Shown: one piece after another, positions 1 to 64,000 of the stretch
How positions within the stretch are numbered: position 1 is the first letter of the stretch
How the letters are laid out: the number at the start of each line of letters is the position of its first letter
Origin: Plantactinospora soyae
GTDB lineage: Bacteria; Actinomycetota; Actinomycetes; Mycobacteriales; Micromonosporaceae
Length of the DNA stretch: 64,000 nucleotides
NCBI RefSeq assembly: GCF_014874095.1
Contig: NZ_JADBEB010000001.1
Span: 8,246,001 to 8,310,000, forward strand
Direction of reading: 5' to 3'
The notes under the pieces: model-generated
The model's input: the letters and a program-made list of their open reading frames with translations, nothing else
Told to the model about the DNA's origin: nothing
Database searches by the model: none
Made by a program: the position numbers and the translations under genes

Positions 1-887
1 TCGTAGCTGATCACCGACAGCGTCCCCGGTACGTCGATTCCGGCGTCCCGGGCCGCCTGGGTCAGCGCGGCGGCGTGTCGGTCGGCGTGCACCAGGAGCG
101 CGCTCACCCCCATCCCCAGACACCCGTCGAGGGCCCTGGCCGAACCGGCGCCTCCCATGGCGACCTCGTCGCCGTCGATCTCGGTGATCCGGCGTCGGGT
201 CGAGCCGACCCGGCGCATCGCGGCGAGGAAGCCCGCCCGCAGCGGCTCACTGGTCGGACTCGCCCGGGGCACGACCAGGCCGATCGCCCGGTGCCCCAGG
301 GCGGTGAGGTGTTCGACGGCGAGCGCCGCGCCGAGCTCGTGGTCGGTGCTGACGCTCTCCAGCCTCGCCCAACGCGCGTTGTCGCTCGGCGGCTGCCGCT
401 CGATCAGCACCACCGGCATGTCCAGCGCACCCACCCAGTCGAGCAGCGGCTCCCGGTCGCTCAGTGGCGACGAGGGCGTGAGCAGCATGCCGGCGACCCC
501 GTCGCCGAGCAGCCGTTCGATCTGGCGCTGGTCGGAGGCGGCCGAGCCGTACATCGAACCACGGAAGGCGATCCGCAGCCCGAACGCGTTCGCGGCGGCC
601 TGCGCGGCCCGCATGATCTGCGGGTAGTAGTAGTCCAGCGACGGAACGACCATGCCGATGACCAGGCCGGTGGGCCGGGCGGTGCTGCGCGCGGGTGCGC
701 CCGGGACCGCCGGCAGCACACCGCCGCCCCGCACCCGGCGCAGCAGGTCCCGGTCCGCCAGCTCGCGGAGGTCGCGCCGGACGGTCACGGCGCTGACCTC
801 GAGTTTGGCCGCGAGGCGGTCGACGTGGACCACACCGACGCGGCGCAACTCCTCCAAGATCACATCGTGGCGTTCCTGGGTAAGCAT
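1..887 (-). CDS. DeoR-type HTH / LacI-type sensor hybrid transcriptional regulator (3' end outside window)
   Basis: Reads leftward off the window start with no stop, so only the first 295 codons are seen. Residues 1-56 form a DeoR-type winged helix (QERHDVILEELRR, then VTVRRDLRELADRDLLRRVRGGG). From about residue 67 the protein changes to a LacI/GalR periplasmic-binding-like sugar sensor (GLVIGMVVPSLDYYYPQIM, later LVIERQPPSDN-like and ALGHRAIGLV segments). DeoR helix plus LacI sensor is a recurrent actinobacterial architecture for sugar-responsive repressors. It is divergent from a secreted GH43 enzyme with two palindromes between them (896-948), so it probably represses that gene and itself. 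Start chosen at ATG 887 because the DeoR domain begins there; the Shine-Dalgarno match is weak. The ligand is unknown. Confidence 0.85.
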   Translation of the reverse strand, partial: MLTQERHDVILEELRRVGVVHVDRLAAKLEVSAVTVRRDLRELADRDLLRRVRGGGVLPAVPGAPARSTARPTGLVIGMVVPSLDYYYPQIMRAAQAAANAFGLRIAFRGSMYGSAASDQRQIERLLGDGVAGMLLTPSSPLSDREPLLDWVGALDMPVVLIERQPPSDNARWARLESVSTDHELGAALAVEHLTALGHRAIGLVVPRASPTSEPLRAGFLAAMRRVGSTRRRITEIDGDEVAMGGAGSARALDGCLGMGVSALLVHADRHAAALTQAARDAGIDVPGTLSVISY

Positions 888-895
888 TGATGACC

Positions 896-948
896 GTTTC
901 AGATCGAAACCTTTCAGAAGCCTTGACGTTACCGCATCGAAACGATGC
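896..948. promoter_or_regulatory. Two operator-like palindromes between divergent regulator and GH43 gene
   Basis: Two inverted repeats lie in the divergent promoter region: GTTTC-AGATC-GAAAC at 896-910 and GCATCG-AAA-CGATGC at 934-948 (6-bp perfect arms). Both contain CGAAAC (905-910 and 938-943). This arrangement suits binding by the adjacent DeoR/LacI hybrid regulator. The binding assignment is inferred from position. Confidence 0.5.
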
Positions 949-1002
949 ACTCGGGTCCTGCACAGTGACCGGCTTCCATGTCTTACATCCCCAAGGATCA
1001 TC

Positions 1003-2520
1003 ATGATGGCTCGTCAACGCCTGTCCGTACCACGATCAACCACAGTGGACCGCCCCGGGCGGCGACCGAGCTCCCGGCTCGGGATGGCGCGGCGCGCGGC
1101 ACTCGTGTTGACGCTTCTGCTCGCCAGCGTCGCCGTCGGCTACGGCGCGACGCCGGCCCAGGCCGCACCGGTCACGATCGCCAACGGCACCCAGTTCCGC
1201 GACACCGGTGGCAACGTCCTGCACGCCCACGGCGGCGGTGTGCTGAAGGTGGGCGACTACTACTACTGGTTCGGCGAGAACCGGAACTCGAACAACACGT
1301 TCCGGGCGGTCTCCGTCTACCGGTCCACCGACCTCAAGAACTGGGAGTTCCGGAACAACGTCCTGACCCAGTCGTCGCACTCCGAGCTGAACGTCGCCAA
1401 CATCGAACGTCCCAAGGTCATCTACAACAGCTCCACCGGCCGGTACGTGATGTGGATGCACAAGGAGAACGGATCCGACTACGGCGAGGCGCGGGCCGCC
1501 GTCGCCTCCTCCGCCACCGTCGACGGCGCCTACACGTACCACGGCAGCTTCCGGCCGCTGGGGCACATGTCCCGGGACATCACGCTCTACAACGACAACG
1601 GTACGGCGTACATGATCTCGGCGGCCGACGAGAACTACGACCTGCACATCTACCGGCTGACCTCGGACTACCTGAGCATCGGCACGCTGGTGGGCAACTT
1701 CTGGGACGGTGCCCACCGCGAGGCCCCGGCGATGTTCAAGCGGGGCAGCGTCTACTTCCTGCTGACCTCCGGGGCGACCGGCTGGAGCCCGAACCAGGCG
1801 AGATACGCGACCGCGTCGAGCATCTCCGGGCCCTGGACCGGCTGGACCAACGTCGGCAACTCGACGACCTTCGACTCCCAGCCGACGTACGTGCTGCCGA
1901 TCCAGGGCTCGTCGACGACCAGCTACCTGTACCTGGGCGACCGCTGGGCCGGGGCCTGGAGCGGGCCGGTCAGCGACTCCCAGTACGTCTGGTTGCCGAT
2001 CGGCTTCCCCTCCAGCACCAGCATGAGCCTGAGCTGGTATCCGCAGGTCACCATCGACACCGCCACCGGGACCGTCGCCGGCAGCGGCGGACCGCCGCCC
2101 GGCACCTACTACCGGGTCACCGCCCGGCACAGCGGCAAGGTGATGGACCTGGTCAGCTCCTCGACGGCGAACAACGCCGAGGTGAAGCAGTGGGGCTGGA
2201 ACGGCGGCGCGAACCAGAAGTGGCTCTTCCAGGACACCGGCGGTGGCTACTACCAGGTCATCAACCAGAACAGCGGGCACTGCCTCGACGTCGCCAGCTC
2301 CTCGACCGCCGACGGCGCGAACGTCATCCAGTACGCCTGCGGCGGCGGCACCAACCAGCAGTGGCAGTGGGTCGCCACCGGCAGCTACTTCCAGCTCCGG
2401 GCCCGACACAGTGGCAAGTGCCTCGACGTGGTCAACTCCTCCACCGCCGACGGCGGAGACATCCAGCAGTACGCCTGCGGCAGCCAGACCAACCAGCAGT
2501 GGTCCCGTACCCAGTCCTGA
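1003..2520 (+). CDS. Secreted GH43 family glycosidase with C-terminal ricin-type lectin; exo-beta-1,3-galactanase-like
   Basis: 505 residues. An arginine-rich N-terminus and hydrophobic segment end in ATPAQA (cleavage near residue 54). Residues 60-350 form a five-bladed GH43 domain; 368-505 are a ricin B/CBM13 module with repeated QxW motifs (NQKW, NQQW). The usual GH43 catalytic base Asp is absent: that blade reads HAHGGG (74-79). Instead Glu135 (IERPKV), Asp192 (SRDITLY), Glu240 (REAPAM) and Gln293 (DSQPTYV) resemble the exo-beta-1,3-galactanase subfamily, where a Gln serves as base. It therefore probably acts on arabinogalactan side chains; substrate is inferred. Start ATG 1003 has AAGGA 6 nt upstream; ATG 1006 and ATG 1084 are alternatives. 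Downstream by 51 nt is a second GH43-type gene in the same direction. Confidence 0.85.
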   Translation: MMARQRLSVPRSTTVDRPGRRPSSRLGMARRAALVLTLLLASVAVGYGATPAQAAPVTIANGTQFRDTGGNVLHAHGGGVLKVGDYYYWFGENRNSNNTFRAVSVYRSTDLKNWEFRNNVLTQSSHSELNVANIERPKVIYNSSTGRYVMWMHKENGSDYGEARAAVASSATVDGAYTYHGSFRPLGHMSRDITLYNDNGTAYMISAADENYDLHIYRLTSDYLSIGTLVGNFWDGAHREAPAMFKRGSVYFLLTSGATGWSPNQARYATASSISGPWTGWTNVGNSTTFDSQPTYVLPIQGSSTTSYLYLGDRWAGAWSGPVSDSQYVWLPIGFPSSTSMSLSWYPQVTIDTATGTVAGSGGPPPGTYYRVTARHSGKVMDLVSSSTANNAEVKQWGWNGGANQKWLFQDTGGGYYQVINQNSGHCLDVASSSTADGANVIQYACGGGTNQQWQWVATGSYFQLRARHSGKCLDVVNSSTADGGDIQQYACGSQTNQQWSRTQS

Positions 2521-2571
2521 ATTGTCGCGGCACCGGATGACCTGTTCGTACCGAACGACTAGGAGACGGCC

Positions 2572-3462
2572 ATGGAAGCTGGATCGGATCGACGGCCGGG
2601 CCCCGCCAGCTGGCTGGCCGCACTGGCCAGCGCGCTGCTCGTGCTCGTCGGCGGGCTCGTCCTCGCGGCACCGCCGGCACAGGCGGCCAGCACCTACGTC
2701 TATCCGACGTTCAAGGGCGACGGTGCCGCCGACCAGGAGCTGTGGATCTACCGCTCGACGAACGGCACGAGCTTCAGCGTGCTGGCGGACACGAACTACC
2801 GGGGTCCCACCGGCGTCCTGCGGGATCCGAGCATCGTCAAGCACAACGGCCGGTACTTCATCGCGTACACGGTCCAGTCGTGGACGACGAACTCGACCTA
2901 CTTCCACGTCGCCTCCAGCACCAACCTGACCAGTTGGACCCACGTGGCCAGCGTGAACTCGGGCATCGCCAACACCAGGTTCGTCTGGGCCCCCGAGTTC
3001 TTCGTGGAGGGCAGCACCGTACGGATCATCGCCAGCGTCGCCCAGACGACCTGCTCCAACTGCTTCCGGCCGTACGTCTACACCGCCCAGAACACCGGCC
3101 TCACCTCGTGGAGCGGGCCGGCCCAGATGTGGGGGTTGGGAACGAACCACATCGACACGTTCGTGGTGAAGTCCGGCAGCACGTACCACGCCTTCGTCAA
3201 GGACGAGACGTCCAAGTACATCGAGCACTGGACGACCACCGCAAACCTGACCAGCGGCTGGGTTCCCAGGAGCACCCTCTGGACCGCCGGGCACGAGGGG
3301 CCGTCCGTGCTCCAGATGGACGACGGGACCTGGCGGATCTACATCGACCGGTACACCAATGGCGGGATCTGGACCGCGACCAGTTCGGACCTGGACAACT
3401 GGTCGGGGATCAGCCGCATCGAGTGCCCCGGCTGTCGGCACGGCACGGTCGCCCGCCAGTAG
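2572..3462 (+). CDS. Secreted GH43-type (five-bladed beta-propeller) glycoside hydrolase
   Basis: 296 residues with an N-terminal signal peptide (hydrophobic residues 14-33, cleavage after PPAQA near 38). The catalytic domain fills the rest. The three GH43/clan GH-F acids are visible: base Asp85 (LRDPSIVKHNGRYF), Asp195 (NHIDTF) and acid Glu242 (GHEGPSVLQ), with WAPEF at 139-143. Clear AGGAG ribosome site at 2561-2565, six nucleotides before ATG 2572. No carbohydrate-binding module. Likely co-transcribed with the preceding GH43-lectin gene and regulated from the same divergent promoter. An arabinan or galactan side-chain activity is plausible; the sequence alone does not fix the substrate. 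Confidence 0.8.
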   Translation: MEAGSDRRPGPASWLAALASALLVLVGGLVLAAPPAQAASTYVYPTFKGDGAADQELWIYRSTNGTSFSVLADTNYRGPTGVLRDPSIVKHNGRYFIAYTVQSWTTNSTYFHVASSTNLTSWTHVASVNSGIANTRFVWAPEFFVEGSTVRIIASVAQTTCSNCFRPYVYTAQNTGLTSWSGPAQMWGLGTNHIDTFVVKSGSTYHAFVKDETSKYIEHWTTTANLTSGWVPRSTLWTAGHEGPSVLQMDDGTWRIYIDRYTNGGIWTATSSDLDNWSGISRIECPGCRHGTVARQ

Positions 3463-3477
3463 GCCGCTGGCGCCGGG

Positions 3478-4497
3478 TCAGGCGTTCAGGACGAGCGCCT
3501 CGGGGGTGACCTCGGCCCGTAGCGGCTCGCCGGCGGTCCAGCGGGAGAGTTCGGCCAGGGTGTGGTCGGTCAGCCGAAGGATCTCCGAGCCCAGCGAACC
3601 GGCGAGATGGGGTGTGATCATCACATTGGGGGTGGCACGCAGCGGCGCGTCGGGGGGCAGCGGCTCGGGCTCCGTGACGTCGAGGATCGCGAAGAGCCGG
3701 CCGGCCCGGCACTCCGCCACGAGGGCCTGGGAGTCCACGAGGCTTCCACGGGCGGTGTTGATCACGGTCGCGTGGTCGGGCAGCAGCGCGAGCTCGGCCG
3801 CGCCGATCATGTGCCGGGTGCCGGGCAGGGCGGGTGCGTGCAGCGACAGGACCTCGCTGCGCGGCAGCACCTCGTGCAGGTCGAGCAGCGTGCCCCCGGC
3901 CGACCGCACCGCGTCGGCGTCCGCGTACGGGTCGGCCACCAGGCACACGGTGGAGTCGAGGCACCGCAGGAGGTCGACGACCCGGCGGCCGATCCGGGAG
4001 AAACCCACGATGCCGACGGTACGGCGATAGTTCGACAGGTCGCCGTAGCCGGCCAGGTGACTCCAGCCCCGATAGGCCGCCTCGGAGTTCGCGGCGATGA
4101 AGGGTGCCTTCTTACCGGCCAGGATGATCGCGGCCAGGGTGTACTCGGCCACCGGGATCGCGTTGGCGTCCGCCGCGCTGGTCACCTGGATGCCCCGGCG
4201 CCAGACCTCGCTGCTGACCAGCGACCGGACGCTGCCCGCGCAGTGGAACACCGCCCGCAGCGCGGGGGCCCCGGCAAGCCGTTCCGGGGTCAGCGTCGGC
4301 GCCCCCCACGAGGTCAGCAGCACCTCCGCCCCGGCCAGCCGGGCGCGTGCCGACGGCGAATCCACCTCGTCCGTCCAGACCGGATCGGCCAGGGTGACGA
4401 GCCGCGCGAGCCGTTCGAGCCGTACCGGATCGAAGTGGGCCCGGAACGACGTCCGGTCCATGACCACGAGCGCGGTGGGCTTCGTTCTCTCCGACAA
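3478..4497 (-). CDS. D-2-hydroxyacid dehydrogenase (NAD(P)-dependent)
   Basis: 339 residues when begun at TTG 4497, chosen because AAGGGGAGAG lies just upstream at good spacing and no ATG precedes the conserved N-terminus. Family features: nucleotide-binding loop GIVGFSRIG (162-170, with Ser where the family often has Gly), catalytic Arg250 (INTARGSLVD), Glu276 (LDVTEPEPL) and His297 (ITPHLAGSL). Enzymes of this family interconvert 2-oxo acids and D-2-hydroxyacids in the cytosol. It stands alone, convergent with the GH43 gene, behind an inverted repeat (4561-4592) that resembles a GntR-type operator. Whether it serves hydroxypyruvate/glyoxylate reduction or a sugar-acid route is not visible. 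Confidence 0.85.
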   Translation of the reverse strand: MSERTKPTALVVMDRTSFRAHFDPVRLERLARLVTLADPVWTDEVDSPSARARLAGAEVLLTSWGAPTLTPERLAGAPALRAVFHCAGSVRSLVSSEVWRRGIQVTSAADANAIPVAEYTLAAIILAGKKAPFIAANSEAAYRGWSHLAGYGDLSNYRRTVGIVGFSRIGRRVVDLLRCLDSTVCLVADPYADADAVRSAGGTLLDLHEVLPRSEVLSLHAPALPGTRHMIGAAELALLPDHATVINTARGSLVDSQALVAECRAGRLFAILDVTEPEPLPPDAPLRATPNVMITPHLAGSLGSEILRLTDHTLAELSRWTAGEPLRAEVTPEALVLNA

Positions 4498-4560
4498 CGT
4501 CTCTCCCCTTCGAGCAGTCCGGGAGGTGGTCGCCGTGAGCCTCCGGAAAGCGTGCGGTCC

Positions 4561-4592
4561 GTGTAGACAACATCGATAACGTGGTTGTACAC
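4561..4592. promoter_or_regulatory. GntR-like inverted repeat upstream of the hydroxyacid dehydrogenase
   Basis: GTGTAGACAAC (4561-4571) and GTTGTACAC (4584-4592) form an inverted repeat with one extra base in the left arm. GTN-TACAAC arms are typical of GntR/FadR-family operators. It lies 63 nt upstream of the TTG start. No cognate regulator is adjacent. I see no gene in the rest of 4498-4769. Confidence 0.4.
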
Positions 4593-4769
4593 GTGCCGGC
4601 CATAGTTCGATCCGATGCGGTCGAAACAGGTCAGGAACGAACATCGGGGCGGGGCGACGTACCGCCTGCGGCGGGCCCGGGTCCTCGCCGACGGCCCGCT
4701 CGTTGAGCCGAGCCGCCGGGCGCCCCGGCCGGGGCCACCACCGACGCGGGTGGTCCCGGCCGGCGACGG

Positions 4770-5720
4770 TCAGGCCGCCGGGACGTACTTCTCCAGGTCG
4801 TCGAGGATCTTTCCGGCCGCGGTGACCCCGATCCCGGTCATCCAGGTCTCGTCGGCGACGACGTACGTCTTGCCCGCCTTGACCGCCGGCAGGTTCTGCC
4901 AGAGGCTGCCGCCGGTCACCTTGGTCTGCTCGGCGGCGGCCTTCTCGCCGAAGGCGGTCACGAAGATGATGTCCCCGTCGAGTTCGGCGATCCGTTCGAG
5001 GCTCACCTTGTCGAACCGCTTGTCCTCCTTGTCGGCCAGGAGCTGCCGCTCGGGACGTCCCAGTCCGATGTCACCGAGCACCAGGCCGGAGAAGGACGCC
5101 GGCCCGTACACCCGGATCTCGGTGGGACGGAACCGGACGATGGAGATCTTCCGCTGCGCCGGGTTGCCGATCTTCGTACCGAGATCCTTGGCCCGCTTCT
5201 CGTACGCGGCGAGCAGGTCCTTCGCCTCCTGCTCCTTGCCGAGCGCCTGCCCGTCGAGGAGGAAGTTCTCCTTCCAGGTGATGCCGACCCGCTCGGTGAA
5301 GACGGTCGGCGCGATCGCCGACAGCTCGTCGTAGAACTTCTCCTGGCGGAACTTGCTGCCCAGGATCAGGTCCGGTTGCAGGGCGCTGATCGCCTCCAGG
5401 TCGGGCTCGGTGAGCAGGCCGACCTGCTTGATCCCGGCAACGGAGTCCGCACCGAAGTACGTCGGCCAGCCGGCGACCTCACCGGCCTGTGCCGCACCGA
5501 TCGGGGTCACGCCGAGCGACAGCGCGCTATCGATCTTGTCGGAGTCCAGCACCACCACCCGCTGCGGATGCGCCGGCACCTTGGTGCTGCCCATCGCGTG
5601 GGTGATGGTCCGGCTCTCCCCGGCGGCCTCCGCGCCGACCACCGGATCGCTGCTGGCGCATCCGGTCAGGCCGGCACCGATGGCGGCGACGGCGAAGAGG
5701 ACGAGAACTCTGCGGCGCAT
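4770..5720 (-). CDS. Iron-siderophore ABC transporter substrate-binding lipoprotein
   Basis: 316 residues. N-terminal lipoprotein signal with lipobox LTGC (Cys21). The body is a periplasmic-binding (FepB/FhuD-like, class III) fold: THAMGSTKVPAHPQRVVVLDSDKIDSALSLGVTPIG at the start, PDLILGSKF in the first lobe, and a C-terminal helix KILDDLEKYV. It would sit on the outer face of the membrane and deliver ferric siderophore to the two permeases encoded upstream. It is the last gene of the leftward operon starting at 8666; its start lies 55 nt inside the end of the ATPase gene. GAAAGG precedes ATG 5720. Expression is expected to be iron-repressed through the iron box at 8690-8708. Confidence 0.9.
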   Translation of the reverse strand: MRRRVLVLFAVAAIGAGLTGCASSDPVVGAEAAGESRTITHAMGSTKVPAHPQRVVVLDSDKIDSALSLGVTPIGAAQAGEVAGWPTYFGADSVAGIKQVGLLTEPDLEAISALQPDLILGSKFRQEKFYDELSAIAPTVFTERVGITWKENFLLDGQALGKEQEAKDLLAAYEKRAKDLGTKIGNPAQRKISIVRFRPTEIRVYGPASFSGLVLGDIGLGRPERQLLADKEDKRFDKVSLERIAELDGDIIFVTAFGEKAAAEQTKVTGGSLWQNLPAVKAGKTYVVADETWMTGIGVTAAGKILDDLEKYVPAA

Positions 5721-6517
5721 GACGAACCTTTCGTAACGGACGATGTGCTGAGCTTCGGGACGACCAGTGGCGCCCCGGTCACCGGACAGGGCACGACGAC
5801 ACAGTCGAGCCCGAAGACGTCGCGGACCAGGTCCGCGGTGAGGATCTGCCGGGGCGGCCCGGCGGCGACGACCTCACCGGCCCGCATCGCGACCAGATGG
5901 TCGGCGTACCGGGCCGCCTGGTTGAGGTCGTGCAGGACGGCGACGACGGTCCGGCCGCGCTCGGTGCGCAGCCGGTGCAGCAGGTCGAGGACCTCCACCT
6001 GGTGGGCGAGGTCGAGGAAGGTCGTCGGCTCGTCGAGCAGCAGCGCCTCGGTGTCCTGGGCCAGCGTCATGGCGATCCAGACCCGCTGCCGCTGCCCGCC
6101 GGAGAGGGTGTCCACGGGCCGCTCGGCCAACTGCTGGACGTCGGCCAGCGCCATCGCCTCGGCGACCGCGACCTCGTCCTCCGGCGACCACTGCCGCCAC
6201 CACCGCTGGTACGGCTGCCGCCCGCGCCCGACCAGGTCGGCGACGCTGACGCCCTCGGGTACCAGCGGGCTCTGCGGCAACACGCCCAGCCGGCGGGCCA
6301 CCGCGCGGGTCGGCAGGTCCCGGATCGCGGCGCCGTCGAGCAGCACGGTGCCCCGACGCGGACTGAGCAGCCGGGCCATGGTGCGCAGCAGCGTCGACTT
6401 GCCGCACGCGTTCGGCCCGACGATGACGGTGAACGCGTCGGCGGGCAGGTCGAGGTCGAGGCCGTCGAGAACGGTCCGGTCGTCGTACCCGACCGCGAGA
6501 TCGCGAGTGGAGAGCAT
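5666..6517 (-). CDS. Iron-siderophore ABC transporter ATP-binding protein (FepC/FecE-like)
   Basis: 283 residues. Walker A GPNACGKST (34-42; Ala-Cys replace the common Gly-Ser), Q-loop around VLPQSPL, ABC signature LSGGQRQRV, Walker B ALLLDEPTTFLD and switch His in VAVLHDLNQ are all visible. The VGRGRQPYQ segment between Q-loop and signature is typical of iron-siderophore ATPases. The start ATG directly abuts the stop of the upstream permease gene (no gap). The reading frame runs 55 nt into the binding-protein gene, giving a Ser/Pro-rich tail of about 25 residues beyond the family's usual end at PLVVP. Confidence 0.92.
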   Translation of the reverse strand: MLSTRDLAVGYDDRTVLDGLDLDLPADAFTVIVGPNACGKSTLLRTMARLLSPRRGTVLLDGAAIRDLPTRAVARRLGVLPQSPLVPEGVSVADLVGRGRQPYQRWWRQWSPEDEVAVAEAMALADVQQLAERPVDTLSGGQRQRVWIAMTLAQDTEALLLDEPTTFLDLAHQVEVLDLLHRLRTERGRTVVAVLHDLNQAARYADHLVAMRAGEVVAAGPPRQILTADLVRDVFGLDCVVVPCPVTGAPLVVPKLSTSSVTKGSSCAAEFSSSSPSPPSVPA

Positions 6518-7555
6518 CTAGGAGACCTTCCGTCGACCGCGGAGCAGCAGGTAGATCAGGTACGGCCCGCCGAGGGCGGCGGTCAGCACGCCAGCCGGCA
6601 GTTGGGTGGGGGCGAACAGCCGTCGTCCGGCCAGGTCGGCGAGGACGACCAGGAGGGCGCCCACTAGCGCGGCGCAGACCAGCGGCGGTCGCTCGGCGCG
6701 GACCAGCCGCCGGGCCACCTGCGGGGCGACCAGGGCCACGAAGTCGACCGCGCCGACCTGCGCGGTGACCATCGCGGCGGCGAGCACGCCGGTGGTCGCC
6801 AGGCCCACCCGCCGGGCCACCGGGCGCAGGCCGACCCCGCGCGCGGTGTCGTCGTCCAGCGCGCTGCCGTTCAACGCCCAGCCGGCCCAGAGCAGCACCG
6901 GCAGCAGCACCAGCAGGGTCACCCCGAGGTACGCCGCCTCGCGCCAGCCCTTGCCGGCCAGGGTGCCGACCAGCCAGAGCTGCGCGCGTATCCCGTCGAT
7001 CGGGTCCGCGGAGAGCATCACGACCTCGGTCAGCGCCCGCAGCGCCACCGCGACGGCGACCCCGGCCAGGACGAACCGGTGTGCGGCCAGCCCGTGCCGC
7101 AGTCCGAGCAGCAGCACCACACAGGTGGCGGCGAGCCCACCGGCGAGCGCTGCCGGCGCGATCAGTGACGCGGCGGCACCGCTGGTCAACGCGATCGTGG
7201 CGGCGAGCCCGGCGCCCTGGGTGACACCGACGACGTCGGGGCTGGCCAACGGGTTACGGGCGACGCTCTGGATCAGGGTGCCGGCGATGCCGAACACCGC
7301 ACCGACCAGCGCGGCCAGCACCACCCGGGGCAGCCGCAGGTCGAGCACGACCAGGTCGTACCGGGTACCGGCGCCGGACAGCGACCGGAGCACGTCGAAC
7401 GGGGCGACGTACGGGGTGCCGACGGAGAGGCTCAGTACGACGGCGGCGCCGAGCAGCACGACCAGGACTCCACCGACCAGCAACGGCCGGTGCCGTACGA
7501 CCAGGCGGGCGGGGCCGAGTCGGACCAGGGTCCGGCCCACGGGCAGCGCGGTCAC
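6518..7555 (-). CDS. Iron-siderophore ABC transporter permease (FecCD family, FepG-like)
   Basis: 345 residues from GTG 7555, chosen over GTG 7573 because AGGAG sits five nucleotides before 7555. FecCD/BtuC-type permease with about nine hydrophobic segments and the family signatures LRLPRVVLAALVGAVFGIAGTLIQSVARNPLASPDVVGVTQGAG and, near the end, VDFVALVAPQVARRLVRAERP. Pairs with the upstream permease to form the membrane channel for a ferric siderophore. Second gene of the iron operon; 61 nt after the first permease and directly abutting the ATPase. Confidence 0.9.
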   Translation of the reverse strand: MTALPVGRTLVRLGPARLVVRHRPLLVGGVLVVLLGAAVVLSLSVGTPYVAPFDVLRSLSGAGTRYDLVVLDLRLPRVVLAALVGAVFGIAGTLIQSVARNPLASPDVVGVTQGAGLAATIALTSGAAASLIAPAALAGGLAATCVVLLLGLRHGLAAHRFVLAGVAVAVALRALTEVVMLSADPIDGIRAQLWLVGTLAGKGWREAAYLGVTLLVLLPVLLWAGWALNGSALDDDTARGVGLRPVARRVGLATTGVLAAAMVTAQVGAVDFVALVAPQVARRLVRAERPPLVCAALVGALLVVLADLAGRRLFAPTQLPAGVLTAALGGPYLIYLLLRGRRKVS

Positions 7556-7616
7556 GGTCTCTCCTCGCTCCACGACCTGGTTCCACTGAAGTGGCTGACG
7601 ACCTCGCCCCGCCCGG

Positions 7617-8666
7617 TCATGCGGTCACCACCCGGGCCCGGCGGATCAGTACGACCAGCAGTGGCGCGCCGAGCAACGCGGTGACGATGCCGGCCGGCAC
7701 CTCCCCCGGGGGCACGACCAACCGGCCGACGATGTCGGCGCTGAGCAGCAGCACCGGCCCGAGCAGCGCGGCCACCACCAGGGTCCAGCGGTGGTCGGCG
7801 CCGACCAGGGCGCGGGCCAGGTGCGGTACGGCCAGCCCGATGAACGCGATCGGCCCGGCCCCGGCCACCGCCGCCCCGACGAGCAGTACGGCGGCGCCGC
7901 CGCCGGCGAGCCGGACCAGCCCGACGTGGTGGCCGAGTCCACGGGCCACGTCGTCGCCGAGGGCCAGCGCGTCCAGGCCCCGGGCGGCGAAGCCGGCGAG
8001 CAGGACGCCGGCCAGGACGAAGGGCGCGACCTGGGTGGTGACTCCGGCGTCCCGTCCGGTCAGCCCGCCGACCACCCAGAACCGGTACTCCTCGAAGGCG
8101 CGGGCGTCGACGGTCAGCAGGGCGATGACGATCGCGCCGAGACTCGCGTCGAGGGCGACGCCGACCAGGGCCAGGGTCACCGGGCTGGCGCCCTCCCGGG
8201 CCCGGTTGGCGATGCCGAAAACCAGCAGGCCGGCGAGGAGCGCGCCGACGACGCCGAACCAGACGTACCCGGCCAGGCTGCCGATGCCGAAGACCGCGAT
8301 CGCGACCACCACGCCCAGGGACGCACCGGCGCTGACGCCGAGGATCCGTGGCTCGGCGAGGGGGTTGCGGGTCAACGCCTGTAGCAGCACTCCGGCCAGG
8401 GCCAGGGCGGGCCCGACGACGAGGCCGAGCAGGGTACGCGGAACGCGGAGCTCCCGGACGATGGTGCTGGCCTCGCCGCCGTCCGGCGCGACCAGGGCGT
8501 GCCACACCTGACCGGGGGCGAGTGGCTTGCTGCCGAGCGCGAGGCTGGCCAGCACCACCAGCAACAGCAGCGCCGCCGCCGCGGCGGCGACCGCGAAGCG
8601 TCGGCCGGCGCGACGGCCTCGCCGGGTCCTCCCGGGCCCGGTCGGCCGGGCCGCAACGGTTGTCAC
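7617..8666 (-). CDS. Iron-siderophore ABC transporter permease (FecCD family, FepD-like)
   Basis: 349 residues from GTG 8666; AGGG with six-nucleotide spacing supports it over GTG 8681, which would leave only 8 nt to the iron box. Signatures: LRVPRTLLGLVVGPALALAGVLLQALTRNPLAEPRILGVSAGASLG and GPIAFIGLAVPHLARALVG, typical FecCD elements. An arginine-rich cytoplasmic N-terminus precedes the first membrane segment. First gene of the operon. The iron box 24 nt upstream of the start would let an IdeR/DmdR1-type repressor block transcription when iron is sufficient. Confidence 0.9.
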   Translation of the reverse strand: MTTVAARPTGPGRTRRGRRAGRRFAVAAAAAALLLLVVLASLALGSKPLAPGQVWHALVAPDGGEASTIVRELRVPRTLLGLVVGPALALAGVLLQALTRNPLAEPRILGVSAGASLGVVVAIAVFGIGSLAGYVWFGVVGALLAGLLVFGIANRAREGASPVTLALVGVALDASLGAIVIALLTVDARAFEEYRFWVVGGLTGRDAGVTTQVAPFVLAGVLLAGFAARGLDALALGDDVARGLGHHVGLVRLAGGGAAVLLVGAAVAGAGPIAFIGLAVPHLARALVGADHRWTLVVAALLGPVLLLSADIVGRLVVPPGEVPAGIVTALLGAPLLVVLIRRARVVTA

Positions 8667-8689
8667 GATGTTCCCTCGCACCCCTCGAA

Positions 8690-8708
8690 TTAGGTTCGCC
8701 TAACCTTA
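8690..8708 (-). promoter_or_regulatory. Iron box (IdeR/DtxR/DmdR-type operator)
   Basis: TTAGGTTCGCCTAACCTTA matches the 19-bp IdeR consensus TTAGGTTAGGCTAACCTAA at 16 of 19 positions. It ends 24 nt before the first gene of the siderophore importer operon, where bound repressor would cover the promoter. IdeR-type control of siderophore importers is well established in actinobacteria. The opposite flank (8709-8890) leads to the debranching enzyme gene and shows no other motif. Confidence 0.85.
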
Positions 8709-8890
8709 CGATCCGAGCCTCGACGGGCCTATCCGGGATGACGGATCTCACCAGCCGACAGGGCGCTCACCGGCGGCAATACGCTCGGCGGCCCGTCCTG
8801 ACCGGTCCGGCGGGTACGAACCACGCGAACGGGTCGGTCGGGCACGGATGGCACCAGAAGGGGACACCCTCCGATCGGGATCAATCGATC

Positions 8891-11131
8891 ATGCCGCTTA
8901 CCCCGGACCGGTTCACTAGCGTGGGTGATGAAGGCGAAGCCCGCCAGCTTCTTCCGATCGGGAGGCGCGCCACGTCCACCGCAGGCCGCAGGCCCACCCC
9001 GGCCGACCCGACACCCGCCGGTACGCGGGGGGACGGGACGCCCGGCTCGGTCGTCCGCAACCTGCCTCCGGAGCTGGGACCGGACGCGATCTCGGTGCTG
9101 GAGGGACGTACCTTCATGGTCTCCAACGCCCTGGGTGACGTGCCGGAACGGTCGATCGGCGGCCTGGTCCACGACGACACCCGGTTCCTGAGCCGTTGGG
9201 AGCTGATGATCAACGAGGAACGCCTGCTCATCCTGGGCTCCGGAACCGTCGACGACTACTCGGCGGCGTTCTTCCTGACCAATCCCGAGCTGCCCGGCCT
9301 GCCGGCGAACACCATCGGAATCCGCCGGCAGCGCTTCGTCGGCGACGGCATGCACGAGCGGTTCGAGTTGCAGTCCTTTGCCGACGATCCGGTGCGGATC
9401 CGGCTCCGGTTGGCGGTCCGGGCCGACTTCGCGGACCTCTTCGAGATCAAGGAGGAGGTTCGGGACCGCTCGGGACAGATCACCCGTCGACACTCCCAGG
9501 ACGGCTCCGGGCTGGACTTCGAGTACCGCAACGGCACCTTCCGGGCCCGGACCGAGGTCCGGGTCACCGTGCCGGCGACGGCGATCGACGGCGACGACCT
9601 GGTCTGGGACCTGGAGTTGGCGCCGGACCAGGACTGGCTCTGCGAGATGAATGTGCCGTTGCAGCACGGACCCCGGAACCTGCTGCCGGCGCACCGGCTG
9701 TTCGGCGACGTCTTCGACACCGACTCGGACGACGTGGTGACCCGCTGGCGGGCCAGCGTACCGGTGGTGCGATCCGACTCCGCACTGCTCGCCGACGTGT
9801 ACAACAAGGCGTCGTCGGACATGACCGCGCTCCGGATCGAGAAGGAGGTGAAGGGCCAGCAGGTGGTACTTCCGGCAGCCGGGCTGCCGTGGTTCCTCAC
9901 CGTCTTCGGGCGGGACACGCTGATCTGCTCGTTTCAGACGGTTGCCTTCGCGCAGCGGCTGGCGCACGGCGCCCTGGTCGCGCTCGCGGCGGTGCAGGGC
10001 AGCCGGGTCGACGACTTCAGCGACGAGGAACCGGGCAGGATCCTGCACGAGGTACGCAGCGGTGAGCTGACCCGACTCGGCGTCAAGCCGCACAACCCGT
10101 ACTACGGCGCCGCCGACGCCACCCAGCTGTGGCTGATCGTGCTCTCCGAGTACTGGCGGTGGAGCGGCGACGACCAGTGCGTACGCGACATGCGGGGCAA
10201 CGCGTACGCGGCACTGCGCTGGATCGACGAGTACGGCGACCGGGACGGGGACGGCTTCGTCGAGTACGCGACCCGGTCCACCCAGGGGCTGGGCAACCAG
10301 TGCTGGCGCGACTCGTGGGACGGGATCCAGTTCTCGAACGGGTCGATCCCGGTGCTGCCGATAGCGACCTGCGAGACGCAGGGCTACACCTACGACGCGA
10401 AACTACGGATGGCGGAGCTGGCCGACGGGCCGCTCGACGAGCCGGCTCTCGCGCGGCGGCTCCGCGCCGAGGCCGCCGAGCTGCGGGAGCGGTTCAACCG
10501 GGCCTTCTGGATCGAGGAGCGGGGCGGCTACTACGCGCTCGGCCTGGACGGGGACAAGCGTCAGATCGACATGATGTCGTCGAACATGGGCCAGCTGCTC
10601 TGGAGCGGCATCGTTCCGCCGGACCGGGCCGCCACGGTGGCCCGTCAACTCATGTCCGACCAGCTCTTCTCCGGATGGGGCGTCCGCTGCACCTCCACCG
10701 ACGACCGTGGGTACAACCCGATCGGCTACCACACCGGTACGGTCTGGCCGCACGACAACGCGCTGATCGCGTACGGGCTGGCCCGCTACGGCTTCCGCGA
10801 GGAGGCGAACCGGATCATCCTGGCCATGATCGAGGCGGCGGGGTTCTCCGAGTTCCGCCTGCCGGAGGCCCTCTCGGGCTACGACCGGTCCTTCGGCCGG
10901 GCGCCGGTGCCGTACCCGACCGCCTGCAAGCCGCAGGCCTGGGCGGCCAGCGCGCCGAAGCTCTTCCTGCGTACCCTGCTCGGGCTCGAGGTCGAGCAGG
11001 GCCGGATCGTCCTCGATCCACGCATTCCGGAGGAGATCGGCCGGATCGAGGTGGTCGGCTGCAACGCCTTCGGCAAACGCTGGGACCTGACCGCCACCGG
11101 AACGCGGTACGAGATCCGACCGACGCCCTGA
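8891..11131 (+). CDS. Amylo-alpha-1,6-glucosidase / glycogen-debranching-enzyme family protein
   Basis: About 746 residues from ATG 8891; GTG 8921 is possible and neither has a good ribosome site. The conserved part starts at VRNLPPELGPDAISVLEGRTFMVSNALGDV. An N-terminal beta-rich domain (roughly 55-260: GGLVHDDTRFLSRWEL) is followed by a six-hairpin (alpha/alpha)6 catalytic domain with WFLTVFGRDTLI, DATQLWLIVLSEY, NQCWRDSWDGIQF, GYHTGTVWPHDNALIAYGLARYG and the end GRIEVVGCNAFGKRWDL. This is the actinobacterial stand-alone debranching/GH-like family whose exact substrate is often undefined. It lacks a signal peptide. No maltodextrin or glycogen genes sit beside it. Tail to tail with the serine hydrolase at 11141. 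Confidence 0.85.
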   Translation: MPLTPDRFTSVGDEGEARQLLPIGRRATSTAGRRPTPADPTPAGTRGDGTPGSVVRNLPPELGPDAISVLEGRTFMVSNALGDVPERSIGGLVHDDTRFLSRWELMINEERLLILGSGTVDDYSAAFFLTNPELPGLPANTIGIRRQRFVGDGMHERFELQSFADDPVRIRLRLAVRADFADLFEIKEEVRDRSGQITRRHSQDGSGLDFEYRNGTFRARTEVRVTVPATAIDGDDLVWDLELAPDQDWLCEMNVPLQHGPRNLLPAHRLFGDVFDTDSDDVVTRWRASVPVVRSDSALLADVYNKASSDMTALRIEKEVKGQQVVLPAAGLPWFLTVFGRDTLICSFQTVAFAQRLAHGALVALAAVQGSRVDDFSDEEPGRILHEVRSGELTRLGVKPHNPYYGAADATQLWLIVLSEYWRWSGDDQCVRDMRGNAYAALRWIDEYGDRDGDGFVEYATRSTQGLGNQCWRDSWDGIQFSNGSIPVLPIATCETQGYTYDAKLRMAELADGPLDEPALARRLRAEAAELRERFNRAFWIEERGGYYALGLDGDKRQIDMMSSNMGQLLWSGIVPPDRAATVARQLMSDQLFSGWGVRCTSTDDRGYNPIGYHTGTVWPHDNALIAYGLARYGFREEANRIILAMIEAAGFSEFRLPEALSGYDRSFGRAPVPYPTACKPQAWAASAPKLFLRTLLGLEVEQGRIVLDPRIPEEIGRIEVVGCNAFGKRWDLTATGTRYEIRPTP

Positions 11132-11140
11132 GTCGCCCGG

Positions 11141-12169
11141 TCAGCCGCCGTCGACCGGCCGGAAGGGATCGACGGAGTGTCGCGCCTTCGCCGTCCGGTT
11201 GGTGGTCGCCGCGATCGAGTTGAACAGGACCCGGCCGAGTACGGCGTGCGCCTGCACCGCCGGGTGCGTCGCCCCGTAGTTGTCGAGGTCGCCGAGGGAG
11301 TCGGCGAAGAGCGCGTACGTCAGCGTCGGCGCGCCGTTCGCGTCGAACATGATGCCGGCCTCGTGCCGCGCGGCGCCGAGGTCGTCGAAGTCCGAGCCGT
11401 ACTTGGTGGCGACCCGGCTGCGCTCGGCCGAGGACATGTTGCGGCGGACCCCGTCGTGGTACCCGTTGATCCAGCGCAGGATGCCGAGCAGGAAGTCGGC
11501 CGACCTCGCGGAGAGCAGCGTCTTGTTGGCCAGCCGCCACAGCAGGTCGTGGGTCTCACGCGGCGTGGTGACGCCGAGGAAGAACCGGTTCGGGTTGGCG
11601 ACCGGTTCCACCCGGGTGTGGATGAAGCCCTTCGCGGCGAGGATCTCGTTGATCTCCAGCGCCGGAACGACCCGGCCACACATCCGGACCGCCGTGTTGT
11701 CCGAGACGAGCAGCATCGCGGTGAGGAAGTTGGCGACCGTGACCTGGTCGCCCCAGACGGTCTGCAGGAAGTAGATGCCGGTGCCGCCGAGGATGATGTC
11801 CGCGTTGAGGTCGAGCCGCTGGTCCAGGCGCAGCTCACCACGGTCGATCTTGTCCATCACCGCCACGGCCACCGCGAGCTTCTGCACGCTGTAACCGTGG
11901 GTCACGTGGTCGGCGTCGTCCTCCACAATGGTCTCCAGCGCACCGGCCGGGTTGACCATCGCGATGTGCGAGTGCCACACCCCACCCGCACGGGTCTTCT
12001 GCTCGTTGTACTTCCGCCGGATCTTGTTCCGGTTCGCCTCGACGCCGGCCGACACGGCGGGCTGCACCGGTCCGCTCGGCGCGGCGACCGCGGCCCGACC
12101 GGTCGCCACGACTGTCGCCGCCGCCGCACCCATCCCGATCGCGACCCGGCGAGTGACCTGCTCTGCCAT
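11141..12169 (-). CDS. Tat-exported class-A beta-lactamase-like serine hydrolase
   Basis: 342 residues from ATG 12169, chosen for the GGGGGAGG site just upstream. Twin-arginine signal TRRVAIGMGAAAATVVATG, cleavage near residue 30. The penicillin-binding/class-A fold is supported by Ser94-xx-Lys97 (YSVQKL) and Ser156-Asp157-Asn158 (LVSDNTA). The third motif KTG is not obvious; Lys256-Tyr-Gly (ATKYGSDF) followed by HEAGIMFDANG is the best candidate. Length is slightly above a typical class A enzyme. It may be a D,D-peptidase-like or other serine hydrolase rather than a beta-lactamase, and resistance cannot be inferred. No regulator is adjacent. Confidence 0.75.
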   Translation of the reverse strand: MAEQVTRRVAIGMGAAAATVVATGRAAVAAPSGPVQPAVSAGVEANRNKIRRKYNEQKTRAGGVWHSHIAMVNPAGALETIVEDDADHVTHGYSVQKLAVAVAVMDKIDRGELRLDQRLDLNADIILGGTGIYFLQTVWGDQVTVANFLTAMLLVSDNTAVRMCGRVVPALEINEILAAKGFIHTRVEPVANPNRFFLGVTTPRETHDLLWRLANKTLLSARSADFLLGILRWINGYHDGVRRNMSSAERSRVATKYGSDFDDLGAARHEAGIMFDANGAPTLTYALFADSLGDLDNYGATHPAVQAHAVLGRVLFNSIAATTNRTAKARHSVDPFRPVDGG

Positions 12170-12341
12170 GGTTCCTCCCCCGTTGACCATCGACAAACGT
12201 CCGAGGGAGCGTAGCGATCAGGGCCTCCGGCAACAAGCGCGACAGCGGGGTCGGGACCGTTCCAGTCGTCGTACAGTCCATGTCCAGTGGGGTGGGTCAG
12301 GCTTCGGCGAATTCGCCACCCGCCACCGATCGGAGCACCCC

Positions 12342-12695
12342 ATGCCTCGGATTTCCGCCACCCTGGCCGCGTTCACCATGGCTGCCGGCATCGTCGCGGC
12401 CGCATCGCCCGCCCAGGCCGCACCCGGCGACCAGATGTGGTCGTGCGGCTCCGTGCCGTCGGGTTGGGTGGTGCTCGCCTACGGCGGCACCTGCGCCACT
12501 CCGGCGACACCCCGGGCGAGCTACCAGTTCATCCAACAGGCCGAGGGCATGCCGGCCGGCAACAGCCTCACCGTCTGCGCCTGGTCGTCGATCCCGGCGG
12601 GCTGGCGCGTGGTCTACGGCCCGGTCCCGGCCGGCCAGTGCAGCATCGGCTGGGGAGCGCCCTCCCCGAACGCCCTGATCATCAGCAACTCATGA
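12342..12695 (+). CDS. Small secreted cysteine-containing protein of unknown function
   Basis: 117 residues. Signal peptide residues 1-26 (ATLAAFTMAAGIVAAASPAQA) leaves a mature protein of about 90 residues with four cysteines (WSCGS, GTCATP, TVCAWS, GQCSIG), compatible with two disulfides. GGAG at 12332-12335 precedes ATG 12342 by six nucleotides. The mature domain has no motif I recognise. The stop overlaps the convergent luciferase-like gene by 6 nt. The intergenic 12170-12341 shows no clear operator. Confidence 0.65.
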   Translation: MPRISATLAAFTMAAGIVAAASPAQAAPGDQMWSCGSVPSGWVVLAYGGTCATPATPRASYQFIQQAEGMPAGNSLTVCAWSSIPAGWRVVYGPVPAGQCSIGWGAPSPNALIISNS

Positions 12696-13766
12696 GGACA
12701 GGAGCTCCCGGACGCGCGGAATGACCCGGGTGCCGTACAGCTCGATGTTGGTCAGCAGCGCGTCGTGCGGAAGACCGCCCATGCCGTACTTGAGGTCGAA
12801 CCGGTTCGCACCCAGCGCGGTCAGGGTCGCCGCGATCTTCTGCGCCACGGTTTCCGGCGAGCCGACGTGGAGCGGTCCGTCCGGTCCGACCGCGTACTCG
12901 AAGGACTCCCTGGTCGGGACGGCGAAGCCACGGGTCCGGCCGATCCGGCGGATCACCTCGCGGTAGTGCGGCCAGAACTCCGTACGGGCCTGCTCGTCGG
13001 TCGCGGCGACGTGGCCCGGCGAGTGCACTCCGACCGGCCGGTCCCCCTGCCCGAAGCGCTCAAGGGCCTGGTGGAAGAGCTGGGAAAAGGGTGCGAACCG
13101 GGCCGGGGACCCGCCGATGATCGCAAGCATCAACGAGAATCCGTGGTGTGCCGCCCGGATCACCGACTGGGGGCTTCCGCCGACCCCGATCCAGGTCGGC
13201 AGGGGCCCGGACTCGGTGTGCGGTACGACATCCTGGTCCCGCAGCGGGCTGCGGGTCTTGCCCTCCCAGCTGACCGGTCCGCCCTTGAGCAGCTCGGCGA
13301 AGAGACCCACCTTCTCCTCGAAGAGGCTCTCGTAGTCGGCGAGGTCGTACCCGAAGAGCGGGAACGAGTCGATGCTCGAACCCCGGCCGAGGATGACCTC
13401 GGCCCGTCCTCCGGAGATGGCGTGCAGCGTGGAGTAGCGCTGGAACACCCGGACGGGATCGTCCGAACTCAGTACGGTGACCGCCGACCCGAGGTGGATC
13501 CGGGTCGTACGCCCGGCGATCGCGCCGAGCACCACGTCGGCGGCCGAGAGCGGGAAGTCGTCGGTATGGTGCTCACCGATTCCGAAGAAGTCCACCCCGA
13601 CCTGGTCGGCCAGGGCACCCTGTTCGACGAGGTTCCGGATCGTCTGGGCGTGTGAGAGTGGGCGGCCGTCGACGCCGTTCGTGACGTCGCCGAAGGTGTC
13701 GAGGCCGAGGACGAGTGGGAACCGCGCCGGCTCGGTCGCCTCGGTGGTGGAGGGTGCTGTTGTCAT
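12690..13766 (-). CDS. LLM-class (luciferase-like) flavin-dependent oxidoreductase
   Basis: 358 residues from ATG 13766. TIM-barrel family shown by FPLVLGLDTFGD, VGVDFFGIGEHHTDDFPLSAADVVLGAIAGRTTRIHLGSAVTVLSSDDPVRVFQRYSTLHAISGGRAEVILGRGS and PTWIGVGGSPQSVIRAA. It would use reduced flavin for oxygenation or dehydrogenation of an unknown substrate. Third gene of a leftward set after MarR (14508-15020) and an NAD(P)-binding reductase (13840-14511), so it probably responds to the MarR ligand. Its C-terminal 150 residues are closely related to the truncated protein encoded at 15116-15574. Confidence 0.85.
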   Translation of the reverse strand: MTTAPSTTEATEPARFPLVLGLDTFGDVTNGVDGRPLSHAQTIRNLVEQGALADQVGVDFFGIGEHHTDDFPLSAADVVLGAIAGRTTRIHLGSAVTVLSSDDPVRVFQRYSTLHAISGGRAEVILGRGSSIDSFPLFGYDLADYESLFEEKVGLFAELLKGGPVSWEGKTRSPLRDQDVVPHTESGPLPTWIGVGGSPQSVIRAAHHGFSLMLAIIGGSPARFAPFSQLFHQALERFGQGDRPVGVHSPGHVAATDEQARTEFWPHYREVIRRIGRTRGFAVPTRESFEYAVGPDGPLHVGSPETVAQKIAATLTALGANRFDLKYGMGGLPHDALLTNIELYGTRVIPRVRELLSS

Positions 13767-13839
13767 GTCGGGCTTCTTCGTCTGGTGGGGATCTGCTCTG
13801 TCTGGTGGGGATCTGGGCGAGGGACCGGGTGGGACGCGT

Positions 13840-14511
13840 TCACGGCGACGTCGGGTCGGGCGCCGGTTCGGCCCGTACGGCCTGGGCGAACTCGACGCGG
13901 CGCAGCGACGCTCCGAAGACGGGGCCGCCGGGTTCGAGGAGGCGGCCGGCGGCAAGGCTGTCCAGGCGTACGGCGTCGTAACCGATCCGCTCCACGACGT
14001 CGGCCACGAGGTCCCGGGCGCCCCGGTCGTCGCTGGCGACGCCGAGCGCCCGCCGATCCGGGGAGCCTGCGGGCCGGCGTTCGGATTCGAGTTCGTGGTA
14101 ACCGGTGTGGTTGAGGGTCTTGACGATCGTCGACCGGGGCAGCCGACGCGCGACGATCTCGCTGCTGCCGTACCGGCGGTCTTCGAACATCTCCTGGACG
14201 CCGTCCGTCGGCGGCCAGTAGTTCATCATGTCCACGACGAGCCGGCCGGCGACCAGGGCCGGGTCGAAGGCCGGGAACCGGTGCAGCGGGATCGCCAACA
14301 TCACGATGTCGGCGTCGGCGACGGCGTCGGCCGCCCGGCGCGGCTCGGCGCCCGGCGCCAGCACCTGGGTGATGAGGGCGATTCGCTCCGGGTCCCCGGA
14401 GGCGGCGACCGCCACCCGGTAGCCGGCGGCGATCGCGACCCGGGCGACGACCGGGCCCACGTGCCCCGCGCCGAGTACGGCGATCCGGGGCAACGACAAC
14501 TCCTCGGTCAT
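13840..14511 (-). CDS. NAD(P)-binding oxidoreductase, COG2085/F420-dependent NADP reductase-like
   Basis: 223 residues. Rossmann fold starts at IAVLGAGHVGPVVARVAIAAGYRVAVAASGDP (residues 9-40) and continues ADADIVMLAIPLHRFPAF and GRLVVDMMNYWPP. The family includes F420:NADP oxidoreductases and related dinucleotide reductases. ATG 14511 overlaps the stop of marR by ATGA, so translation is coupled. With the luciferase-like enzyme downstream it could supply reduced cofactor, an inference from operon order. A Pro/Ala-rich tail follows the domain. 73 nt of non-coding sequence, with a repeated CCCCACCAGAC-type segment on this strand, separates it from 13766. Confidence 0.75.
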   Translation of the reverse strand: MTEELSLPRIAVLGAGHVGPVVARVAIAAGYRVAVAASGDPERIALITQVLAPGAEPRRAADAVADADIVMLAIPLHRFPAFDPALVAGRLVVDMMNYWPPTDGVQEMFEDRRYGSSEIVARRLPRSTIVKTLNHTGYHELESERRPAGSPDRRALGVASDDRGARDLVADVVERIGYDAVRLDSLAAGRLLEPGGPVFGASLRRVEFAQAVRAEPAPDPTSP

Positions 14512-15020
14512 GACTGGTCATCTTCCCGGTCGGCGGCGGTCGGGTGGAGGTGGCTCCGCAGGGCGCGCAGGATGTCGGCGAGCGCCTCGAACTGCTCGGG
14601 CGTCAGGGCGTCGGCGAAGTGTTCCTTGACCGCCCTCAGGTGCGGTGCGGTCGCCCGCCGGAACAGCCCCGCCCCGTCGTCGGTGAGCGAGACCTCGGCG
14701 CCCCGGCTGTCGGTGGCGCAGTCGTCACGGCGGATCAGGCCGCGCCGCTCCATCCGGGCGAGGTGGTGGGAGAGCCTGCTCCGCTCCCAGTCGATGGTCG
14801 CCGCCAGCTCCGAGGACCGCATTCGTCTGCCGTTCGCCTCACTCAGCGCCAGCAGCACCTGGTAGTCCGCCGGCGTGAGCTGCGTCTCGGCGAGCAACTG
14901 TGCCCCGAGAAGCCGCCGAAGCTCCGCGGTCGTGTCGATCAACGCCCGCCAGGTCGCGAGTTCCCGGGTCACCATCCGCTGGCGCGACGCCGCGCTGCCG
15001 GCTCCGTCGTGGTCTCGCAC
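14508..15020 (-). CDS. MarR-family transcriptional regulator
   Basis: 170 residues from GTG 15020 with AGGAGG upstream. Winged-helix core: LTPADYQVLLALSEANGRRMRSSELAATIDWERSRLSHHLARMERRGLIRRDDCATDSRGAEVSLTDDG (about 50-117), with flanking dimerisation helices. MarR proteins usually repress themselves and adjacent detoxification genes until a phenolic or other small ligand binds. Three copies of a perfect 12-bp palindrome lie directly upstream (15039-15093). First gene of the operon with the reductase and luciferase-like enzyme, and divergent from the truncated luciferase-like gene. Confidence 0.9.
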   Translation of the reverse strand: MRDHDGAGSAASRQRMVTRELATWRALIDTTAELRRLLGAQLLAETQLTPADYQVLLALSEANGRRMRSSELAATIDWERSRLSHHLARMERRGLIRRDDCATDSRGAEVSLTDDGAGLFRRATAPHLRAVKEHFADALTPEQFEALADILRALRSHLHPTAADREDDQS

Positions 15021-15038
15021 GGCCCGACCTCCTTCTCA

Positions 15039-15093
15039 TTGACGCGTCAACCATAACCGGCATATGGTTGACGCGTCAACATTGACGCGTCAA
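15039..15093. promoter_or_regulatory. Triple TTGACGCGTCAA palindrome, probable MarR operators
   Basis: The perfect palindrome TTGACGCGTCAA occurs at 15039-15050, 15068-15079 and 15082-15093; centres are 29 and 14 bp apart. The first copy sits 18 bp before the marR start, the last 22 bp before the divergent ATG 15116. Three identical copies in 55 bp are very unlikely by chance and fit cooperative binding by the adjacent MarR dimer, controlling both directions. Confidence 0.8.
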
Positions 15094-15115
15094 TCACATC
15101 TGGAAGGGGATGGCG

Positions 15116-15574
15116 ATGGCGATCACAGGAACGGCGACGGACAATCCCGCCCGCTTCCCCCGCCTGTCCGAGCTCTACCGACAGGCCACCGCGCAGACCG
15201 GCTCCGCTCCGCTGCCGATCGGAGTGCACTCCCCCGGCCACGTCGCGGCAACCGACGAGCAGGCGAGGGAGGAGTACTGGCCCACCTACCGGACGTTCCT
15301 GCTCGACGTCCGCCGGCAACGGGGCTTCCCCGAGATCACCCGCGAGTACTTCGAGCACGAGGTGTCGTACGGCTCCCTCTACGTCGGCTCGCCCGAGACG
15401 GTGGCCGGGCGCATCGTCAAGACCATGACCATCCTCGGGGCCACCCGCTTCGACCTCAAGTACGGCATGGGACCGATGCCGCACGCGATCCTGATGGAGA
15501 ACATCCGCCTCTTCGGCACCGAGGTCGCACCCCGGGTACGCGAACGTCTCCGGCTGCCGGTGGCCCGTTCCTGA
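15116..15574 (+). CDS. N-terminally truncated LLM-class oxidoreductase paralogue
   Basis: 152 residues from ATG 15116; ATG 15110 is in frame but has no spacing to the GGAAGGGG site, which suits 15116. It aligns only with the C-terminal part of the luciferase-like enzyme at 12690: both contain GVHSPGHVAATDEQAR, VGSPETVA and RFDLKYGMG. The first residues, MAITG..NPARF, line up with the internal strand LAIIGGSPARF of the complete protein. The N-terminal half of the TIM barrel, including the flavin-contact strands, is missing. It has its own ribosome site and sits behind three operator palindromes, so it may be expressed. It is either a remnant or a small protein with a new role. Confidence 0.7.
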   Translation: MAITGTATDNPARFPRLSELYRQATAQTGSAPLPIGVHSPGHVAATDEQAREEYWPTYRTFLLDVRRQRGFPEITREYFEHEVSYGSLYVGSPETVAGRIVKTMTILGATRFDLKYGMGPMPHAILMENIRLFGTEVAPRVRERLRLPVARS

Positions 15575-15622
15575 CCGGCGCCACCACCGCCTCGCCGGCC
15601 GATCCGACCGGACGGGATCAGG

Positions 15623-16729
15623 TCACAGGGGTAGCCACTCGGTGCCGGTGGTGACCGCCGCCAGGGCGTCGGGGATCGGCTCGACGCCGATACCCGGGCC
15701 GGTCGGCACGGCGAGGTGGCCGTCCGCGAGCACGAACGGGGCGGTGATGTCCGTCCGGTAGTAGCGGTCCGAGGCGGAGGTGTCGCCGGGCAGCGTGAAC
15801 CCGGGCAGCGCCGCCAGCGCCACGTTCGCGGCCCGGCCGATCCCGGTCTCCAACATGCCGCCGCACCAGACCGGTACGCCCTGCGCCACGCAGACGTCGT
15901 GCACCCGGCGCGCCTCCAGGTAGCCGCCGACCCGACCCGGCTTGACGTTCACGATCGCGCACGCCCCCAGCGCGATGGCGTCGGCGGCGGCCCGGGCCGA
16001 GGTGATCGACTCGTCCAGGCAGACCGGCGTACGGAGAACCCGGGCCAGTTCCGCGTGTCCGAGCAGGTCCTCCTCGTCTAACGGCTGCTCGATCAGCAGC
16101 AGGTCGAACGGGTCCAGCCGGGCCAGGTGCCGAGCGTCTCCCCGGCGGTACGCGGCGTTCGCGTCCACCTGCAACAGGATGTCGTCGCCGAACCGCTCCC
16201 GTACGGCGCGTACCGGCTCGACGTCCCACCCCGGCTCGATCTTCAGCTTGATCCGGACGTAGCCGGCCGCGAGGTAGCCGCCCACCGCGTCCAGCAGTTC
16301 GTCGACCGAGTCCATGATGCCGACCGAGACTCCACAGGGGACGCGGTCGCGTACCGCACCCAGCTCGCGGGCGAGTGACCGGCCCTCGGCGCGCAGCTCG
16401 GCGTCGAGCACCGCCGTTTCCAGCGCTGCCTTCGCCATCCGGTGCCCCCGGACCGGGGCCAACGCCGGGGCCACCCGGTTGGCGTCCAGGCCCGGCTGCG
16501 CCGCGAGCGCCGGGATCAGGAACCGACGCAGCACCTCCCCGGCCGCCGCCACGTACTCCGAGGAGTACAGCGGCTCCGACATCGCCACGCACTCACCCCA
16601 ACCCTCGGCCTCCGTCGTCACCACCCGGAGCAGCAGGACGTCCCGGGACGTCTCCGTGCCGAAGGAGGTCCGGAACGGTGCCACCAACGGCATCCGGATC
16701 CGGCGCAGTTCCACTCCGGTGAGCTTCAT
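15623..16729 (-). CDS. OSBS/N-succinylamino acid racemase-like enolase superfamily enzyme
   Basis: 368 residues. Muconate-lactonising subgroup of the enolase superfamily: acid-base lysines Lys161 and Lys163 (RIKLKIEPG) and Lys263 (VNVKPGR), metal ligands Asp189 (LLQVDANAAY), Glu214 (LLIEQPLDEE) and Asp239 (CLDESI). This is the o-succinylbenzoate synthase / N-succinylamino acid racemase (NSAR) family. No other menaquinone gene is near. Instead it follows a COG3375 acyltransferase and an M20 hydrolase, the gene set known for irreversible D- to L-amino-acid conversion, so the NSAR role is preferred. ATG 16729 overlaps the upstream stop by ATGA; GAGGAGAGACG precedes it. Last gene of the operon starting at 22248. 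Confidence 0.85.
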   Translation of the reverse strand: MKLTGVELRRIRMPLVAPFRTSFGTETSRDVLLLRVVTTEAEGWGECVAMSEPLYSSEYVAAAGEVLRRFLIPALAAQPGLDANRVAPALAPVRGHRMAKAALETAVLDAELRAEGRSLARELGAVRDRVPCGVSVGIMDSVDELLDAVGGYLAAGYVRIKLKIEPGWDVEPVRAVRERFGDDILLQVDANAAYRRGDARHLARLDPFDLLLIEQPLDEEDLLGHAELARVLRTPVCLDESITSARAAADAIALGACAIVNVKPGRVGGYLEARRVHDVCVAQGVPVWCGGMLETGIGRAANVALAALPGFTLPGDTSASDRYYRTDITAPFVLADGHLAVPTGPGIGVEPIPDALAAVTTGTEWLPL

Positions 16730-17688
16730 CGGTCGTCTCTCCTCGTCTCCCGCGTCACCACGTACCACCCCGAACGATCGAAGCCGGTCACCCGGGCGCC
16801 CTCGGCCATCAGCGGCGCCAGCACCTCGCGGACCGCCACCCGCCACTCCTTCGCCACCCCCGGATCGGTCCGGCGCACCGCCGCGATGTCCGCCGGCACC
16901 GCCACCAGCAGGACGTTCCCATCGGTCGTACCGGTCACCGGCCGGTTCCGGGCGGACCGCCGCAACGCGACGACGGCCCCGCGCGCCCGCTCCGCCTCGA
17001 CGTCGCTGGGGGCCAGCGACCGGGCGCACGCCGCCATCACGGCGGCCGTGGTCAGCTCCCAGTGCACCAGCAACCGGTCGGTGTCGTCGCTGCCGTTGAT
17101 GCCGTCGTTCATCGCTCCGTAGAAGTTCGGCAGGTACTGCGCCGGCAGCGCCGCCAGCTTCGACAGGTTGAAGTACGCGTTGCGGCAGACCAACGGGTCG
17201 AACGTCCAGCCGATCGTGGACACCCCGCGATGCAGTGCCCAGGCCCGCTGGTGCAGCTTGAGGGCGAACCCGACACTGCGTCCGAGGGCCGCCCCGGAGA
17301 CCCCGGCGATGTGGCTGTGCATCGACCGCTCCCCCGGCGGACCGAAGAAGGCCACACAGGCGCCCACCAGCAGCCCACCCTCGTACGCCCCGGCGACGTA
17401 GTTGCCCGTCTTCGCCAGCGCCCGCAACAGTTCCGTGGTCACCGGGGGATTCGTCGGATCGGGACGCCAGATCCCCTCGTAGAGCCGGTGCACCGCCCGG
17501 AGGTCGGTGAGGTCGTCGAGGTGGCGAACGGTGACCCCGGCCGCCCGGGCCGCCGTGTCGGCCGCACTGTCGGCCGTCGCCGCGAGGACCAGGTCGACGG
17601 CCGGACCGGCGAGGGGCGGCGCTGCCGGAGGAGAGGCATCGGGGTCGGTCACGCGCTCCATGCTGCCGCCCGGACCGGGCAACGTCAT
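16726..17688 (-). CDS. COG3375-family GNAT acyltransferase, candidate D-amino acid N-succinyltransferase
   Basis: 320 residues; the first 45 are Pro/Ala-rich. The rest is a predicted GNAT-superfamily protein: VTVRHLDDLTDLRAVHRLYEGIWRP, then GLLVGACVAFFGP, SHIAGVSGAALGRSVGFALKLHQRAWAL (acyl-CoA pyrophosphate-loop region) and TIGWTFDPLVCRNAYFNLSKLAA, typical of COG3375. In Geobacillus a GNAT protein next to NSAR and an M20 hydrolase N-succinylates D-amino acids; the same trio is present here with ATGA overlaps on both sides. Function is inferred from this context. MenC-adjacent COG3375 proteins in general remain poorly characterised. Confidence 0.75.
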   Translation of the reverse strand: MTLPGPGGSMERVTDPDASPPAAPPLAGPAVDLVLAATADSAADTAARAAGVTVRHLDDLTDLRAVHRLYEGIWRPDPTNPPVTTELLRALAKTGNYVAGAYEGGLLVGACVAFFGPPGERSMHSHIAGVSGAALGRSVGFALKLHQRAWALHRGVSTIGWTFDPLVCRNAYFNLSKLAALPAQYLPNFYGAMNDGINGSDDTDRLLVHWELTTAAVMAACARSLAPSDVEAERARGAVVALRRSARNRPVTGTTDGNVLLVAVPADIAAVRRTDPGVAKEWRVAVREVLAPLMAEGARVTGFDRSGWYVVTRETRRDDR

Positions 17689-18887
17689 GCTCGGCGGAGA
17701 CCGGAGCCGGCCGGCGGTTCAGTCGGGGTCGGCCGGTCTCCATCGCCGGGCCGCTCCCCGCCCCGACCGCGAAGGTGTTCGGTGAGTGCCGCCACCAGCG
17801 CCGCCCGGCCGGGCAGCTCCGCCACGAGCACGTGCTCGTGGTCGGCGTGCGCCCCACCACCGACCGCGCCGAGACCGTCCAGCGTCGGCGTGCCGACCCC
17901 CGCGGTGAAGTTGCCGTCCGAACCACCACCCACGGCGGCACCGCGCAGCGGCGGTAGCCCGAGTCGCGCGGCGAGCACCTCGGCGATCGCGAACAGCTCC
18001 GTCGACGCGCCCGCCGCCAGCGGTGGCCGATTCGGTCCGCCGGTCACCGTCAGCCGGGCCCCGGGCAGTACCGGTGTCAGCGCGCGCATCGCCGCGTCCA
18101 CCCGGTGCTGCTCGGCGGCGTTCCGGGCCCGTACGTCGACGGCGAAGCCGCCCGCGTCCGGAACGGTGTTCGTGCTGGTGCCGGCCGCGACCAGCGTGGG
18201 CGTGACGGTCGTACCCCGGTCCGGGTCGCCGAGGGCGTTCACCGCGAGCACCTGGTGGGCCAGCTCCACCGTGGCGTTGACGCCGCGCTCCGGTTCCAGG
18301 CCGGCGTGCGCGGCCAGCCCGGTCACCTCCACCCGGTACCGCGACACGCCCTTGCGCTCGGTCTTGAGCGCGCCTCCGTCGGCCGCCGCCTCCAGCACCA
18401 GGGCGCCGGCGCAGCCCGCCGCCTCGGCCTCGACGAGCGTCCGCGAACTCGGCGATCCGAGTTCCTCGTCGCCGGTCACCAGGATCGTCACCCCGGACCG
18501 GTCGGTCAGCGCCGCCACCGCGTACAGCCCCAGCACCAGGCCGGCGACCATGTCGACGCAACCCGGTCCGCGCAGCACGCCGTCGGTCACGTCGAACGGA
18601 TGGGTGGCCAGCGTTCCCAGCGGCCACACCGTGTCGTGGTGGCCGAGCAGCAGCACCCGGGCCGGCCCGTCCCCGAACCGCCAGCGCAGGTGCGGACAGC
18701 CGTCGAGGACGATCCGCTCCGGTGCCACCCCGAGCAGCCGGATGCCGATCCGGGTGACCGCGTCGGCGCTGGCCGCCAGCGCGGTGTGGTCCACCGACGG
18801 CGACTCGCAGGTCACCAGCGCCTCGATGTCGGCCAGCATCGCCGGCAGCGCCGCCCGGAACCGTTCCAGCAGCGCGTCGTCGGCCAT
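17685..18887 (-). CDS. M20-family metallohydrolase, candidate N-succinyl-L-amino acid desuccinylase
   Basis: 400 residues from ATG 18887. M20 peptidase/deacylase family: metal ligands His83-x-Asp85 (LGHHDTVWP), bridging Asp112 (CVDMVAG), catalytic Glu141 and adjacent Glu142 (VTGDEELGSPSS) and a C-terminal His (GAHADHEHV). The lid domain follows at about 180-290 (ERKGVSRYRVEVTGLAAHAGLEPERGVNA). No signal peptide, so cytosolic. Glutamate-carboxypeptidase-like members hydrolyse N-acyl amino acids or dipeptides. It is separated by one base from the stop of the S9/S12 fusion gene (TGAGATG) and overlaps the acyltransferase start, so the four products should be made in fixed proportion. Confidence 0.82.
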   Translation of the reverse strand: MADDALLERFRAALPAMLADIEALVTCESPSVDHTALAASADAVTRIGIRLLGVAPERIVLDGCPHLRWRFGDGPARVLLLGHHDTVWPLGTLATHPFDVTDGVLRGPGCVDMVAGLVLGLYAVAALTDRSGVTILVTGDEELGSPSSRTLVEAEAAGCAGALVLEAAADGGALKTERKGVSRYRVEVTGLAAHAGLEPERGVNATVELAHQVLAVNALGDPDRGTTVTPTLVAAGTSTNTVPDAGGFAVDVRARNAAEQHRVDAAMRALTPVLPGARLTVTGGPNRPPLAAGASTELFAIAEVLAARLGLPPLRGAAVGGGSDGNFTAGVGTPTLDGLGAVGGGAHADHEHVLVAELPGRAALVAALTEHLRGRGGERPGDGDRPTPTEPPAGSGLRRA

Positions 18888-18888
18888 C

Positions 18889-21800
18889 TCAGCCCACCTT
18901 CGGGGTCGCGCGGGCACCGAAGTGCAGATACCGCTCGCCCGTCGCGAGCCGGTAGAAGGTCACCGGCGTCCAGGTACGGGCGCCCGGCTGGCGTACCAGG
19001 AACAGGTTCTCGTCCAGCGGCACCATCGGATGGTCCCGGGTCGGCTCGGGCACCAGCGCGGCCAGCGGCCCGGTGACCGTGGTACGCAGCACCGGCCCGT
19101 CCTGTCCGGCCAGCACCTCCAGCCGGGCGCCGGCCCGCTCGTACGTCCCCAGGTGCGGGCCCACGTCCGCGGTCACCGGGTCGGCCGGCGGGGCGAGCGG
19201 GTGCGGCATCGTCACACCGGCCAGCTCGGCGAAGATCTCCCGGTACAGGTCCTCGTACAGGTCGCGGGTGTTCCCGCCGTTCGTCAGCAGGGTCACCGCC
19301 AGCTTGGCCCCGGGCAGGATCCGCAGGAACGCCGACTGCCCGATGGTGTTCCCGTCGTGGCCGATCACCCGGGACCCGTCCCAGGACATCCTGATCCAGC
19401 CCAGTCCCCACGAGTCGCCCAGCGTGTACCGGTCCGGCAGGTCGGCGTGCTTCGCCGCCATCGCCGTGACGCTCGCCTCGCTCAGCCACCGGGTGCCGTC
19501 CGGGGTCAGCCCGCCGGTCAGGTGCGCCCGGACGAAGCCGAGCACGTCCGCGACGGTCGAGGTGATCAGGCCGGCCGGTCCCAACGACCGGGGCAGTCCC
19601 CACACCGGTGCCCTGGTCGGTGCCGCCCCGCCCTCGCCGACGTGTCCGACCGCGGCCCGGTGCAGCAGCGCGTCCTCCGGCAGGGTTCCGGTACGCCGCA
19701 GCCCGAGCGGGATGACGATGCGCTCCCGCACGGCGGCGTCCCAGGTGCCGCCGGTCAGCTTCTCGATCACCCGTCCGGCGAGCGAGAATCCGGAGTTGCA
19801 GTACGACCAGGTGGCCCCGAGGGCGTGGTTCTGCGCCACCCCGGCCAGGCCGGCGACGTACCTCTCCAGGCAGTCGTCGCCCCGACCGGTGTCGGTGAAC
19901 ACGTCGCCGTCGATGCCGCTGGTGTGGGTCAGCAGGTGCCGCACCGTCACCTGCTTGGTCACCGTCTCCTCGGCCAGCCGCAGCTCCGGGAGCACCTCCA
20001 CGACCGGGGCGTCCAGGTCGAGCAGCCCCTCGTCGACGAGTTGCAGCAGGACGGTCGCCGTCCACACCTTCGAGATGGAGCCGATCTGGAAAACCGAATC
20101 CGTGGTCGCCGGTACTCCGGTGTCCAGGTTCAACACCCCGTACGCCGCCTCGACCAGTTCGTCCTCGCCGTCCGGCCGCAACCGCAGGATGCCCAGCGCG
20201 GCACCCGGCACCCCGTGGCGCTCCGCCAGCGCGGTCAGTCGGCGCTGCCAGTGCGCGGTGTCGATCGGGACCGGTCCGGGGCCGGTGACGTCTCCGGCGT
20301 ACCGCTGGACCCAGTCCACGATCCGCCGGTTGAAGTCGATCCGGTGCGACGGTGGACCGTCCAGGATGAACAGGTGCGCGCCCTCCGGGTAGAGCACCAG
20401 TTGGGTGGGCACGCCCCGCTCACGCAGCGCGGTGTGCCACTGCTGGGCCTGCCCGACCGGGCAGCGCAGGTCGGCGGCGCCCTGTAGGACCAGGGTCGGG
20501 GTGCGTACCTCGTCGACCCTGGTCAGCGGCGACATCGCGGCGTACCGGTCGCGGTCCGCCCAGGGCGGGCCGCCGAGTTCGTACCCGCTGAGGAAGTGCG
20601 CCGCGTCGGAGGTGCCGACCATGCTGGTCAGGTCGCTGACCACGCCGCCGGCCACCGCCGCCGCGAACCGGTCGTCGCGGCTGGTCAGGTAGCAGGTCAG
20701 GTAGCCGCCGTAGCTGTACCCGGTGACGGCCAGTCGGCGTGGATCGGCGACGCCCTCGGCGACCAGGGTGTCGACCGGCTCCAGGAAGTCCTTCGCGTCC
20801 GACATCCCCCAGGCTTCCTGGGCGGCGGTGAAGAACCGGGCGCCGTAGCCGTCGCTGCCCCGAGGATTGACCAGCAGCACCGCCCAGCCGCGCGCGGCCA
20901 GTTCCTGGTGGTAGAGGTGCACCTGGTCGGCCGCGCCGTTCCAGGCGTTGTGCGGTCCACCGTGGATGTCGAGCAGCAGCGGCAGCGGCCCGGCGGCGTC
21001 CGGGTCGCGCAGCAGCCAGGCGTGCACCACCGTGCCGTCCGAGACGACGAACTCCCGCTCCTCGTGCGGGAACAACTCGACCTCGCCCCGGTCCGCGCCG
21101 TGGTCGGTGCGGACCGACTCGGTGCCGGCCGCGATGTCGACCGTCACGATCTCGCCGAACGAGGTGGGCGTGCCGAGCAGGATCGCGGCGGTGTTCCCGG
21201 CGACCGAGAGCCCGGTGACGTTGCGCCCGGCGCCCGTGACGAGCGGACGCGGCGTACCGCCGTCGACCGGTACGGCGTACAGGTGGGTGCAGCCACGGTC
21301 GCGGACGCAGAACAGCACGGTGTCGCCGTCGCCGGTGAGCTGCGGTACCGCACCCGGGTACGCCGGACTGCCCGGCATCACGTTCCGGTCCAGCGGTGCG
21401 GCGAGGTCCCGTACCGGGCCGCCGTCGAGCGGTACCCGCAGCAGGCGGGCGTGCCCCACCGGGGCGCCGGTGGTGCCGACGACCAGCAGGGCGGACCCGT
21501 CGGCGGTCCACCGGACGTGATTGGCGACGCCGTCGCCCAGCCCGGCCGGTCGGGGCCCGGACCGGTCGTCCGCCACCTCGACGACGTGCACCGGCGCCCG
21601 GATCGTCAGGTCGGCGTCCGGCCCGGTCGCCGCGGCGAAGGCCAGCCGGCTGCCGTCCGGTGACCAGGCGGGCGTACCGGCGTGCCAGCCGCCCCGGGTC
21701 AGCTGGCGACAGTTCCCGGTGGCCAGGTCGAGCACGTGCAGATGCCGGCGGACGCCGCGCAGCAGGCCCGCACCGTCGGCCTGGTAGTCCAGCCGGTCCG

Positions 21801-22248
21801 CCACGATCGGACGGTTGGCGCGCCGTTTCCGGGCGTCGTCGGACTCGTCGGGCTCGGCGAGCGGGTCCACCCGGGCGGCGAACGCGATCGCCGTGCCGTC
21901 CGGGCTCCACATCGGCGCACCGGCGCCCAGCGGCAGCCTCGTCACCTGTTCGGGCTCGCCGCCGTCGGGCGGCAGCAGCCACACCTGTGCGGGGCCGTCC
22001 TCGGCACGCAGGAACGCGACCCGGCTGCCGTCCGGCGACCACGCGGGCGACGAGTCGTTCCGGCCCCTGGTCAGTCGCGTCGGCCGCCCGTCCCAGGCGC
22101 CGACGTGCCACAGCGACCGCACGGTACGGTCCGCGTCGGCGTCGCTGCCGCGCAGCACGTACACGATGCGGGTGCCGTCCGGCGACAGCGCGGGCTGTTC
22201 CGGCACGGTGAACAGGGTCAGGTCCTCGATGCGCTGGCGTCGGGTCAC
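18889..22248 (-). CDS. S9 prolyl-oligopeptidase-family peptidase fused to an S12 beta-lactamase-like domain
   Basis: 1119 residues, GTG start with GAGGAG upstream. Residues 1-390 form a WD40-like/TolB propeller with WSPDG repeats. Residues 395-655 are an alpha/beta-hydrolase with the S9C triad Ser512 (GYSYGG), Asp593 and His625 (EGAH). Residues 660-1119 are a second enzyme of the class-C beta-lactamase/D-aminopeptidase (S12) family: Ser724-xx-Lys727 (SISK), Tyr816-x-Asn818 (YCN) and His964-Asp-Gly (HDG). Both active sites look intact. No signal peptide, so the protein is probably cytosolic. S9C enzymes release N-terminal residues or acyl amino acids from peptides, and S12 includes D-aminopeptidases. 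First gene of the operon with M20, COG3375 and NSAR genes. The fusion boundary is near 650-660. Confidence 0.85.
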   Translation of the reverse strand: MTRRQRIEDLTLFTVPEQPALSPDGTRIVYVLRGSDADADRTVRSLWHVGAWDGRPTRLTRGRNDSSPAWSPDGSRVAFLRAEDGPAQVWLLPPDGGEPEQVTRLPLGAGAPMWSPDGTAIAFAARVDPLAEPDESDDARKRRANRPIVADRLDYQADGAGLLRGVRRHLHVLDLATGNCRQLTRGGWHAGTPAWSPDGSRLAFAAATGPDADLTIRAPVHVVEVADDRSGPRPAGLGDGVANHVRWTADGSALLVVGTTGAPVGHARLLRVPLDGGPVRDLAAPLDRNVMPGSPAYPGAVPQLTGDGDTVLFCVRDRGCTHLYAVPVDGGTPRPLVTGAGRNVTGLSVAGNTAAILLGTPTSFGEIVTVDIAAGTESVRTDHGADRGEVELFPHEEREFVVSDGTVVHAWLLRDPDAAGPLPLLLDIHGGPHNAWNGAADQVHLYHQELAARGWAVLLVNPRGSDGYGARFFTAAQEAWGMSDAKDFLEPVDTLVAEGVADPRRLAVTGYSYGGYLTCYLTSRDDRFAAAVAGGVVSDLTSMVGTSDAAHFLSGYELGGPPWADRDRYAAMSPLTRVDEVRTPTLVLQGAADLRCPVGQAQQWHTALRERGVPTQLVLYPEGAHLFILDGPPSHRIDFNRRIVDWVQRYAGDVTGPGPVPIDTAHWQRRLTALAERHGVPGAALGILRLRPDGEDELVEAAYGVLNLDTGVPATTDSVFQIGSISKVWTATVLLQLVDEGLLDLDAPVVEVLPELRLAEETVTKQVTVRHLLTHTSGIDGDVFTDTGRGDDCLERYVAGLAGVAQNHALGATWSYCNSGFSLAGRVIEKLTGGTWDAAVRERIVIPLGLRRTGTLPEDALLHRAAVGHVGEGGAAPTRAPVWGLPRSLGPAGLITSTVADVLGFVRAHLTGGLTPDGTRWLSEASVTAMAAKHADLPDRYTLGDSWGLGWIRMSWDGSRVIGHDGNTIGQSAFLRILPGAKLAVTLLTNGGNTRDLYEDLYREIFAELAGVTMPHPLAPPADPVTADVGPHLGTYERAGARLEVLAGQDGPVLRTTVTGPLAALVPEPTRDHPMVPLDENLFLVRQPGARTWTPVTFYRLATGERYLHFGARATPKVG

Positions 22249-22456
22249 CGGCTTCTCCTCGCGGGGGTGGCGGCCACCCGGCCCATGGCGCGGCGTCGGA
22301 TCCGGTCGTCGCGACGATGTGGCGGTCGGCCCGGTGGCGGGGTGGGACGGCGGCAGGTCTCCAGGACCAGGTTTAGCACGGTGACCTGAGTGCCGACCTC
22401 GGGCGCCGAGGCGGTCCCGTCCGCGAGCGTTACGGAACGCGAGCCCTCCGCGCCGG

Positions 22457-23362
22457 TCAGGGGGTGGTGGCCTCGTCGCGCCAGCCGTGCCGGGTCTCGA
22501 AACCGAACAGCCGACGCGCGGCGGAACTGTCCACCAGCGACTCGACGCCGCGCAGCGGTGCCCGGACCTGCGTGCTCGGGTGGAACCGGGCCAGCAGTTC
22601 GGCGGTCGGCACCGTGGTCGAGGTGTCGGGTGCGGCGATGTTCACGACGTGGTGACCGGTGAGACCGGAGGTCAGCACGGCGTGGACGGCACCGGCCGCG
22701 TCCCGGGTGTCCAGCCACGCCCACAGCTCCCGGCGGCTGCCGGCCACGTTCCGCCGGATCTGCGCCAGTTGGGCGGCCAGCCGGTCGCCGTCGCCGACGA
22801 ACGGAAACCGCAGCAGGGTCGTCGGCATCCCCCAACGGCGGGTGGCGAACGCACCGACCTGCTCGGTCACCATCTTCGACAGCCCGTACGAGTCGATCGT
22901 CACCGGCGCCTGGTCCTCGTCGATCGGCGCGTACGGCGGGGACAGGTCCCGCCCCGCCCACGCGTACCCGTACGCCGAGACGCTGGACGCCGCGACCGCG
23001 CACCGTACGCCCGCCCGGCCGGCGCCGTCGAGGACGAGGTAGGCGCCCTGGACATTCTGCGTGAGGGTCTCGTCCTCGGGTACCTGGCCGGGAGAGGGGA
23101 TCGCGGCGAGGTGCACGACGGCGTCGACCGGCCGGCCGAACGGACGCAGGCTCTCCTCGACGAACGCCGAATCCCGGACGTCGCCGACGAGCACCAGTTC
23201 CGCCTTGGGGCTGGCGAACGGCGACCGGTCGACGGCGACGACCCGCAGCCCCGCGTCGGCCAGGTGTGGCACGACGACCGCCCCGATGAGGCCGGCCGCG
23301 CCGGTGACCAGTACGACGTCGTCGGCGCCCAGCGCGGAGCCCCGGGTTTCCTGCTCGGACAT
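22457..23362 (-). CDS. NAD-dependent epimerase/dehydratase-family protein (extended SDR)
   Basis: 301 residues. Extended short-chain dehydrogenase: dinucleotide loop G21AAGLIG27, DVRD after the third strand, HLAA at 84-87, and active-site Tyr159-xxx-Lys163 (YGLSK) with SSVSAYG before it. Related proteins include sugar nucleotide epimerases and uronate dehydrogenases. Its place 34 nt after a sugar ABC permease gene, in the same operon and near a mannonate-dehydratase-like enzyme, favours a role in uronate or sugar oxidation. Ribosome site GGGGAGAG before ATG 23362. The next 207 nt (22249-22456) towards the peptidase operon show no gene. Confidence 0.75.
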   Translation of the reverse strand: MSEQETRGSALGADDVVLVTGAAGLIGAVVVPHLADAGLRVVAVDRSPFASPKAELVLVGDVRDSAFVEESLRPFGRPVDAVVHLAAIPSPGQVPEDETLTQNVQGAYLVLDGAGRAGVRCAVAASSVSAYGYAWAGRDLSPPYAPIDEDQAPVTIDSYGLSKMVTEQVGAFATRRWGMPTTLLRFPFVGDGDRLAAQLAQIRRNVAGSRRELWAWLDTRDAAGAVHAVLTSGLTGHHVVNIAAPDTSTTVPTAELLARFHPSTQVRAPLRGVESLVDSSAARRLFGFETRHGWRDEATTP

Positions 23363-23396
23363 GCTCTCTCCCCTACTACCCCGACCACTACCCCGG

Positions 23397-24299
23397 TCAG
23401 CCCTTGATCGCCCCGGTGAGCCCGTTGACGAAGTACCGCTGGGCGGCGAGGAATCCGATGACGACCGGGATGACCACGATCAGCGCGCCGGCCATCAGCG
23501 AGTTGTACTGCACCACCTGTGAGGACTTCAGCGCCTGGAGGGCGATCGGCAGGGTGTAGGTGGCGGGGTCGTTGAGCGAGACCCGGGTCAACAAGTACTC
23601 GTTCCAGGTCGGGATCGCGGTCAGCAGCGCGATCGTCACCAGGGCGGGACGGGCGAGCGGCAGGTACACCCGGGCGAAGATCCGCAGTTCGCCGGCGCCG
23701 TCCACCCGGGCCGAGTCGCGCAGTTCGGCCGGGATGGCCCGGAACGCGTTGGTCAGCAGGAGGATCGCGAACGGTGCGGTGCCGTTGATGAACGGCAGGA
23801 CCAGCCCGAGGTGGGTACCGAGGATCGCCAGCCGGTTCTCCAGCAGCACGATGGGCAGCAGCGTGACGACACCGGGTACGAAGAGCAGGGCGACGAAGAG
23901 CCGGTAGAGCGCGACCCGGCCGGGAAAGTGCAGGACGGCGAAGGCGTACGAGGCGGCCGAGTAGATCACCACGACGCCGAGGGTGGTGGCCACGGTCACC
24001 TGGAGGCTGTTGACGAAGTAGTCGAAGAAGTGCAGCCGGTTCCAGGTATCGACCAGGGTGCTCAGGGTCGGGTCGCGCGGGATGAGGTGTCCCCCGGCGA
24101 CGACCTCCTGCTGGGTCTTGAAGGCCGCCGAGACCATCCAGAGGAACGGGTAGAGGCTCACCACGGCGTACCCGGCGAGCAGCAGCGCGATGATCGTCCG
24201 GGCGAGAACGACCCGGGGCGGCCACCGGCGGGCCCGCTTCGGGGCCGGGGTGGGTTCGGTGCCGGGCCGGGTGGCGGCCGGTGCCGCACTGATTGCCAT
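23397..24299 (-). CDS. Carbohydrate ABC transporter permease (MalG-like)
   Basis: 300 residues. Six membrane segments and the cytoplasmic EAA-loop RVDGAGELRIFARVYLPLARPAL mark a binding-protein-dependent sugar permease; ends in the common QRYFVNGLTGAIKG. ATG 24299 shares one base with the stop of the preceding permease (TGATG). Partner of the permease at 24299-25273 and the lipoprotein at 25270-26643. There is no ATPase gene in the operon; actinomycetes commonly energise such systems with a shared MsiK-type ATPase. Confidence 0.9.
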   Translation of the reverse strand: MAISAAPAATRPGTEPTPAPKRARRWPPRVVLARTIIALLLAGYAVVSLYPFLWMVSAAFKTQQEVVAGGHLIPRDPTLSTLVDTWNRLHFFDYFVNSLQVTVATTLGVVVIYSAASYAFAVLHFPGRVALYRLFVALLFVPGVVTLLPIVLLENRLAILGTHLGLVLPFINGTAPFAILLLTNAFRAIPAELRDSARVDGAGELRIFARVYLPLARPALVTIALLTAIPTWNEYLLTRVSLNDPATYTLPIALQALKSSQVVQYNSLMAGALIVVIPVVIGFLAAQRYFVNGLTGAIKG

Positions 24300-25273
24300 C
24301 ACCGCTCCCTGGTGACGCGGAAGTTGACGACGGCGACCACGAGTGCGGCGACGAAGAGCATCCAGCCCAAGGCGCTGGCGAGCCCCAGCGTCGGGGCGAG
24401 CTCCGACTGGAACGCGAGCCGGTACGTCTGCAGGCCGAGCACGTTGGTGTGGTCGCCGGGACCGCCGTCGGTCATGATGAGGAAGATCTGGAAGCCCTGG
24501 AGCGCGTCGCGCAGGTTGAGCAGCACGATGACCGCCGTGATGCCGCGCAGCAGCGGCCAGACCACGCTGAGGTTGACCCGCCACCATCCCGCGCCGTCGA
24601 TCTGGGCGGCCTCGGTCAGTGCCGGGTCGATGGTCTGCAGACCGGTCAGGTAGAGCAGGGTCGCGACCGGAACCGCGGACCAGACCATGATCATGATCAG
24701 CGTGGGCAGCGCGGTGTCGGGGTTGCCGAGCCAGCCCTGCGGCTGGGCCAGCGAGCCGAGTCCGAGCGCGCCGAGCAGGGTGTTGATCGCGCCGTTGGGC
24801 TCCAGGACGTACTGCCAGGCCAGGTAGACCGCGATGCCGGTGGTGATGTACGGGACGAAGTAGACCGAGCGGAGCAGCCCGACGAACCGGCGGGTCCGGT
24901 TCAGGGCCAGCGCCAGCGGAAAGGAGATCACGACGGTGAGCAGCGGCGCCGCGATCATCACCCAGACCGTGTTCGTCGCCGCCGCCCGCACCGGCGGGGA
25001 GAAGACCGGACTGGCCCAGAGCAGGTCGAGGTAGTTCTGCACGCCGACCCAGATCCAGGTCGGGGTCAGCCCGTTCCAGCGTACGAAGGAGAGTTGCAGG
25101 CCCCAGAACAGCGTGTAGACGCCCATGACGGCGAAGAGGATGATCGCCGGAGCCACGAAGGCGTACGCCCAGGCCACCTCCCGGCCCTGGTAACGCCGGC
25201 GTCCGGAGCCCCGCCCGGTGCGGCCACGGGTGACCGTGACCGCACCGAGCGACGAAGGAACGTCCGTGGTCAT
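24299..25273 (-). CDS. Carbohydrate ABC transporter permease (MalF-like)
   Basis: 324 residues. Arg-rich N-terminus, then WAYAFVAPAIILFAVMGVYTLFWGLQLSFVRWNGL as first membrane segment; six predicted segments in all. The EAA loop reads EAAQIDGAGWWRVNLSVVWPLL, followed by FQIFLIMTDGGP, typical of MalF-type sugar permeases. ATG 25273 overlaps the stop of the binding-protein gene by ATGA. Works with the MalG-like permease; substrate probably an oligosaccharide or sugar acid given the neighbouring mannonate-dehydratase-family gene. Confidence 0.9.
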   Translation of the reverse strand: MTTDVPSSLGAVTVTRGRTGRGSGRRRYQGREVAWAYAFVAPAIILFAVMGVYTLFWGLQLSFVRWNGLTPTWIWVGVQNYLDLLWASPVFSPPVRAAATNTVWVMIAAPLLTVVISFPLALALNRTRRFVGLLRSVYFVPYITTGIAVYLAWQYVLEPNGAINTLLGALGLGSLAQPQGWLGNPDTALPTLIMIMVWSAVPVATLLYLTGLQTIDPALTEAAQIDGAGWWRVNLSVVWPLLRGITAVIVLLNLRDALQGFQIFLIMTDGGPGDHTNVLGLQTYRLAFQSELAPTLGLASALGWMLFVAALVVAVVNFRVTRER

Positions 25274-26643
25274 TTCCCTGCCCAGTAGCCGTCGATGATC
25301 TTTTGTAGTCCGGCTCCGGCGGTCGGCACGTCCGCCTTCTTCAGCGGGGTGAGTTCCATCAGCGACCGGGCCACCACCGCCGCGTCGTACGAGGGCGGCT
25401 GGTGGGTGGTGTCACCGGGGTTGTACGCCTGAGCACCCGACCCGAACGAGCCGATCATGGCCCCGAGCACCGGACCGAGCGTCGCCGTCGGATCACCGCC
25501 GAGGTCGACCGGGGGTACGTCCAGCGCGTCCTTGGCGAACTGGGCCGCGACCTCGGGCTGGGCCAGGTGGTCGAGCCACTTGACCGCACCGTCCTTGTTG
25601 CCGGTCGTGGCCGAGACCGACAGCCCGGTGAGGGCGAACGGGGCGAGGCTCAGGTCGGGCACCGCACCGCCGCTGGGCGACGGGACCGGGAAGGTGACGA
25701 TGTTCTCGGCCTTCATTCCGTTCTGCACCAGAAACGCCAGGGTGAACGTGCCGCCGATGGCGAACGAGGACTTGCCCTGGGCGAACGCGATGTCGGCGTC
25801 GTCGATCGTCAGGGTCTGGGTCCCCGGCATCCAGTACGGCGTCACCTGGTCGTACGTCTCCAGCACGGCCCGGCCGCTCGGCGAGGTCCAGTTCTTCGCC
25901 GGATCCTTGGAGAAGAGCCCGGTGAAGCCCTCCTTGCCCAGCTTGCCGTAGGCCATCGGCTGCATCAGCCACTCCATGCCGGTGGTCGGCGCCTGGAAGC
26001 CGATGCTCATTCCGCCGTCGTCGGGCCGGACCTTGCGGACCGCCGCCAGCGCGGCGACGAACTCTTCCCAGGTCTTCGGCGACCCGGTGACGCCCGCCGC
26101 CGTCAGCCGTTCCTTGTTCGCGTAGACGATGCCGAAGGTCCCGATGGTCAGCGGCACGCTGAACCGCTGATTGAGTTTGATCCCGGCGGACTTGGCGCCC
26201 TTCTCCTGGGACTGCTTGTAGTACCGCTCGGTGACGGTCCCCTCGGCGGCGACCGAGGGCAGGTAGCGGCTGGTCCAGGTGGCCTCCTCGGTGAGGTCCT
26301 CCAGCAGTCCGGCCGCACCGAAGGTGAAGTCGTCGCCGTTGGTGTGCACCTCGAACACGTCGGGCAGGCTGCGGGTCTGGGCGGCGGCCTGGACCCGGGC
26401 CAGGAACGCGTCGTCCGGGGTGATCGCCTCGACGGTCACCCCGATCCCGGTCTTCTGCTTGAAGGTTTCGGCGGCCTTCTGTAGCGCCGCGACGTGGGAC
26501 TGCTTGAACGTCCACATCGTCAGGTTGTCGCCGTTCGCCTGGTCGTCCCCGCCGGGACTACAGGCGGTGGCCGCGCTGGCGAGCGCGAGGATCGTGGCGA
26601 TCGAGAGACAGGTACGGGCCGTTCGACGTAAGTATCGGTTCAC
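25270..26643 (-). CDS. Sugar ABC transporter extracellular solute-binding lipoprotein
   Basis: 457 residues from GTG 26643 (GGAAGAGG upstream). Signal peptide with lipobox TAC (ATACSPGGDD, Cys near residue 28), then a family 1 solute-binding fold: LTMWTFKQSHVAALQKAAETFKQKTGIGVTVEAI, DVFEVHTNGDDF, GIVYANKERLTAAGV and DADIAFAQGKSSFAIGG. First gene of the leftward importer operon with two permeases and the epimerase/dehydrogenase. Its promoter region is shared with the divergent mannonate-dehydratase-like gene and contains an ATCAA-T-TTGAT palindrome (26703-26713) thought to bind the ROK repressor at 28075. Confidence 0.9.
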   Translation of the reverse strand: MNRYLRRTARTCLSIATILALASAATACSPGGDDQANGDNLTMWTFKQSHVAALQKAAETFKQKTGIGVTVEAITPDDAFLARVQAAAQTRSLPDVFEVHTNGDDFTFGAAGLLEDLTEEATWTSRYLPSVAAEGTVTERYYKQSQEKGAKSAGIKLNQRFSVPLTIGTFGIVYANKERLTAAGVTGSPKTWEEFVAALAAVRKVRPDDGGMSIGFQAPTTGMEWLMQPMAYGKLGKEGFTGLFSKDPAKNWTSPSGRAVLETYDQVTPYWMPGTQTLTIDDADIAFAQGKSSFAIGGTFTLAFLVQNGMKAENIVTFPVPSPSGGAVPDLSLAPFALTGLSVSATTGNKDGAVKWLDHLAQPEVAAQFAKDALDVPPVDLGGDPTATLGPVLGAMIGSFGSGAQAYNPGDTTHQPPSYDAAVVARSLMELTPLKKADVPTAGAGLQKIIDGYWAGK

Positions 26644-26700
26644 GCTGCGCCTCTTCCATCCCTGCGGGCGGCTCCTGGTCAGGCCAAGGAAACAGAACGT

Positions 26701-26715
26701 AAATCAATTTGATAT
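26701..26715. promoter_or_regulatory. Operator-like motif shared with the ROK gene promoter
   Basis: AAATCAATTTGATAT, with the perfect palindrome ATCAA-T-TTGAT at 26703-26713, lies between the divergent binding-protein gene and the mannonate-dehydratase-like gene. A matching motif (12 of 15 bases) lies upstream of the ROK regulator at 29426-29440. It is AT-rich in a GC-rich region, so a regulator site is likely. Confidence 0.6.
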
Positions 26716-26756
26716 ATAGTGTCAACAACGTCGACGAGTCCAGGAAGGGCACCGCG

Positions 26757-28058
26757 ATGGCGCCGTCCCCCTCAGTGGAATCCCCCGGCCACACAGCGGT
26801 CCTGGCGCCCGCACCGTGGAGTGTGCCCGGCGTCGACGACACCCGGGTCACCCGGGTCCGGACGTTCCTGTGTGCCCCGCAGGGCTGCCCGTACGTCATC
26901 ACCCGGGTCGAGACGAACCAGCCCGGCCTGTACGGGCTGGGCTGTGCCAGCGATCCGCAGCGGACCCTCGCGATCCGGTCCGTCGTGGACGACTATCTCG
27001 GGCCGATGCTGCTCGGCCGGGACCCGGCGGACATCGAGGACCTGCACCGGCTGCTGCTTCACAGCGGTTACTGGCGCGGTGGTTCGATCGCCAACAACGC
27101 CCTCGCCTCGATCGACGTCGCGCTCTGGGACATCAAGGGCAAGGTCGCCGGCCTTCCCCTGTACCAACTGCTCGGCGGCCGGGCCCGGGAGTACGCCGAG
27201 GCGTACACCCATGTGGACGGGGTGGACGTCGACGAGGTGGCGGACCTCGTCCTCGCCGCCCGGCAGCGGGGATACCGGCACGTCCGGGTCCAGTTGGCCG
27301 TACCCGGAACGGACACCTACGGCACGGCGCCGACCGACGAGCGGCAGGCCGAGCGCAGGCGTACCCGCCGGGAGTCCTGGGACAGCCTGGCCTACCTGCG
27401 GCACGTGCCCCGGGCCCTCGTCGAGGTACGCGACCGCGTCGGCCCCGACGTCGAGTTGCTGCACGACGCGCACGAGCGGCTGACGCCCGCCCAGGCCCGC
27501 CAGTTCGTCCGGGCGGTCGAGGACGCCGGACTGTACTTCCTCGAGGACGCCCTCGCACCGGAGGACGCCGCCCACTTCCCCGGGCTGCGTACGGCCGGCA
27601 GCACCCCGATCGCCGTCGGCGAACTCTACGCGGACGTCGCCCAGTACCTGCCGCTGCTGGAGCAGCGCGTGATCGACTACGCCCGGATCCGCATCCCCAC
27701 GCTCGGCGGGCTGACCCCGACCCGCAAGCTGGTGGCCGCCTGTGAACTCTTCGGGGTGCGGACCGCTCCGCACGGCCCCGGCGACGTGAGCCCGGTCGGG
27801 CAGGCGGCCAACGTGGCGCTCGACATCTCCTCGCCCGCCTTCGGGGTGCAGGAGGCGGCGACCTTCCGGGACGCGACGCTGGAGGTCTTCCCGGGCGCGC
27901 CGGTGCCGGTCGCGGGCCGGTTCCGGCCGAGCCCGGCGCCGGGCCTGGGCGTCGACTTCGACGAGACGGCGGCCCGGCGGCACCCGGTCACCGCACCGCT
28001 GGACCACGACCGCTGGGCGCTGCTGCGGGCGACCGACGGCAGCGCGCACCGGCCGTGA
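26757..28058 (+). CDS. Mannonate dehydratase-family enolase superfamily protein (RspA/ManD-like)
   Basis: 433 residues from ATG 26757 with AGGAAGGG upstream. Enolase superfamily, ManD/RspA group: Asp237 and His239 (LLHDAHERL), Glu263 (YFLEDAL), Glu289 (AVGELYA) and His339 (TAPHGPGDVSPVG); the N-terminal capping domain has SIANNALASIDVALWDIKGKVAG. Members dehydrate D-mannonate or D-gluconate to 2-keto-3-deoxygluconate, some with low efficiency, and some have no known acid-sugar activity. Divergent from a sugar importer operon and followed by a ROK repressor, so the three are probably one regulon for uronate or sugar-acid use. Confidence 0.85.
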   Translation: MAPSPSVESPGHTAVLAPAPWSVPGVDDTRVTRVRTFLCAPQGCPYVITRVETNQPGLYGLGCASDPQRTLAIRSVVDDYLGPMLLGRDPADIEDLHRLLLHSGYWRGGSIANNALASIDVALWDIKGKVAGLPLYQLLGGRAREYAEAYTHVDGVDVDEVADLVLAARQRGYRHVRVQLAVPGTDTYGTAPTDERQAERRRTRRESWDSLAYLRHVPRALVEVRDRVGPDVELLHDAHERLTPAQARQFVRAVEDAGLYFLEDALAPEDAAHFPGLRTAGSTPIAVGELYADVAQYLPLLEQRVIDYARIRIPTLGGLTPTRKLVAACELFGVRTAPHGPGDVSPVGQAANVALDISSPAFGVQEAATFRDATLEVFPGAPVPVAGRFRPSPAPGLGVDFDETAARRHPVTAPLDHDRWALLRATDGSAHRP

Positions 28059-28074
28059 CCCGACCGGCGGCTTC

Positions 28075-29271
28075 CTAGGCGAGCAGCAGGGACTGCGGCC
28101 GGGCCGACAGGACCTGGTCCAGTACGAGGCAGGCGGCACCCAGGGCGCCGACGTCGTCGCCGAGGGCCGTTCCGGTCACGGTCGTCTCGTGCATCTTCCC
28201 GACGAACGGCGACGACGCGACGATCGAGTTGATCACCGGTAGGAACAGCCGGGACAGGTGCGGCCAGATCGGACCGCCGAAGACGATCAGCTCGGAGTCG
28301 ACCAGGGTGGCCGCGGCGCTGACGCCGAGCCCCACCCGCCGGGCCCAGCCGTGGATGATGTTCTGCGCGGTGCTGTCCCCGGCCTCGGCGAGCGCCATCA
28401 GGGCGAGCAGGCTCCGCTCCGCCTCGCCGGGCCCGGCCGGGGTCTTCTCCGGCCCCAGGACCCGTCGCTCGATGGCCTCGTTGACCAGCGCGTACGTCGT
28501 GCAGTTCGCGTCCAGCCCACCGATCTCGCCCGCGTTGCCGGAGACACCGCGCAGGACGACGTCGTTGACCACCACGCCCATTCCCGAGCCGGTGCCGAGG
28601 TAGAAGAAGAGGAAGTTGCCGGAGTGCACGGCCGCGCCCGCCCACCGCTCGGCGATCGCCGCCGCGATGACGTCCTTGTCCATCACCACCGGCCACCCGG
28701 TGACCCGGGACAACTGGTCGCGCAGCGGCACCCGTTCCCAGCCCGCCAGTTGGGGTGGTTCGACGACCGCGCCGGCCACCGCGTCGATCGGCCCCGGAAC
28801 CGCGACGCCCAGGCCCAGGATGCGGTCGCGGGGAATGCCCGAGTCCTCGACGAGCTGTTCGACGGCGGCGCTCATGTCGGCCAGCGTCTGTGCCTGGTCG
28901 ACGACCTGCGGCGTCGGTTGCCGCATCCGGCGTACGACCGCACCGACCAGGTCGAGCACCACATAGGTCACCACGGCCGGATCGAGGTGTACGCCGATCG
29001 CGAAGCTCCCACCGGGGCTGACCTGGAGAACGGTCCGGGGCTTGCCGACCCGCCCGCCCTTCTTGCCCGCCTCGACGACGAGTCCCCGGTCGAGCAGGCG
29101 ACGGCAGATGTTCGACACGGTCTGGGCCGACAGACCCGTCGCGGCGGCGAGTTCGACCCGGCTCAGCCCGTCGGGCGCTCGCCGGATCGCGTCGAGCACG
29201 ACCGACTCGTTGAAGTCACCCATCCGGGGAAGGTTCGTCCCGCGCCGAACGGTCGGTTGGTCGATCGTCAC
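28075..29271 (-). CDS. ROK-family transcriptional regulator lacking the usual zinc motif
   Basis: 398 residues from GTG 29271, selected because GGGAG stands seven bases before it and an N-terminal winged helix follows (about 20-75: ESVVLDAIRRAPDGLSRVELAAATGLSAQTVSNICRRLLDRGLV). The C-terminal ROK fold is present (GLGVAVPGPID, FFYLGTGSGMGVVVNDVVLRG, GNAGEIGGL, ELIVFGGPIW). The CxCGxxGCxE zinc-binding signature normal for NagC-type ROK proteins is replaced by GLDANCTTYALVNE with one Cys, so zinc binding is doubtful. Convergent with the mannonate-dehydratase-like gene (16 nt). Probably represses it, the sugar importer and itself through the AAATCAAT motifs. Confidence 0.85.
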   Translation of the reverse strand: MTIDQPTVRRGTNLPRMGDFNESVVLDAIRRAPDGLSRVELAAATGLSAQTVSNICRRLLDRGLVVEAGKKGGRVGKPRTVLQVSPGGSFAIGVHLDPAVVTYVVLDLVGAVVRRMRQPTPQVVDQAQTLADMSAAVEQLVEDSGIPRDRILGLGVAVPGPIDAVAGAVVEPPQLAGWERVPLRDQLSRVTGWPVVMDKDVIAAAIAERWAGAAVHSGNFLFFYLGTGSGMGVVVNDVVLRGVSGNAGEIGGLDANCTTYALVNEAIERRVLGPEKTPAGPGEAERSLLALMALAEAGDSTAQNIIHGWARRVGLGVSAAATLVDSELIVFGGPIWPHLSRLFLPVINSIVASSPFVGKMHETTVTGTALGDDVGALGAACLVLDQVLSARPQSLLLA

Positions 29272-29425
29272 GCCCGTACTCCCTGTTTCGGGTGCCCTGA
29301 GCGTAACCGCCCGGCCACCGGCCCGGATCAGACGCCGATCCGCGCCCGGAGTGCCGCCGGTCCGCCGCTGCCGCACGCCCCCGTGCGACCGGTCGCACCG
29401 CTGCGGATACAGAGGACGGTACCTT

Positions 29426-29440
29426 AAATCAATCCGATGT
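29426..29440. promoter_or_regulatory. Second copy of the AAATCAAT operator-like motif
   Basis: AAATCAATCCGATGT lies about 155 nt upstream of the ROK gene start and 30 nt from the end of the Lrp gene. It matches the motif at 26701-26715 in 12 of 15 positions. Autoregulation of the ROK gene is the simplest reading. The rest of 29272-29469 shows no gene. Confidence 0.5.
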
Positions 29441-29469
29441 ACTTATCACCATCCCCCGCGCCGCTCGTC

Positions 29470-29916
29470 CTATCCTCGGCTCGGCCCCCGGTACGGCAAC
29501 GTCTGCCGGTACACGACGTTGGTGGTGGTGCTGCCCAGCGCGGCCAGTTCGTCGACGAGTTGTTCGAGGTGGGCCATGCTGTCGGCGGTCACCTTCAGCA
29601 GATAGCAGTCCTCCCCGGTGGTCCGCAGGCACTCCAGGATCTCCGGACGCTCGTCGAGGAGCCGGTGCAGCGGCTGGTGCCGGCTGCCCGGGTACTTCAG
29701 CCGGACCACGGCGAGCACCGGATAACCGACCTTCGTCAGGTCGACCTCGGCGCGGTAGCCGGTGATGACCCCGATCTGCTCCAGCCGCCGGACCCGCTCC
29801 GTGGCGGCGGAGGCGCTGAGGTTGACCCGGCGGCCGAGCTCGGTGAGCGGGACCCGACCGTCCCGTTGCAGCTCGGCCAGGATGGCCCAGTCGGTCGAAT
29901 CAAGATCCTCGGCCAC
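29470..29916 (-). CDS. Lrp/AsnC-family transcriptional regulator
   Basis: 148 residues, GTG start at 29916. N-terminal HTH (LDSTDWAILAELQRDGRVPLTELGRRVNLSASAATERVRRLEQIGVITGYRAEVD) joined to a RAM/AsnC ligand-binding domain (LAVVRLKYPG, ILECLRTTGEDCYLLKVTADSMAHLEQLVDELAALGSTTTNVV). Full family length. Divergent, with 94 bp between starts, from a luciferase-like oxidoreductase and a deaminase gene, which are its likely targets. No ribosome site is evident. Confidence 0.9.
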   Translation of the reverse strand: MAEDLDSTDWAILAELQRDGRVPLTELGRRVNLSASAATERVRRLEQIGVITGYRAEVDLTKVGYPVLAVVRLKYPGSRHQPLHRLLDERPEILECLRTTGEDCYLLKVTADSMAHLEQLVDELAALGSTTTNVVYRQTLPYRGPSRG

Positions 29917-30010
29917 CGGGCCAGACTACCGGCAGATCCACGGCCCATTCCCGGGTACGCCGGCAGGACTCCCTTCCGACTCGGGAGCCCCGCTGACTAG
30001 CCTTCTCTGC

Positions 30011-30883
30011 GTGCAGATAGGCGTGAACGTACCGAACTTCGGGCCCGGAACCGATCCCGGCGTACTGCGGCAGTGGGCGCAGACCCTGGAGGGACTCGGC
30101 TTCGACCTGCTGATGGTCTCCGACCACGTGGCGGTGACCCCGGACGTCGCCGAGCAGTACCCGGCCCCGTTCTACGAACCGTTCACCACGCTCGCCTGGC
30201 TGGCAGGGATCACCTCCCGGGTCCGGCTCGGCACGACCGTGCTGATCGTGCCGTACCGGCATCCGCTGCTCGTCGCCCGGATGGCCGCCAACCTCAACCA
30301 GCTCAGCGGTGGACGACTGGTCCTCGGCGTCGGCGTCGGCTGGGCGCGACAGGAGTTCGCCGCCCTCGGCGTACCGTTCGCGCAGCGCGGCCGGCTCACC
30401 GACGAGCATCTCCAGGCGATCCGGGCTGCCTGGGCCGACGACGGCGACTACCAGGCCGGCGACATCCCGATCTGGGTCGGCGGCAACAGCGACGCCGGCC
30501 AGCGCCGGGCGGTACGCCTCGGCGACGCGTGGCATCCGCTGCGGTTCACCCTCGACTGGTACTCCGGCGCCCTGGACCGGTTGACGGAGGCGGCCGACGC
30601 GCAGGGCCGACCGGTGCCCGCGCTGGCGCCACGGATCATCCTGCGGATCACCGACGCACCACTTCCCGAGCCCGGCCGGCTGGCCGGCGAGGGCAGCCTC
30701 GACCAGGTGCTCGACGACATCGAGACGTTGCGCCGGCTCGGCGCCGACACCGTCGTGCTGGACCCGTTCGGCGGGGACCCGGCCGAGACCCGACATCCGC
30801 AGGTGGCGTGGCAGGCACTCGCCGCCATCGCGGCCAACCGGGGCCGGAACGCCGGACCCGGAACACGAACGGAGCGACCATGA
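30011..30883 (+). CDS. LLM-class F420-dependent oxidoreductase
   Basis: 290 residues from GTG 30011; no Shine-Dalgarno sequence precedes it, so translation may be leaderless. Opening QIGVNVPNFGPGTDPGVLRQWAQTLEGLGFDLLMVSDHV, then RVRLGTTVLIVPYRHPLLVARMAANLNQLSGGRLVLGVGVGW and IPIWVGGNSDAGQRRAVRLGDAWHPL are typical of the TIGR03619-type F420-dependent subgroup of luciferase-like proteins. It would use F420 or FMN for oxidation or reduction of an unknown metabolite. The stop overlaps the next start by ATGA, so it is coupled to the deaminase. Confidence 0.85.
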   Translation: MQIGVNVPNFGPGTDPGVLRQWAQTLEGLGFDLLMVSDHVAVTPDVAEQYPAPFYEPFTTLAWLAGITSRVRLGTTVLIVPYRHPLLVARMAANLNQLSGGRLVLGVGVGWARQEFAALGVPFAQRGRLTDEHLQAIRAAWADDGDYQAGDIPIWVGGNSDAGQRRAVRLGDAWHPLRFTLDWYSGALDRLTEAADAQGRPVPALAPRIILRITDAPLPEPGRLAGEGSLDQVLDDIETLRRLGADTVVLDPFGGDPAETRHPQVAWQALAAIAANRGRNAGPGTRTERP

Positions 30884-31305
30884 CATCCGACGACGAACGC
30901 CTGCTGCGCCGGGCCATCGCACTCGCCGCCGAGGCGCGGGCGGCCGGCAACCCGCCCTTCGGCTCACTGCTGGTCGGACCCGACGGTGCCGTACTGGCCG
31001 AGGAGCGCAACACCACCATCACCGACGCCGACATCTCGGCGCACCCCGAACAGAAGCTGGCCCGGTGGGCGGCCCGGGAACTCGACCCCGACACCGCGGC
31101 CGGCACCGTCATGTACACCAGTTGCCAGCCCTGCAACATGTGCACCGGGGCGATCGAGCGCTCCGGGCTCGGTCGGGTCGTGTTCGCGCTCTCCGGCGAG
31201 CAGTTGGCGACCCTGAAGCCCTCCGGCGGCTTTCCCCCGGTACCGCAGAGCGGTCCCGCGCTCTTCGACGAGGCCCGCGTACCGGTGGACGGCTACTACG
31301 ACTGA
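30880..31305 (+). CDS. Cytidine/deoxycytidylate-type deaminase with HPE zinc motif
   Basis: 141 residues. CDA-fold zinc hydrolase: GNPPFGSLLVGPDGAVLAEERNT at the start, His-Pro-Glu at ISAHPEQKLARW (where most relatives have His-Ala-Glu) and the cysteine pair CQPCNMCTGAI. Relatives deaminate guanine, cytosine, tRNA adenosine or related purines. The Pro in place of Ala, and KLARW where nucleoside deaminases have an alanine-rich helix, suggest a divergent substrate. Encoded with the F420 oxidoreductase under Lrp, so a purine-like or pterin-like catabolic step is possible (inference). Its end overlaps the convergent pentapeptide gene by 10 nt. Confidence 0.8.
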   Translation: MTSDDERLLRRAIALAAEARAAGNPPFGSLLVGPDGAVLAEERNTTITDADISAHPEQKLARWAARELDPDTAAGTVMYTSCQPCNMCTGAIERSGLGRVVFALSGEQLATLKPSGGFPPVPQSGPALFDEARVPVDGYYD

Positions 31306-32006
31306 TCCTCGGCACCTTCGAGCTGGATTCCCAGTGCCCCGGCAAGGGTGTAGGAGAGGGCGACCAGGTCCTGCTCCGCGACCACCGCCCCGGCCATGCT
31401 CGTCACCCCGCCGATTCCGGCGAGTACGCAGTTGGCGAACCGGGTGCCGGCCATCTCCGCCTGCGAGAACTGTGCCCCGGTGAGGTCGCAGTTCGTGAAC
31501 CGGACCCCGCTCAGGTCCGCGTTCTGAAAGTCCGCCCGGGCCAGGTTGCAGTCCTCGAACACGACGCGGTGGAAATCGGTGAACCGGAACGACGACAGGT
31601 CGAGCCGGCACTGCGAGATCGTCGTGTCCCGCACCGCCCCGTTGATCCAGTGCACGCCCGTCATCCGCACCGTCGCCAGCCGAGCCCGGATCAGGGACGA
31701 CTTCTCCACCCGCAGGTTCGCCAGGTTCGTGCTCTCGAACAGGCAGTCGCTGAAGGTGGCCCCGTCCAGCCGCGTACCGCTCAGGTCGGCGCCCCGGAAT
31801 CGGCACTGCGCGAACTCGACGCCGTCCGCGGCGCGTCCCGACAGATCGAGATCGAAGAACCCCAGTTGCCGGAACGTCGCCTCGTGGTCGAGGTCGTGAT
31901 CCTCGGCGGTGGCCAGTTCCAACGACGACGGCGGCCGGGGCGGTACGGGGGCCCGCCACCGCACACCATCCCGACCCGCGGCACGACGCGACGAACGCAC
32001 AGACAT
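31296..32006 (-). CDS. Pentapeptide-repeat protein
   Basis: 236 residues. From about residue 48 to 205 the sequence consists of five-residue repeats of A(D/N)LxX type (GADLSGTRLDGATFSDCLFESTNLANLRVEKSSL, then ARADFQNADLSGVRFTNCDLTGAQFSQAEMAGTRF), predicted to form a right-handed quadrilateral helix. N-terminal 30 residues are Arg/Pro-rich. Some pentapeptide proteins mimic DNA and protect gyrase; nothing here shows that function. Last segment (VAEQDLVALSYTLAGALGIQLEG) is helical and may cap the helix. ATG 32006; single gene. Confidence 0.85.
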   Translation of the reverse strand: MSVRSSRRAAGRDGVRWRAPVPPRPPSSLELATAEDHDLDHEATFRQLGFFDLDLSGRAADGVEFAQCRFRGADLSGTRLDGATFSDCLFESTNLANLRVEKSSLIRARLATVRMTGVHWINGAVRDTTISQCRLDLSSFRFTDFHRVVFEDCNLARADFQNADLSGVRFTNCDLTGAQFSQAEMAGTRFANCVLAGIGGVTSMAGAVVAEQDLVALSYTLAGALGIQLEGAEDQS

Positions 32007-32045
32007 CCCGGCAGGTTAGCCCAGACCAGCGCCGGGCCGGCGCGG

Positions 32046-33035
32046 TCAGGCGCTCTCCCGGAGGATCAGTTCGGAGGGGTAGGCGGTGGCCGGTGGCACC
32101 CGGGCCCGGTCGAGCACGGCCGTCACGGCCGCCGTGGCGATCCGCTCGACCGGATGGCTCGCGGTGGTCAGGGCCGGCACGCTCAGCGCGGCGAACGGCA
32201 CGTCGTCGAAGCCGGCGACGGCGATGTCGTCCGGCACCTCCACCCCGCGCCGACGCAGCGCCGCGAGCGCACCGAGGGCCATCGCGTCGCTGTTCGCGAA
32301 GACCGCGTCGGTGTCCGGCCAGCGGTCCAGGATCGCCAGCGTGCCGGCCTGGCCGCCGGCAGCGGTGAAATCGCCCGGTACCAGCCGGATCGGCAGCCCG
32401 GCCGTCCGCATCACCTGCTCGTACGCCGTGACGAGCCGCCGGGTGCAGGGCATCCACTCCGGGCCACTGATCATCGCGATCCGGCGCCGGCCGGACTCGT
32501 ACAGGTGACCGACGATCGTCCTCGCCGCGCCACCGTTGTCGACGTCGAACGACGGCACGGCGGGGGAACCGATACCGATCGACACGGTCCGGCCGTCGAG
32601 GGCGGCCGGCATCGCCGCCAGGATCCGCTCGGTGGTGTTGAGGATGAGCACCCCCCGGACGCTGCGATCCTCGGCCAACCGGCGCAGTCGCTCCGGCGCG
32701 TGCAGCGGCAGCCACTCCAGGGACACCCCGACCTCCCGTAGCGCACAGACCTCGGCGGCGGCCCGCACCACCCGGTCGACGTACGGGTCGTGCAGCACGT
32801 CCGGTGCCGGGCCGGCGACCGCCACGACGAGCCGTACCCCGGCACCGGTCGCGAGCGCGCGGGCCGCCGGGTTCGGCGCGTAGCCCAGTTGCGCGGCGGC
32901 GGTGGCGACCCGGTCCCGGGCCGAAGGGGAGGCGGCCCCGTACCCGGCGAGGACCCGGGACGCCGTCGACCGGGAGACCCCGGCGGCGCGGGCGACGTCC
33001 TCGAGGGTGGTCTGCTGCGGAAGCGGCCTAGCCAT
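32046..33035 (-). CDS. LacI-family transcriptional regulator
   Basis: 329 residues from ATG 33035 (GGAGG upstream). HTH TTLEDVARAAGVSRSTASRVLAGYGAASPSARDRVATAAAQLGYAPNPAARAL at residues 9-62, then a LacI sensor domain (GVRLVVAVAGPAPDVLHDPYVDRVVRAAAE; GYDD-type segment DIAVAGFDDVPFAALSVPALTT). The ligand is unknown. Divergent from an MFS transporter with a near-perfect TGAGAGCGTTCTCA palindrome before it (33190-33203). A related palindrome stands at 56597-56610 before a secreted beta-helix protein, a possible distant target. Confidence 0.9.
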   Translation of the reverse strand: MARPLPQQTTLEDVARAAGVSRSTASRVLAGYGAASPSARDRVATAAAQLGYAPNPAARALATGAGVRLVVAVAGPAPDVLHDPYVDRVVRAAAEVCALREVGVSLEWLPLHAPERLRRLAEDRSVRGVLILNTTERILAAMPAALDGRTVSIGIGSPAVPSFDVDNGGAARTIVGHLYESGRRRIAMISGPEWMPCTRRLVTAYEQVMRTAGLPIRLVPGDFTAAGGQAGTLAILDRWPDTDAVFANSDAMALGALAALRRRGVEVPDDIAVAGFDDVPFAALSVPALTTASHPVERIATAAVTAVLDRARVPPATAYPSELILRESA

Positions 33036-33189
33036 GCCGGCCTCCGCGTGGGAACTGGTCCGGCCGCGGTGGCGGCGCAGTGGCACGATCACGGTGGCAC
33101 ATGGGGAAATGATGCACCCGTGGCCCGGGTCGCGGCGAGCCGGATCGCACAGGCCGGCGAACGGCGCCTTTCGCCGGTATCGCTTGCGT

Positions 33190-33203
33190 TGAGAGCGTTC
33201 TCA
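33190..33203. promoter_or_regulatory. LacI-type operator before the MFS gene
   Basis: TGAGAGCGTTCTCA is a 14-bp palindrome with a single mismatch near its centre; the form (NNGCG core with A/G flanks) is typical of LacI-family operators. It lies between the divergent LacI gene and the MFS gene, 80 bp before the latter's chosen start. Confidence 0.65.
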
Positions 33204-33282
33204 GGTGTGTGATCTTGTCACCGGCCTCCCGCCCGGGGAGAGTCGGAGAACGTCCAGCGAATCGGAAGCGGAGGCTGCACCG

Positions 33283-34527
33283 GTGACCCCTCCTCCCGGC
33301 GCCGCCGGCACGCTCCGGCCGCCGACCGTACCGGCGCGGGTTCTCGCGGCCCGGAACGGCGTCGCGGTCGTGTTCGGACTCAACGGGCTCGCACTCGCCT
33401 CGTGGTTCTCCCGGGTTCCGGCCGCCCGGGACGCGCTGGAACTCTCGCCGGGACGGCTGGGACTGCTGCTCCTGGCCATCTCCGCGGGCTCCCTGCTGGC
33501 GTTCCCGACCGCCGGGTCGGTGGCACACCGGCTGGGCCCGGCCCGGACGGTGGCCGGCGCGAGCGCGCTGGCCGCAGCGGGGGTGGCGCTGGCCGGCGTC
33601 GCCGCCGGCAGTTGGCACGCGGTACCGGTCGTCGCGGTCGGCCTCCTCGCTCTCGGCTACGGCTCGGGCACCTGCGAGGTCGCCATGAACGTCGAGGCGG
33701 CGGCGGTCGAGCGGCGGCTCGGGCGTACCGTCATGCCCCGGTTCCACGCGGCCTGGAGCCTGGGCACGGTGGTCGGGGCGATCGCCGGCGCCGGCAGCGC
33801 CCGGGTCGGGCTGTCGGTCGGGGTCCACCTCTGCCTGGCCGCCGCCGCGATGCTCGCCGGCACACTCGTCGCGGTCCGGTCGTTCCTGCCGGCCCCCACC
33901 GTCCCGCCGACGGGCGCCGGGTCCACCCCGGCCCGGGGCGGCGGCGCACTGGCCGCCTGGCGCGAGCCGCGCACCCTGCTGATCGGGCTGCTGGTCCTGG
34001 TGCTGGCCTTCACCGAGGGAACCGCGAACGACTGGCTGGCGCTGGCCTTCGTCGACGGGCACCAATTGACCGAGGCGCTGGGAGCGCTGGCCTTCGGCGT
34101 GTTCGTCGCGGCGATGACGGTGGGCCGAACCGTCGGCACCGTCGCGCTGGACCGCTGGGGCCGGGTGCCGGTACTGCTCGGCACCATGCTGCTGGCCGTG
34201 ATCGGTGCGGCGACGGCGGTGCTGGCCAGCCCGTGGCCGGTGGCGATGGCCGGGGTGGTCCTCTGGGGACTCGGTGCCTCCCTCGGCTTCCCGGTGGGGA
34301 TGAGCGCCGCGGCCGACCAGGAGGACCGGGCGGCGGCCCGGGTCAGTGTGGTGGCCGCGATCGGCTACACCTCGTTCCTGGCCGGGCCGCCCCTGGTCGG
34401 GCTGCTCGGTGACCGGGTCGGCATCCTCCGGGGCCTGCTGATCGTGCCGCTCCTGCTGCTACCGGCCCTGCTCCTGGTGCCGGCCGTCCGCCGGCCCACC
34501 GACCGGTCGGCCGGCCCCACGGGCTGA
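33283..34527 (+). CDS. MFS transporter (YbjJ/fucose-permease-like)
   Basis: 414 residues from GTG 33283, chosen because GGAGG lies eight bases upstream and the first membrane segment follows after a short Pro-rich tail; GTG 33205 would start at the operator. About 12 membrane segments: GVAVVFGLNGLALASWFSRVPAARDALELSPGRLGLLLLAISAGSLLAFP, then VEAAAVERRLGRTVMPRFHAAWSLGTVVGAIAGA (typical of the YbjJ group) and the second half from LLIGLLVLVLAFTEGTANDWLALAF. Substrate unknown; control by the adjacent LacI regulator suggests a sugar or related compound. Confidence 0.85.
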   Translation: MTPPPGAAGTLRPPTVPARVLAARNGVAVVFGLNGLALASWFSRVPAARDALELSPGRLGLLLLAISAGSLLAFPTAGSVAHRLGPARTVAGASALAAAGVALAGVAAGSWHAVPVVAVGLLALGYGSGTCEVAMNVEAAAVERRLGRTVMPRFHAAWSLGTVVGAIAGAGSARVGLSVGVHLCLAAAAMLAGTLVAVRSFLPAPTVPPTGAGSTPARGGGALAAWREPRTLLIGLLVLVLAFTEGTANDWLALAFVDGHQLTEALGALAFGVFVAAMTVGRTVGTVALDRWGRVPVLLGTMLLAVIGAATAVLASPWPVAMAGVVLWGLGASLGFPVGMSAAADQEDRAAARVSVVAAIGYTSFLAGPPLVGLLGDRVGILRGLLIVPLLLLPALLLVPAVRRPTDRSAGPTG

Positions 34528-34549
34528 CCGGGGCCGGCACCTGCCCCGG
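34528..34549. terminator. Hairpin between convergent MFS and DUF1906 genes
   Basis: CCGGGGC (34528-34534) and GCCCCGG (34543-34549) form a 7-bp GC stem with an 8-nt loop directly after the MFS stop, in a 41-bp space between convergent genes. It could terminate both. There is no T run, as is common in actinomycetes. Confidence 0.5.
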
Positions 34550-34568
34550 CCGCCCGCCTGACCGGAGA

Positions 34569-35867
34569 TCAGACCCGGGTGACCCGTACCGCGTCGGCGA
34601 TGACGTAGCCGGTGCCGGACGTCCACCGGCTCACCCCCACCTTGTCCCCGTCCCCGGCGGCCAGCGGAAAGACCCCGAGCGACACCCATTGGCCGCCGTT
34701 GGCGCGCTGGTTGACGCGTACGGTCTGATTGCCGGTGGTGGTGGCCACGATGTACGGGGCCGCGTCGTTGTAGCCCGCGTCGGTCGGGTACCAGACCGAG
34801 ACCTCGTAGCTGGCGGTCGCCGGGATGTTCACCTTCCACCAGGCGACGTCGCTGGTCGAGACCGGTTCGGCGAACCGGTAGTCGGTGCCGTACCGCTGGC
34901 TGGAGTAGGTCGACGTACCCCAGTTCGCGCTCGCGGTGAACCGGCCGGCGGTGGTGTTGTCGACGGTGCTGCTCCACTCCGGCGGCTGCGGCTGGTCGCC
35001 GGCCGCGACGTCGAGGTAGTTGCGGTCGATGCGCATCTGCACACCGCCCCAGGTCTCGTAGACGTCGCCGGCGTACTGGTGCAGCCGCTGATGGTTGGCG
35101 TAGTACTCCGCCGGGCAGTACGGACCGGCGTCGGTGTCCGCCATGTTGTTCCACCAGGCGAACCAGAGGTGGTCGACCCGGGTGTAGGCAGGGTCGTTGT
35201 ACGCGCTGCACAGGTCCCGGACCCCGGACGATCCGCTGGAGTACATGCCGGAGAGGTAGCCGAGCGTGTGCAGCCGCTCCGTCCAGCCGGACAGGTACGA
35301 CAGCACGGCGGCCTTGCACGACGCGTTCGACGGGTACTGCTCGATGTCGTTGTAGATCGTGCTGCCGGCGGGGATGCCCAGCGCCCGCGCGGCGTTCACC
35401 GAGCTCGTCGCCCGGCTCGCGCCCTGGGAGCGCGCGGTGGTCGGATCGGCGGACATCTTGGGCTGCCTGGTCCCGCAGGGGGCCTGGTTGTCGAGTTCGA
35501 TGGGGATCAGGCGCCAGCCGTTGTTGGTCTGGTTCGTCACCCAGGTCGCGGTCAGGTTCGGTTGGGCGCACGAGCGGCTGGCGCCGCTGATGTAGATGCC
35601 GACCGCCCGGTACGGCGAACTGGCCCGCCAGGTGTTCATGACCGACTGGGACGGGGCCGTGCAGGTGTCGAAGCCCCGTCCGGTGAAGGTGCCCGGCTGC
35701 GGGCCGGCCGCCGCCAGCGGCGCCGCCCCGGCCGTAAGCCGCGATGTCGAGCCGGCGCCGGTTGGCGCCGACGGCCCGGCGTCGACCGCCTGGGCCGGCG
35801 TGACGCCCACCGCCGCTCCGGCGACCGCGACCATGAGGCCGGCCAGACCCGCCATGATCCTTCTCAT
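34569..35867 (-). CDS. Secreted DUF1906 (GH25-like) protein with golvesin-type C-terminal domain
   Basis: 432 residues from ATG 35867 with AAGGAG upstream. Signal peptide 1-27 (AGLAGLMVAVAGAAVGVTPAQA). Residues about 60-285 form the DUF1906/Rv2525c-like TIM barrel (GRGFDTCTAPSQSVMNTWRASSPYRAVGIYISG, IPIELDNQ, STIYNDIEQYP, LGYLSGMYSSGSS, RIDRNYLDV). Residues 300-432 match the golvesin/Xly C-terminal beta domain (TASANWGTSTYSSQRYGTDYRFAEPVSTSDVAWWKVNIPATASYEVSVWYP). DUF1906 proteins are secreted, Tat- or Sec-dependent, and linked to cell-envelope glycan processing; the reaction is not established. An 8-bp inverted repeat lies upstream (35881-35924). Confidence 0.85.
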   Translation of the reverse strand: MRRIMAGLAGLMVAVAGAAVGVTPAQAVDAGPSAPTGAGSTSRLTAGAAPLAAAGPQPGTFTGRGFDTCTAPSQSVMNTWRASSPYRAVGIYISGASRSCAQPNLTATWVTNQTNNGWRLIPIELDNQAPCGTRQPKMSADPTTARSQGASRATSSVNAARALGIPAGSTIYNDIEQYPSNASCKAAVLSYLSGWTERLHTLGYLSGMYSSGSSGVRDLCSAYNDPAYTRVDHLWFAWWNNMADTDAGPYCPAEYYANHQRLHQYAGDVYETWGGVQMRIDRNYLDVAAGDQPQPPEWSSTVDNTTAGRFTASANWGTSTYSSQRYGTDYRFAEPVSTSDVAWWKVNIPATASYEVSVWYPTDAGYNDAAPYIVATTTGNQTVRVNQRANGGQWVSLGVFPLAAGDGDKVGVSRWTSGTGYVIADAVRVTRV

Positions 35868-35880
35868 CCAGGTCTCCTTT

Positions 35881-35924
35881 GTAGGAATCTTTACATGTGG
35901 CATTGATGCTTGGAAAATTCCTAC
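35881..35924. promoter_or_regulatory. Long-spaced inverted repeat upstream of the DUF1906 gene
   Basis: GTAGGAAT (35881-35888) and ATTCCTAC (35917-35924) are perfect 8-bp arms separated by 28 nt of AT-rich sequence; the nearer arm is 14 nt before the start codon, just before the ribosome site. It may be an operator pair or a leader hairpin controlling translation. No candidate regulator is adjacent. Confidence 0.4.
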
Positions 35925-36072
35925 CACGTATCGACGCCTGCCGCTAGGAGAATCCGGGACAAGTCGGCGTGAATCTCCGGCGGTCGACCGACGATCCCGC
36001 CCTGCGGCGATCGAGAACGTCGTTCAGCGATCCTGGTGACCGCGAGTACACGCACAGATCGCGGAGGTACGG

Positions 36073-36579
36073 ATGGACAAGCGGGCGCCGTTGGTCTTCC
36101 TGCTGGTGGGACTGACCGGCTCGGGCAAGACCACGTACGCGAAACGCGTTCTGGAGCCGGCCGGGGCCGTCCGGTTGTCGGTCGACGAGGAGGTCTTCGC
36201 CCGGCACGGCCGGTACGGGGTGGACTATCCGGAGCACGAGTACTTCGCGCGCGAGGCGCCGGTCGTGGCCGAGATCCGTGAGCGGCTGGTGGGGTTGATG
36301 GCCGAGGGCCGTGACGTGGTGCTCGACTACGGACTCTGGCGACGGCCGGAGCGCGACGCCTGGAAGACGCTGGTGGAGACGGCCGGCGGTCGGTGGCGGT
36401 TGCTCTACTTTCCCGTTCCCCGTACGGAACTGATGCGCCGCCTGGGACTCCGCAACCAGTTGACGGACGCGAACGCCCTTCGGGTGACGGAGCGGGAACT
36501 CGACGAGTTCTACGGCCGGTTCGACGTGCCGGTCGACGAGGGCGAAGAGACCATCCCGGCCACCTCGGTCCCGGACTAG
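36073..36579 (+). CDS. Small P-loop kinase-like ATPase (zeta-toxin/AAA_33 type)
   Basis: 168 residues; GGAGG at good spacing before ATG 36073. Walker A GLTGSGKTT at 13-21. The acidic DEEVFARHG after the second strand and GRDVVLDYGLWRRPERDAW, LLYFPVPRTELMRRLGLRN resemble small kinases that phosphorylate sugars, nucleosides or antibiotics (zeta-toxin/chloramphenicol phosphotransferase-like AAA_33). No partner antitoxin gene is present. Its stop overlaps that of the convergent hypothetical gene by 4 nt. Substrate unknown. Confidence 0.8.
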   Translation: MDKRAPLVFLLVGLTGSGKTTYAKRVLEPAGAVRLSVDEEVFARHGRYGVDYPEHEYFAREAPVVAEIRERLVGLMAEGRDVVLDYGLWRRPERDAWKTLVETAGGRWRLLYFPVPRTELMRRLGLRNQLTDANALRVTERELDEFYGRFDVPVDEGEETIPATSVPD

Positions 36580-37025
36580 CGTCGTGTCGGTCGACGCGCG
36601 TCCCGCAACAACACCAGCCCGGCGACCTGGACGTAGATCTCCCGCTTGTCGGTGGCCATGCCCTCCCGGTCGACCGTGTACCCGGTGATCCAGGCGAACC
36701 CGTAGTAGGTCGATCTGGCGTCCACCGCCACCACCCGCAGCATCAGCTTCCGACCGCCGCCGAACTGAACGCTCGCCGCAGTCCCGACGCTGATCACGTC
36801 GCCTGGTCGCGGAACCCGGTTCACCAGTGCCGCCCCTGGTTCCGCCTCTTGACCTGCCGACACGTCTCCCCGCACCGGCAGACCGTTCGGTGATGAAGGG
36901 TTGACCACACCAGCCCGTGGCGGGTTAGAAACCGTCGCCGGATCTCGTGTCGATACCACCTGATCAGGAACACGCCGCACCTCCCGTCGGTCGGAGCACG
37001 GTGGCCGGGCCTTCGGGTTGGTCAT
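36576..37025 (-). CDS. Hypothetical protein with conserved C-terminal beta domain
   Basis: 149 residues from ATG 37025. N-terminal 75 residues are polar, Pro/Arg-rich and probably disordered. Residues 76-145 look like a compact beta domain (RPGDVISVGTAASVQFGGGRKLMLRVVAVDARSTYYGFAWITGYTVDREGMATDKREIYVQVAGLVLL). I do not recognise a named family. It is divergent from a short GntR regulator across an AACGTAG repeat region, suggesting joint control. ATG 37097 is in frame but would enter the repeat region. Confidence 0.6.
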   Translation of the reverse strand: MTNPKARPPCSDRREVRRVPDQVVSTRDPATVSNPPRAGVVNPSSPNGLPVRGDVSAGQEAEPGAALVNRVPRPGDVISVGTAASVQFGGGRKLMLRVVAVDARSTYYGFAWITGYTVDREGMATDKREIYVQVAGLVLLRDARRPTRR

Positions 37026-37054
37026 CCGACCACCGCACCCATAGCCAACATACC

Positions 37055-37106
37055 AACGTAGGAACGTAGATACAATGAAACGTAGATCGCTACTCACCTA
37101 GCGTAG
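37055..37106. promoter_or_regulatory. AACGTAG direct repeats with -10 element upstream of gntR
   Basis: AACGTAG occurs at 37055-37061, 37063-37069 and 37079-37085, with AGCGTAG at 37100-37106. A good -10 hexamer TACAAT (37071-37076) sits among them on the plus strand, 35 nt before the gntR start. The repeats are placed to let the GntR product repress itself and the divergent hypothetical gene. Confidence 0.6.
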
Positions 37107-37111
37107 TTTTC

Positions 37112-37513
37112 GTGATCGATCCGAACGCGGACCGCGCGGTGTTCCGGCAGCTTGCCGACCTGCTGCGCGATCGGATCTTGTCCGGAAAGCTGGCTCCAGG
37201 TGAGAAACTACCCAGCGAGCTACGACTTACCCAGGAGCACGGCCTCAGCCGGACCACGGTGCGTCAGGCAATGGCCATTCTTCGATCAGAAGGCTTGGTC
37301 GTCGTTGATCGTCCGCGCGGCACCAAGGTACGCACGACCGAACCAACCGAGACAGTGACGCTACGCAAGGGCGACACCGCCAGCACCCGGATGCCGAGCC
37401 CGGCCGAGCGCCGCGACCTGGATCTGGCCGAGGGCGTTCCGGTCGTGGTCATCACCCGGGCCGACGGCTCGACGGAGCTGTACCCGGGTGACCGAACCCG
37501 CGTGGGCCGATAG
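37112..37513 (+). CDS. Short GntR-family regulator without full effector domain
   Basis: 133 residues from GTG 37112. GntR winged helix at 5-75 (DRAVFRQLADLLRDRILSGKLAPGEKLPSELRLTQEHGLSRTTVRQAMAILRSEGLVVVDRPRGTKVR). Only about 55 residues follow (ERRDLDLAEGVPVVVITRADGSTELYPGDRT), which resemble the first strands of a UTRA effector domain and then stop. HutC-type relatives have about 240 residues, so the sensor is truncated or minimal. Similar short regulators act as plasmid/ICE transfer repressors, but no mobility genes are seen here. Confidence 0.8.
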   Translation: MIDPNADRAVFRQLADLLRDRILSGKLAPGEKLPSELRLTQEHGLSRTTVRQAMAILRSEGLVVVDRPRGTKVRTTEPTETVTLRKGDTASTRMPSPAERRDLDLAEGVPVVVITRADGSTELYPGDRTRVGR

Positions 37514-37839
37514 ACGTTCGACCCTGCGGCTTGGCGCGCGTTCGTCGCTCTCGTCCCCCGCTGAGAACTCATCTCCGGCGCCTCCGGCCCAGGCTGAGCG
37601 GCAGCGACACGGAAGGTCTGTCGTCCGGTTCCGGATCGTCGCGTGTCGAGGCACTGGACGGACGGAAGCGCGCAAGACCGTCAAGGATTTCCCGACGTTG
37701 ATCCGGCTGGGCGTCCCGCAACGCCAACTCGGCAAGGGACTGATCACGATTGGCACCCGGCCCGCGCAGGGCGGAGAACCCAGGGTGCCGATCGCCCCGA
37801 TGACGGCGCTCAATGGAATCAACGGAGCATTCGCGTGGG
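37514..37839. other. Intergenic stretch without a supported gene
   Basis: 326 bp between the GntR gene and the convergent efflux gene. Open frames on both strands lack a ribosome site, recognisable domain or codon bias. No hairpin or repeat was noticed. Confidence 0.5.
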
Positions 37840-39021
37840 TCATCGAATCGCCTGGCCGACGCGGGGTGCGATGAATCGCCGGAGGGGCAGGGCGATGAGC
37901 AGTGCGACCGTAACCAGGAGGCCGCTGACCCACACCGGGCCGAGGTCGTCGGCATTCGTCCCGAGGGTCGCTGCCGCAACGACGGGGCCACTAGCAGCAC
38001 CGATGTTGAGCGCCGCGGTCGCATACGACCCTCCCATGGTGGGAGCGCCTGCTGCCTCGTAGAGCACCCTGGCGATCAGGGTGCTGCCCAACGCGAAGGA
38101 GAGCGTGCCCTGCACGAACACGAGGAGCAGAAGCGCCACCGGTTGGGCAGCCAGGGTCGCCAACGCGACCCAGCCGAGCAACAGCAAGGGGCCACCAACC
38201 GCGATCACGGTGCCGGGACGCTGATCGGAGAGCCGTCCCGCGAGGGTGACGCCGACGAAGGACCCGGCACCAAAGAGCACCAGCACGACCGAGACCCACA
38301 GCTCGCCCAGGCCGGCGGTGTCGGTCACGATCGGTGCCAGGAAGGTGAACGTGGCGAAGGTGGCAGCGTTGACCAGGGCACCGAGCAGCATGACCAGGAC
38401 CAGCCTGGGCATCGCGAGCTGGGCGATCTCGTCCCGAAGAGACGAGTGGGCTGGAGTGTCCCGAGGGGTCTTTCCGACACGGGCCGGGATGCCCTTCACG
38501 ACGCCGAAGGCAGCGGGAAGGCAGAGCAGTGCGATCGCCCAGAAGGTTGCCCGCCAGCCAAGCACCGTGCCGAGCACCGCACCGCCGGGAACTCCCGCGA
38601 TGGTGGCCACCGTCGTACCCGAGAGCAGCACCGCCAGCGCGCGCCCTTTCTGATCAGATGCGACGAGCGTGGCCGCCGTGCTCAGTGCCACGGCCAGGAA
38701 GCCCGCGTTGGCCCCGGCGGCGACCACCCGGGTGACAAGCAGAACCGCGAAACTCGTCGTGAGGGCGCCCACGACGTGGACCACGGCGAAAACCAGCACG
38801 AAGCCCAGCAGGCTGGCCCGGGCGGGCCACCGGCGCGCGAGCGCCGCCATCAGCGGTGCGCCGACGATCATCCCGACAGCGAACGCCGAGGTCAGAAGCC
38901 CGGCGGCCCCGACCGACACATCGAGGCTTGCGGCGATGTCCGGTACCAGGCCGGCGAGCATGAACTCCGAGGTGCCCATGGCGAAGACCGCCACGGCAAG
39001 CAGGTAGAGCGGCAGAGGCAT
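37840..39021 (-). CDS. Cmx/CmlR-type MFS chloramphenicol efflux transporter
   Basis: 393 residues from ATG 39021 (MPLPLYLLAVAVFAMGTSEFML); GGAG precedes at six nucleotides. The 12-segment drug:H+ antiporter family is clear, and long stretches match actinobacterial CmlR/Cmx: SVGAAGLLTSAFAVGMIVGAPLMA, GALTTSFAVLLVTRVV, NAGFLAVALS, VPGGAVLG, GWRATFWAI, LVLFGAGSFVGVTLAGRLSD, FVQGTLSFALGSTLIARVLY and APTMGGSYATAALN. It would export chloramphenicol or related phenicols. A 21-residue leader peptide with hairpins lies upstream (39097-39199), suggesting ribosome-mediated induction. The actual drug range cannot be read from sequence. Confidence 0.88.
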   Translation of the reverse strand: MPLPLYLLAVAVFAMGTSEFMLAGLVPDIAASLDVSVGAAGLLTSAFAVGMIVGAPLMAALARRWPARASLLGFVLVFAVVHVVGALTTSFAVLLVTRVVAAGANAGFLAVALSTAATLVASDQKGRALAVLLSGTTVATIAGVPGGAVLGTVLGWRATFWAIALLCLPAAFGVVKGIPARVGKTPRDTPAHSSLRDEIAQLAMPRLVLVMLLGALVNAATFATFTFLAPIVTDTAGLGELWVSVVLVLFGAGSFVGVTLAGRLSDQRPGTVIAVGGPLLLLGWVALATLAAQPVALLLLVFVQGTLSFALGSTLIARVLYEAAGAPTMGGSYATAALNIGAASGPVVAAATLGTNADDLGPVWVSGLLVTVALLIALPLRRFIAPRVGQAIR

Positions 39022-39096
39022 CAAGAGCTCCGAGGTGAGAGAGAACAAGGAGACGTCTCGTCACCGCGGCCAGCGCCCAAGGGTGCGCGCAACTGC

Positions 39097-39118
39097 CCAT
39101 GCAGCGAAGGCTGCTGGG
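39097..39118 (-). promoter_or_regulatory. Second leader hairpin upstream of the efflux gene
   Basis: Nested inverted repeat CCCA-t-GCAGC / GCTGC-TGGG with a GAAG/CTTC tetraloop, between the leader stop and the efflux start. It could act as terminator or antiterminator partner. A GAGACGTCTC palindrome (39050-39059) follows nearer the ribosome site. Confidence 0.45.
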
Positions 39119-39133
39119 GAGCGGACTATGAAC

Positions 39134-39199
39134 TCAGTGGTTCAGGGGGCTGACGGCGTGACCGAAAGCCCCCACCTTGGATGCCTCAGGGCTCGACAT
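39134..39199 (-). CDS. Leader peptide (uORF) of the Cmx-type efflux gene
   Basis: 21 codons, ATG 39199 to TGA 39134, beginning MSSPEASKVG and ending AVSPLNH. It lies 112 nt upstream of the efflux gene on the same strand. A TAGTGT -10-like element (39207-39212) ends seven bases before the ATG, so the transcript may start at or next to the codon (leaderless). Within the peptide the codons for Gly-Ala and Ser-Pro-Leu form a 7-bp stem (39145-39173). Drug-stalled ribosomes on such leaders induce cat and cmlA genes; the same logic is proposed here by inference. Confidence 0.6.
   Translation of the reverse strand: MSSPEASKVGAFGHAVSPLNH
39145..39173 (-). promoter_or_regulatory. Attenuator-like hairpin inside the leader peptide
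   Basis: On the minus strand GGGGGCT pairs with AGCCCCC (7 bp, 15-nt loop), both arms lying inside the leader reading frame. A ribosome paused in the leader would keep this hairpin open and so affect downstream pairing. Confidence 0.5.
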
Positions 39200-39302
39200 G
39201 GCGCAAACACTACTCACACCCACCGGTCATTACGCACCCAGGTACCGCCGGAGAACCGGCCGAGGGCAGCCCGGGAGTTCGATGGGCTGGCGGTAGCGGC
39301 AC

Positions 39303-39797
39303 TCAGGCCGGCAGGCGTCCGGTCAGCAGCAGCGCCCAGGTGAGGCAGCCGAAGGCGGCGGTGGAGACCACGGCCCGGACCAGGTTCCAACCGACCCAGG
39401 TCGCCTCGAAGCGCTGTCGTACCGCCGCGAGGTCGGCGATGTGCTCGACATTCCCGGCCGCCGCGAGCTTGTCGTTGAGTGGCACGTTGACGGCGATGGT
39501 GATGACCAGCACCGCCGCGTACAACACCAGCGCCGCGACGAGCCACGGCGTTGCGGGACGACGCAGGTGCAGCAGCACCGCCACGGCGGTCAGCACCAGC
39601 GCGCCGAAGAAGCAGGTGAAGAACCAGCCGTTCAGGATCGCCTCGTTGATCCGCTGCATGGCGCTGACGAACGTACGGTCGTCCGTGCTGCCCAGGCCCG
39701 GCATGATCGAGTAGGAGAAGGCGGCGAACAGGCCGGCCATCAGGCCCGTGCTCAGGGTCGCACCGGTCAGGACCAGGCTGCGCAGTGGGCTGCTCAT
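39303..39797 (-). CDS. DUF1772 (anthrone-oxygenase-like) membrane protein
   Basis: 164 residues, four hydrophobic segments (14-30, 58-80, 85-105, 140-158). LMAGLFAAFSYSIMPGLGSTDDRTFVSAMQRINEAILN and VNVPLNDKLAAAGN..FEATWVGWNLVRAVVSTAAF are the DUF1772 hallmarks. Family members include a fungal anthrone oxygenase, but most bacterial members are uncharacterised. GGCGGGACCCG before ATG 39797 is only a weak ribosome site. Upstream 39798-39948 shows no clear motif. Confidence 0.8.
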   Translation of the reverse strand: MSSPLRSLVLTGATLSTGLMAGLFAAFSYSIMPGLGSTDDRTFVSAMQRINEAILNGWFFTCFFGALVLTAVAVLLHLRRPATPWLVAALVLYAAVLVITIAVNVPLNDKLAAAGNVEHIADLAAVRQRFEATWVGWNLVRAVVSTAAFGCLTWALLLTGRLPA

Positions 39798-39948
39798 CGG
39801 GTCCCGCCCGCACCGGCCGACGCCATCTGCCTCGGGTACGCGTTCTCTGTCATGCCTCGATTCAAGCCGGCAGCGCCTGGACCTCCCATAGCTGAAACTC
39901 GCAGCCTCATGTCTCAGCGTCCAGGACGCCCGGACCGAGCCAGGTCGA

Positions 39949-40812
39949 CTACTTCAGGCCGGTGGTGGCGATCCCCCGGACCAGGTACTTCTGACCGGCG
40001 ATGAAGAAGCCGATCACCGGCGCCAGCGACACCGCCGACATGGCGAACATCTGACTCCACTGGCTCTGCCCCTCGGAGTCGACGAACTGCCGCAGCGCGA
40101 GCGGCACCGTGTACAGCTCCGAGTCGGTGAGGTAGAGCAGGGGGCCGAAGAACTCGTTCCAGACCGAGATGAAGGTGAAGATCGCCGTGGTGGCGAACGC
40201 CGGCATGCTCAACGGCATGATGACCTTCCAGAAGACCCGGAACGGCCCGCAGCCGTCGATCCGGGCGGCGTCGTCCAGCTCGGTCGGCAGGGCCCGCATG
40301 AACTGCACCATCAGGAAGATGTAGAACGCGTTGGTCGCCAGGAAGTTCGGCACCAGCAACGGATAGTACGTGTTGATCCAGTCGAGCTTGGCGAAGACGA
40401 CGTACTGCGGGACCAGCAGCACGTGGCCGGGCAGCATCATCGTGCCGAGCATCAGTACGAAGAAGAGCCGGCGGCCGGTGAAGCGCAACCGGGCGAACCC
40501 GTACGCCGCGAGCGAGCAGGAGAGCAGGTTGCCCACGATGCTCAGTACGACGATCACCAGCGAGTTGACCAGGTAGAGGCTGAACGGGTGCTCCAGCGCC
40601 GACCAGCCCTCCGGATAGTTGGTCAGGTCCCACTCGGTCGGCCACAGCCCGAGGTCGGTGAAGACGATCCGGCTCGGCTTGAACGAGCTGGAGACCAGCC
40701 ACGCCAGCGGGTACATCATGACCGCGCCGATCAGGCAGAGCGTCACGTGCCGGATGAACCGAGACCGGCGGGTGCTGCCGATCCGCTCGACGCGGCTGTC
40801 GGTGTCCGACAT
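39949..40812 (-). CDS. Carbohydrate ABC transporter permease (MalG-like), pectin locus
   Basis: 287 residues from ATG 40812. Six membrane segments, EAA loop ARIDGCGPFRVFWKVIMPLSMPAF and C-terminal QKYLVRGIATTGLK. Second permease of the leftward operon that contains pectinesterase, PL1 pectate lyase and a binding lipoprotein, so an oligogalacturonide or other pectin fragment is the likely cargo. No ATPase follows; a shared MsiK-type protein is assumed. 43 nt separate it from the upstream permease. Confidence 0.88.
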   Translation of the reverse strand: MSDTDSRVERIGSTRRSRFIRHVTLCLIGAVMMYPLAWLVSSSFKPSRIVFTDLGLWPTEWDLTNYPEGWSALEHPFSLYLVNSLVIVVLSIVGNLLSCSLAAYGFARLRFTGRRLFFVLMLGTMMLPGHVLLVPQYVVFAKLDWINTYYPLLVPNFLATNAFYIFLMVQFMRALPTELDDAARIDGCGPFRVFWKVIMPLSMPAFATTAIFTFISVWNEFFGPLLYLTDSELYTVPLALRQFVDSEGQSQWSQMFAMSAVSLAPVIGFFIAGQKYLVRGIATTGLK

Positions 40813-40855
40813 GCTGACGCGATCCTCTCCGTCCGGGGCGTTCCCGAAGCAGGGC

Positions 40856-41788
40856 TCAGTTGTCGTAGAAGACCCAGTAGCGGGCGGCCAGGAAGTTGAT
40901 CGCGGTGAGGACCGCGATGAGCACGAGCAGCACCCAGGCCATCGCCGAGGCGTAGCCCATGTCGAACTGGGTGAATCCGCGCAGGTACAGGTACACGTTG
41001 TAGAACAGGGTCGACTCCGCCGGGCCACCCGTACCGCCGCTGAGCACGAAGCCCTGGGTGAAGGTCTGGAACGAGGCGATCAGCGACTGGACCAGGTTGA
41101 AGAAGATGATCGGGCTGAGCAGCGGGATCGTGATCGAGCGGAACTGGCGGAACCGGGAGGCGCCGTCGACGGCGGCGGCCTCGTAGTAGGCGACCGGGAT
41201 CTGCCGCAACCCGGCCAGGAAGATCACCATGGGCGAACCGAAGGTCCAGACGTGCAGGATGATCAACGTGGTGAGGGCGTGGTCGGGATCGGTCGTCCAG
41301 GCCGGCCCCCGCACCCCGAACCAGCCGAGGAAGTCGTTGACGATGCCCTCGGCGCCGAAGATGTAGCGCCAGAGCAGCACGACCGCGACGCTGCCGCCCA
41401 GCAGCGACGGCAGGTAGAAGACCGCCCGGTAGACCGGCAGGCCCCGGATGCCCCGGTGCAGCACCATCGCCACCAGCAGGGCCGCCGCCAGCGACAGCGG
41501 CACCGAGACGAACGTGTAGACGAAGGTCACCTGGAGCGACTGGCGCAGCCGGGCGTCGCCGAGCATCTCCCGGAAGTTCTCCAGGCCGATCCACCGGGGC
41601 GCGGTGAGCAGGTCGTAGTCGGTGAAGGCCAGGTAGAGCGAGGCGAAGAACGGGATGACCGTGAAGAGCATCCCGACGAACCAGGGCAGCAGGAACAGGT
41701 AGCCGGCCCGGTCCCGGCGGCCCCGGCTGCGACGTGGTGGTGCCGGGGCCGCCGCCGTTGCGGCGGCGACCCCGGTGGGTACGGTCAC
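40856..41788 (-). CDS. Carbohydrate ABC transporter permease (MalF-like), pectin locus
   Basis: 310 residues from GTG 41788, which overlaps the stop of the binding-protein gene by GTGA. Pro/Ala-rich cytoplasmic tail, first membrane segment RAGYLFLLPWFVGMLFTVIPFFASLYLAF, EAA-loop EAAAVDGASRFRQFRSITIPLL, then FTQGFVLSGGTGGPAESTLFYNVYLYLRGF, all standard for sugar permeases of this type. Acts with the MalG-like permease at 39949. Confidence 0.9.
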   Translation of the reverse strand: MTVPTGVAAATAAAPAPPRRSRGRRDRAGYLFLLPWFVGMLFTVIPFFASLYLAFTDYDLLTAPRWIGLENFREMLGDARLRQSLQVTFVYTFVSVPLSLAAALLVAMVLHRGIRGLPVYRAVFYLPSLLGGSVAVVLLWRYIFGAEGIVNDFLGWFGVRGPAWTTDPDHALTTLIILHVWTFGSPMVIFLAGLRQIPVAYYEAAAVDGASRFRQFRSITIPLLSPIIFFNLVQSLIASFQTFTQGFVLSGGTGGPAESTLFYNVYLYLRGFTQFDMGYASAMAWVLLVLIAVLTAINFLAARYWVFYDN

Positions 41789-43107
41789 TTCGTGAGCGCC
41801 TTGCGGGCCTCGGCGACGAACGCGCGGGCACCCTCGGCCGCGCTCCGCCGCTTGAACTCGACCTCGGTGGCGATGGTCTCCAGGCTCGCCGCGATCGCGC
41901 TGCCACCCGGTGGATAGGTGTACGACCTCGGCAGTTGCTCCCCCTGGAGTCCGATCAGATACTCGGTGGCGGTCTGGTCGTCGGGTTCCAGGGTCGGCTT
42001 GACCGTCTCGGCGATCCGCTGGTTCGCCGGTACGCCCCGGGTGGTACCGGTGGCCTTGGCCGCCTCGGCGTCGTTGACGAGGAAGTCGAGCAGCTTGAGC
42101 GCCTCGTCCCGATGCTTGGACGCCGACGCGATCGACCACAGCGCCGGGGTGTCGATCGACTGCCCACGCCGCCGGCCCTGGACCTCGCCGGGTATCCGCA
42201 ACAGTGCGAGGTTGCCGCCGGCCGCCTCGTTGTAGGAGAGGAAGTTGTTCGTCGGGATGATCTGGGACGCCAGCGTGCCCTTCGCCAGGTACGACTGCGC
42301 GGCCGAGGCCCCGCTCTCCTCGAAGAAACCGGCCGGTGGAAAGCCGCCCTCGTCCCGCATCCGCTGCACCATCTCGAACCAGGCCGTGACGGTGCCCTCG
42401 CTGACCCCGAGCGCCCCGTCAACGGTGAAGAAGTCCTCCCCGCGCTGCCGGCTGAAGACGAGGAGGTTCGCCATGGTCTGCGGCTCGAATCCGGTGCCGT
42501 ACACCTTCCGGCCGCTCTTCGCGGTGACCTGCCGGGCGAACCCGGCCAGGTCCTCCCAGCTCCAGGTGTCGCCGTTCGGCACCTGGACGCCGTACCGGTC
42601 GGTGAGGGTTCGGTTGACGACGAACCCGATGCTGTTCAGTCCGGACGGCACGCCGAAGGTCTTGTCGCCCACGGTCGCCAGCGTGCGGGCGCTCTCGCTC
42701 AACCCGGTCAGGTCGAGCGCGCCCGAGTGCGCGCCGAGGTCGAGCAGGCTGCCCCGGTCGGCGTACTCGCGCAGGCTGTCCACCCGCATCGCCATCAGGT
42801 CCGGCGGGTCGCCGGCGGCGAACCGGGTGGCCAGTTTGTCCTTGTAGGGGGCGCTGTCCTGGTACTCGACCCGGACGGTGACGCCCGGATGCTTGCGCTG
42901 GAAGAGGTCGAGCGCGGCCTGGGTCTTCTGGGCGCGCTTCGCGTCGCCCCACCAGACCATGTTCAGGGTGACGCTGCCCTGGTCGGCATCGTCGCCGCCG
43001 CCGAAGCCCCGGCCGCAGGCGGAAAGACCGAGGGCCAGACCGGCCAGGCCGGTGGCCTTCAGCGCCGCGCGGCGGCCGAGCACGGCAGTGTGGGTGTCGG
43101 GCGGCAT
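41785..43107 (-). CDS. Sugar ABC transporter solute-binding lipoprotein, pectin locus
   Basis: 440 residues. Twin-Arg containing signal GRRAALKATGLAGLALGLSAC with lipobox Cys31 suggests a Tat-exported lipoprotein. Family 1 binding fold: LNMVWWGDAKRAQKTQAALDLFQRKHPGVTVRVEYQD, PPDLMAMRVDSLREYADRGSLLDL, FGVPSGLNSIGFVVNRTL and RGVPANQRIAETVKPTL. GAGGGGAG precedes ATG 43107. Its gene is 11 nt after the pectate lyase stop, so lyase products are probably its ligands. Confidence 0.9.
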   Translation of the reverse strand: MPPDTHTAVLGRRAALKATGLAGLALGLSACGRGFGGGDDADQGSVTLNMVWWGDAKRAQKTQAALDLFQRKHPGVTVRVEYQDSAPYKDKLATRFAAGDPPDLMAMRVDSLREYADRGSLLDLGAHSGALDLTGLSESARTLATVGDKTFGVPSGLNSIGFVVNRTLTDRYGVQVPNGDTWSWEDLAGFARQVTAKSGRKVYGTGFEPQTMANLLVFSRQRGEDFFTVDGALGVSEGTVTAWFEMVQRMRDEGGFPPAGFFEESGASAAQSYLAKGTLASQIIPTNNFLSYNEAAGGNLALLRIPGEVQGRRRGQSIDTPALWSIASASKHRDEALKLLDFLVNDAEAAKATGTTRGVPANQRIAETVKPTLEPDDQTATEYLIGLQGEQLPRSYTYPPGGSAIAASLETIATEVEFKRRSAAEGARAFVAEARKALTK

Positions 43108-43118
43108 GCGTGCTCCCC

Positions 43119-44573
43119 TCAGTTTCCGATGCTGGCCTGCGGGCCGGTGTGGGTCCGCAGCATGGCCGGGATGTCCGCGGCCGGGTGCAGGGTGTACGGG
43201 TAGAAGCTGCTGGGGTTGAACGCCGACCCCTTCGAGGTGACCTTCCCGGAGTCCCAGGGGCTGTTGACGGTGATGTTGCCCCGGTTCACCAGCTCGCCGG
43301 CCTCGACGTAGTACGGGTTACGGACGTTCTCGAAGTAGCTGTTCTCGATGACTGCCTTGGTCAGCCCGCGTACGTAGTTGCCGTACGAGGTCGAGTTCTG
43401 CAGGTAGTTGTTGTACATGTGGCAGTAGGCGATGTTGTCCGCGCTCGGGTTACGGGTCCGGGTGTTCTGGAACCAGTTGTGGTGGATCGTGATCCGGGCG
43501 GTGACGTTCTCGGTCCAGCCGATCCCGAACGTCTTGTTGTTGTCGACGAGGTGGTTCCAGGAGACGGTCAGGTTGGTGGTGTCCTTGCGACTGTCGATCA
43601 GACCGTCGTTCATCCGGGACAGCCGGTTGTGGTCGATCCAGATCCGGTTGGCGGTGTCGAGCTGGATCGCGTCGTAGTCGTAGGCGTCGTCGTCCGGGTC
43701 GTCGTCGGCCATCGTGGTGTCGCGGATGGTCAGGTTCCGGATGATGACGTTGCTGACCCCGGTGTTGAGGAAGAACCCGCCGCCGACGATCTGCCCACTG
43801 GTCCCCACCCCGATGATCGTCTTGTTCGACGCCACCCGCAGCTCGGTGCCCTTCGGACTGATGTTGATCGTTCCGGCGACCCGGATGACGTACGGGGTGC
43901 TGGCCGTGACGTACTGGTTGAGTTGGGCCTGGGTGGTGACCGTGACCGTCTGGCCACCCGCACCACCGGTGGTGCCCTGGGCGAACCCGTCCGGCACCGA
44001 CGAGTACGGCACCTGCGGCCCCGACGACCCACCGATCCTGACCATCTGCCACTGCTGGTTGGTGCCGCCGAGGTCGGCGAACTGGGAGATCCGGCCGCCG
44101 TCGGTGCTGGACCACTCCCACACGTCGAGGGCCTTGCCGCTGAGCCGGTTGACCAACCGCACGTACCCGTCCGGGGAGTCGACGACCCGGAAGTGCTGCC
44201 GGGTGTCACCGCTGGGCGCCTGCTGGGTCAACTCGGCGCCGTCGGCGGCCGACGCGATCTGGAGTGCCTTGCCACTGAGCCGGGACCTGAGCTGGTAGTA
44301 GCCGCTGCCGACGTCGAGGAACTGCCACTGCTGCTGGTTGCCGTCGTTACGGGCCCACTGCACGATCGGCGCGCCGTCGGTCGTGGCGAGGTTGTACACG
44401 TCGATCGCCTTGCCACTGTGCCGCGACGCGAGCACGTAGTAGGCGCCGGTGTCGACGTTGGCGGCCTGGGACGGCGTCGGGGAGACGACCAACGCGACCG
44501 GTACGGCCAGCGCCGCCACCATCATCGCGGCGATGGTCGGTGGGCGCCGACGTCTGAGAATCCTGGGAAGCAT
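43119..44573 (-). CDS. Secreted pectate lyase (PL1) with N-terminal ricin-type lectin
   Basis: 484 residues. Arg-rich signal peptide, cleavage after SPTPSQA (about 37). Residues 40-182 are a ricin B-like module with three QxW-type repeats (GNQQQWQF, TRQHFRV, TNQQWQM). Residues 190-484 are a right-handed beta-helix of the PL1 family: WIDHN at 312-316, acidic calcium region around ADDDPDDDAYDYDAIQLD (289-306), and the catalytic-Arg segment with Arg374-x-Pro376 (TRNPSADN). It should cleave polygalacturonate by beta-elimination outside the cell. Encoded between the pectinesterase (33 nt) and the binding lipoprotein. Its lectin shares an 86-bp identical DNA stretch with the pectinesterase gene. 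Confidence 0.92.
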   Translation of the reverse strand: MLPRILRRRRPPTIAAMMVAALAVPVALVVSPTPSQAANVDTGAYYVLASRHSGKAIDVYNLATTDGAPIVQWARNDGNQQQWQFLDVGSGYYQLRSRLSGKALQIASAADGAELTQQAPSGDTRQHFRVVDSPDGYVRLVNRLSGKALDVWEWSSTDGGRISQFADLGGTNQQWQMVRIGGSSGPQVPYSSVPDGFAQGTTGGAGGQTVTVTTQAQLNQYVTASTPYVIRVAGTINISPKGTELRVASNKTIIGVGTSGQIVGGGFFLNTGVSNVIIRNLTIRDTTMADDDPDDDAYDYDAIQLDTANRIWIDHNRLSRMNDGLIDSRKDTTNLTVSWNHLVDNNKTFGIGWTENVTARITIHHNWFQNTRTRNPSADNIAYCHMYNNYLQNSTSYGNYVRGLTKAVIENSYFENVRNPYYVEAGELVNRGNITVNSPWDSGKVTSKGSAFNPSSFYPYTLHPAADIPAMLRTHTGPQASIGN

Positions 44574-44606
44574 CTGGATGTCCTTCTGTGTGGTGGTGTC
44601 GAGGAG

Positions 44607-46087
44607 TCAGGAGACGGGGTTCCAGCCGTCCGAGCCGGCCAGATAGCGCTGCGGGGTGTAGGTCGGGGCCTGTGCGTCGCTGAGCTGCGGACGGTTGCCG
44701 TTCACACCGGCACCGGCGCCGTTGTTCCGGTACTCGGAGAAGCGGGCGTTCTGCCAGGTGTTGCTGGACATGTTGGTCCACGGCTGTGCGGTGTTGATGT
44801 GCGCGCCGAGGGTCGACTCGCGGTAGAGCACCTGGGCGTCGGGCCCCCACGGTCGGCCGAGGCTGCTGGAGCCCGCCGCCGCCGAACTGGTCAGGTTGCA
44901 GCGGTAGAACAGGAAGCCGTACGCCCGGCTGGCCGGGGTGCGGGCTGCGGTGACCGGGCCGCCGGTGGACCGCTTCTCGTGGACCTGGGTGCTGTGCAGC
45001 ACCGCGATGCCGTCGCCGAAGATGAAGTCGACGGTCCCCTCGACGTACGAGTTCCGCAGGTAGGAACGGGCGGTGGCACCGATCAGGAAGGTGTCCTGGT
45101 CGCCGAGGAGCCGTACGTTGGTCAGCACCGAGCGGTCGGAGTTGAGGTACAGCGCCACGGCCTGGTGCCCGGCCTGGCCGGCGTTGGCCACCTCGTCGAA
45201 GTCGTTCGAGATGGTCAGGTTCGTGGCGCTGAAGCCCCGGCCGGTCACCGTGGCCGTCGCGCTGCCGTTCGTCCCGTAGGTGCTGCCGTCGGGCCGCTGT
45301 GTTCCGGCGGAGTGGTTCTCGACGATGACCACGTTGCCCGGAGCGGTGCCGAGGCCGAGCAGGTGCAGGTTCGTCTTGTTCGAAGGCACCGAGACCACCC
45401 CACGGTAGGTGCCCGGCCGGATCGCGATCGTCACCACGCTGGCACTGTTGGCCGGCGCCGCGTCGATCGCCGACTGCACCGTACGGTGCTGACCGCTGCC
45501 GTCGGCGGCCACCACGATCGAGCCGGCGGGCGGACCGCCGGTGTTCCCGATCTGGACCAGTTGCCACTGCTGGTTCGTGCCACCGAGGTCGGCGAACTGG
45601 GAGATCCGGCCGCCGTCGGTGGTGGACCACTCCCAGACGTCCAGCGCCTTGCCACTGAGCCGGTTCACCAGTCGGACGTAGCCGTCCGGCGAGTCCGCCA
45701 GCGCGAAGTGCTGCCGGGTGTCCGAACTCGACGCCTGCTGGGTCAGTTCCGCGCCGTCCGCCGCCGAGGCGATCTGGAGGACCTTCCCCGAGTGCCGGGA
45801 CCGTACCTGGTAGTAGCCGCTTCCGACGGCGACGAACTGCCACTGCTGCTGGTTGCCGTCGTTACGGGCCCACTGCACGATCGGCGCGCCGTCGGTCGTG
45901 GCGAGGTTGTACACGTCGACGGCCTTTCCGCTGTGCCGCGACGTCAACACGTAGTACGCGGCGGGGTCGACCGTCGCCGCCTGCGCGGGTCCGGTCGGCA
46001 CCATCACTCCGGTCGACAGGCCGTCGCCGCCACCGTGGCGGCGAGGACCGTCCGACGCCGGAACCGCTTGCGGATGGGAATGGGCAT
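44607..46087 (-). CDS. Secreted pectinesterase (CE8) with N-terminal ricin-type lectin; signal peptide apparently frameshifted
   Basis: The body (about 475 residues, from GPAQAATVD) is intact: ricin module with GNQQQWQF and TNQQWQL, then a CE8 beta-helix with GDQDTFLIG, GTVDFIFGDG and GRPWGPDAQVLY carrying the catalytic Asp pair and Arg. No usable start exists in this frame. A good start and signal, ATG 46087 (IRKRFRRRTVLAATVAATA) after AAGGGA, is in another frame and stops at 46004. A one-base loss or two-base gain near 46010-46035 would join signal to mature protein. It would demethylate pectin so the PL1 lyase can act. Either a pseudogene, a sequencing error or programmed shift; first gene of the leftward pectin operon. 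Confidence 0.8.
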
Positions 46088-46236
46088 GACGAGGTTGTCC
46101 CTTCGCGGGGGTGGCACGACTCGGGTGGGACGGTCCGCGCCAGGGATGTGCGCACGCTGCCCGGCGGCGCACCCGACTCCGCTGACGAGGTCCGCGGCTC
46201 CCTTGTGAACCCCGGCAGGGATAGTCAGGCGACAAT

Positions 46237-46255
46237 AAGTTTCTCCGTGAAACTT
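46237..46255. promoter_or_regulatory. Operator-like inverted repeat in divergent pectin promoter
   Basis: AAGTTTC-TCCGT-GAAACTT (7-bp perfect arms) with further flanking GACAA/TTGTC homology lies between the divergent pectinesterase and GH43 genes. It is the best candidate site for the ROK regulator at 49824 or another local repressor. Confidence 0.55.
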
Positions 46256-46313
46256 TGTCAAGACTGTGGTCATCATCGATGCCGAGGTCGCCTGGATCGA
46301 TTAGTTACAGAAG

Positions 46314-46342
46314 TTGACGTAATCAAAACAGTCGATTTAAGG
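46314..46342 (+). promoter_or_regulatory. Possible -35/-10 promoter of the GH43 gene
   Basis: TTGACG (46314-46319) is followed after 17 bp by TTAAGG (46337-46342), just before GTG 46350. The -35 is good, the -10 weak, and the spacing to the start codon would leave a very short leader. Confidence 0.3.
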
Positions 46343-46349
46343 TGGCGAC

Positions 46350-47978
46350 GTGACGCAGCGCCTCTACCAGAACCCGGTGCTGGCGGCCGACTGGTCCGAT
46401 CCGGACGCGATCCGGGTGGGCGATGACTTCTACCTGGTGGCATCGAGCTTCCACCGGGTTCCGGGCCTACCGATCCTGCACTCCCGGAACCTGGTCGACT
46501 GGACGGTCGTGGGGCACGCGCTGGACCGGCTGGAGCCGGCCGCCGAGTTCGCCACGCCCCAGCACGGCCGGGGGATCTGGGCCCCCGCCATCCGGCACCA
46601 CGCCGGCCTGTTCTGGATCTTCTATCCCGACCCCGACCGGGGCATCTTCGTCACCACCGCTCCGGCGGTCACCGGTCCCTGGCGCCGGCCCCGTCCGCTC
46701 AAGACCGGCCGAGGGCTGATCGACCCGTGTCCGCTCTGGGACACCGACGGTACGGCGTACCTGGTGCACGCCTGGGCCCGCAGCCGGGCCGGGTTCAACA
46801 ACCGGATCACCTGTCACCGGATGAGCCCGGACGCGACCCGACTGCTCGACGACGGACGGACCATCATCGACGGCGACCTGATCCCCGGCTGCCGGACCCT
46901 GGAAGGACCGAAGGCCTACCGCCGGGGCGACTGGTACTGGATCTTCGCCCCGGCCGGTGGCGTCGCCGACGGCTGGCAGACCGCCTTCCGGGCCCGACAC
47001 ATCGCCGGCCCGTACGCGCACCGGATCGTGCTGGCCCGGGGCGACACCGAGGTCAACGGGCCCCATCAGGGCGCCTGGCTGGACACCCCCGCCGGGCAGC
47101 ACTGGTTCCTGCACTTCCAGGACCGGGGCGCGCACGGTCGGGTGGTGCACCTCCAGCCGATGCGCTGGGCCGACGACGGCTGGCCCCGGATCGGCGACAA
47201 CGCCGGGACCGGGCCGGGGACACCGGTTCGCAGTCATCCCGTACCGGTGGTCGGGTCCGGCGGCAGCGCGGCCGACGTACCGGCGAATGGGCCGGCACCG
47301 GCGGATGTGCCGGCACCGCCGTCGCCCGCGACCGGCGACGACCTCGCGACCGGGCAGCCCGGCCCGCACTGGTACTGGCCGGCCAATCCCCGGTCGTCCT
47401 GGTGGAGTCCGGGCCGGCCGGAGGGGCTGCGGTTGACCTGCGTCCGCTCAACGGCAATGGCCGACCTGCGCGAACTGCCGAACGTCCTCGGGCAGCGGCT
47501 GCCGGCCGCTCCCGCCACGGTCAGCACGACGATGACCCTGCACAGCGACCTGCCCGGGGCCCGGGCCGGCCTGACCATTCTCGGTCGCGGCTACGCCTGG
47601 CTCGGCCAGGAACGGACCGCGACGGGCATCGCCCTGGTCCACCGCACCGCCGTCGCCCCCGGCGCGGGCGGCAGTGCGGGTGTCGGCGGATTCGAACCCT
47701 CGGCTGGGCCCGCCCCGGCCGAGACCGACCTGGCCCGACCGGTGCCGCTGCCGGCCGGCCAACGGACCGCCGTCCTGCGGGTCCACCTCGGACCCGGCGC
47801 GGTGTGCCGGTTCGCCGCCGCACCGGGCCAGGACCCACCGGTCCCGCTCGGCATCCCGTTCGTGGCATCGCCCGGGCACTGGGTCGGGGCCACCCTCGGG
47901 CTGTTCGCGACCGCCCCACCCGGCGAGGGCCCGGCCGGCCACGCCGAGATCACCCGGTTCACCGTGGTCGGGGGCTGA
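46350..47978 (+). CDS. Cytosolic GH43 family glycosidase (beta-xylosidase/arabinosidase-like)
   Basis: 542 residues, GTG 46350 with AAGGTGG upstream; no signal peptide. N-terminal five-bladed propeller (1-300): base Asp in DWSDPDAIRVGDDFYLVASSF (Asp17), Asp in GLIDPCPLWD, acid Glu in RTLEGPKAYRRGDWYWI, plus GRGIWAPAIR. A Pro/Ala linker (about 295-335) leads to a C-terminal beta-sandwich (340-542) like the GH43 XynB-type domain. Family members remove xylose or arabinose from imported oligomers. Start of a rightward set with two DUF6807 proteins and a ROK regulator; probably processes side chains of pectin fragments brought in by the adjacent importer. Confidence 0.85.
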   Translation: MTQRLYQNPVLAADWSDPDAIRVGDDFYLVASSFHRVPGLPILHSRNLVDWTVVGHALDRLEPAAEFATPQHGRGIWAPAIRHHAGLFWIFYPDPDRGIFVTTAPAVTGPWRRPRPLKTGRGLIDPCPLWDTDGTAYLVHAWARSRAGFNNRITCHRMSPDATRLLDDGRTIIDGDLIPGCRTLEGPKAYRRGDWYWIFAPAGGVADGWQTAFRARHIAGPYAHRIVLARGDTEVNGPHQGAWLDTPAGQHWFLHFQDRGAHGRVVHLQPMRWADDGWPRIGDNAGTGPGTPVRSHPVPVVGSGGSAADVPANGPAPADVPAPPSPATGDDLATGQPGPHWYWPANPRSSWWSPGRPEGLRLTCVRSTAMADLRELPNVLGQRLPAAPATVSTTMTLHSDLPGARAGLTILGRGYAWLGQERTATGIALVHRTAVAPGAGGSAGVGGFEPSAGPAPAETDLARPVPLPAGQRTAVLRVHLGPGAVCRFAAAPGQDPPVPLGIPFVASPGHWVGATLGLFATAPPGEGPAGHAEITRFTVVGG

Positions 47979-47983
47979 GGTCC

Positions 47984-48877
47984 GTGTCGCAGGAGCAGAC
48001 CCGTCCCGTCGGCGCCGTCGGGCTCCGGCACGTCGACCTGGACGTCGCCGAGTACGTCTGGCAGCCCGTCGACCTGCCCCGGCACGTCTCCCCCCGCCCC
48101 TTCCTGCATCCCGTACGCACCCTCGACGGGGTGGCGGTGACGGACTTGATGCCCGGCGACCACCCGCACCACCTCGGGGTCAGCATCGCCGTACCGGACC
48201 TCGCCGGGCACAACTTCTGGGGTGGCCGCACGTTCGTCCGCGCCCACGGACCGACCCGACTGGACAACCACGGCACGCAGCGGCACGAGGGCTGGGTCAG
48301 CCGCACGCCGGAGTCGATAGTCGCCGCGCTGGCCTGGGCCGCGCCGGACGGGACGGTGCTGCTGCGGGAACGGCGCGGGATGGCCGCCGTACCGCTCGAC
48401 CCGGAGTGCTGGGCACTGGACCTGAGCTTCGAGTTGACCAACGTCACCGCCGAGCCGCTGTCGTTCGCCAGCCCGGCGACCAACGGCCGGCCGGATGCCG
48501 GATACGGCGGCTTCTTCTGGCGCGCTCCCCTCGGCACGGCCACCACGGCGGCGTTCGGCCCGCGCCGACGGGGCGTACGACACCTGCACGGGCGCCGGGG
48601 CGACTGGCTCGCCCTCACCGGCGCCAGCAGCCCGGCCGCCCGCTGGACCCTGGTGTTCGTACCGGTGGACGAGCAGGCGCGGGCCGATCCCTGGTTCGTC
48701 CGCACCGGCGACTACCCCGGCGTCGGCTCCTGCCTGGCCTGGGAACGCCCGCTGGTCGTCCAGACCGGGGACACGCTGCGGCGCCGTATCATCACCATCG
48801 TCGCCGACGGCACCCTGACCGCCGGCCGGGCCGCCCGGCTCGCGGCGGCCGCCACCGCACACGCCACGGACCGATGA
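47984..48877 (+). CDS. DUF6807 (PmoA-like) family protein 1
   Basis: 297 residues from GTG 47984, five bases after the GH43 stop. The family signature is clear: RPFLHPVRTLDGVAVTDLMPGDHPHHLGVSIAVPDLAGHNFWGGRTF, LDNHGTQRHEGW and GYGGFFWRAP. These proteins have a beta-rich fold, no signal peptide here, and no proven activity; they recur near sugar-degradation genes and were once named after an assumed methane oxygenase link. Conserved His and Asn residues (HPHHLG, DNHG) could bind metal or sugar. Its neighbour at 48907 is a paralogue. Context suggests an intracellular step in pectin-fragment breakdown. Confidence 0.8.
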   Translation: MSQEQTRPVGAVGLRHVDLDVAEYVWQPVDLPRHVSPRPFLHPVRTLDGVAVTDLMPGDHPHHLGVSIAVPDLAGHNFWGGRTFVRAHGPTRLDNHGTQRHEGWVSRTPESIVAALAWAAPDGTVLLRERRGMAAVPLDPECWALDLSFELTNVTAEPLSFASPATNGRPDAGYGGFFWRAPLGTATTAAFGPRRRGVRHLHGRRGDWLALTGASSPAARWTLVFVPVDEQARADPWFVRTGDYPGVGSCLAWERPLVVQTGDTLRRRIITIVADGTLTAGRAARLAAAATAHATDR

Positions 48878-48906
48878 GGACATCGACGGACGAGAGGGGC
48901 GATGGC

Positions 48907-49827
48907 ATGGGAGGCCGATCGCCCGACCGGCACCGGCGGCATCCCGCCCCCACCGGGAAGTCCACTCCGGAGACGGCCACCCTCGCGCTCTTCCCGGACC
49001 AGCCGCCCGTCGCGCACTACGGCACCGGCACCGGCCTCGCGGTCGCGCTGGCACCCCGGCCGTACCTGCATCCGGTACGCACCATCGGCGGTACCCCGGT
49101 CACCGAACTGATGCCCGCCTCCCACCGGCACCACCTGGGCGCCGGACTGGCCGTACCCGACGTCGGCGGCGCGAACTTCTGGGGCGGCCGTACCTTCGTG
49201 CCCGGGCACGGGCCGATGTGGCTGGACAACCACGGCACCCAACGGCACCGGGAGTGGCTGCGACGCGAGCCGGCGACGCTCTCCCACGCGCTGCACTGGG
49301 CCGCCATCGGCGGAGAGGTCCTGCTCGCCGAGCGACGTACCCTGGCCTGCCGTCCGGTGAGCGACGACGCCTGGGCCCTCGACGTCGACTTCACCCTCAC
49401 CAACCTGACCGGCCGGCCGCTCGCCATCCGCAGTCCGGCGACGCAGGGCCGGGTCGGAGCCGGGTACGGCGGCTTCTTCTGGCGTGCCCCGACCGGAGCC
49501 CATCCGGCCCGGGCGATCGGTCCGGGCGGTGCCGACCTGGCGGACCTGCACGGTGCCACCGCCGACTGGCTGGCCCTGACCGGCAGTACCGGCGACCGCG
49601 ACTGGACGCTGATCTTCGCGGGTGCCACCGAGCGGACCCGACGGGACCGGTGGTTCGTCCGGATCCGCGACTACATCGGAGTGGGATCCTCGCTGGCCTG
49701 GGACCGGCCGTTGGTACTGGCCCCGGCCGAGGTGACGACGCGGCGGATAGTCACGGTCATCGCGGACGGCATCCTCCGTCCGGCGCAGATCCGCGACCTC
49801 GCGACCGGCTTGGGATCCGGTCCGTGA
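48907..49827 (+). CDS. DUF6807 (PmoA-like) family protein 2
   Basis: 306 residues from ATG 48907 (GAGGGG eight bases before); ATG 48874 overlaps the previous stop by ATGA and is an alternative. Same family as the preceding protein: RPYLHPVRTIGGTPVTELMPASHRHHLGAGLAVPDVGGANFWGGRTF, LDNHGTQRHREW and GYGGFFWRAP. The first 40 residues are a variable polar segment. Conserved positions are kept, so both copies are probably active or form a heteromer. Overlaps the ROK gene by GTGA. Confidence 0.8.
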   Translation: MGGRSPDRHRRHPAPTGKSTPETATLALFPDQPPVAHYGTGTGLAVALAPRPYLHPVRTIGGTPVTELMPASHRHHLGAGLAVPDVGGANFWGGRTFVPGHGPMWLDNHGTQRHREWLRREPATLSHALHWAAIGGEVLLAERRTLACRPVSDDAWALDVDFTLTNLTGRPLAIRSPATQGRVGAGYGGFFWRAPTGAHPARAIGPGGADLADLHGATADWLALTGSTGDRDWTLIFAGATERTRRDRWFVRIRDYIGVGSSLAWDRPLVLAPAEVTTRRIVTVIADGILRPAQIRDLATGLGSGP

Positions 49828-51161
49828 CCCGGCACGTACGCCGTACCGGGCCGGCACCGACCACCGACGCGCCCGTCCGGCAGGGCAGCCTCCGGGCGCA
49901 CAACCTGGCGCTGGTGTTCCGGCAGATCGTCGCCGCCGACGGCCGTCCCATCTCCCGGATCGAGCTGGCCCACCAGACCGGGCTGACCCGGCCGACCATC
50001 TCCCGGATCGTCGACGAGCTGCTGGCCGGCCGACTGGTCACCGAGGCCGGCCCGGCGCCGTACGGCGGAGCCGGCCGACCCCGGGTCGGCCTGGTGCTCT
50101 CCCGGCAGGGCCCGGCGGGGCTGGGCCTCGACATCCGGGCCGACTGCCTGGCGGCCTGCGTGGTCGACCTCACCGGCACGGTCCGGCACCTCGCGTTCGT
50201 ACCGAATCCGGGGCTGGACCGGCCGGCCGACGACGTACTGGCCGACCTGGCCGCGATGGCCTGGTCGGCGATCCGGGCGGCGACCATCGAGAATCTCACC
50301 GTCGTCGGCGCCACCCTCGCGGTCCCCGGCGCGGTGCAGGCCAACACCCTGGTCCGGTTCGCGCCGCCGCTCGGCTGGCGGGACGTCGACGTCGGGGCGC
50401 TGCTCGGCCACGGCATCGGCGCGACCGCCAGCGCGCGACCGGTACGGACACCACCGGGGGCAGCAGCGTCGACAGCGGTACTGCCGGTCACGGTCGAGAA
50501 CGAGGCGAACCTCGCGGCGCTCGGCGAGCTGTACGCGGGCGGCGAGGAACTCACCGACTTCGCGTACGTCTCCGGCGCGCTCGGGCTCGGCGCCGGCATC
50601 GTGCTGGACGGTCGGCTGCTGCGCGGCGCCCGGGGCTGGAGCGGCGAACTCGGGCACGTCACCGTCTTCCCCGACGGCGCCCCGTGCCCGTGCGGGGCGC
50701 GCGGTTGCCTCCAGGCGTACGCCGGAATCGAGGCGATTCTCGCGACCGCCGGAGGACCTCCGGGCGGCTCGCCGGTCGCGGACGCCCTGGCTCTCGCCGA
50801 CGCCGGCTCGCCCGAGACCCTGGCGGCGCTGGACCGGGCCGGCACCGCCCTCGGTATCGCGCTGGCCGGCCTGGTGAACCTCGTCGACGTCGGCACCATC
50901 CTCCTCGGTGGCAGTTACTCGGTGCTGGCGTCCTGGCTGACCGACCGGATCCGGACCGAACTGTCGCAGCGGGCGCTGAGCACCCGGTGGGCGCCGGTCG
51001 AGGTGCGTCCGGCGCTGCTCGGACCGGACGCGGCGGTGATCGGCGGCGCGCTCACCTCGATCGACCGGGTACGGCACAACCCCTCGTCCTGGCTGCTGCA
51101 CCGGGCCGCGGCGGATGACCGGAACGCCGGGCGCCCCCGGACCGGCGTGGTCGCCGGCTGA
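49824..51161 (+). CDS. ROK-family transcriptional regulator with intact zinc motif
   Basis: 445 residues, GTG 49824 overlapping the previous stop. Winged helix at about 22-80 (LRAHNLALVFRQIVAADGRPISRIELAHQTGLTRPTISRIVDELLAGRLVTEAG), then a ROK domain with GATLAVPGAV, VENEANLAALGELYAGG, SGALGLGAGIVLDGRLLRGARGWSGELGH and the zinc signature CPCGARGCLQ. It ends the rightward operon with GH43 and the two DUF6807 genes and most likely regulates this locus in response to a sugar. Compare the ROK at 28075, which lacks the zinc motif. Confidence 0.9.
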   Translation: MTRHVRRTGPAPTTDAPVRQGSLRAHNLALVFRQIVAADGRPISRIELAHQTGLTRPTISRIVDELLAGRLVTEAGPAPYGGAGRPRVGLVLSRQGPAGLGLDIRADCLAACVVDLTGTVRHLAFVPNPGLDRPADDVLADLAAMAWSAIRAATIENLTVVGATLAVPGAVQANTLVRFAPPLGWRDVDVGALLGHGIGATASARPVRTPPGAAASTAVLPVTVENEANLAALGELYAGGEELTDFAYVSGALGLGAGIVLDGRLLRGARGWSGELGHVTVFPDGAPCPCGARGCLQAYAGIEAILATAGGPPGGSPVADALALADAGSPETLAALDRAGTALGIALAGLVNLVDVGTILLGGSYSVLASWLTDRIRTELSQRALSTRWAPVEVRPALLGPDAAVIGGALTSIDRVRHNPSSWLLHRAAADDRNAGRPRTGVVAG

Positions 51162-51257
51162 ACTGGGCGCCACTGGTTTGTCGTGCTTGTAAACGAAGTA
51201 TCCCCACTTCCTGGATTGATAGATCGTTCCTGTCGCGCGACTTCCCGAAACATTCCA

Positions 51258-51308
51258 TTGACGATCGCCACAGTCTGAACCTACCCTGAGATCGGAAAGC
51301 GCTTTCCG
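51258..51308 (+). promoter_or_regulatory. Promoter with overlapping 16-bp palindrome before the PL3 lyase gene
   Basis: TTGACG (51258-51263), 18-bp spacer, TACCCT (51282-51287), then the perfect palindrome CGGAAAGCGCTTTCCG (51293-51308) over the expected transcription start. The palindrome has LacI-family form; a bound repressor would block initiation. 94 bp of leader follow. The remainder of 51162-51401 shows nothing else. Confidence 0.7.
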
Positions 51309-51401
51309 GGCGCTGGCCGGGTGACGCGCGCATCGGCGGGTCATCCGTGGTTTTCGGCCGGTCTGCCGTCGCGGACCAGCCCGATCGGGAGGTTCGATCA
51401 C

Positions 51402-52676
51402 ATGGCGGTTCTCGGTAGGACGCTACGCGGCCCCACTGCTCGCCGAGCCAGATGGCGGGCAGCCGTGGTGGTCGCCAGTTCGATGGTGCTGATCGGCGCG
51501 GCGGCGGTCGTCACGCTGCCCGCCGCCCAGGCGGCCACCATCACCCCTGGCGCCTGGTACAACATCATCAACGTGCACAGCGGCAAGGCCATCGAGGTGT
51601 CCGGCGGCTCGACCGCCGACGCCGCCACCGTCGTGCAGCAGACGGTGGGCAGCGGGCAGAACCAGCAGTTCCGGTTCGAGTCCGCCGGCACCGGCTGGTG
51701 GCGGATCGTCGCCCGGCACAGCGGCAAGGCGATCGACCTGTGGGAGTGGAACACCGCCGGCGGCGCCGAGTTCCGGCAGTGGCCGATCACCAGCGGAGTC
51801 AACCAGCAGTTCTCGGTGCAGAACATCGGCGACAACATCCAGCTGATCAACCGGCACAGTGGGCTGGCCCTGGAGGTCTGGGAGTGGTCGACCGCCAACG
51901 GCGCCCGGATCTCCCAGTTCGACGACCTCGACGGCGCCAACCAGCAGTGGCGGATCGTCCAGGTCGGCAGCGGAGGCGGCCCCACGACACCGCCGCCCAC
52001 CGGCAACCCGCCGAGCACCAGCTTCCCGACGCCGACCGGCAACTCCCCGGTCAACAACGGCACCATCCAGGTGTCCGGCACGTTCGACGGCGGCATGCGT
52101 CGCTACTGCTGCATCGGCGACGGTGGGCAGGGCGAGAGCCAGGATCCGGTCTTCGAGATCGCGGCCGGCGGAACGCTGCAGAATGTCATCCTCGGCGCGC
52201 CCGCCGGTGACGGCGTCCACTGCGAGGGCAACTGCACCCTGCGCAACGTGTGGTGGGAGGACGTGGGCGAGGACGCGGCCACCTTCCGGGGCGGCAGCAA
52301 CTACTACGTCATCGGTGGCGGCGCCCGGTCCGCGTCCGACAAGGTGTTCCAGCACAACGGCTCGGGCACCGTACACATCAACGGGTTCTACGCCGAGAAC
52401 GTGGGCAAGCTGTACCGGGCCTGCGGCAACTGCAGCAGCTCGTACCAGCGTCACGTGGTGATGGACAACGTGACCGTACGCTCCACCAAGGTCCTCGCCG
52501 GGATCAACACGAACTGGGGCGACACGGCCCGGTTCACCCGGATCACCGTGTACGGCTCGGCGGTCATCTGCGAGAAGTACCGGGGTGTCTCCAGCGGCAA
52601 CGAGCCGGAGAAGATCGGTGAGGGTGCCGACGGCGTCAACTGTTTCTACAGTTCGTCCGACATCACGATCCGCTGA
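51402..52676 (+). CDS. Secreted pectate lyase (PL3) with N-terminal ricin-type lectin
   Basis: 424 residues from ATG 51402 (GGGAGG upstream). Signal peptide 1-44 ending LPAAQA. Residues 45-210 are a ricin-type module (QNQQFRF, VNQQFSV, ANQQWRI). A Pro/Thr/Gly linker (213-235) precedes a PL3 beta-helix with multiple Cys pairs: GQGESQDPVFEIAAGGTLQNVILGAPAGDGVHCEGNCTLRNVWWEDVGEDAATF, then KVFQHNGSGTVHINGFYAENVGKLYRACGNCSSSYQRHVV. PL3 enzymes cleave polygalacturonate with calcium. Regulated from the palindrome promoter above; followed by a hairpin terminator. Confidence 0.92.
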   Translation: MAVLGRTLRGPTARRARWRAAVVVASSMVLIGAAAVVTLPAAQAATITPGAWYNIINVHSGKAIEVSGGSTADAATVVQQTVGSGQNQQFRFESAGTGWWRIVARHSGKAIDLWEWNTAGGAEFRQWPITSGVNQQFSVQNIGDNIQLINRHSGLALEVWEWSTANGARISQFDDLDGANQQWRIVQVGSGGGPTTPPPTGNPPSTSFPTPTGNSPVNNGTIQVSGTFDGGMRRYCCIGDGGQGESQDPVFEIAAGGTLQNVILGAPAGDGVHCEGNCTLRNVWWEDVGEDAATFRGGSNYYVIGGGARSASDKVFQHNGSGTVHINGFYAENVGKLYRACGNCSSSYQRHVVMDNVTVRSTKVLAGINTNWGDTARFTRITVYGSAVICEKYRGVSSGNEPEKIGEGADGVNCFYSSSDITIR

Positions 52677-52699
52677 CCGGTACGAGCGGCTGAGGTAGC

Positions 52700-52727
52700 G
52701 GGGTCGGCACACACCAGTGCCGGCCCC
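52700..52727 (+). terminator. Terminator hairpin after the PL3 lyase gene
   Basis: GGGGTCGGCAC and GTGCCGGCCCC form an 11-bp stem (one G-T wobble) with a 6-nt loop, 24 nt after the stop. No T tract. The following 200 bp to 52927 hold no supported gene. Confidence 0.7.
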
Positions 52728-52927
52728 GTCGCCGTACCCGGGTGGGCATTCCAGATGTCGCTGGCCGGCTCTCAACCGGGACGGACGCGCTTGCGGCCGA
52801 GCCCGATCTTCCGACCGTTCCGGGTGCTCACCTTGGGGCGCTCCGCACAGATGGCTTCATCTCGGCAGGAACGGAATGGACCGCCCATTGCTCGGTAATC
52901 GCAGCCGCGGGCTTCCCAACAGCCGTT

Positions 52928-53422
52928 TCACCCTCTGCTGGCCGACACCCTCCGGCCCATGGTTTCGCGGCGTTCGGCCTCCCGCTCGGCCTGCCGCTGT
53001 TCGTCCGCTATCCGGACGTCGTACGCGGAACGCGCGGTGGCGATCTCGTTCTGGTGCGTCTCGGTCCAGCTGACCAGGGCGCGGATCGTCTCGTGCAGGG
53101 TCGCGCCCAGCGGGGTGAGTTCGTAGTCGACCCGGGGCGGCACCGTCGGATACACGGTGCGGGTGACCAGCCCGTCGCGTTCGAGGTGCCGCAGCGTACG
53201 GGCGAGCATCCGCTGGCTGATCCCGTCGACCTCGCGGCGCAACTCCGTGAAGCGGAGGCTCCGGCGGTCGAGCAGGGCGATGACGAGCAGGGACCACTTG
53301 TCCGCGATGCGGTCGAGGATCTGCCGGACCTCGCAGTCCTCCCGGGTGTCCCACTGGCGCGCGTCGTAGTCGGCGTCGGTATCCACGCAGTAACCGAGGG
53401 ACCGCGAAGTTCCGTCTTCCAT
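52928..53422 (-). CDS. HxlR-family transcriptional regulator
   Basis: 164 residues from ATG 53422. HxlR winged helix: CEVRQILDRIADKWSLLVIALLDRRSLRFTELRREVDGISQRMLARTLRHLERDGLVTRTVYPTVPPRVDYELTPLGATL (about 30-110), followed by a helical Arg/Glu-rich tail. Cys12 and Cys30 are potential redox or electrophile sensors, since several HxlR proteins respond to aldehydes or quinones through Cys. Divergent from an MFS exporter gene (99 bp between starts), its probable target. Confidence 0.88.
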   Translation of the reverse strand: MEDGTSRSLGYCVDTDADYDARQWDTREDCEVRQILDRIADKWSLLVIALLDRRSLRFTELRREVDGISQRMLARTLRHLERDGLVTRTVYPTVPPRVDYELTPLGATLHETIRALVSWTETHQNEIATARSAYDVRIADEQRQAEREAERRETMGRRVSASRG

Positions 53423-53521
53423 GGCTACCGATGGTGCCTGACGATGCTGCTGGTTACAAGAAGGAACCGGCATGCACTGGAGGAACCATGCCATCGCCGG
53501 TTCCCCCGAGAGGAGTCGATC

Positions 53522-54967
53522 ATGACTGCGTCGAGCGGCCGCATGGACGGACGGGCGTGGGGTGTGTTGTTCGTACTGTGCGGAGCGATCTTCCTGGAGG
53601 GGATCGACGTGGCGATGCTGAACGTGGCACTGCCCGCGATCCGGGCCGATCTCGGCCTCTCCACCGGGACCCTCAGCGGCGTGGTGAGTGCGTACGTCCT
53701 CGGCTACGGCGGCTTCATGCTGCTGGGTGGTCGGGTCGCCGATCTGCTCGGTCGCCGCCGGATGTTCCTGTTCTGGCTCACCGTCTTCCTGGTCTTCTCC
53801 GGCCTGGGCGGCTTCGCCACCGAGGGCTGGATGTTGCTGGTGGCCAGGTTCGTCACCGGCGTCGCCGCCGCCTTCATGGCGCCGGCCGGGCTGGCGCTGC
53901 TCACCAGCACCTTCCCGGAGGGCCCGCAGCGGACGAGGGCGCTCGGCGTCTACGCCGGGACCGCGGCGGGCGGCTTCTCGCTCGGCCTCGTCGCCGGCGG
54001 CCTGCTGGCGGCGATCGGTTGGCGGTGGGTGTTCTTCGCTCCGGTGGTCCTCTCCGCGCTCATCCTGCTGGCGGCCATCCCCCTGCTCACCGAGCGGGAC
54101 GAGCCGACGCCACGGTCCGGCGGCTTCGATCTGGCCGGTGCGTTCAGCATCACCGGTGCGATGCTGCTGCTCGCCTACGGGGTGGTCCGGCTGGAGCACG
54201 CCGGCGACGGCCTGGCCGCCACGATCGGGGTGTTCGGCGCGGGTGCGACGCTGGTGGCCGTCTTCGTCGTGATCGAGCGGCGGTCGGCCAACCCGCTGGT
54301 GCGGTTGGGCATCCTCCGCTCCGGGTCCCTGGTCCGGGCCAACCTGGGCGCGCTGCTGTTCCTGGGTTCGTTCGCCGGTTTCCAACTCCTGGCCACCCTG
54401 TACCTCCAGGAGCTACGGGGTTGGAGCGCCCTGCAGACCGGCCTGGCGATGCTGATCATCGGCATCGACACGGTGCTGGCCCCGACCCTGACGACACGGC
54501 TGGTGAACCGCTTCGGCAACGTCCGGGTCCTGTTCGGTGGGTTGGCGTCGGCGGCACTGGGCTACGCGCTGTTCCTGCCGGTCGCGTCGGACTGGACGTA
54601 CGCCGCCATGCTGCCGACCATGCTGCTGCTGGGCCTGGCCTTCTCCCTGACCTACGGCCCGCTGACCATGGCCGCCACCGACGGCATCGACGAGCGGGAG
54701 CACGGCCTGGCCGCCGGTCTGCTGTACACGTCGATGCAGTTCGGCACGGCCCTCGGCATCTCCGCGGTGACCGCCGTCAGCGTCGCCGCGATCCCGGACG
54801 GAAACCCGGCCGGGGTCGAACTGGAGGCGATCAGGACCGCGCTGCTCGTCCCGGTCGTCGCCGCCGCCCTGGCCGCCGTCATCACCGCCTTCGGCCTCGG
54901 TCGCCGGAGGTCGGTCGGCGATGCCGACGCCGTACCCGTGCGGGCGCCCGCCGAGATCTCGGCCTGA
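53522..54967 (+). CDS. MFS drug exporter, DHA2 (14-segment) family
   Basis: 481 residues from ATG 53522 with GAGGAG upstream. About 14 membrane segments: VLFVLCGAIFLEGIDVAMLNVALPAIRADLGLS, motif A variant GGRVADLLGRRRMF, motif C-like region APAGLALLTSTFPEGPQRTRALGVYAGTAAGGFSLGLVAGGLL, GWRWVFF. This is the EmrB/QacA type that exports hydrophobic compounds. Divergent from an HxlR repressor that probably controls it. A strong hairpin lies downstream. Confidence 0.88.
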   Translation: MTASSGRMDGRAWGVLFVLCGAIFLEGIDVAMLNVALPAIRADLGLSTGTLSGVVSAYVLGYGGFMLLGGRVADLLGRRRMFLFWLTVFLVFSGLGGFATEGWMLLVARFVTGVAAAFMAPAGLALLTSTFPEGPQRTRALGVYAGTAAGGFSLGLVAGGLLAAIGWRWVFFAPVVLSALILLAAIPLLTERDEPTPRSGGFDLAGAFSITGAMLLLAYGVVRLEHAGDGLAATIGVFGAGATLVAVFVVIERRSANPLVRLGILRSGSLVRANLGALLFLGSFAGFQLLATLYLQELRGWSALQTGLAMLIIGIDTVLAPTLTTRLVNRFGNVRVLFGGLASAALGYALFLPVASDWTYAAMLPTMLLLGLAFSLTYGPLTMAATDGIDEREHGLAAGLLYTSMQFGTALGISAVTAVSVAAIPDGNPAGVELEAIRTALLVPVVAAALAAVITAFGLGRRRSVGDADAVPVRAPAEISA

Positions 54968-54987
54968 CCGGTACGGAGGAGGCCACG

Positions 54988-55022
54988 CCGTCCGGGGACG
55001 ATCGTCGATCGGCCCCGGACGG
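54988..55022 (+). terminator. Terminator hairpin after the DHA2 exporter gene
   Basis: CCGTCCGGGG (54988-54997) and CCCCGGACGG (55013-55022) form a perfect 10-bp stem with a 15-nt loop, 21 nt after the stop. Confidence 0.65.
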
Positions 55023-55197
55023 TGCGTCCGGGTCGACGAGTCGGCGGGGAATCGCCGGCACGACCGCGATGACCGCACTCCCCACGTATGTAGGAGAGCT
55101 TAACGCCGCGTGCAGATCTTTTCGCTTGTCTTACGACAGCTCTCGGGACACCGTAAGGGTCCGGCCCGATGCTCTCCACCCACCAAGTGAACGGATC

Positions 55198-56478
55198 ATG
55201 GCACCTGACTCCCCGTGGCGGATCTCCGACTTCCGCATCCTGTTCACCGCGAGCATCCTCAGCCAACTCGGCACGAACATCGGCTACGTCGCCGTACCGC
55301 TGATCGCGGTGTCCGTGCTCGACGCGGGTCCCGGACAGGTCGGCGCGCTCGCCACGCTGAGCACGGTCGCCTTCCTCCTCATCGGTCTGCCCGCCGGGGC
55401 GTGGCTGGACCGGATGCGCCATCGGCAGGTGCTGATCGCCGCGGATCTGGCCCGAGCGGCCCTGTTCGCCGCCATCCCGCTGGCCTGGTGGCTCGACGTC
55501 CTCACCCTCGGCCAGCTCTACGTCGTCGTCCTGCTGCACGGCTGCGCCACCGTCTTCTTCGACGTCGGCTCGCAGAGCGTGCTGCCACGACTGGTCGGCC
55601 GGGACGGCCTGGTCCCGGCGAACGCCGCGATCGTGAGCCTGATCGCCGCAAGCAACGTCGCCGGCCGGGGCGCGGGCGGGGGACTGGTCCAGTTGCTCAC
55701 GGCACCGCTGGCCATCGCGTGCGCGGCCGTGGGCTATCTCGGCTCGGCCCTTCGGCTCACCGCCATCCGCCGTACGCCCGCACCGGCCCGAACCGACGTC
55801 ACCACGCGACTGACAACGCAGATCGGGGAGGGGCTGCGGCACGTCTTCGGCAACCCGGAACTACGGCCCCTCGCGCTCACCGCGGCCCTGAACAACGTCG
55901 GGTCGCAGATCGTCAACACAATGCTTCCGGTGGTCTTCATCCGCGAACTCGGCTTCCCGGCCGGCGCGCTCGGGCTGTTCTGGGCGGCGGGCGGCGCCGG
56001 CCTCCTCCTCGGAGCCCGCTGCGCGCGCCCCGTCGCCGGCCGGCTCGGCTATGGCCGGACGCTCGGTCTCGCCGGCCTGTGCCTGGCGCCAGCGGGACTG
56101 CTGGTACCACTTCTCGACCGGGGCCCGTGGATGTGGCTGGCCGGTACGGGCTGGATGCTGGCCATGTTCAAGACGGGCATGGACAACGTCCTCGGCGTGA
56201 GCCTGCGACAGCGGATGACCTCCGACTCCATGCTCGGCCGGATGAACGCCACCTTCCGGTTCCTGCTCACCGGCGCGCTCGCGGTCGGCGCCGCGATCGC
56301 GGGCCTGGTCGGCGAGCTGACCAGCGTGCGGAACACGCTCTGGCTGGGTGCGGCCTTTCTCGCGACGGCCTTCCTGCCGGTCTTTTTCTCTCCGCTCCGC
56401 AGCCGACGCGGGCTGCCCCGAGAGCAGGACGGACCTCGGGCCGCCCCGGCGGTCGCCGTCCTACCCCGACGGTCGTGA
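55198..56478 (+). CDS. MFS transporter (MFS_3/enterobactin-exporter-like)
   Basis: 426 residues from ATG 55198; the ribosome site is poor. Twelve predicted segments: DFRILFTASILSQLGTNIGYVAVPLIAVSVLDAG, LLIGLPAGAWLDRMRHRQVLIAADLARAALFAAIPLAWWL and FFDVGSQSVLPRLVGRDGLVPANAAIVS are typical of the MFS_3 group that includes macrolide and siderophore exporters. No biosynthetic genes or regulator are directly linked. Followed by a nested inverted repeat (56484-56519). Confidence 0.85.
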   Translation: MAPDSPWRISDFRILFTASILSQLGTNIGYVAVPLIAVSVLDAGPGQVGALATLSTVAFLLIGLPAGAWLDRMRHRQVLIAADLARAALFAAIPLAWWLDVLTLGQLYVVVLLHGCATVFFDVGSQSVLPRLVGRDGLVPANAAIVSLIAASNVAGRGAGGGLVQLLTAPLAIACAAVGYLGSALRLTAIRRTPAPARTDVTTRLTTQIGEGLRHVFGNPELRPLALTAALNNVGSQIVNTMLPVVFIRELGFPAGALGLFWAAGGAGLLLGARCARPVAGRLGYGRTLGLAGLCLAPAGLLVPLLDRGPWMWLAGTGWMLAMFKTGMDNVLGVSLRQRMTSDSMLGRMNATFRFLLTGALAVGAAIAGLVGELTSVRNTLWLGAAFLATAFLPVFFSPLRSRRGLPREQDGPRAAPAVAVLPRRS

Positions 56479-56483
56479 AGCCG

Positions 56484-56519
56484 CCCGGAACGTAGTCCGG
56501 CCGGACCGGATCTTCCGGG
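56484..56519 (+). terminator. Nested inverted repeat, probable terminator
   Basis: Outer arms CCCGGAA (56484-56490) and TTCCGGG (56513-56519) enclose the perfect palindrome GTCCGGCCGGAC (56495-56506). It lies 6 nt after the MFS stop and is likely a terminator. Confidence 0.55.
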
Positions 56520-56596
56520 CCCATGGCGTACCGCCGACTTACAGGGTAGAAACATCTGACCCCTTCTTTCCTGGCGTGGCACTGGCCCGGCGGACG

Positions 56597-56610
56597 AGAG
56601 AGCGCTCTCA
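56597..56610. promoter_or_regulatory. LacI-type palindrome upstream of the beta-helix protein gene
   Basis: AGAGAGCGCTCTCA contains the perfect 12-bp palindrome GAGAGCGCTCTC (56598-56609). It differs from the site before the MFS gene at 33190 (TGAGAGCGTTCTCA) in only two positions. It is 161 bp before ATG 56771. Confidence 0.6.
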
Positions 56611-56770
56611 GCGGCCTTCGGTGTTCCGCCACCGTCCGAAGAGGCAGATCGACGACGATCGCGAACACCCCCGACGCACGGGCCCGCTCGTGCGCGCAGT
56701 CGGAGCATTCCGTACATCCCCACGTCGCTGCGTCCGGAGCATGTTCCGGCCAGCGGAGAGGACGGACCGT

Positions 56771-58660
56771 ATGACGACCCACTCCCCTGGCCTACGGCGG
56801 CACCCCGTTCGCCGAGGACTCGGCCGGGCGCTCGCGCTCGGTCTCGTGCTGACGACCGCCGCCACCGCGACGGGCACGCCCGTCGTCGCGAGTCCGCCCC
56901 GGCACGGTACGCCGGACCTCGGACGCAACGTCACGATCTTCGACCCGAGCATGCCGGTCGGCGAGATCCAGGCGACGCTCGACGCGACCCACGCCAGGCA
57001 GGTCGGCAACGAGATGGGCACCGACCGGTACGCCTACCTGTTCAAGCCGGGCACCTACGGCACCGCCGAGCAGCCGCTACAGATCAAGGTCGGCTACTAC
57101 ACCGAGATCTCCGGTCTGGGCGCTTCCCCCACCGACGTCGTGATCAACGGCAAGGTCGAGGCCTACAACCGCTGCCTCGAAGGCGGCGGCACGAGCAACT
57201 GCCTCGCACTGGTCAACTTCTGGCGTACCCTCTCCAACCTGTCGATCAACATCAACGCGGCGGGCCAGGACAGTTGCCGGGCGTCGGCGAACTTCTGGGC
57301 CGTCTCCCAGGCGGTGTCGTTGCGTCGCCTCGACATCAGCGGCGGCGGACTGTCCCTGATGGACTACTGCACCGCCGGCCCCCAGTACGCCAGCGGAGGA
57401 TTCATCGCCGATTCGCGGCTGCCCGCCACCACCAACGGCTCGCAGCAGCAGTGGCTGACCCGGAACAGCGAGGTCGAGAGCTGGTCCAACGCGGTGTGGA
57501 ACCAGGTCTTCACCGGCGTGGTCGGCGCTCCGGACGACGCCGGCTTCCCCGACCCGCCGTACACCACGCTCGACACCACGCCGCTGAGCCGGGAGAAGCC
57601 GTACCTGTTCCTCGACGGGCAGGGCAGGTACAACGTCCGGGTACCCGCCGTACAGCGAGGGAGCCGGGGCATCTCCTGGGGCGAGGGCATGACACCGGGC
57701 CGGACCATCCCGATCCGGGACTTCTTCGTCGCGAAGCCGTCCGATCCGGTGCACGTCATCAACGGCCAGCTCGCCCGCGGCAAGCACCTGCTGCTCACCC
57801 CCGGCGTCTACGACATCGCCCGCAGCATCGAGATCAGGCGCGCCAACACGGTGGTCCTCGGTATCGGGCACGCCACCCTCACCGCGGTGAACGGGTCCAT
57901 CCCGCTCGACGTCGCCGGCGTCCCCGGTGTCGTGGTGGCCGGCGTGACGATCGACGCCGGTCTCAGGGAGTCGCCGGTGCTGCTCCGGGTGGGCAGCCGG
58001 CACGGCCGGAACGTCGGCACTCCGGCCAACCCGACGACGTTGTCCGACGTCTACTTCCGGGTCGGTGGCCCGCACATCGGCAGGACCAACATCGCGCTCG
58101 AGGTCAACAGCGACCACGTCCTCGTCGACCACACCTGGGTCTGGCGCGGCGACCACGGGGTCGAGGGCTTCACCAACGGCGTCAACGGCGACACCGATCG
58201 CTGGAACACCAACACCGGCCGGTACGGCGCCGTCATCAACGGCGACCACGTGACGGCGACCGGCCTGTTCGTCGAGCACTTCCAGCGGTACAACACGGTC
58301 TGGAACGGTGAGCACGGCACGACGATCCTGTACCAGAACGAGCTGCCGTACGACCCGCCGACCCAGGCGGACTGGATGAACGGCGACGTCGAGGGCTGGG
58401 CCGGCTACAAGGTCGGCGAGCGGGTGAAGCACCACACGCTGTACGGCGGTGGCGTCTACGTCTTCAACCAGAACAACCCGTCGATCCACACCGAGAACGG
58501 CTTCGAGGTGCCGGTGACCCCGGGCGTCCGACTGCACCACATCATGACCGTGAACCTCAGCGCGGGCACCATCGACCACGTGGTCAACGGCCTCGGTGAA
58601 CCGGCGGACATGACCCGGGTCGGTGCGCCGGTCTACGTCGTACAGTATCCGGCCCCGTAA
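56771..58660 (+). CDS. Large secreted parallel beta-helix protein (putative polysaccharide-active)
   Basis: 629 residues from ATG 56771 (GGAGAGG upstream). Arg-rich signal peptide, cleavage near VVAS (about 40). The body is beta-helix-like with pectate-lyase-3-type start: NVTIFDPSMPVGEIQATLDATHARQVGNEMGTDRYAYLFKPGTYGT, GYYTEISGLGASPTDVVING, then repeated strand-turn units (VVLGIGHATLTAVNGSIPLDV, GVVVAGVTIDAG, VNSDHVLVDHTWVWRGDHG). Relatives in databases carry inconsistent names such as adenylyl cyclase or coagulation-factor-like; I see no cyclase motif. Enzymatic role unknown; a glycan lyase or hydrolase is plausible. Preceded by a LacI palindrome and followed by a strong terminator. Confidence 0.75.
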   Translation: MTTHSPGLRRHPVRRGLGRALALGLVLTTAATATGTPVVASPPRHGTPDLGRNVTIFDPSMPVGEIQATLDATHARQVGNEMGTDRYAYLFKPGTYGTAEQPLQIKVGYYTEISGLGASPTDVVINGKVEAYNRCLEGGGTSNCLALVNFWRTLSNLSININAAGQDSCRASANFWAVSQAVSLRRLDISGGGLSLMDYCTAGPQYASGGFIADSRLPATTNGSQQQWLTRNSEVESWSNAVWNQVFTGVVGAPDDAGFPDPPYTTLDTTPLSREKPYLFLDGQGRYNVRVPAVQRGSRGISWGEGMTPGRTIPIRDFFVAKPSDPVHVINGQLARGKHLLLTPGVYDIARSIEIRRANTVVLGIGHATLTAVNGSIPLDVAGVPGVVVAGVTIDAGLRESPVLLRVGSRHGRNVGTPANPTTLSDVYFRVGGPHIGRTNIALEVNSDHVLVDHTWVWRGDHGVEGFTNGVNGDTDRWNTNTGRYGAVINGDHVTATGLFVEHFQRYNTVWNGEHGTTILYQNELPYDPPTQADWMNGDVEGWAGYKVGERVKHHTLYGGGVYVFNQNNPSIHTENGFEVPVTPGVRLHHIMTVNLSAGTIDHVVNGLGEPADMTRVGAPVYVVQYPAP

Positions 58661-58681
58661 TCGGCGGGCCCACACCATCGT

Positions 58682-58716
58682 GCCGGGCCGGAGCTTCGCG
58701 CAAGCTCCGGCCCGGC
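58682..58716. terminator. Strong terminator hairpin after the beta-helix gene
   Basis: GCCGGGCCGGAGCTT and AAGCTCCGGCCCGGC form a perfect 15-bp stem with a 5-nt loop CGCGC, 22 nt after the stop. It may work in both directions between convergent genes. Confidence 0.85.
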
Positions 58717-58753
58717 GCGGTCGTTCCCGGCCGGCGGCGGCGACGCTGCGCCT

Positions 58754-58872
58754 GTCGACCGGGCTCAGCCGTCGACCGGACTCAGCCGTCGACCGGACTC
58801 AGCCGTCGACCGGACTCAGCTGTCGACCGGACTCAGCCGTCGACCGGACTCAGCCGTCGACTGGACTCAGTT
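58754..58872. repeat. Seven tandem 17-bp repeats between convergent genes
   Basis: Unit GTCGACCGGACTCAGCC, seven contiguous copies (58754, 58771, 58788, 58805, 58822, 58839, 58856). Four are identical, the others differ by one to three bases (GGG for GGA in copy 1, CT end in copy 4, TGG and TT in copy 7). Each unit carries the SalI-type palindrome GTCGAC. The last 23 bases code for the C-terminal LSPVDG and stop of the MFS gene on the minus strand, so the array probably grew from that gene's end. There are no spacers, so it is not CRISPR. Confidence 0.9.
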
Positions 58873-60253
58873 CCGGCTGGCTCGGCTCGGGCGGGGCGGT
58901 GGCGGGGCCGGCCGTGTACCGGTGACTCAACCGCCGGTACGGCCGGCTGCGCAGCGCCAGGATCGTGGCGATCAGGCCGAGGATGCCGGTCAGCACGAAC
59001 ACGAGCGCGAGGCCACGGTCGGGGCCGGTGCCGAACCAGCCGCCGATCGTCCGGGCGCCCGCACCGTCGGTCATGAACGGGATGAACACGAACTGGGCGA
59101 TCGGCGAGATCAGGAACGCGGTCAGCGGTGAGGCGGCCTGCTCGACGCTCTGCGCGAAGCCGAAGACCCGGCCCTGCCGCTCGTACGGCACGACCTTCTG
59201 CAGGATCGTCTGCTCGGCCGCCTCCGCGTACGGCACGAGCAGCATGTACGCGTACATGCCCACGGCGAGCAGGATGATCGAGGCTCGCAGCGGGAACAGC
59301 ATGGTGACCGTCCACAGCACGACGTTGATCAGCAACAGCAGCCGGACCGGGTTCCTGCTCAGGCCGGTCCGGGCGATAAGCAGTCCACCGACGATGAAGC
59401 CGGTGCTCAGCAGCCCCCAGAGCAGTCCCCACGTCTGGACCGACACCAGCGACAGCCCGTACGCGTCCATCAGGGCCATGAACGCGCCGCCCAGGAAGTT
59501 GTTGAACGCGGAGAAGAGGATCAGTGCGCTCAGCCCCGGCACCTCGCCGATAACCCGGAGGGTGCCGCGCAGGTCCACCCGGCGCTTCGAGTCCACCGCC
59601 GTCGTGCCGTCCTGCGGGTCCAGCACTCCGTCCGCCGGAGCCGCCGCGCGGTGCGGCACCGGGACGACCGCCAGGTGCAGCACGGCGGCGACGAGTACCA
59701 CCAGCGCCAGGACCAGCACCCAGAACATGCCGTCGATCGCCACGAGCACGCCGCTGATCACCGACGTCACCAGGAACGACACGCCCGACGTGGTGCCGAC
59801 CAGCCCGTTGGCCCGGTCCCTGGTCTCCTCCGCGATCAGCGCGGTCACCAGCGTGGGCAGTGCGATGGTCCGGACGTTGCCCGCGATGACGCCGAACATC
59901 AGCAGCACGATGAGCGTCCAGAGTGTGCCGCTCGTCGGATCGGTGAACGAACCCGCCGGGGCGGCCTGGTAGACGACGAAGGCCACGGCGTACAGCGCGA
60001 ACGACGTCGCCGCCGACACCTGCATGACCGTCTTTTTCGGATAGTGGTCGACCAGACTGCCGAACCAGATGCCGGTCAGCGCCGTCATCACCAGGAAGAT
60101 CCCGGCGACGACACCGGTGGCGAAGACCGAACGGGTCTCGACGTACACGTAGAAGGTGATCGCGAACCAGACGGTGTAGTTGATGACCGACACCAGCAGG
60201 GTGTTGACCAACAGTTGGTAGAAAGTTTTTCGATCTCCCTGGATGACGGCCAT
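58850..60253 (-). CDS. MFS transporter
   Basis: 467 residues from ATG 60253. Twelve membrane segments: FYQLLVNTLLVSVINYTVWFAITFYVYVETRSVFATGVVAGIFLVMTALTGIWFGSLVDHYPKKTVM (motif-A-like loop), a central hydrophilic loop (about 205-235) and a second half from LSALILFSAFNNFLGGAFMALMDAYG. EQTILQKVVPYERQGRVFGFAQSVEQAASPLTAFLISP is typical of MFS_3-type exporters. The C-terminal tail is Pro/Glu-rich and ends inside the 17-bp repeat array. Substrate unknown. No ribosome site is visible. Confidence 0.85.
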   Translation of the reverse strand: MAVIQGDRKTFYQLLVNTLLVSVINYTVWFAITFYVYVETRSVFATGVVAGIFLVMTALTGIWFGSLVDHYPKKTVMQVSAATSFALYAVAFVVYQAAPAGSFTDPTSGTLWTLIVLLMFGVIAGNVRTIALPTLVTALIAEETRDRANGLVGTTSGVSFLVTSVISGVLVAIDGMFWVLVLALVVLVAAVLHLAVVPVPHRAAAPADGVLDPQDGTTAVDSKRRVDLRGTLRVIGEVPGLSALILFSAFNNFLGGAFMALMDAYGLSLVSVQTWGLLWGLLSTGFIVGGLLIARTGLSRNPVRLLLLINVVLWTVTMLFPLRASIILLAVGMYAYMLLVPYAEAAEQTILQKVVPYERQGRVFGFAQSVEQAASPLTAFLISPIAQFVFIPFMTDGAGARTIGGWFGTGPDRGLALVFVLTGILGLIATILALRSRPYRRLSHRYTAGPATAPPEPSQPELSPVDG

Positions 60254-60356
60254 GGAGCAGAGAGTAGAACCTCAGGCACGGTTGACGTCCAGACGGGTAC
60301 GGCCGGAAGGTGCGTGCCGCCGCGTCGCTGCGACACGCACCGGACCGCCGCAGCGG

Positions 60357-62798
60357 TCAGGAGTCCCAGTTGACGAGGAAGGTGTACTCGCGCCAGCCGG
60401 ACAGGGTGCCGTCGGCACTCCGACTCCGGATCTTCAGGGTGTGGTATCCGGACTGGGTCGGGGTGTAGCGCAACGAGAGCGTTCCGTCGGCCCCGGCCGC
60501 GACCGTCGTCTCGGGCGTCTCGTCGAACGACACCCGAAACTGGTACACGTACTCGGTGACGTTCGGCATCTCCGGCTCCACTCCGAAGGTGCCCTCGACA
60601 CCGACTCCGCCGCCGTACGTCCACGGGGGGTAGACCGCCGAGTACACCTGCGGCGCGCTGGAAACCTGGAAACTGAGCCCCGACCCGCCGGACAGCGCAC
60701 CGGTGGCGTTGCGGGCCTGCACGCCGAGGTAGTGGTAACCGTCCTCGGTCGGGGTCCAGGTGAGCCGACCGACCCCGTCCGGTCCGGCCGGCAGGACGTG
60801 CTCCTCCTCACCCGGGGAGAGTGACCAGACGTACTCGGTCACCCCCGGCATCCGGGAGGTGAAGGTGAAGGTCATCGGCTGTCCGGGCTTGCCGAGCTCG
60901 GGCCCGGTGATCTCCGGACTCACCGCGTCGACCGAGATGTACGGATCCGCGACCGCCGATACCGCGCCGCCGGTGGTACGACTACGGATCTTGAGATCCA
61001 GCGGCCACTTCGCCATCGACGGCACCCAGGTGAAGCTCGCCGTGCCGTCGGTGGCCGCCGGCACCGTCGTCTTCTCCGACTCGTCGTCGTTCAGCCAGTA
61101 CTCGTACTCGGCTACCTCCGGCATGCCCGGGCTCAGGAGGACGGTGCTGACCTTGCCCATCACCAGATCCCCGTCGAACTCCACCTTCGGCGCGGTGTCG
61201 ACGACGAAGGTGTAGACCCGCCAGGCGCCGAGCGCACCGCTCGAGTCACGGGTGCGTACCCGCAGGGTGTTGAGGCCACCCACGGTCGGTGTGATGGTCA
61301 CCGTGGTCGGACCCTCCGGGGCGACCCGGGCGGTCTGGTTCGACCCCTCGTTGACCTGGTAGACGAACGTGGTTGCCCCCTCCTGGCTGCTGGTGAAGCG
61401 GAACTCCCCCGGTACCCCGATGCCGCCACCCGGGCCCCACGGGGTGTAGAGCGAGGACTCGACCGTGGGCCGGCTCTCCCGTACCCAGTAGTTGTGGTAC
61501 TTGACCTCGGAGGTGTTGCCCGCCCGGTCGACGCCCTGCACCGTCAGGTACTGCTGGCCGGCTTCCTCCGGCCTGATGGTGATCGTCGCCGTTCCACCCG
61601 GCTGGTCGGCCTTGACGTCGGTGCCCGGCCAGCGCGGACCCCAGCGGAAGGCCACCACGTCGGCGTCGCCGTCGGCGGAGAAGGTGAACTTCCCGGGGGT
61701 GCCGACGTCGCCGGTCGGCTGGTCGGCGTTCGGGTATTCCGGCGAGGTCACCGTGGGCATGCCCGGCGGCGCGGTGTCGACGGTGAAGTAACACGTCCTC
61801 GACCATGGGGACCGGGCATCGCCGTCGTCGGCCTGGAGTTGCCAGGCGTACGTCCGACCGTGCTCGAAGTGCAGGTCGAGGTAGTAGGTGGAGAAGCTGA
61901 CGTTGGACCAGTGCGAGTACGTCCGGTTGACCCGCTCCTGGCGCTGGCTCTCGTCGTCGACCGGCCAGACCGCCAGCCGTCCGAGCTTGTCCTCCTGCGG
62001 GCCGTCGGCGTCCTCCGGCAGGGTGGCGTAGATGTCGGTGCTGGTCGTCGGCATCCAGGTACCGGGCGCCGATGTCGCGCAGGGGCGGCCGTAGAGGAAC
62101 ATGTCGGTCGGTCGGGGCGGCGGAGTGTTGTAGTGGACGGTCAGAGTGGGGGCGCTGGCGTACCGCCGACCGTACCGCTCGTCGGTCTCCTTGTTCCCGG
62201 CCACCCGTAGGGCCAGGGTGAGGGTCTCCTGGTCGTTGTTCGCCGCCCAGGTGAGCGCCCGCGCGACGTCGAACCGGGCGTCGGTCACCGCGCAACCCGA
62301 CTCGGGTACGCCGGCGGCGGCCACCCGGAACTTCTGGGCGGGTTGGTAGTCCCAGCGCGAGCCCTCGGTGTAGCGATCGGTGACCCACACCTCGACCGCG
62401 CGGTGCGCGCAGTCGTTCGCCTGCGTCTCCACGGCGGCGAGCGCGGCGCTGACGATCTTCTTGCCGTGCACTGCGGCGACGTCGAAGGTGAAGTAGGCGC
62501 GGGTCACGTGCTTCCCGGCGGGATCGACGCTCGTGCCGACCGGAAGGTCACCGGACGGATTCGCGTACGCCTCGTCCGGGGTGGCCCGGTCGACGTAGCC
62601 CCGCAACTGCGCTTCGAGAATGGCCGTGGGCTGATAGGTGTTCTCCTCGGCCGCCCAGGCCGGCTGGGCCGGAAGCAGCAGCCCTGCGGCAAGGCTGCCG
62701 GCGACCGCGACGCTGAGCGTGGCCCGCCAGGCCCGGATGGCATTCCGGCTCCCCGTGACCGGTGTGTCGTACCACCGGCGCCGGTGATGCTGAGTCAA
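60357..62798 (-). CDS. Secreted multidomain protein: DNRLRE-like domain plus Ig-like repeats
   Basis: 813 residues, TTG start at 62798 supported by GGAGG five bases upstream and the absence of another start before the signal peptide (about 22-49, LSVAVAGSLAAGLLLPAQPAWA). Residues 55-230 resemble the DNRLRE/CBM96-like domain (YVDRATPDEAYANPSGDLPVGTSVDPAGKHVTRAYFTFDVAAVHGKKIVSAALAAVETQANDC). From about 235 to the end there are five or so Ig/fibronectin-like units with recurring cores (YTPTQSGYHTLKIRSRSADGTLSGWREYTFLV; TPTEDGYHYLGVQARNATGALSG). No catalytic motif or cell-wall anchor. Such actinomycete proteins are often found near polymorphic-toxin-like or Rhs-type secreted proteins; here no toxin domain is attached. 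Confidence 0.7.
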   Translation of the reverse strand: MTQHHRRRWYDTPVTGSRNAIRAWRATLSVAVAGSLAAGLLLPAQPAWAAEENTYQPTAILEAQLRGYVDRATPDEAYANPSGDLPVGTSVDPAGKHVTRAYFTFDVAAVHGKKIVSAALAAVETQANDCAHRAVEVWVTDRYTEGSRWDYQPAQKFRVAAAGVPESGCAVTDARFDVARALTWAANNDQETLTLALRVAGNKETDERYGRRYASAPTLTVHYNTPPPRPTDMFLYGRPCATSAPGTWMPTTSTDIYATLPEDADGPQEDKLGRLAVWPVDDESQRQERVNRTYSHWSNVSFSTYYLDLHFEHGRTYAWQLQADDGDARSPWSRTCYFTVDTAPPGMPTVTSPEYPNADQPTGDVGTPGKFTFSADGDADVVAFRWGPRWPGTDVKADQPGGTATITIRPEEAGQQYLTVQGVDRAGNTSEVKYHNYWVRESRPTVESSLYTPWGPGGGIGVPGEFRFTSSQEGATTFVYQVNEGSNQTARVAPEGPTTVTITPTVGGLNTLRVRTRDSSGALGAWRVYTFVVDTAPKVEFDGDLVMGKVSTVLLSPGMPEVAEYEYWLNDDESEKTTVPAATDGTASFTWVPSMAKWPLDLKIRSRTTGGAVSAVADPYISVDAVSPEITGPELGKPGQPMTFTFTSRMPGVTEYVWSLSPGEEEHVLPAGPDGVGRLTWTPTEDGYHYLGVQARNATGALSGGSGLSFQVSSAPQVYSAVYPPWTYGGGVGVEGTFGVEPEMPNVTEYVYQFRVSFDETPETTVAAGADGTLSLRYTPTQSGYHTLKIRSRSADGTLSGWREYTFLVNWDS

Positions 62799-63026
62799 GG
62801 TGTCCTCCTCTTCGGTGTCACCCCGCGCGGGGCGGCTGTCAGATCATCGCCAGGGTTGGATGTGCACACCTCGCATTAAAGCGAGTGGAGGGAGCACTCC
62901 GATCGGGCGCAATCAGCACAATGGACACGATGGACGGCACGACAAAGGGCTGAAGGGACGGGCTGAACAAGCCGCCTGGGCAGTGGAGGGTGCCCGATCG
63001 ACGCCGGAGTAAGGGACAGGCTGGGC

Positions 63027-63067
63027 TCAGGGACAGGCGCCGGCGTCAGGGACGGGCGCCGGGGTCA
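63027..63067. repeat. Short 19-bp tandem duplication at the 3' end of the last gene
   Basis: Two imperfect 19-bp units starting TCAGGGACRGGCGCCGG (63027-63045 and 63046-63064) are followed by TCAGGGG, whose TCA is the minus-strand stop codon of the gene ending at 63065. The remainder of 62799-63026 shows no gene. Confidence 0.6.
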
Positions 63068-64000
63068 GGGGCAGGTCAGCCGGGCGCCGGCCCAGTCGCC
63101 GTGGTCGGCGCCGTTGCCGTTGCCGGCGTCGGTGATCCGCAGCTCCAACCGCTGGCCGCCGGTGACGTCGGCGGAGATCCGCTCGGGGCCGGCGGCGCCG
63201 GTCAGCACGCCGCTCGCACCGCGCCGCTCGCCGTCGACCCAGACCTCGAAGCCGACCGAACCGCTCGCACCCGTCTCGTCGTCAACGCCGACATCGGCCC
63301 GGAACGAGGTGCACCGACCGGCCAGGTCGACCACGATCCGCGACGCGGCGTGCGCGCCGATCCCCTTGTCGTACGTCGTGCCGCCGATGCTGAGCCGCCG
63401 CCCGTCCCCGGCCGCCTGCTCGCCGTTGCTGAGATCCCGTTCGACCGGCCCCCAGCCGTTCTCGGCGACGAGGAACGGCAGGTCGCTCACCCAGCGGTCG
63501 GCCGGGGGCAGCGGGGCCCGTACCGTCGTGGTCGCCTCGACGGTCGTCGGGAACCCGTTGCCCACCGCGCTCACCGTCGCGGTCAGGTCGTAGCCGCCGT
63601 AGTCCGTCCCCGGCGGCGCGGTGACGGTGAAGACCGCCTCCTCGGGGGCGCCGAACCGCACCGTGTCCAGTGCGGCCGTGGCCGGGGTGACCGTCCAGCC
63701 CTCCGGCGCGGCCAGCCCGGCGACGGCGTTCCGGAGCCCGTCGGCACAGCGGGACGTCACCGTGACCGTGACGGGCTGCGGTTCGCCGGGGCGGATCTCC
63801 GCGCCGGTGGTGACCGCGACGTCCGCCGGGCAGGGCGCCGGCGCGCGGGAGTCGGGCACCCCACCGGCCCGGATCTCCCGCCCGGTCAGCGGCCGCAGGG
63901 TCAGGGTGTACTCGTGCGAACGGTTCGCCGGCACCCGGTACTCGTCCAGCACGGAGTTGGGCGTCTCGCCCATTCCGGTCTCGCCGGCCGCCGCGTGCAG
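63065..64000 (-). CDS. C-terminal part of a protein with NEW3 and NPCBM domains (5' end outside window)
   Basis: The frame is open to the window edge (an additional nine codons precede the internal ATG 63973), so the N-terminus lies outside. Visible: a linker ending LRPLTGREIRAGG, a NEW3/alpha-galactosidase-associated beta domain (ITTGAEIRPGEPQPVTVTVTSRCADGLRNAVAGLAAPEGWTVTPA... TATVSAVGNGFPTTVEA) over about 55-160, and an NPCBM domain (WVSDLPFLVAENGWGPVERDLSNGEQAAGDGRRLSIGGTTYDKGIGAHAASRIVVDLAGRCTSFRADVGVDDETG) over about 165-302. NEW3 plus NPCBM is typical of secreted glycoside hydrolases; the catalytic domain is not in view. Confidence 0.8.
   Translation of the reverse strand: MHAAAGETGMGETPNSVLDEYRVPANRSHEYTLTLRPLTGREIRAGGVPDSRAPAPCPADVAVTTGAEIRPGEPQPVTVTVTSRCADGLRNAVAGLAAPEGWTVTPATAALDTVRFGAPEEAVFTVTAPPGTDYGGYDLTATVSAVGNGFPTTVEATTTVRAPLPPADRWVSDLPFLVAENGWGPVERDLSNGEQAAGDGRRLSIGGTTYDKGIGAHAASRIVVDLAGRCTSFRADVGVDDETGASGSVGFEVWVDGERRGASGVLTGAAGPERISADVTGGQRLELRITDAGNGNGADHGDWAGARLTCP

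Follow-up and report, generated by a model that had tools for sequence, protein, structure and literature searches.

A candidate operon for the cleavage of D-amino-acid-containing peptides and stereo-inversion of their residues in Plantactinospora soyae

A core for the conversion of D- to L-amino acids is already known from Geobacillus kaustophilus, for which Sakai et al. reportedly described in 2006 an NSAR pathway consisting of a GNAT succinyltransferase, NSAR and an M20 L-desuccinylase. These three enzyme classes also make up the core of the Plantactinospora soyae operon described here, a likeness drawn by class, whereas the P. soyae core is additionally preceded by a two-headed peptidase, and in many relatives a PucR-type regulator and a transporter of the oligopeptide type lie on its flanks. 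NSAR and L-succinylase from Geobacillus have been put to use, according to PMC7431475. The Amycolatopsis NSAR/OSBS enzymes (1sja, 4a6g, 7s8w) share the catalytic residues and R266 with the P. soyae racemase, which is 75% identical to the crystallised enzyme 1sja over 366 aa, and the genes of the operon are present in Amycolatopsis genomes in a rearranged order. To our knowledge, the biochemical work on the Amycolatopsis NSAR/OSBS has dealt with the single enzyme, not with a cluster. As the Amycolatopsis NSAR/OSBS has been studied before, the core is no new actinobacterial counterpart of the Geobacillus pathway, as which the preliminary description had presented the operon. In Bacillus subtilis and E. 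coli a peptidase gene adjoins the gene for the murein-peptide L-Ala-D/L-Glu epimerase, according to PMC5808125. The likeness lies in a peptidase beside an enolase-superfamily epimerase and in the recycling of D-containing peptides; these epimerases act on the dipeptide itself, whereas the P. soyae operon would first acylate a free D-amino acid.

The window, i.e. the whole stretch of DNA analysed, comprises 64,000 nt of P. soyae (positions 8,246,001-8,310,000 of NZ_JADBEB010000001.1, assembly GCF_014874095.1, forward strand). Direct reading of the sequence bore out the four-gene leftward operon of the preliminary description, with the junctions GGC-TGAGATG-GCC, GC-ATGA-CG and CG-ATGA-AG, the GNAT-NSAR junction being an ATGA overlap:

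15623-16729, minus strand: NSAR/OSBS-type racemase of the enolase superfamily, 368 aa (Pfam PF13378 and PF02746)
16726-17688, minus strand: GNAT-fold acyltransferase by predicted fold, 320 aa; proposed D-amino-acid N-succinyltransferase
17685-18887, minus strand: M20 metallohydrolase, 400 aa (Pfam PF01546 and PF07687)
18889-22248, minus strand: S9-S12 fusion peptidase, 1119 aa, with a GTG start preceded by a GAGGAG stretch
Fusion residues ~1-655: beta-propeller and S9 hydrolase domain (S512, D593, H625)
Fusion residues ~656-1119: S12/beta-lactamase-fold domain (S724-x-x-K727, Y816-x-N818, H964-x-G966)
22249-22456, minus strand: 208-base gap between the upstream SDR gene and the fusion start (from coordinates)
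22457-23362: SDR gene upstream of the fusion

Judging from these coordinates, the operon promoter would have to lie within the 22249-22456 gap or further upstream. The same gene set, ordered alike, was found in many genera, a recurrence of order which places the set beyond chance.

Co-occurrence of S9-S12 fusions with the pathway genes, a search suggested in the preliminary description, was examined in two genome samples. All 34 full-length fusions (E<=1e-150) of the order sample (397 genomes) were found in genomes having this GNAT: 30 of these lie on the same contig at <=13.8 kb from the GNAT gene (17 at <=1.3 kb; five of the 30 on the opposite strand), and four are on a contig without GNAT. 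In the class-wide sample, for which the linkage table holds the GNAT rows of fusion-bearing genomes only, all 26 fusions other than that of P. soyae lie at <=6.6 kb from the GNAT gene and on the same strand; G489, G708 and G741, three of the 36 genomes in this sample that matched the fusion query, are without GNAT, and their matches are S12-only. Both searches scored the two best candidates per genome, so that fusion copies away from GNAT could be missed, and the order-sample linkage uses 88 of the 93 GNAT places, five having been set aside as presumed fragments of the same copy or of a different one. The hypergeometric value for the class sample (3e-41) takes no account of shared ancestry, and we do not treat it as a probability. 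The fusion-GNAT linkage is strongly conserved in both samples, and supports the putative dedicated peptidase front end which the preliminary description had proposed.

Loci were fetched for 60 of the 93 GNAT places and for 20 of the 78 places of the NSAR family, and rows outside length limits or containing stops were dropped before alignment counts. Gene content was compared in the named loci, which are the best-scoring 80 of the 591 found and in which close relatives are over-represented, with genes counted if they lay on the strand of GNAT and inside the flanks retrieved. In these best 80 of 591, NSAR is downstream of GNAT in 75, M20 is present in 68, and S9 and S12 are both present in 37. 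The cluster also extends beyond the preliminary description: within the same best 80 of 591, an orthologous oligopeptide-type ABC transporter (SBP_bac_5, BPD_transp_1, and ABC_tran with oligo_HPY) is present in 39 loci and absent from 41, a PucR-type regulator is present in 57 (usually downstream), 37 of the 39 transporter-bearing loci also have S9 or S12, and 25 have the transporter, S9, S12, M20, GNAT, NSAR and PucR together. Many relatives have GNAT-NSAR without a peptidase, some even without M20, and in a same-genus relative (L169) transporter, S9 and S12 matches were found and M20 was not. GNAT matches were also found in 45 plasmid records; among the five examined, plasmids from Bacillota, Deinococcota and Alphaproteobacteria have GNAT and NSAR side by side. 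The order on the Deinococcus plasmid is NSAR-GNAT-permease-permease-SBP5-S12 hydrolase-D-aminoacylase, which is an independent recurrence of the association.

With regard to P. soyae itself, neither the transporter nor PucR had a match in window positions 9001-32000, the window copy being without transporter. A search of the P. soyae genome with the fused permease-ATPase of the relatives, which was the one transporter component covered, matched the ATPase half only, at <=48% identity, with the exception of a single 36% match which spans both halves and contains a stop. The ABC transporter encoded at 23397-26643 of the window was rejected as part of the system: its matches are of the sugar type (MalF/MalG and SBP_bac_1), it differs from the transporter of the relatives, its neighbours are a ROK regulator and a ManD-like enzyme, and between it and the fusion lies the SDR gene. 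Near some Amycolatopsis-type loci there were permease matches at 26-35% identity; the one examined (L025, SBP_bac_1) was likewise sugar-type. Clusters of the Amycolatopsis type contain, in addition, an Amidohydro_3 protein and more proteins with the beta-lactamase fold, on which no signal peptide was seen by eye; the Amidohydro_3 protein had no match in window positions 9001-32000, where M20 is present.

The fusion matches PF00326 (S9) and PF00144 (S12), and both active-site motif sets, to which we assign catalytic roles from the family motifs, are invariant in 24 aligned fusions; the confidence of its predicted model is intermediate (pLDDT 78.7). In the S9 half the S-D-H triad is kept and S9 carboxypeptidases are the best match by fold and sequence, including the Geobacillus enzyme 8wt1, the top matches being S9 carboxypeptidase or S9 peptidase entries; its fold neighbours also include acylaminoacyl peptidases. 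The Geobacillus 8wt1 and Deinococcus 5yzm chains share the fold and ~28-33% identity with this half, but at ~650-690 residues are without the S12 half, and we know of no link of these S9 peptidases to NSAR. The S12 half matches 7spn, 6ksu, 4y7p, 1cef and others, and shares the PF00144 fold and the SxxK, YxN and HxG motifs with the alkaline D-peptidase 4y7p, the DD-carboxypeptidase 1cef, ClbP and 6ksu (SurE); unlike these, it is fused to S9 and apparently cytoplasmic. No signal peptide was seen by eye on the fusion, which on that judgement looks cytoplasmic. As S12 hydrolases also comprise esterases and beta-lactamases, D-specificity cannot be deduced from the family, and the fusion scores 52 bits with the D-aminopeptidase model NF009622, far below the cut-off of 443. 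With S9 carboxypeptidases as the closest relatives of the S9 half, the S12 half is the better candidate for cleavage of D-bonds.

Among proteins of known structure, the M20 hydrolase is closest to carboxypeptidase G2 (1cg2), not to a desuccinylase. The CPG2-type metal-site residues (H, D, E, E, H) are present, and H83, D85, D112, E141, E142, E166 and H347 are kept in 64 aligned sequences (window included), their metal-site roles being our assignment by comparison with CPG2. The window M20 is of the CPG2 type and shows remote likeness only to that of the Bacillota (Priestia) NSAR locus, and its role as an L-desuccinylase is putative. The acyltransferase, labelled a COG3375 GNAT in the preliminary description, matches no Pfam or NCBIfam family, and a PDB sequence search gave a single chance-level match (E 0.76), so that the sequence libraries are silent on its GNAT identity; the predicted structure (pLDDT 91.5, pTM 0.87) confirms a GNAT fold. 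The 50 PDB fold matches listed are titled acetyltransferase or Ard1, save two chains of 3ld2 (smu.2055), the title of which gives no function. This family is conserved among relatives, and the word COG3375 was absent from the open-licence literature searched. Its acceptor would be a D-amino acid and its donor succinyl-CoA.

As the preliminary description had it, all NSAR/OSBS catalytic residues are kept in the racemase alignment: the lysines K163 and K263, and the metal ligands D189, E214 and D239. R266, a second-shell residue tied to NSAR activity, is present in all 74 aligned sequences (window included) and identical at the aligned position of 1sja. The racemase scores 309 with the TIGR01928 equivalog (cut-off 201) and its relatives are annotated menC, which would make it an o-succinylbenzoate synthase for menaquinone. 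We consider this extremely improbable, as the gene adjoins GNAT, M20 and peptidase genes, R266 is retained throughout the alignment, and the best MenD and MenB scores in the P. soyae genome are 78 bits (cut-off 244) and 138 bits (cut-off 343), whereas futalosine-pathway genes (two MqnA/D-type and MqnC) are over their cut-offs. A menaquinone role was rejected for this genome and is unlikely in P. soyae. The racemase would have a putative function in N-succinyl-amino-acid racemisation, and the NSAR-type D-to-L route proposed earlier holds by inference from the identity to 1sja, the GNAT-NSAR pairing in 75 of the best 80 of 591 loci and the menaquinone partners not being over cut-off; its novelty in actinobacteria does not.

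Three other explanations concern the module as a whole. It may serve the salvage of N-acylated peptides or amino acids, with the S9 half as acylaminoacyl-peptidase or carboxypeptidase freeing N-acyl or blocked residues for the racemase and M20, and stereochemistry secondary; this fits the acylaminoacyl peptidases among the S9 fold neighbours, NSAR/OSBS enzymes being N-acyl-amino-acid racemases, and the deacylase-like Amidohydro_3 gene of some clusters. We consider it rather unlikely, as the S9 half is matched best by S9 carboxypeptidase or S9 peptidase entries and the acyl-adding GNAT, which makes little sense if the substrate arrives acylated, is the most constant partner of the racemase (NSAR in 75 of the best 80 of 591 loci). 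Some GNAT host genera are known for natural products, which agrees with a role in defence or self-protection, where the S12 half destroys incoming nonribosomal peptides with D-residues and the remaining pathway recycles the debris. D-stereospecific peptidases acting on such peptides are documented in PMC9231227, but the importer in 39 of the best 80 of 591 loci would be counter-productive for pure defence, and, judged by eye, the fusion and the additional proteins with the beta-lactamase fold seem to be cytoplasmic, making this reading improbable. It is highly improbable that the module operates in the opposite direction, from L- to D-amino acids: racemisation is reversible and the Amidohydro_3 protein of some clusters could free D-amino acids, but window positions 9001-32000 have M20 and no Amidohydro_3 match, and the joint inheritance of importer and peptidases (37 of 39 transporter-bearing loci, best 80 of 591) indicates that incoming peptides are used.

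The operon is probably a cytoplasmic module for import, cleavage and stereo-inversion of D/L-peptides, by which D-amino-acid-containing peptides yield L-amino acids; we infer the substrates and stereospecificities of every enzyme. The two-headed serine peptidase would cut peptides which are imported or cell-derived, ordinary L-bonds falling to the S9 carboxypeptidase-like half and those adjoining D-residues to the S12 half. Released D-amino acids would be acylated by GNAT, most likely with succinyl-CoA, the N-succinyl-D-amino acid racemised by NSAR, and the N-succinyl-L form hydrolysed by M20 to the L-amino acid and succinate, which would make the sequence irreversible. Import of the peptides would be carried out, in roughly half of the named loci (best 80 of 591), by a dedicated Opp/Dpp-type ABC transporter.

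In the open-licence literature searched, no description was found of a coupled importer and two-headed peptidase with the NSAR core, in line with the earlier claim that a dedicated peptidase coupled to the D-to-L pathway is undescribed; this is weak evidence, since the search covered open-licence papers only. We tentatively suggest, with some doubt, that many actinobacteria have an undescribed self-contained system for D-peptide utilisation, in which a dedicated importer of the oligopeptide type, one cytoplasmic two-site peptidase for L- and D-bonds and an irreversible N-succinyl line convert mixed D/L peptides wholly to L-amino acids. If true, the sources of these peptides would be cell-wall debris or nonribosomal peptides, the NSAR/OSBS family would gain a natural substrate source, and the retention of a menC-labelled gene by an actinobacterium using the futalosine route would be explained. 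The operon would offer structural work an unusual two-headed peptidase and, for turning D- into L-amino acids, a matched enzyme set, and also a testable route by which soil bacteria may recycle peptide-locked D-amino acids.

The four leftward genes of the preliminary description, with their junctions TGAGATG, ATGA and ATGA, were borne out by the gene coordinates and by direct reading of the sequence:

18889-22248, minus strand, S9-S12 fusion peptidase
17685-18887, minus strand, M20 hydrolase
16726-17688, minus strand, GNAT, the proposed D-amino-acid N-succinyltransferase
15623-16729, minus strand, NSAR/OSBS racemase

According to Pfam, the fusion is a single frame of 1119 residues in which an S9 half (beta-propeller and hydrolase) is joined to an S12 half, the second product is an M20 protein and the fourth an NSAR/OSBS enzyme of the enolase superfamily. 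For the third product neither Pfam nor NCBIfam gave a match, and a PDB sequence search gave no significant one. The earlier GNAT label is confirmed at the level of the fold: a structure model computed from 41 sequences (pLDDT 91.5) matched GNAT-type acetyltransferases in the PDB (best E 1.1e-7; target TM approximately 0.65-0.85 among the 50 matches listed).

We searched two genome samples for the fusion and GNAT, scoring the two best fusion candidates per genome. GNAT was present in 71 of 397 genomes of the host's order, and all 45 genomes matched by the fusion query (E<=1e-150) were among these 71. Thirty of 34 full-length fusions lay on the GNAT contig within 13.8 kb (25/30 on the same strand), 17 fusions being at most 1.3 kb away, and four were on contigs without GNAT. 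Among 394 genomes of the class (GNAT in 116, fusion-query matches in 36), all 26 full-length fusions, leaving out the window's own, were within 6.6 kb of GNAT and on its strand, and the three fusion-query genomes without GNAT had S12-type matches only. Neither sample yielded a full-length fusion from a genome lacking GNAT. The two samples overlap in some genomes (only the window's own full-length fusion being counted in both), and owing to common descent their counts are not independent trials.

The gene neighbourhoods were mapped in 60 loci from the order sample and in the best 80 of 591 named GNAT loci. S9 and S12 shared one frame in 16/60 order loci, and frames of more than 1000 residues occurred in 29 of the best 80 of 591 (the match in one locus, L136, covers only 61%). 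In these best 80, NSAR was found in 75, M20 in 68, a PucR-type gene in 57, S9 and S12 together in 37, and S9, S12, M20, GNAT and NSAR together in 34. An orthologous oligopeptide-type importer (SBP_bac_5, BPD_transp_1 and ABC_tran/oligo_HPY domains) was on the GNAT strand in 39, of which 37 also had S9 or S12, and 25 combined the five-part set with both transporter and PucR. This complete combination occurs, among other genera, in Kribbella, Kibdelosporangium, Nocardioides, Lentzea, Streptomyces, Actinomadura, Arthrobacter, Phycicoccus and Virgisporangium. Amycolatopsis-type loci have an altered order, with an added Amidohydro_3 protein and further beta-lactamase-fold proteins; one of them, L025 (1552-5144 and 11472-12947), has one S12 protein more and a pair of PF13354 proteins, with no signal peptide seen by eye, as well as a PRK09061-family Amidohydro_3 protein. 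Judged by gene content, the window copy is a short version of the cluster, since transporter and PucR had no match in window 9001-32000; the transporter's fused permease-ATPase had no close match in the P. soyae genome. The locus of a same-genus relative (L169) has transporter, S9 and S12 matches (the latter in two pieces), GNAT, NSAR and PucR, and M20 was not found there.

Over 366 residues the window racemase shares 75% identity with the NSAR/OSBS of Amycolatopsis (PDB 1sja), and K163, D189, E214, D239, K263 and R266 are kept in it and in 74 aligned sequences. An NCBI model names it o-succinylbenzoate synthase, and a menaquinone role in P. soyae is very unlikely, because its single-contig genome of 9.7 Mb carries one MqnC and two MqnA/MqnD-type genes above cut-offs, and neither MenD nor MenB above cut-off. 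Searches of this genome found one GNAT (E<=1e-10) and one NSAR (E<=1e-90).

GNAT matched 45 plasmid records, of which five were read (L189-L193). In each of the five, the racemase adjoining or near GNAT carries the annotation menC (o-succinylbenzoate synthase), which probably reflects systematic misannotation. On a Streptomyces plasmid, transporter, fusion, M20, GNAT, NSAR and PucR-type genes form one run. In Priestia, Sulfitobacter and two Deinococcus plasmids, GNAT and NSAR are neighbours or are separated by a few genes. The Priestia locus also has a MurR/RpiR regulator and an M20 only remotely like that of the window, so recruitment of the hydrolase may have happened repeatedly. In Sulfitobacter mediterraneus (L193, 936-6693, plasmid typed conjugative) a MurR/RpiR regulator and an amino-acid ABC transporter accompany NSAR and GNAT, which suggests uptake of free D-amino acids and not of peptides. 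The plasmid of Deinococcus sp. QL22 (L191, 5820-14694) reads NSAR-GNAT-permease-permease-SBP5-S12 hydrolase-D-aminoacylase, its S12 protein being 34% identical to the window S12 half; from these genes it is a predicted D-peptide-type cluster in another phylum, and this separate grouping of peptide-type transporter, S12 and D-aminoacylase with the GNAT-NSAR pair supports the D-peptide theme.

The operon's neighbours in the window are:

11141-12196, minus strand, PF13354 class-A beta-lactamase-like family protein, 3.4 kb downstream of the operon
12690-13859, minus strand, luciferase-like (PF00296) gene, near the 154-aa frame
15110-15574, plus strand, open frame of 154 aa, directly downstream of the racemase
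23397-28058, facing each other, sugar-type ABC transporter operon and ManD-like gene, with a ROK regulator beyond
26709-28058, plus strand, the ManD-like enolase-superfamily gene, facing the transporter operon

Across 148 columns the 154-aa frame shares 57% identity with the C-terminal portion of the PF00296 gene, and it looks like a truncated duplicate of it in opposite orientation. The genes of 23397-28058 probably form a unit for using sugar acids.

A D-to-L core of three enzymes is reportedly already known from Geobacillus; the actinobacterial clusters have the same enzyme classes and add the S9-S12 fusion and, in many relatives, the oligopeptide-type importer and the PucR-type regulator. 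Searches on the racemase and on the cluster, covering open-licence papers, gave no description of an N-succinyl route coupled to these three additions. Geobacillus NSAR and L-succinylase are in use (PMC7431475), and murein-peptide neighbourhoods of Bacillus and E. coli pair a peptidase with an epimerase (PMC5808125).

Across 24 fusion sequences neither set of active-site motifs varies, so activity is probable for both halves. The nearest matches of the S9 half are a Geobacillus S9 carboxypeptidase (32-33% identity) and a Deinococcus S9 peptidase, and a PDB search places the S12 half with hydrolases of the PBP/beta-lactamase fold, several being known for D-residue substrates. Hydrolases with D-stereospecificity that act on D-containing peptides have been described (PMC9231227 and PMC13206553). 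Genetics, conserved residues and predicted folds are what the analysis shows; with substrates and stereospecificity inferred, the proposed route would begin with peptide import in many relatives and proceed through cleavage by the two complementary heads of the fusion, D-specific acylation and racemisation to L-specific deacylation.
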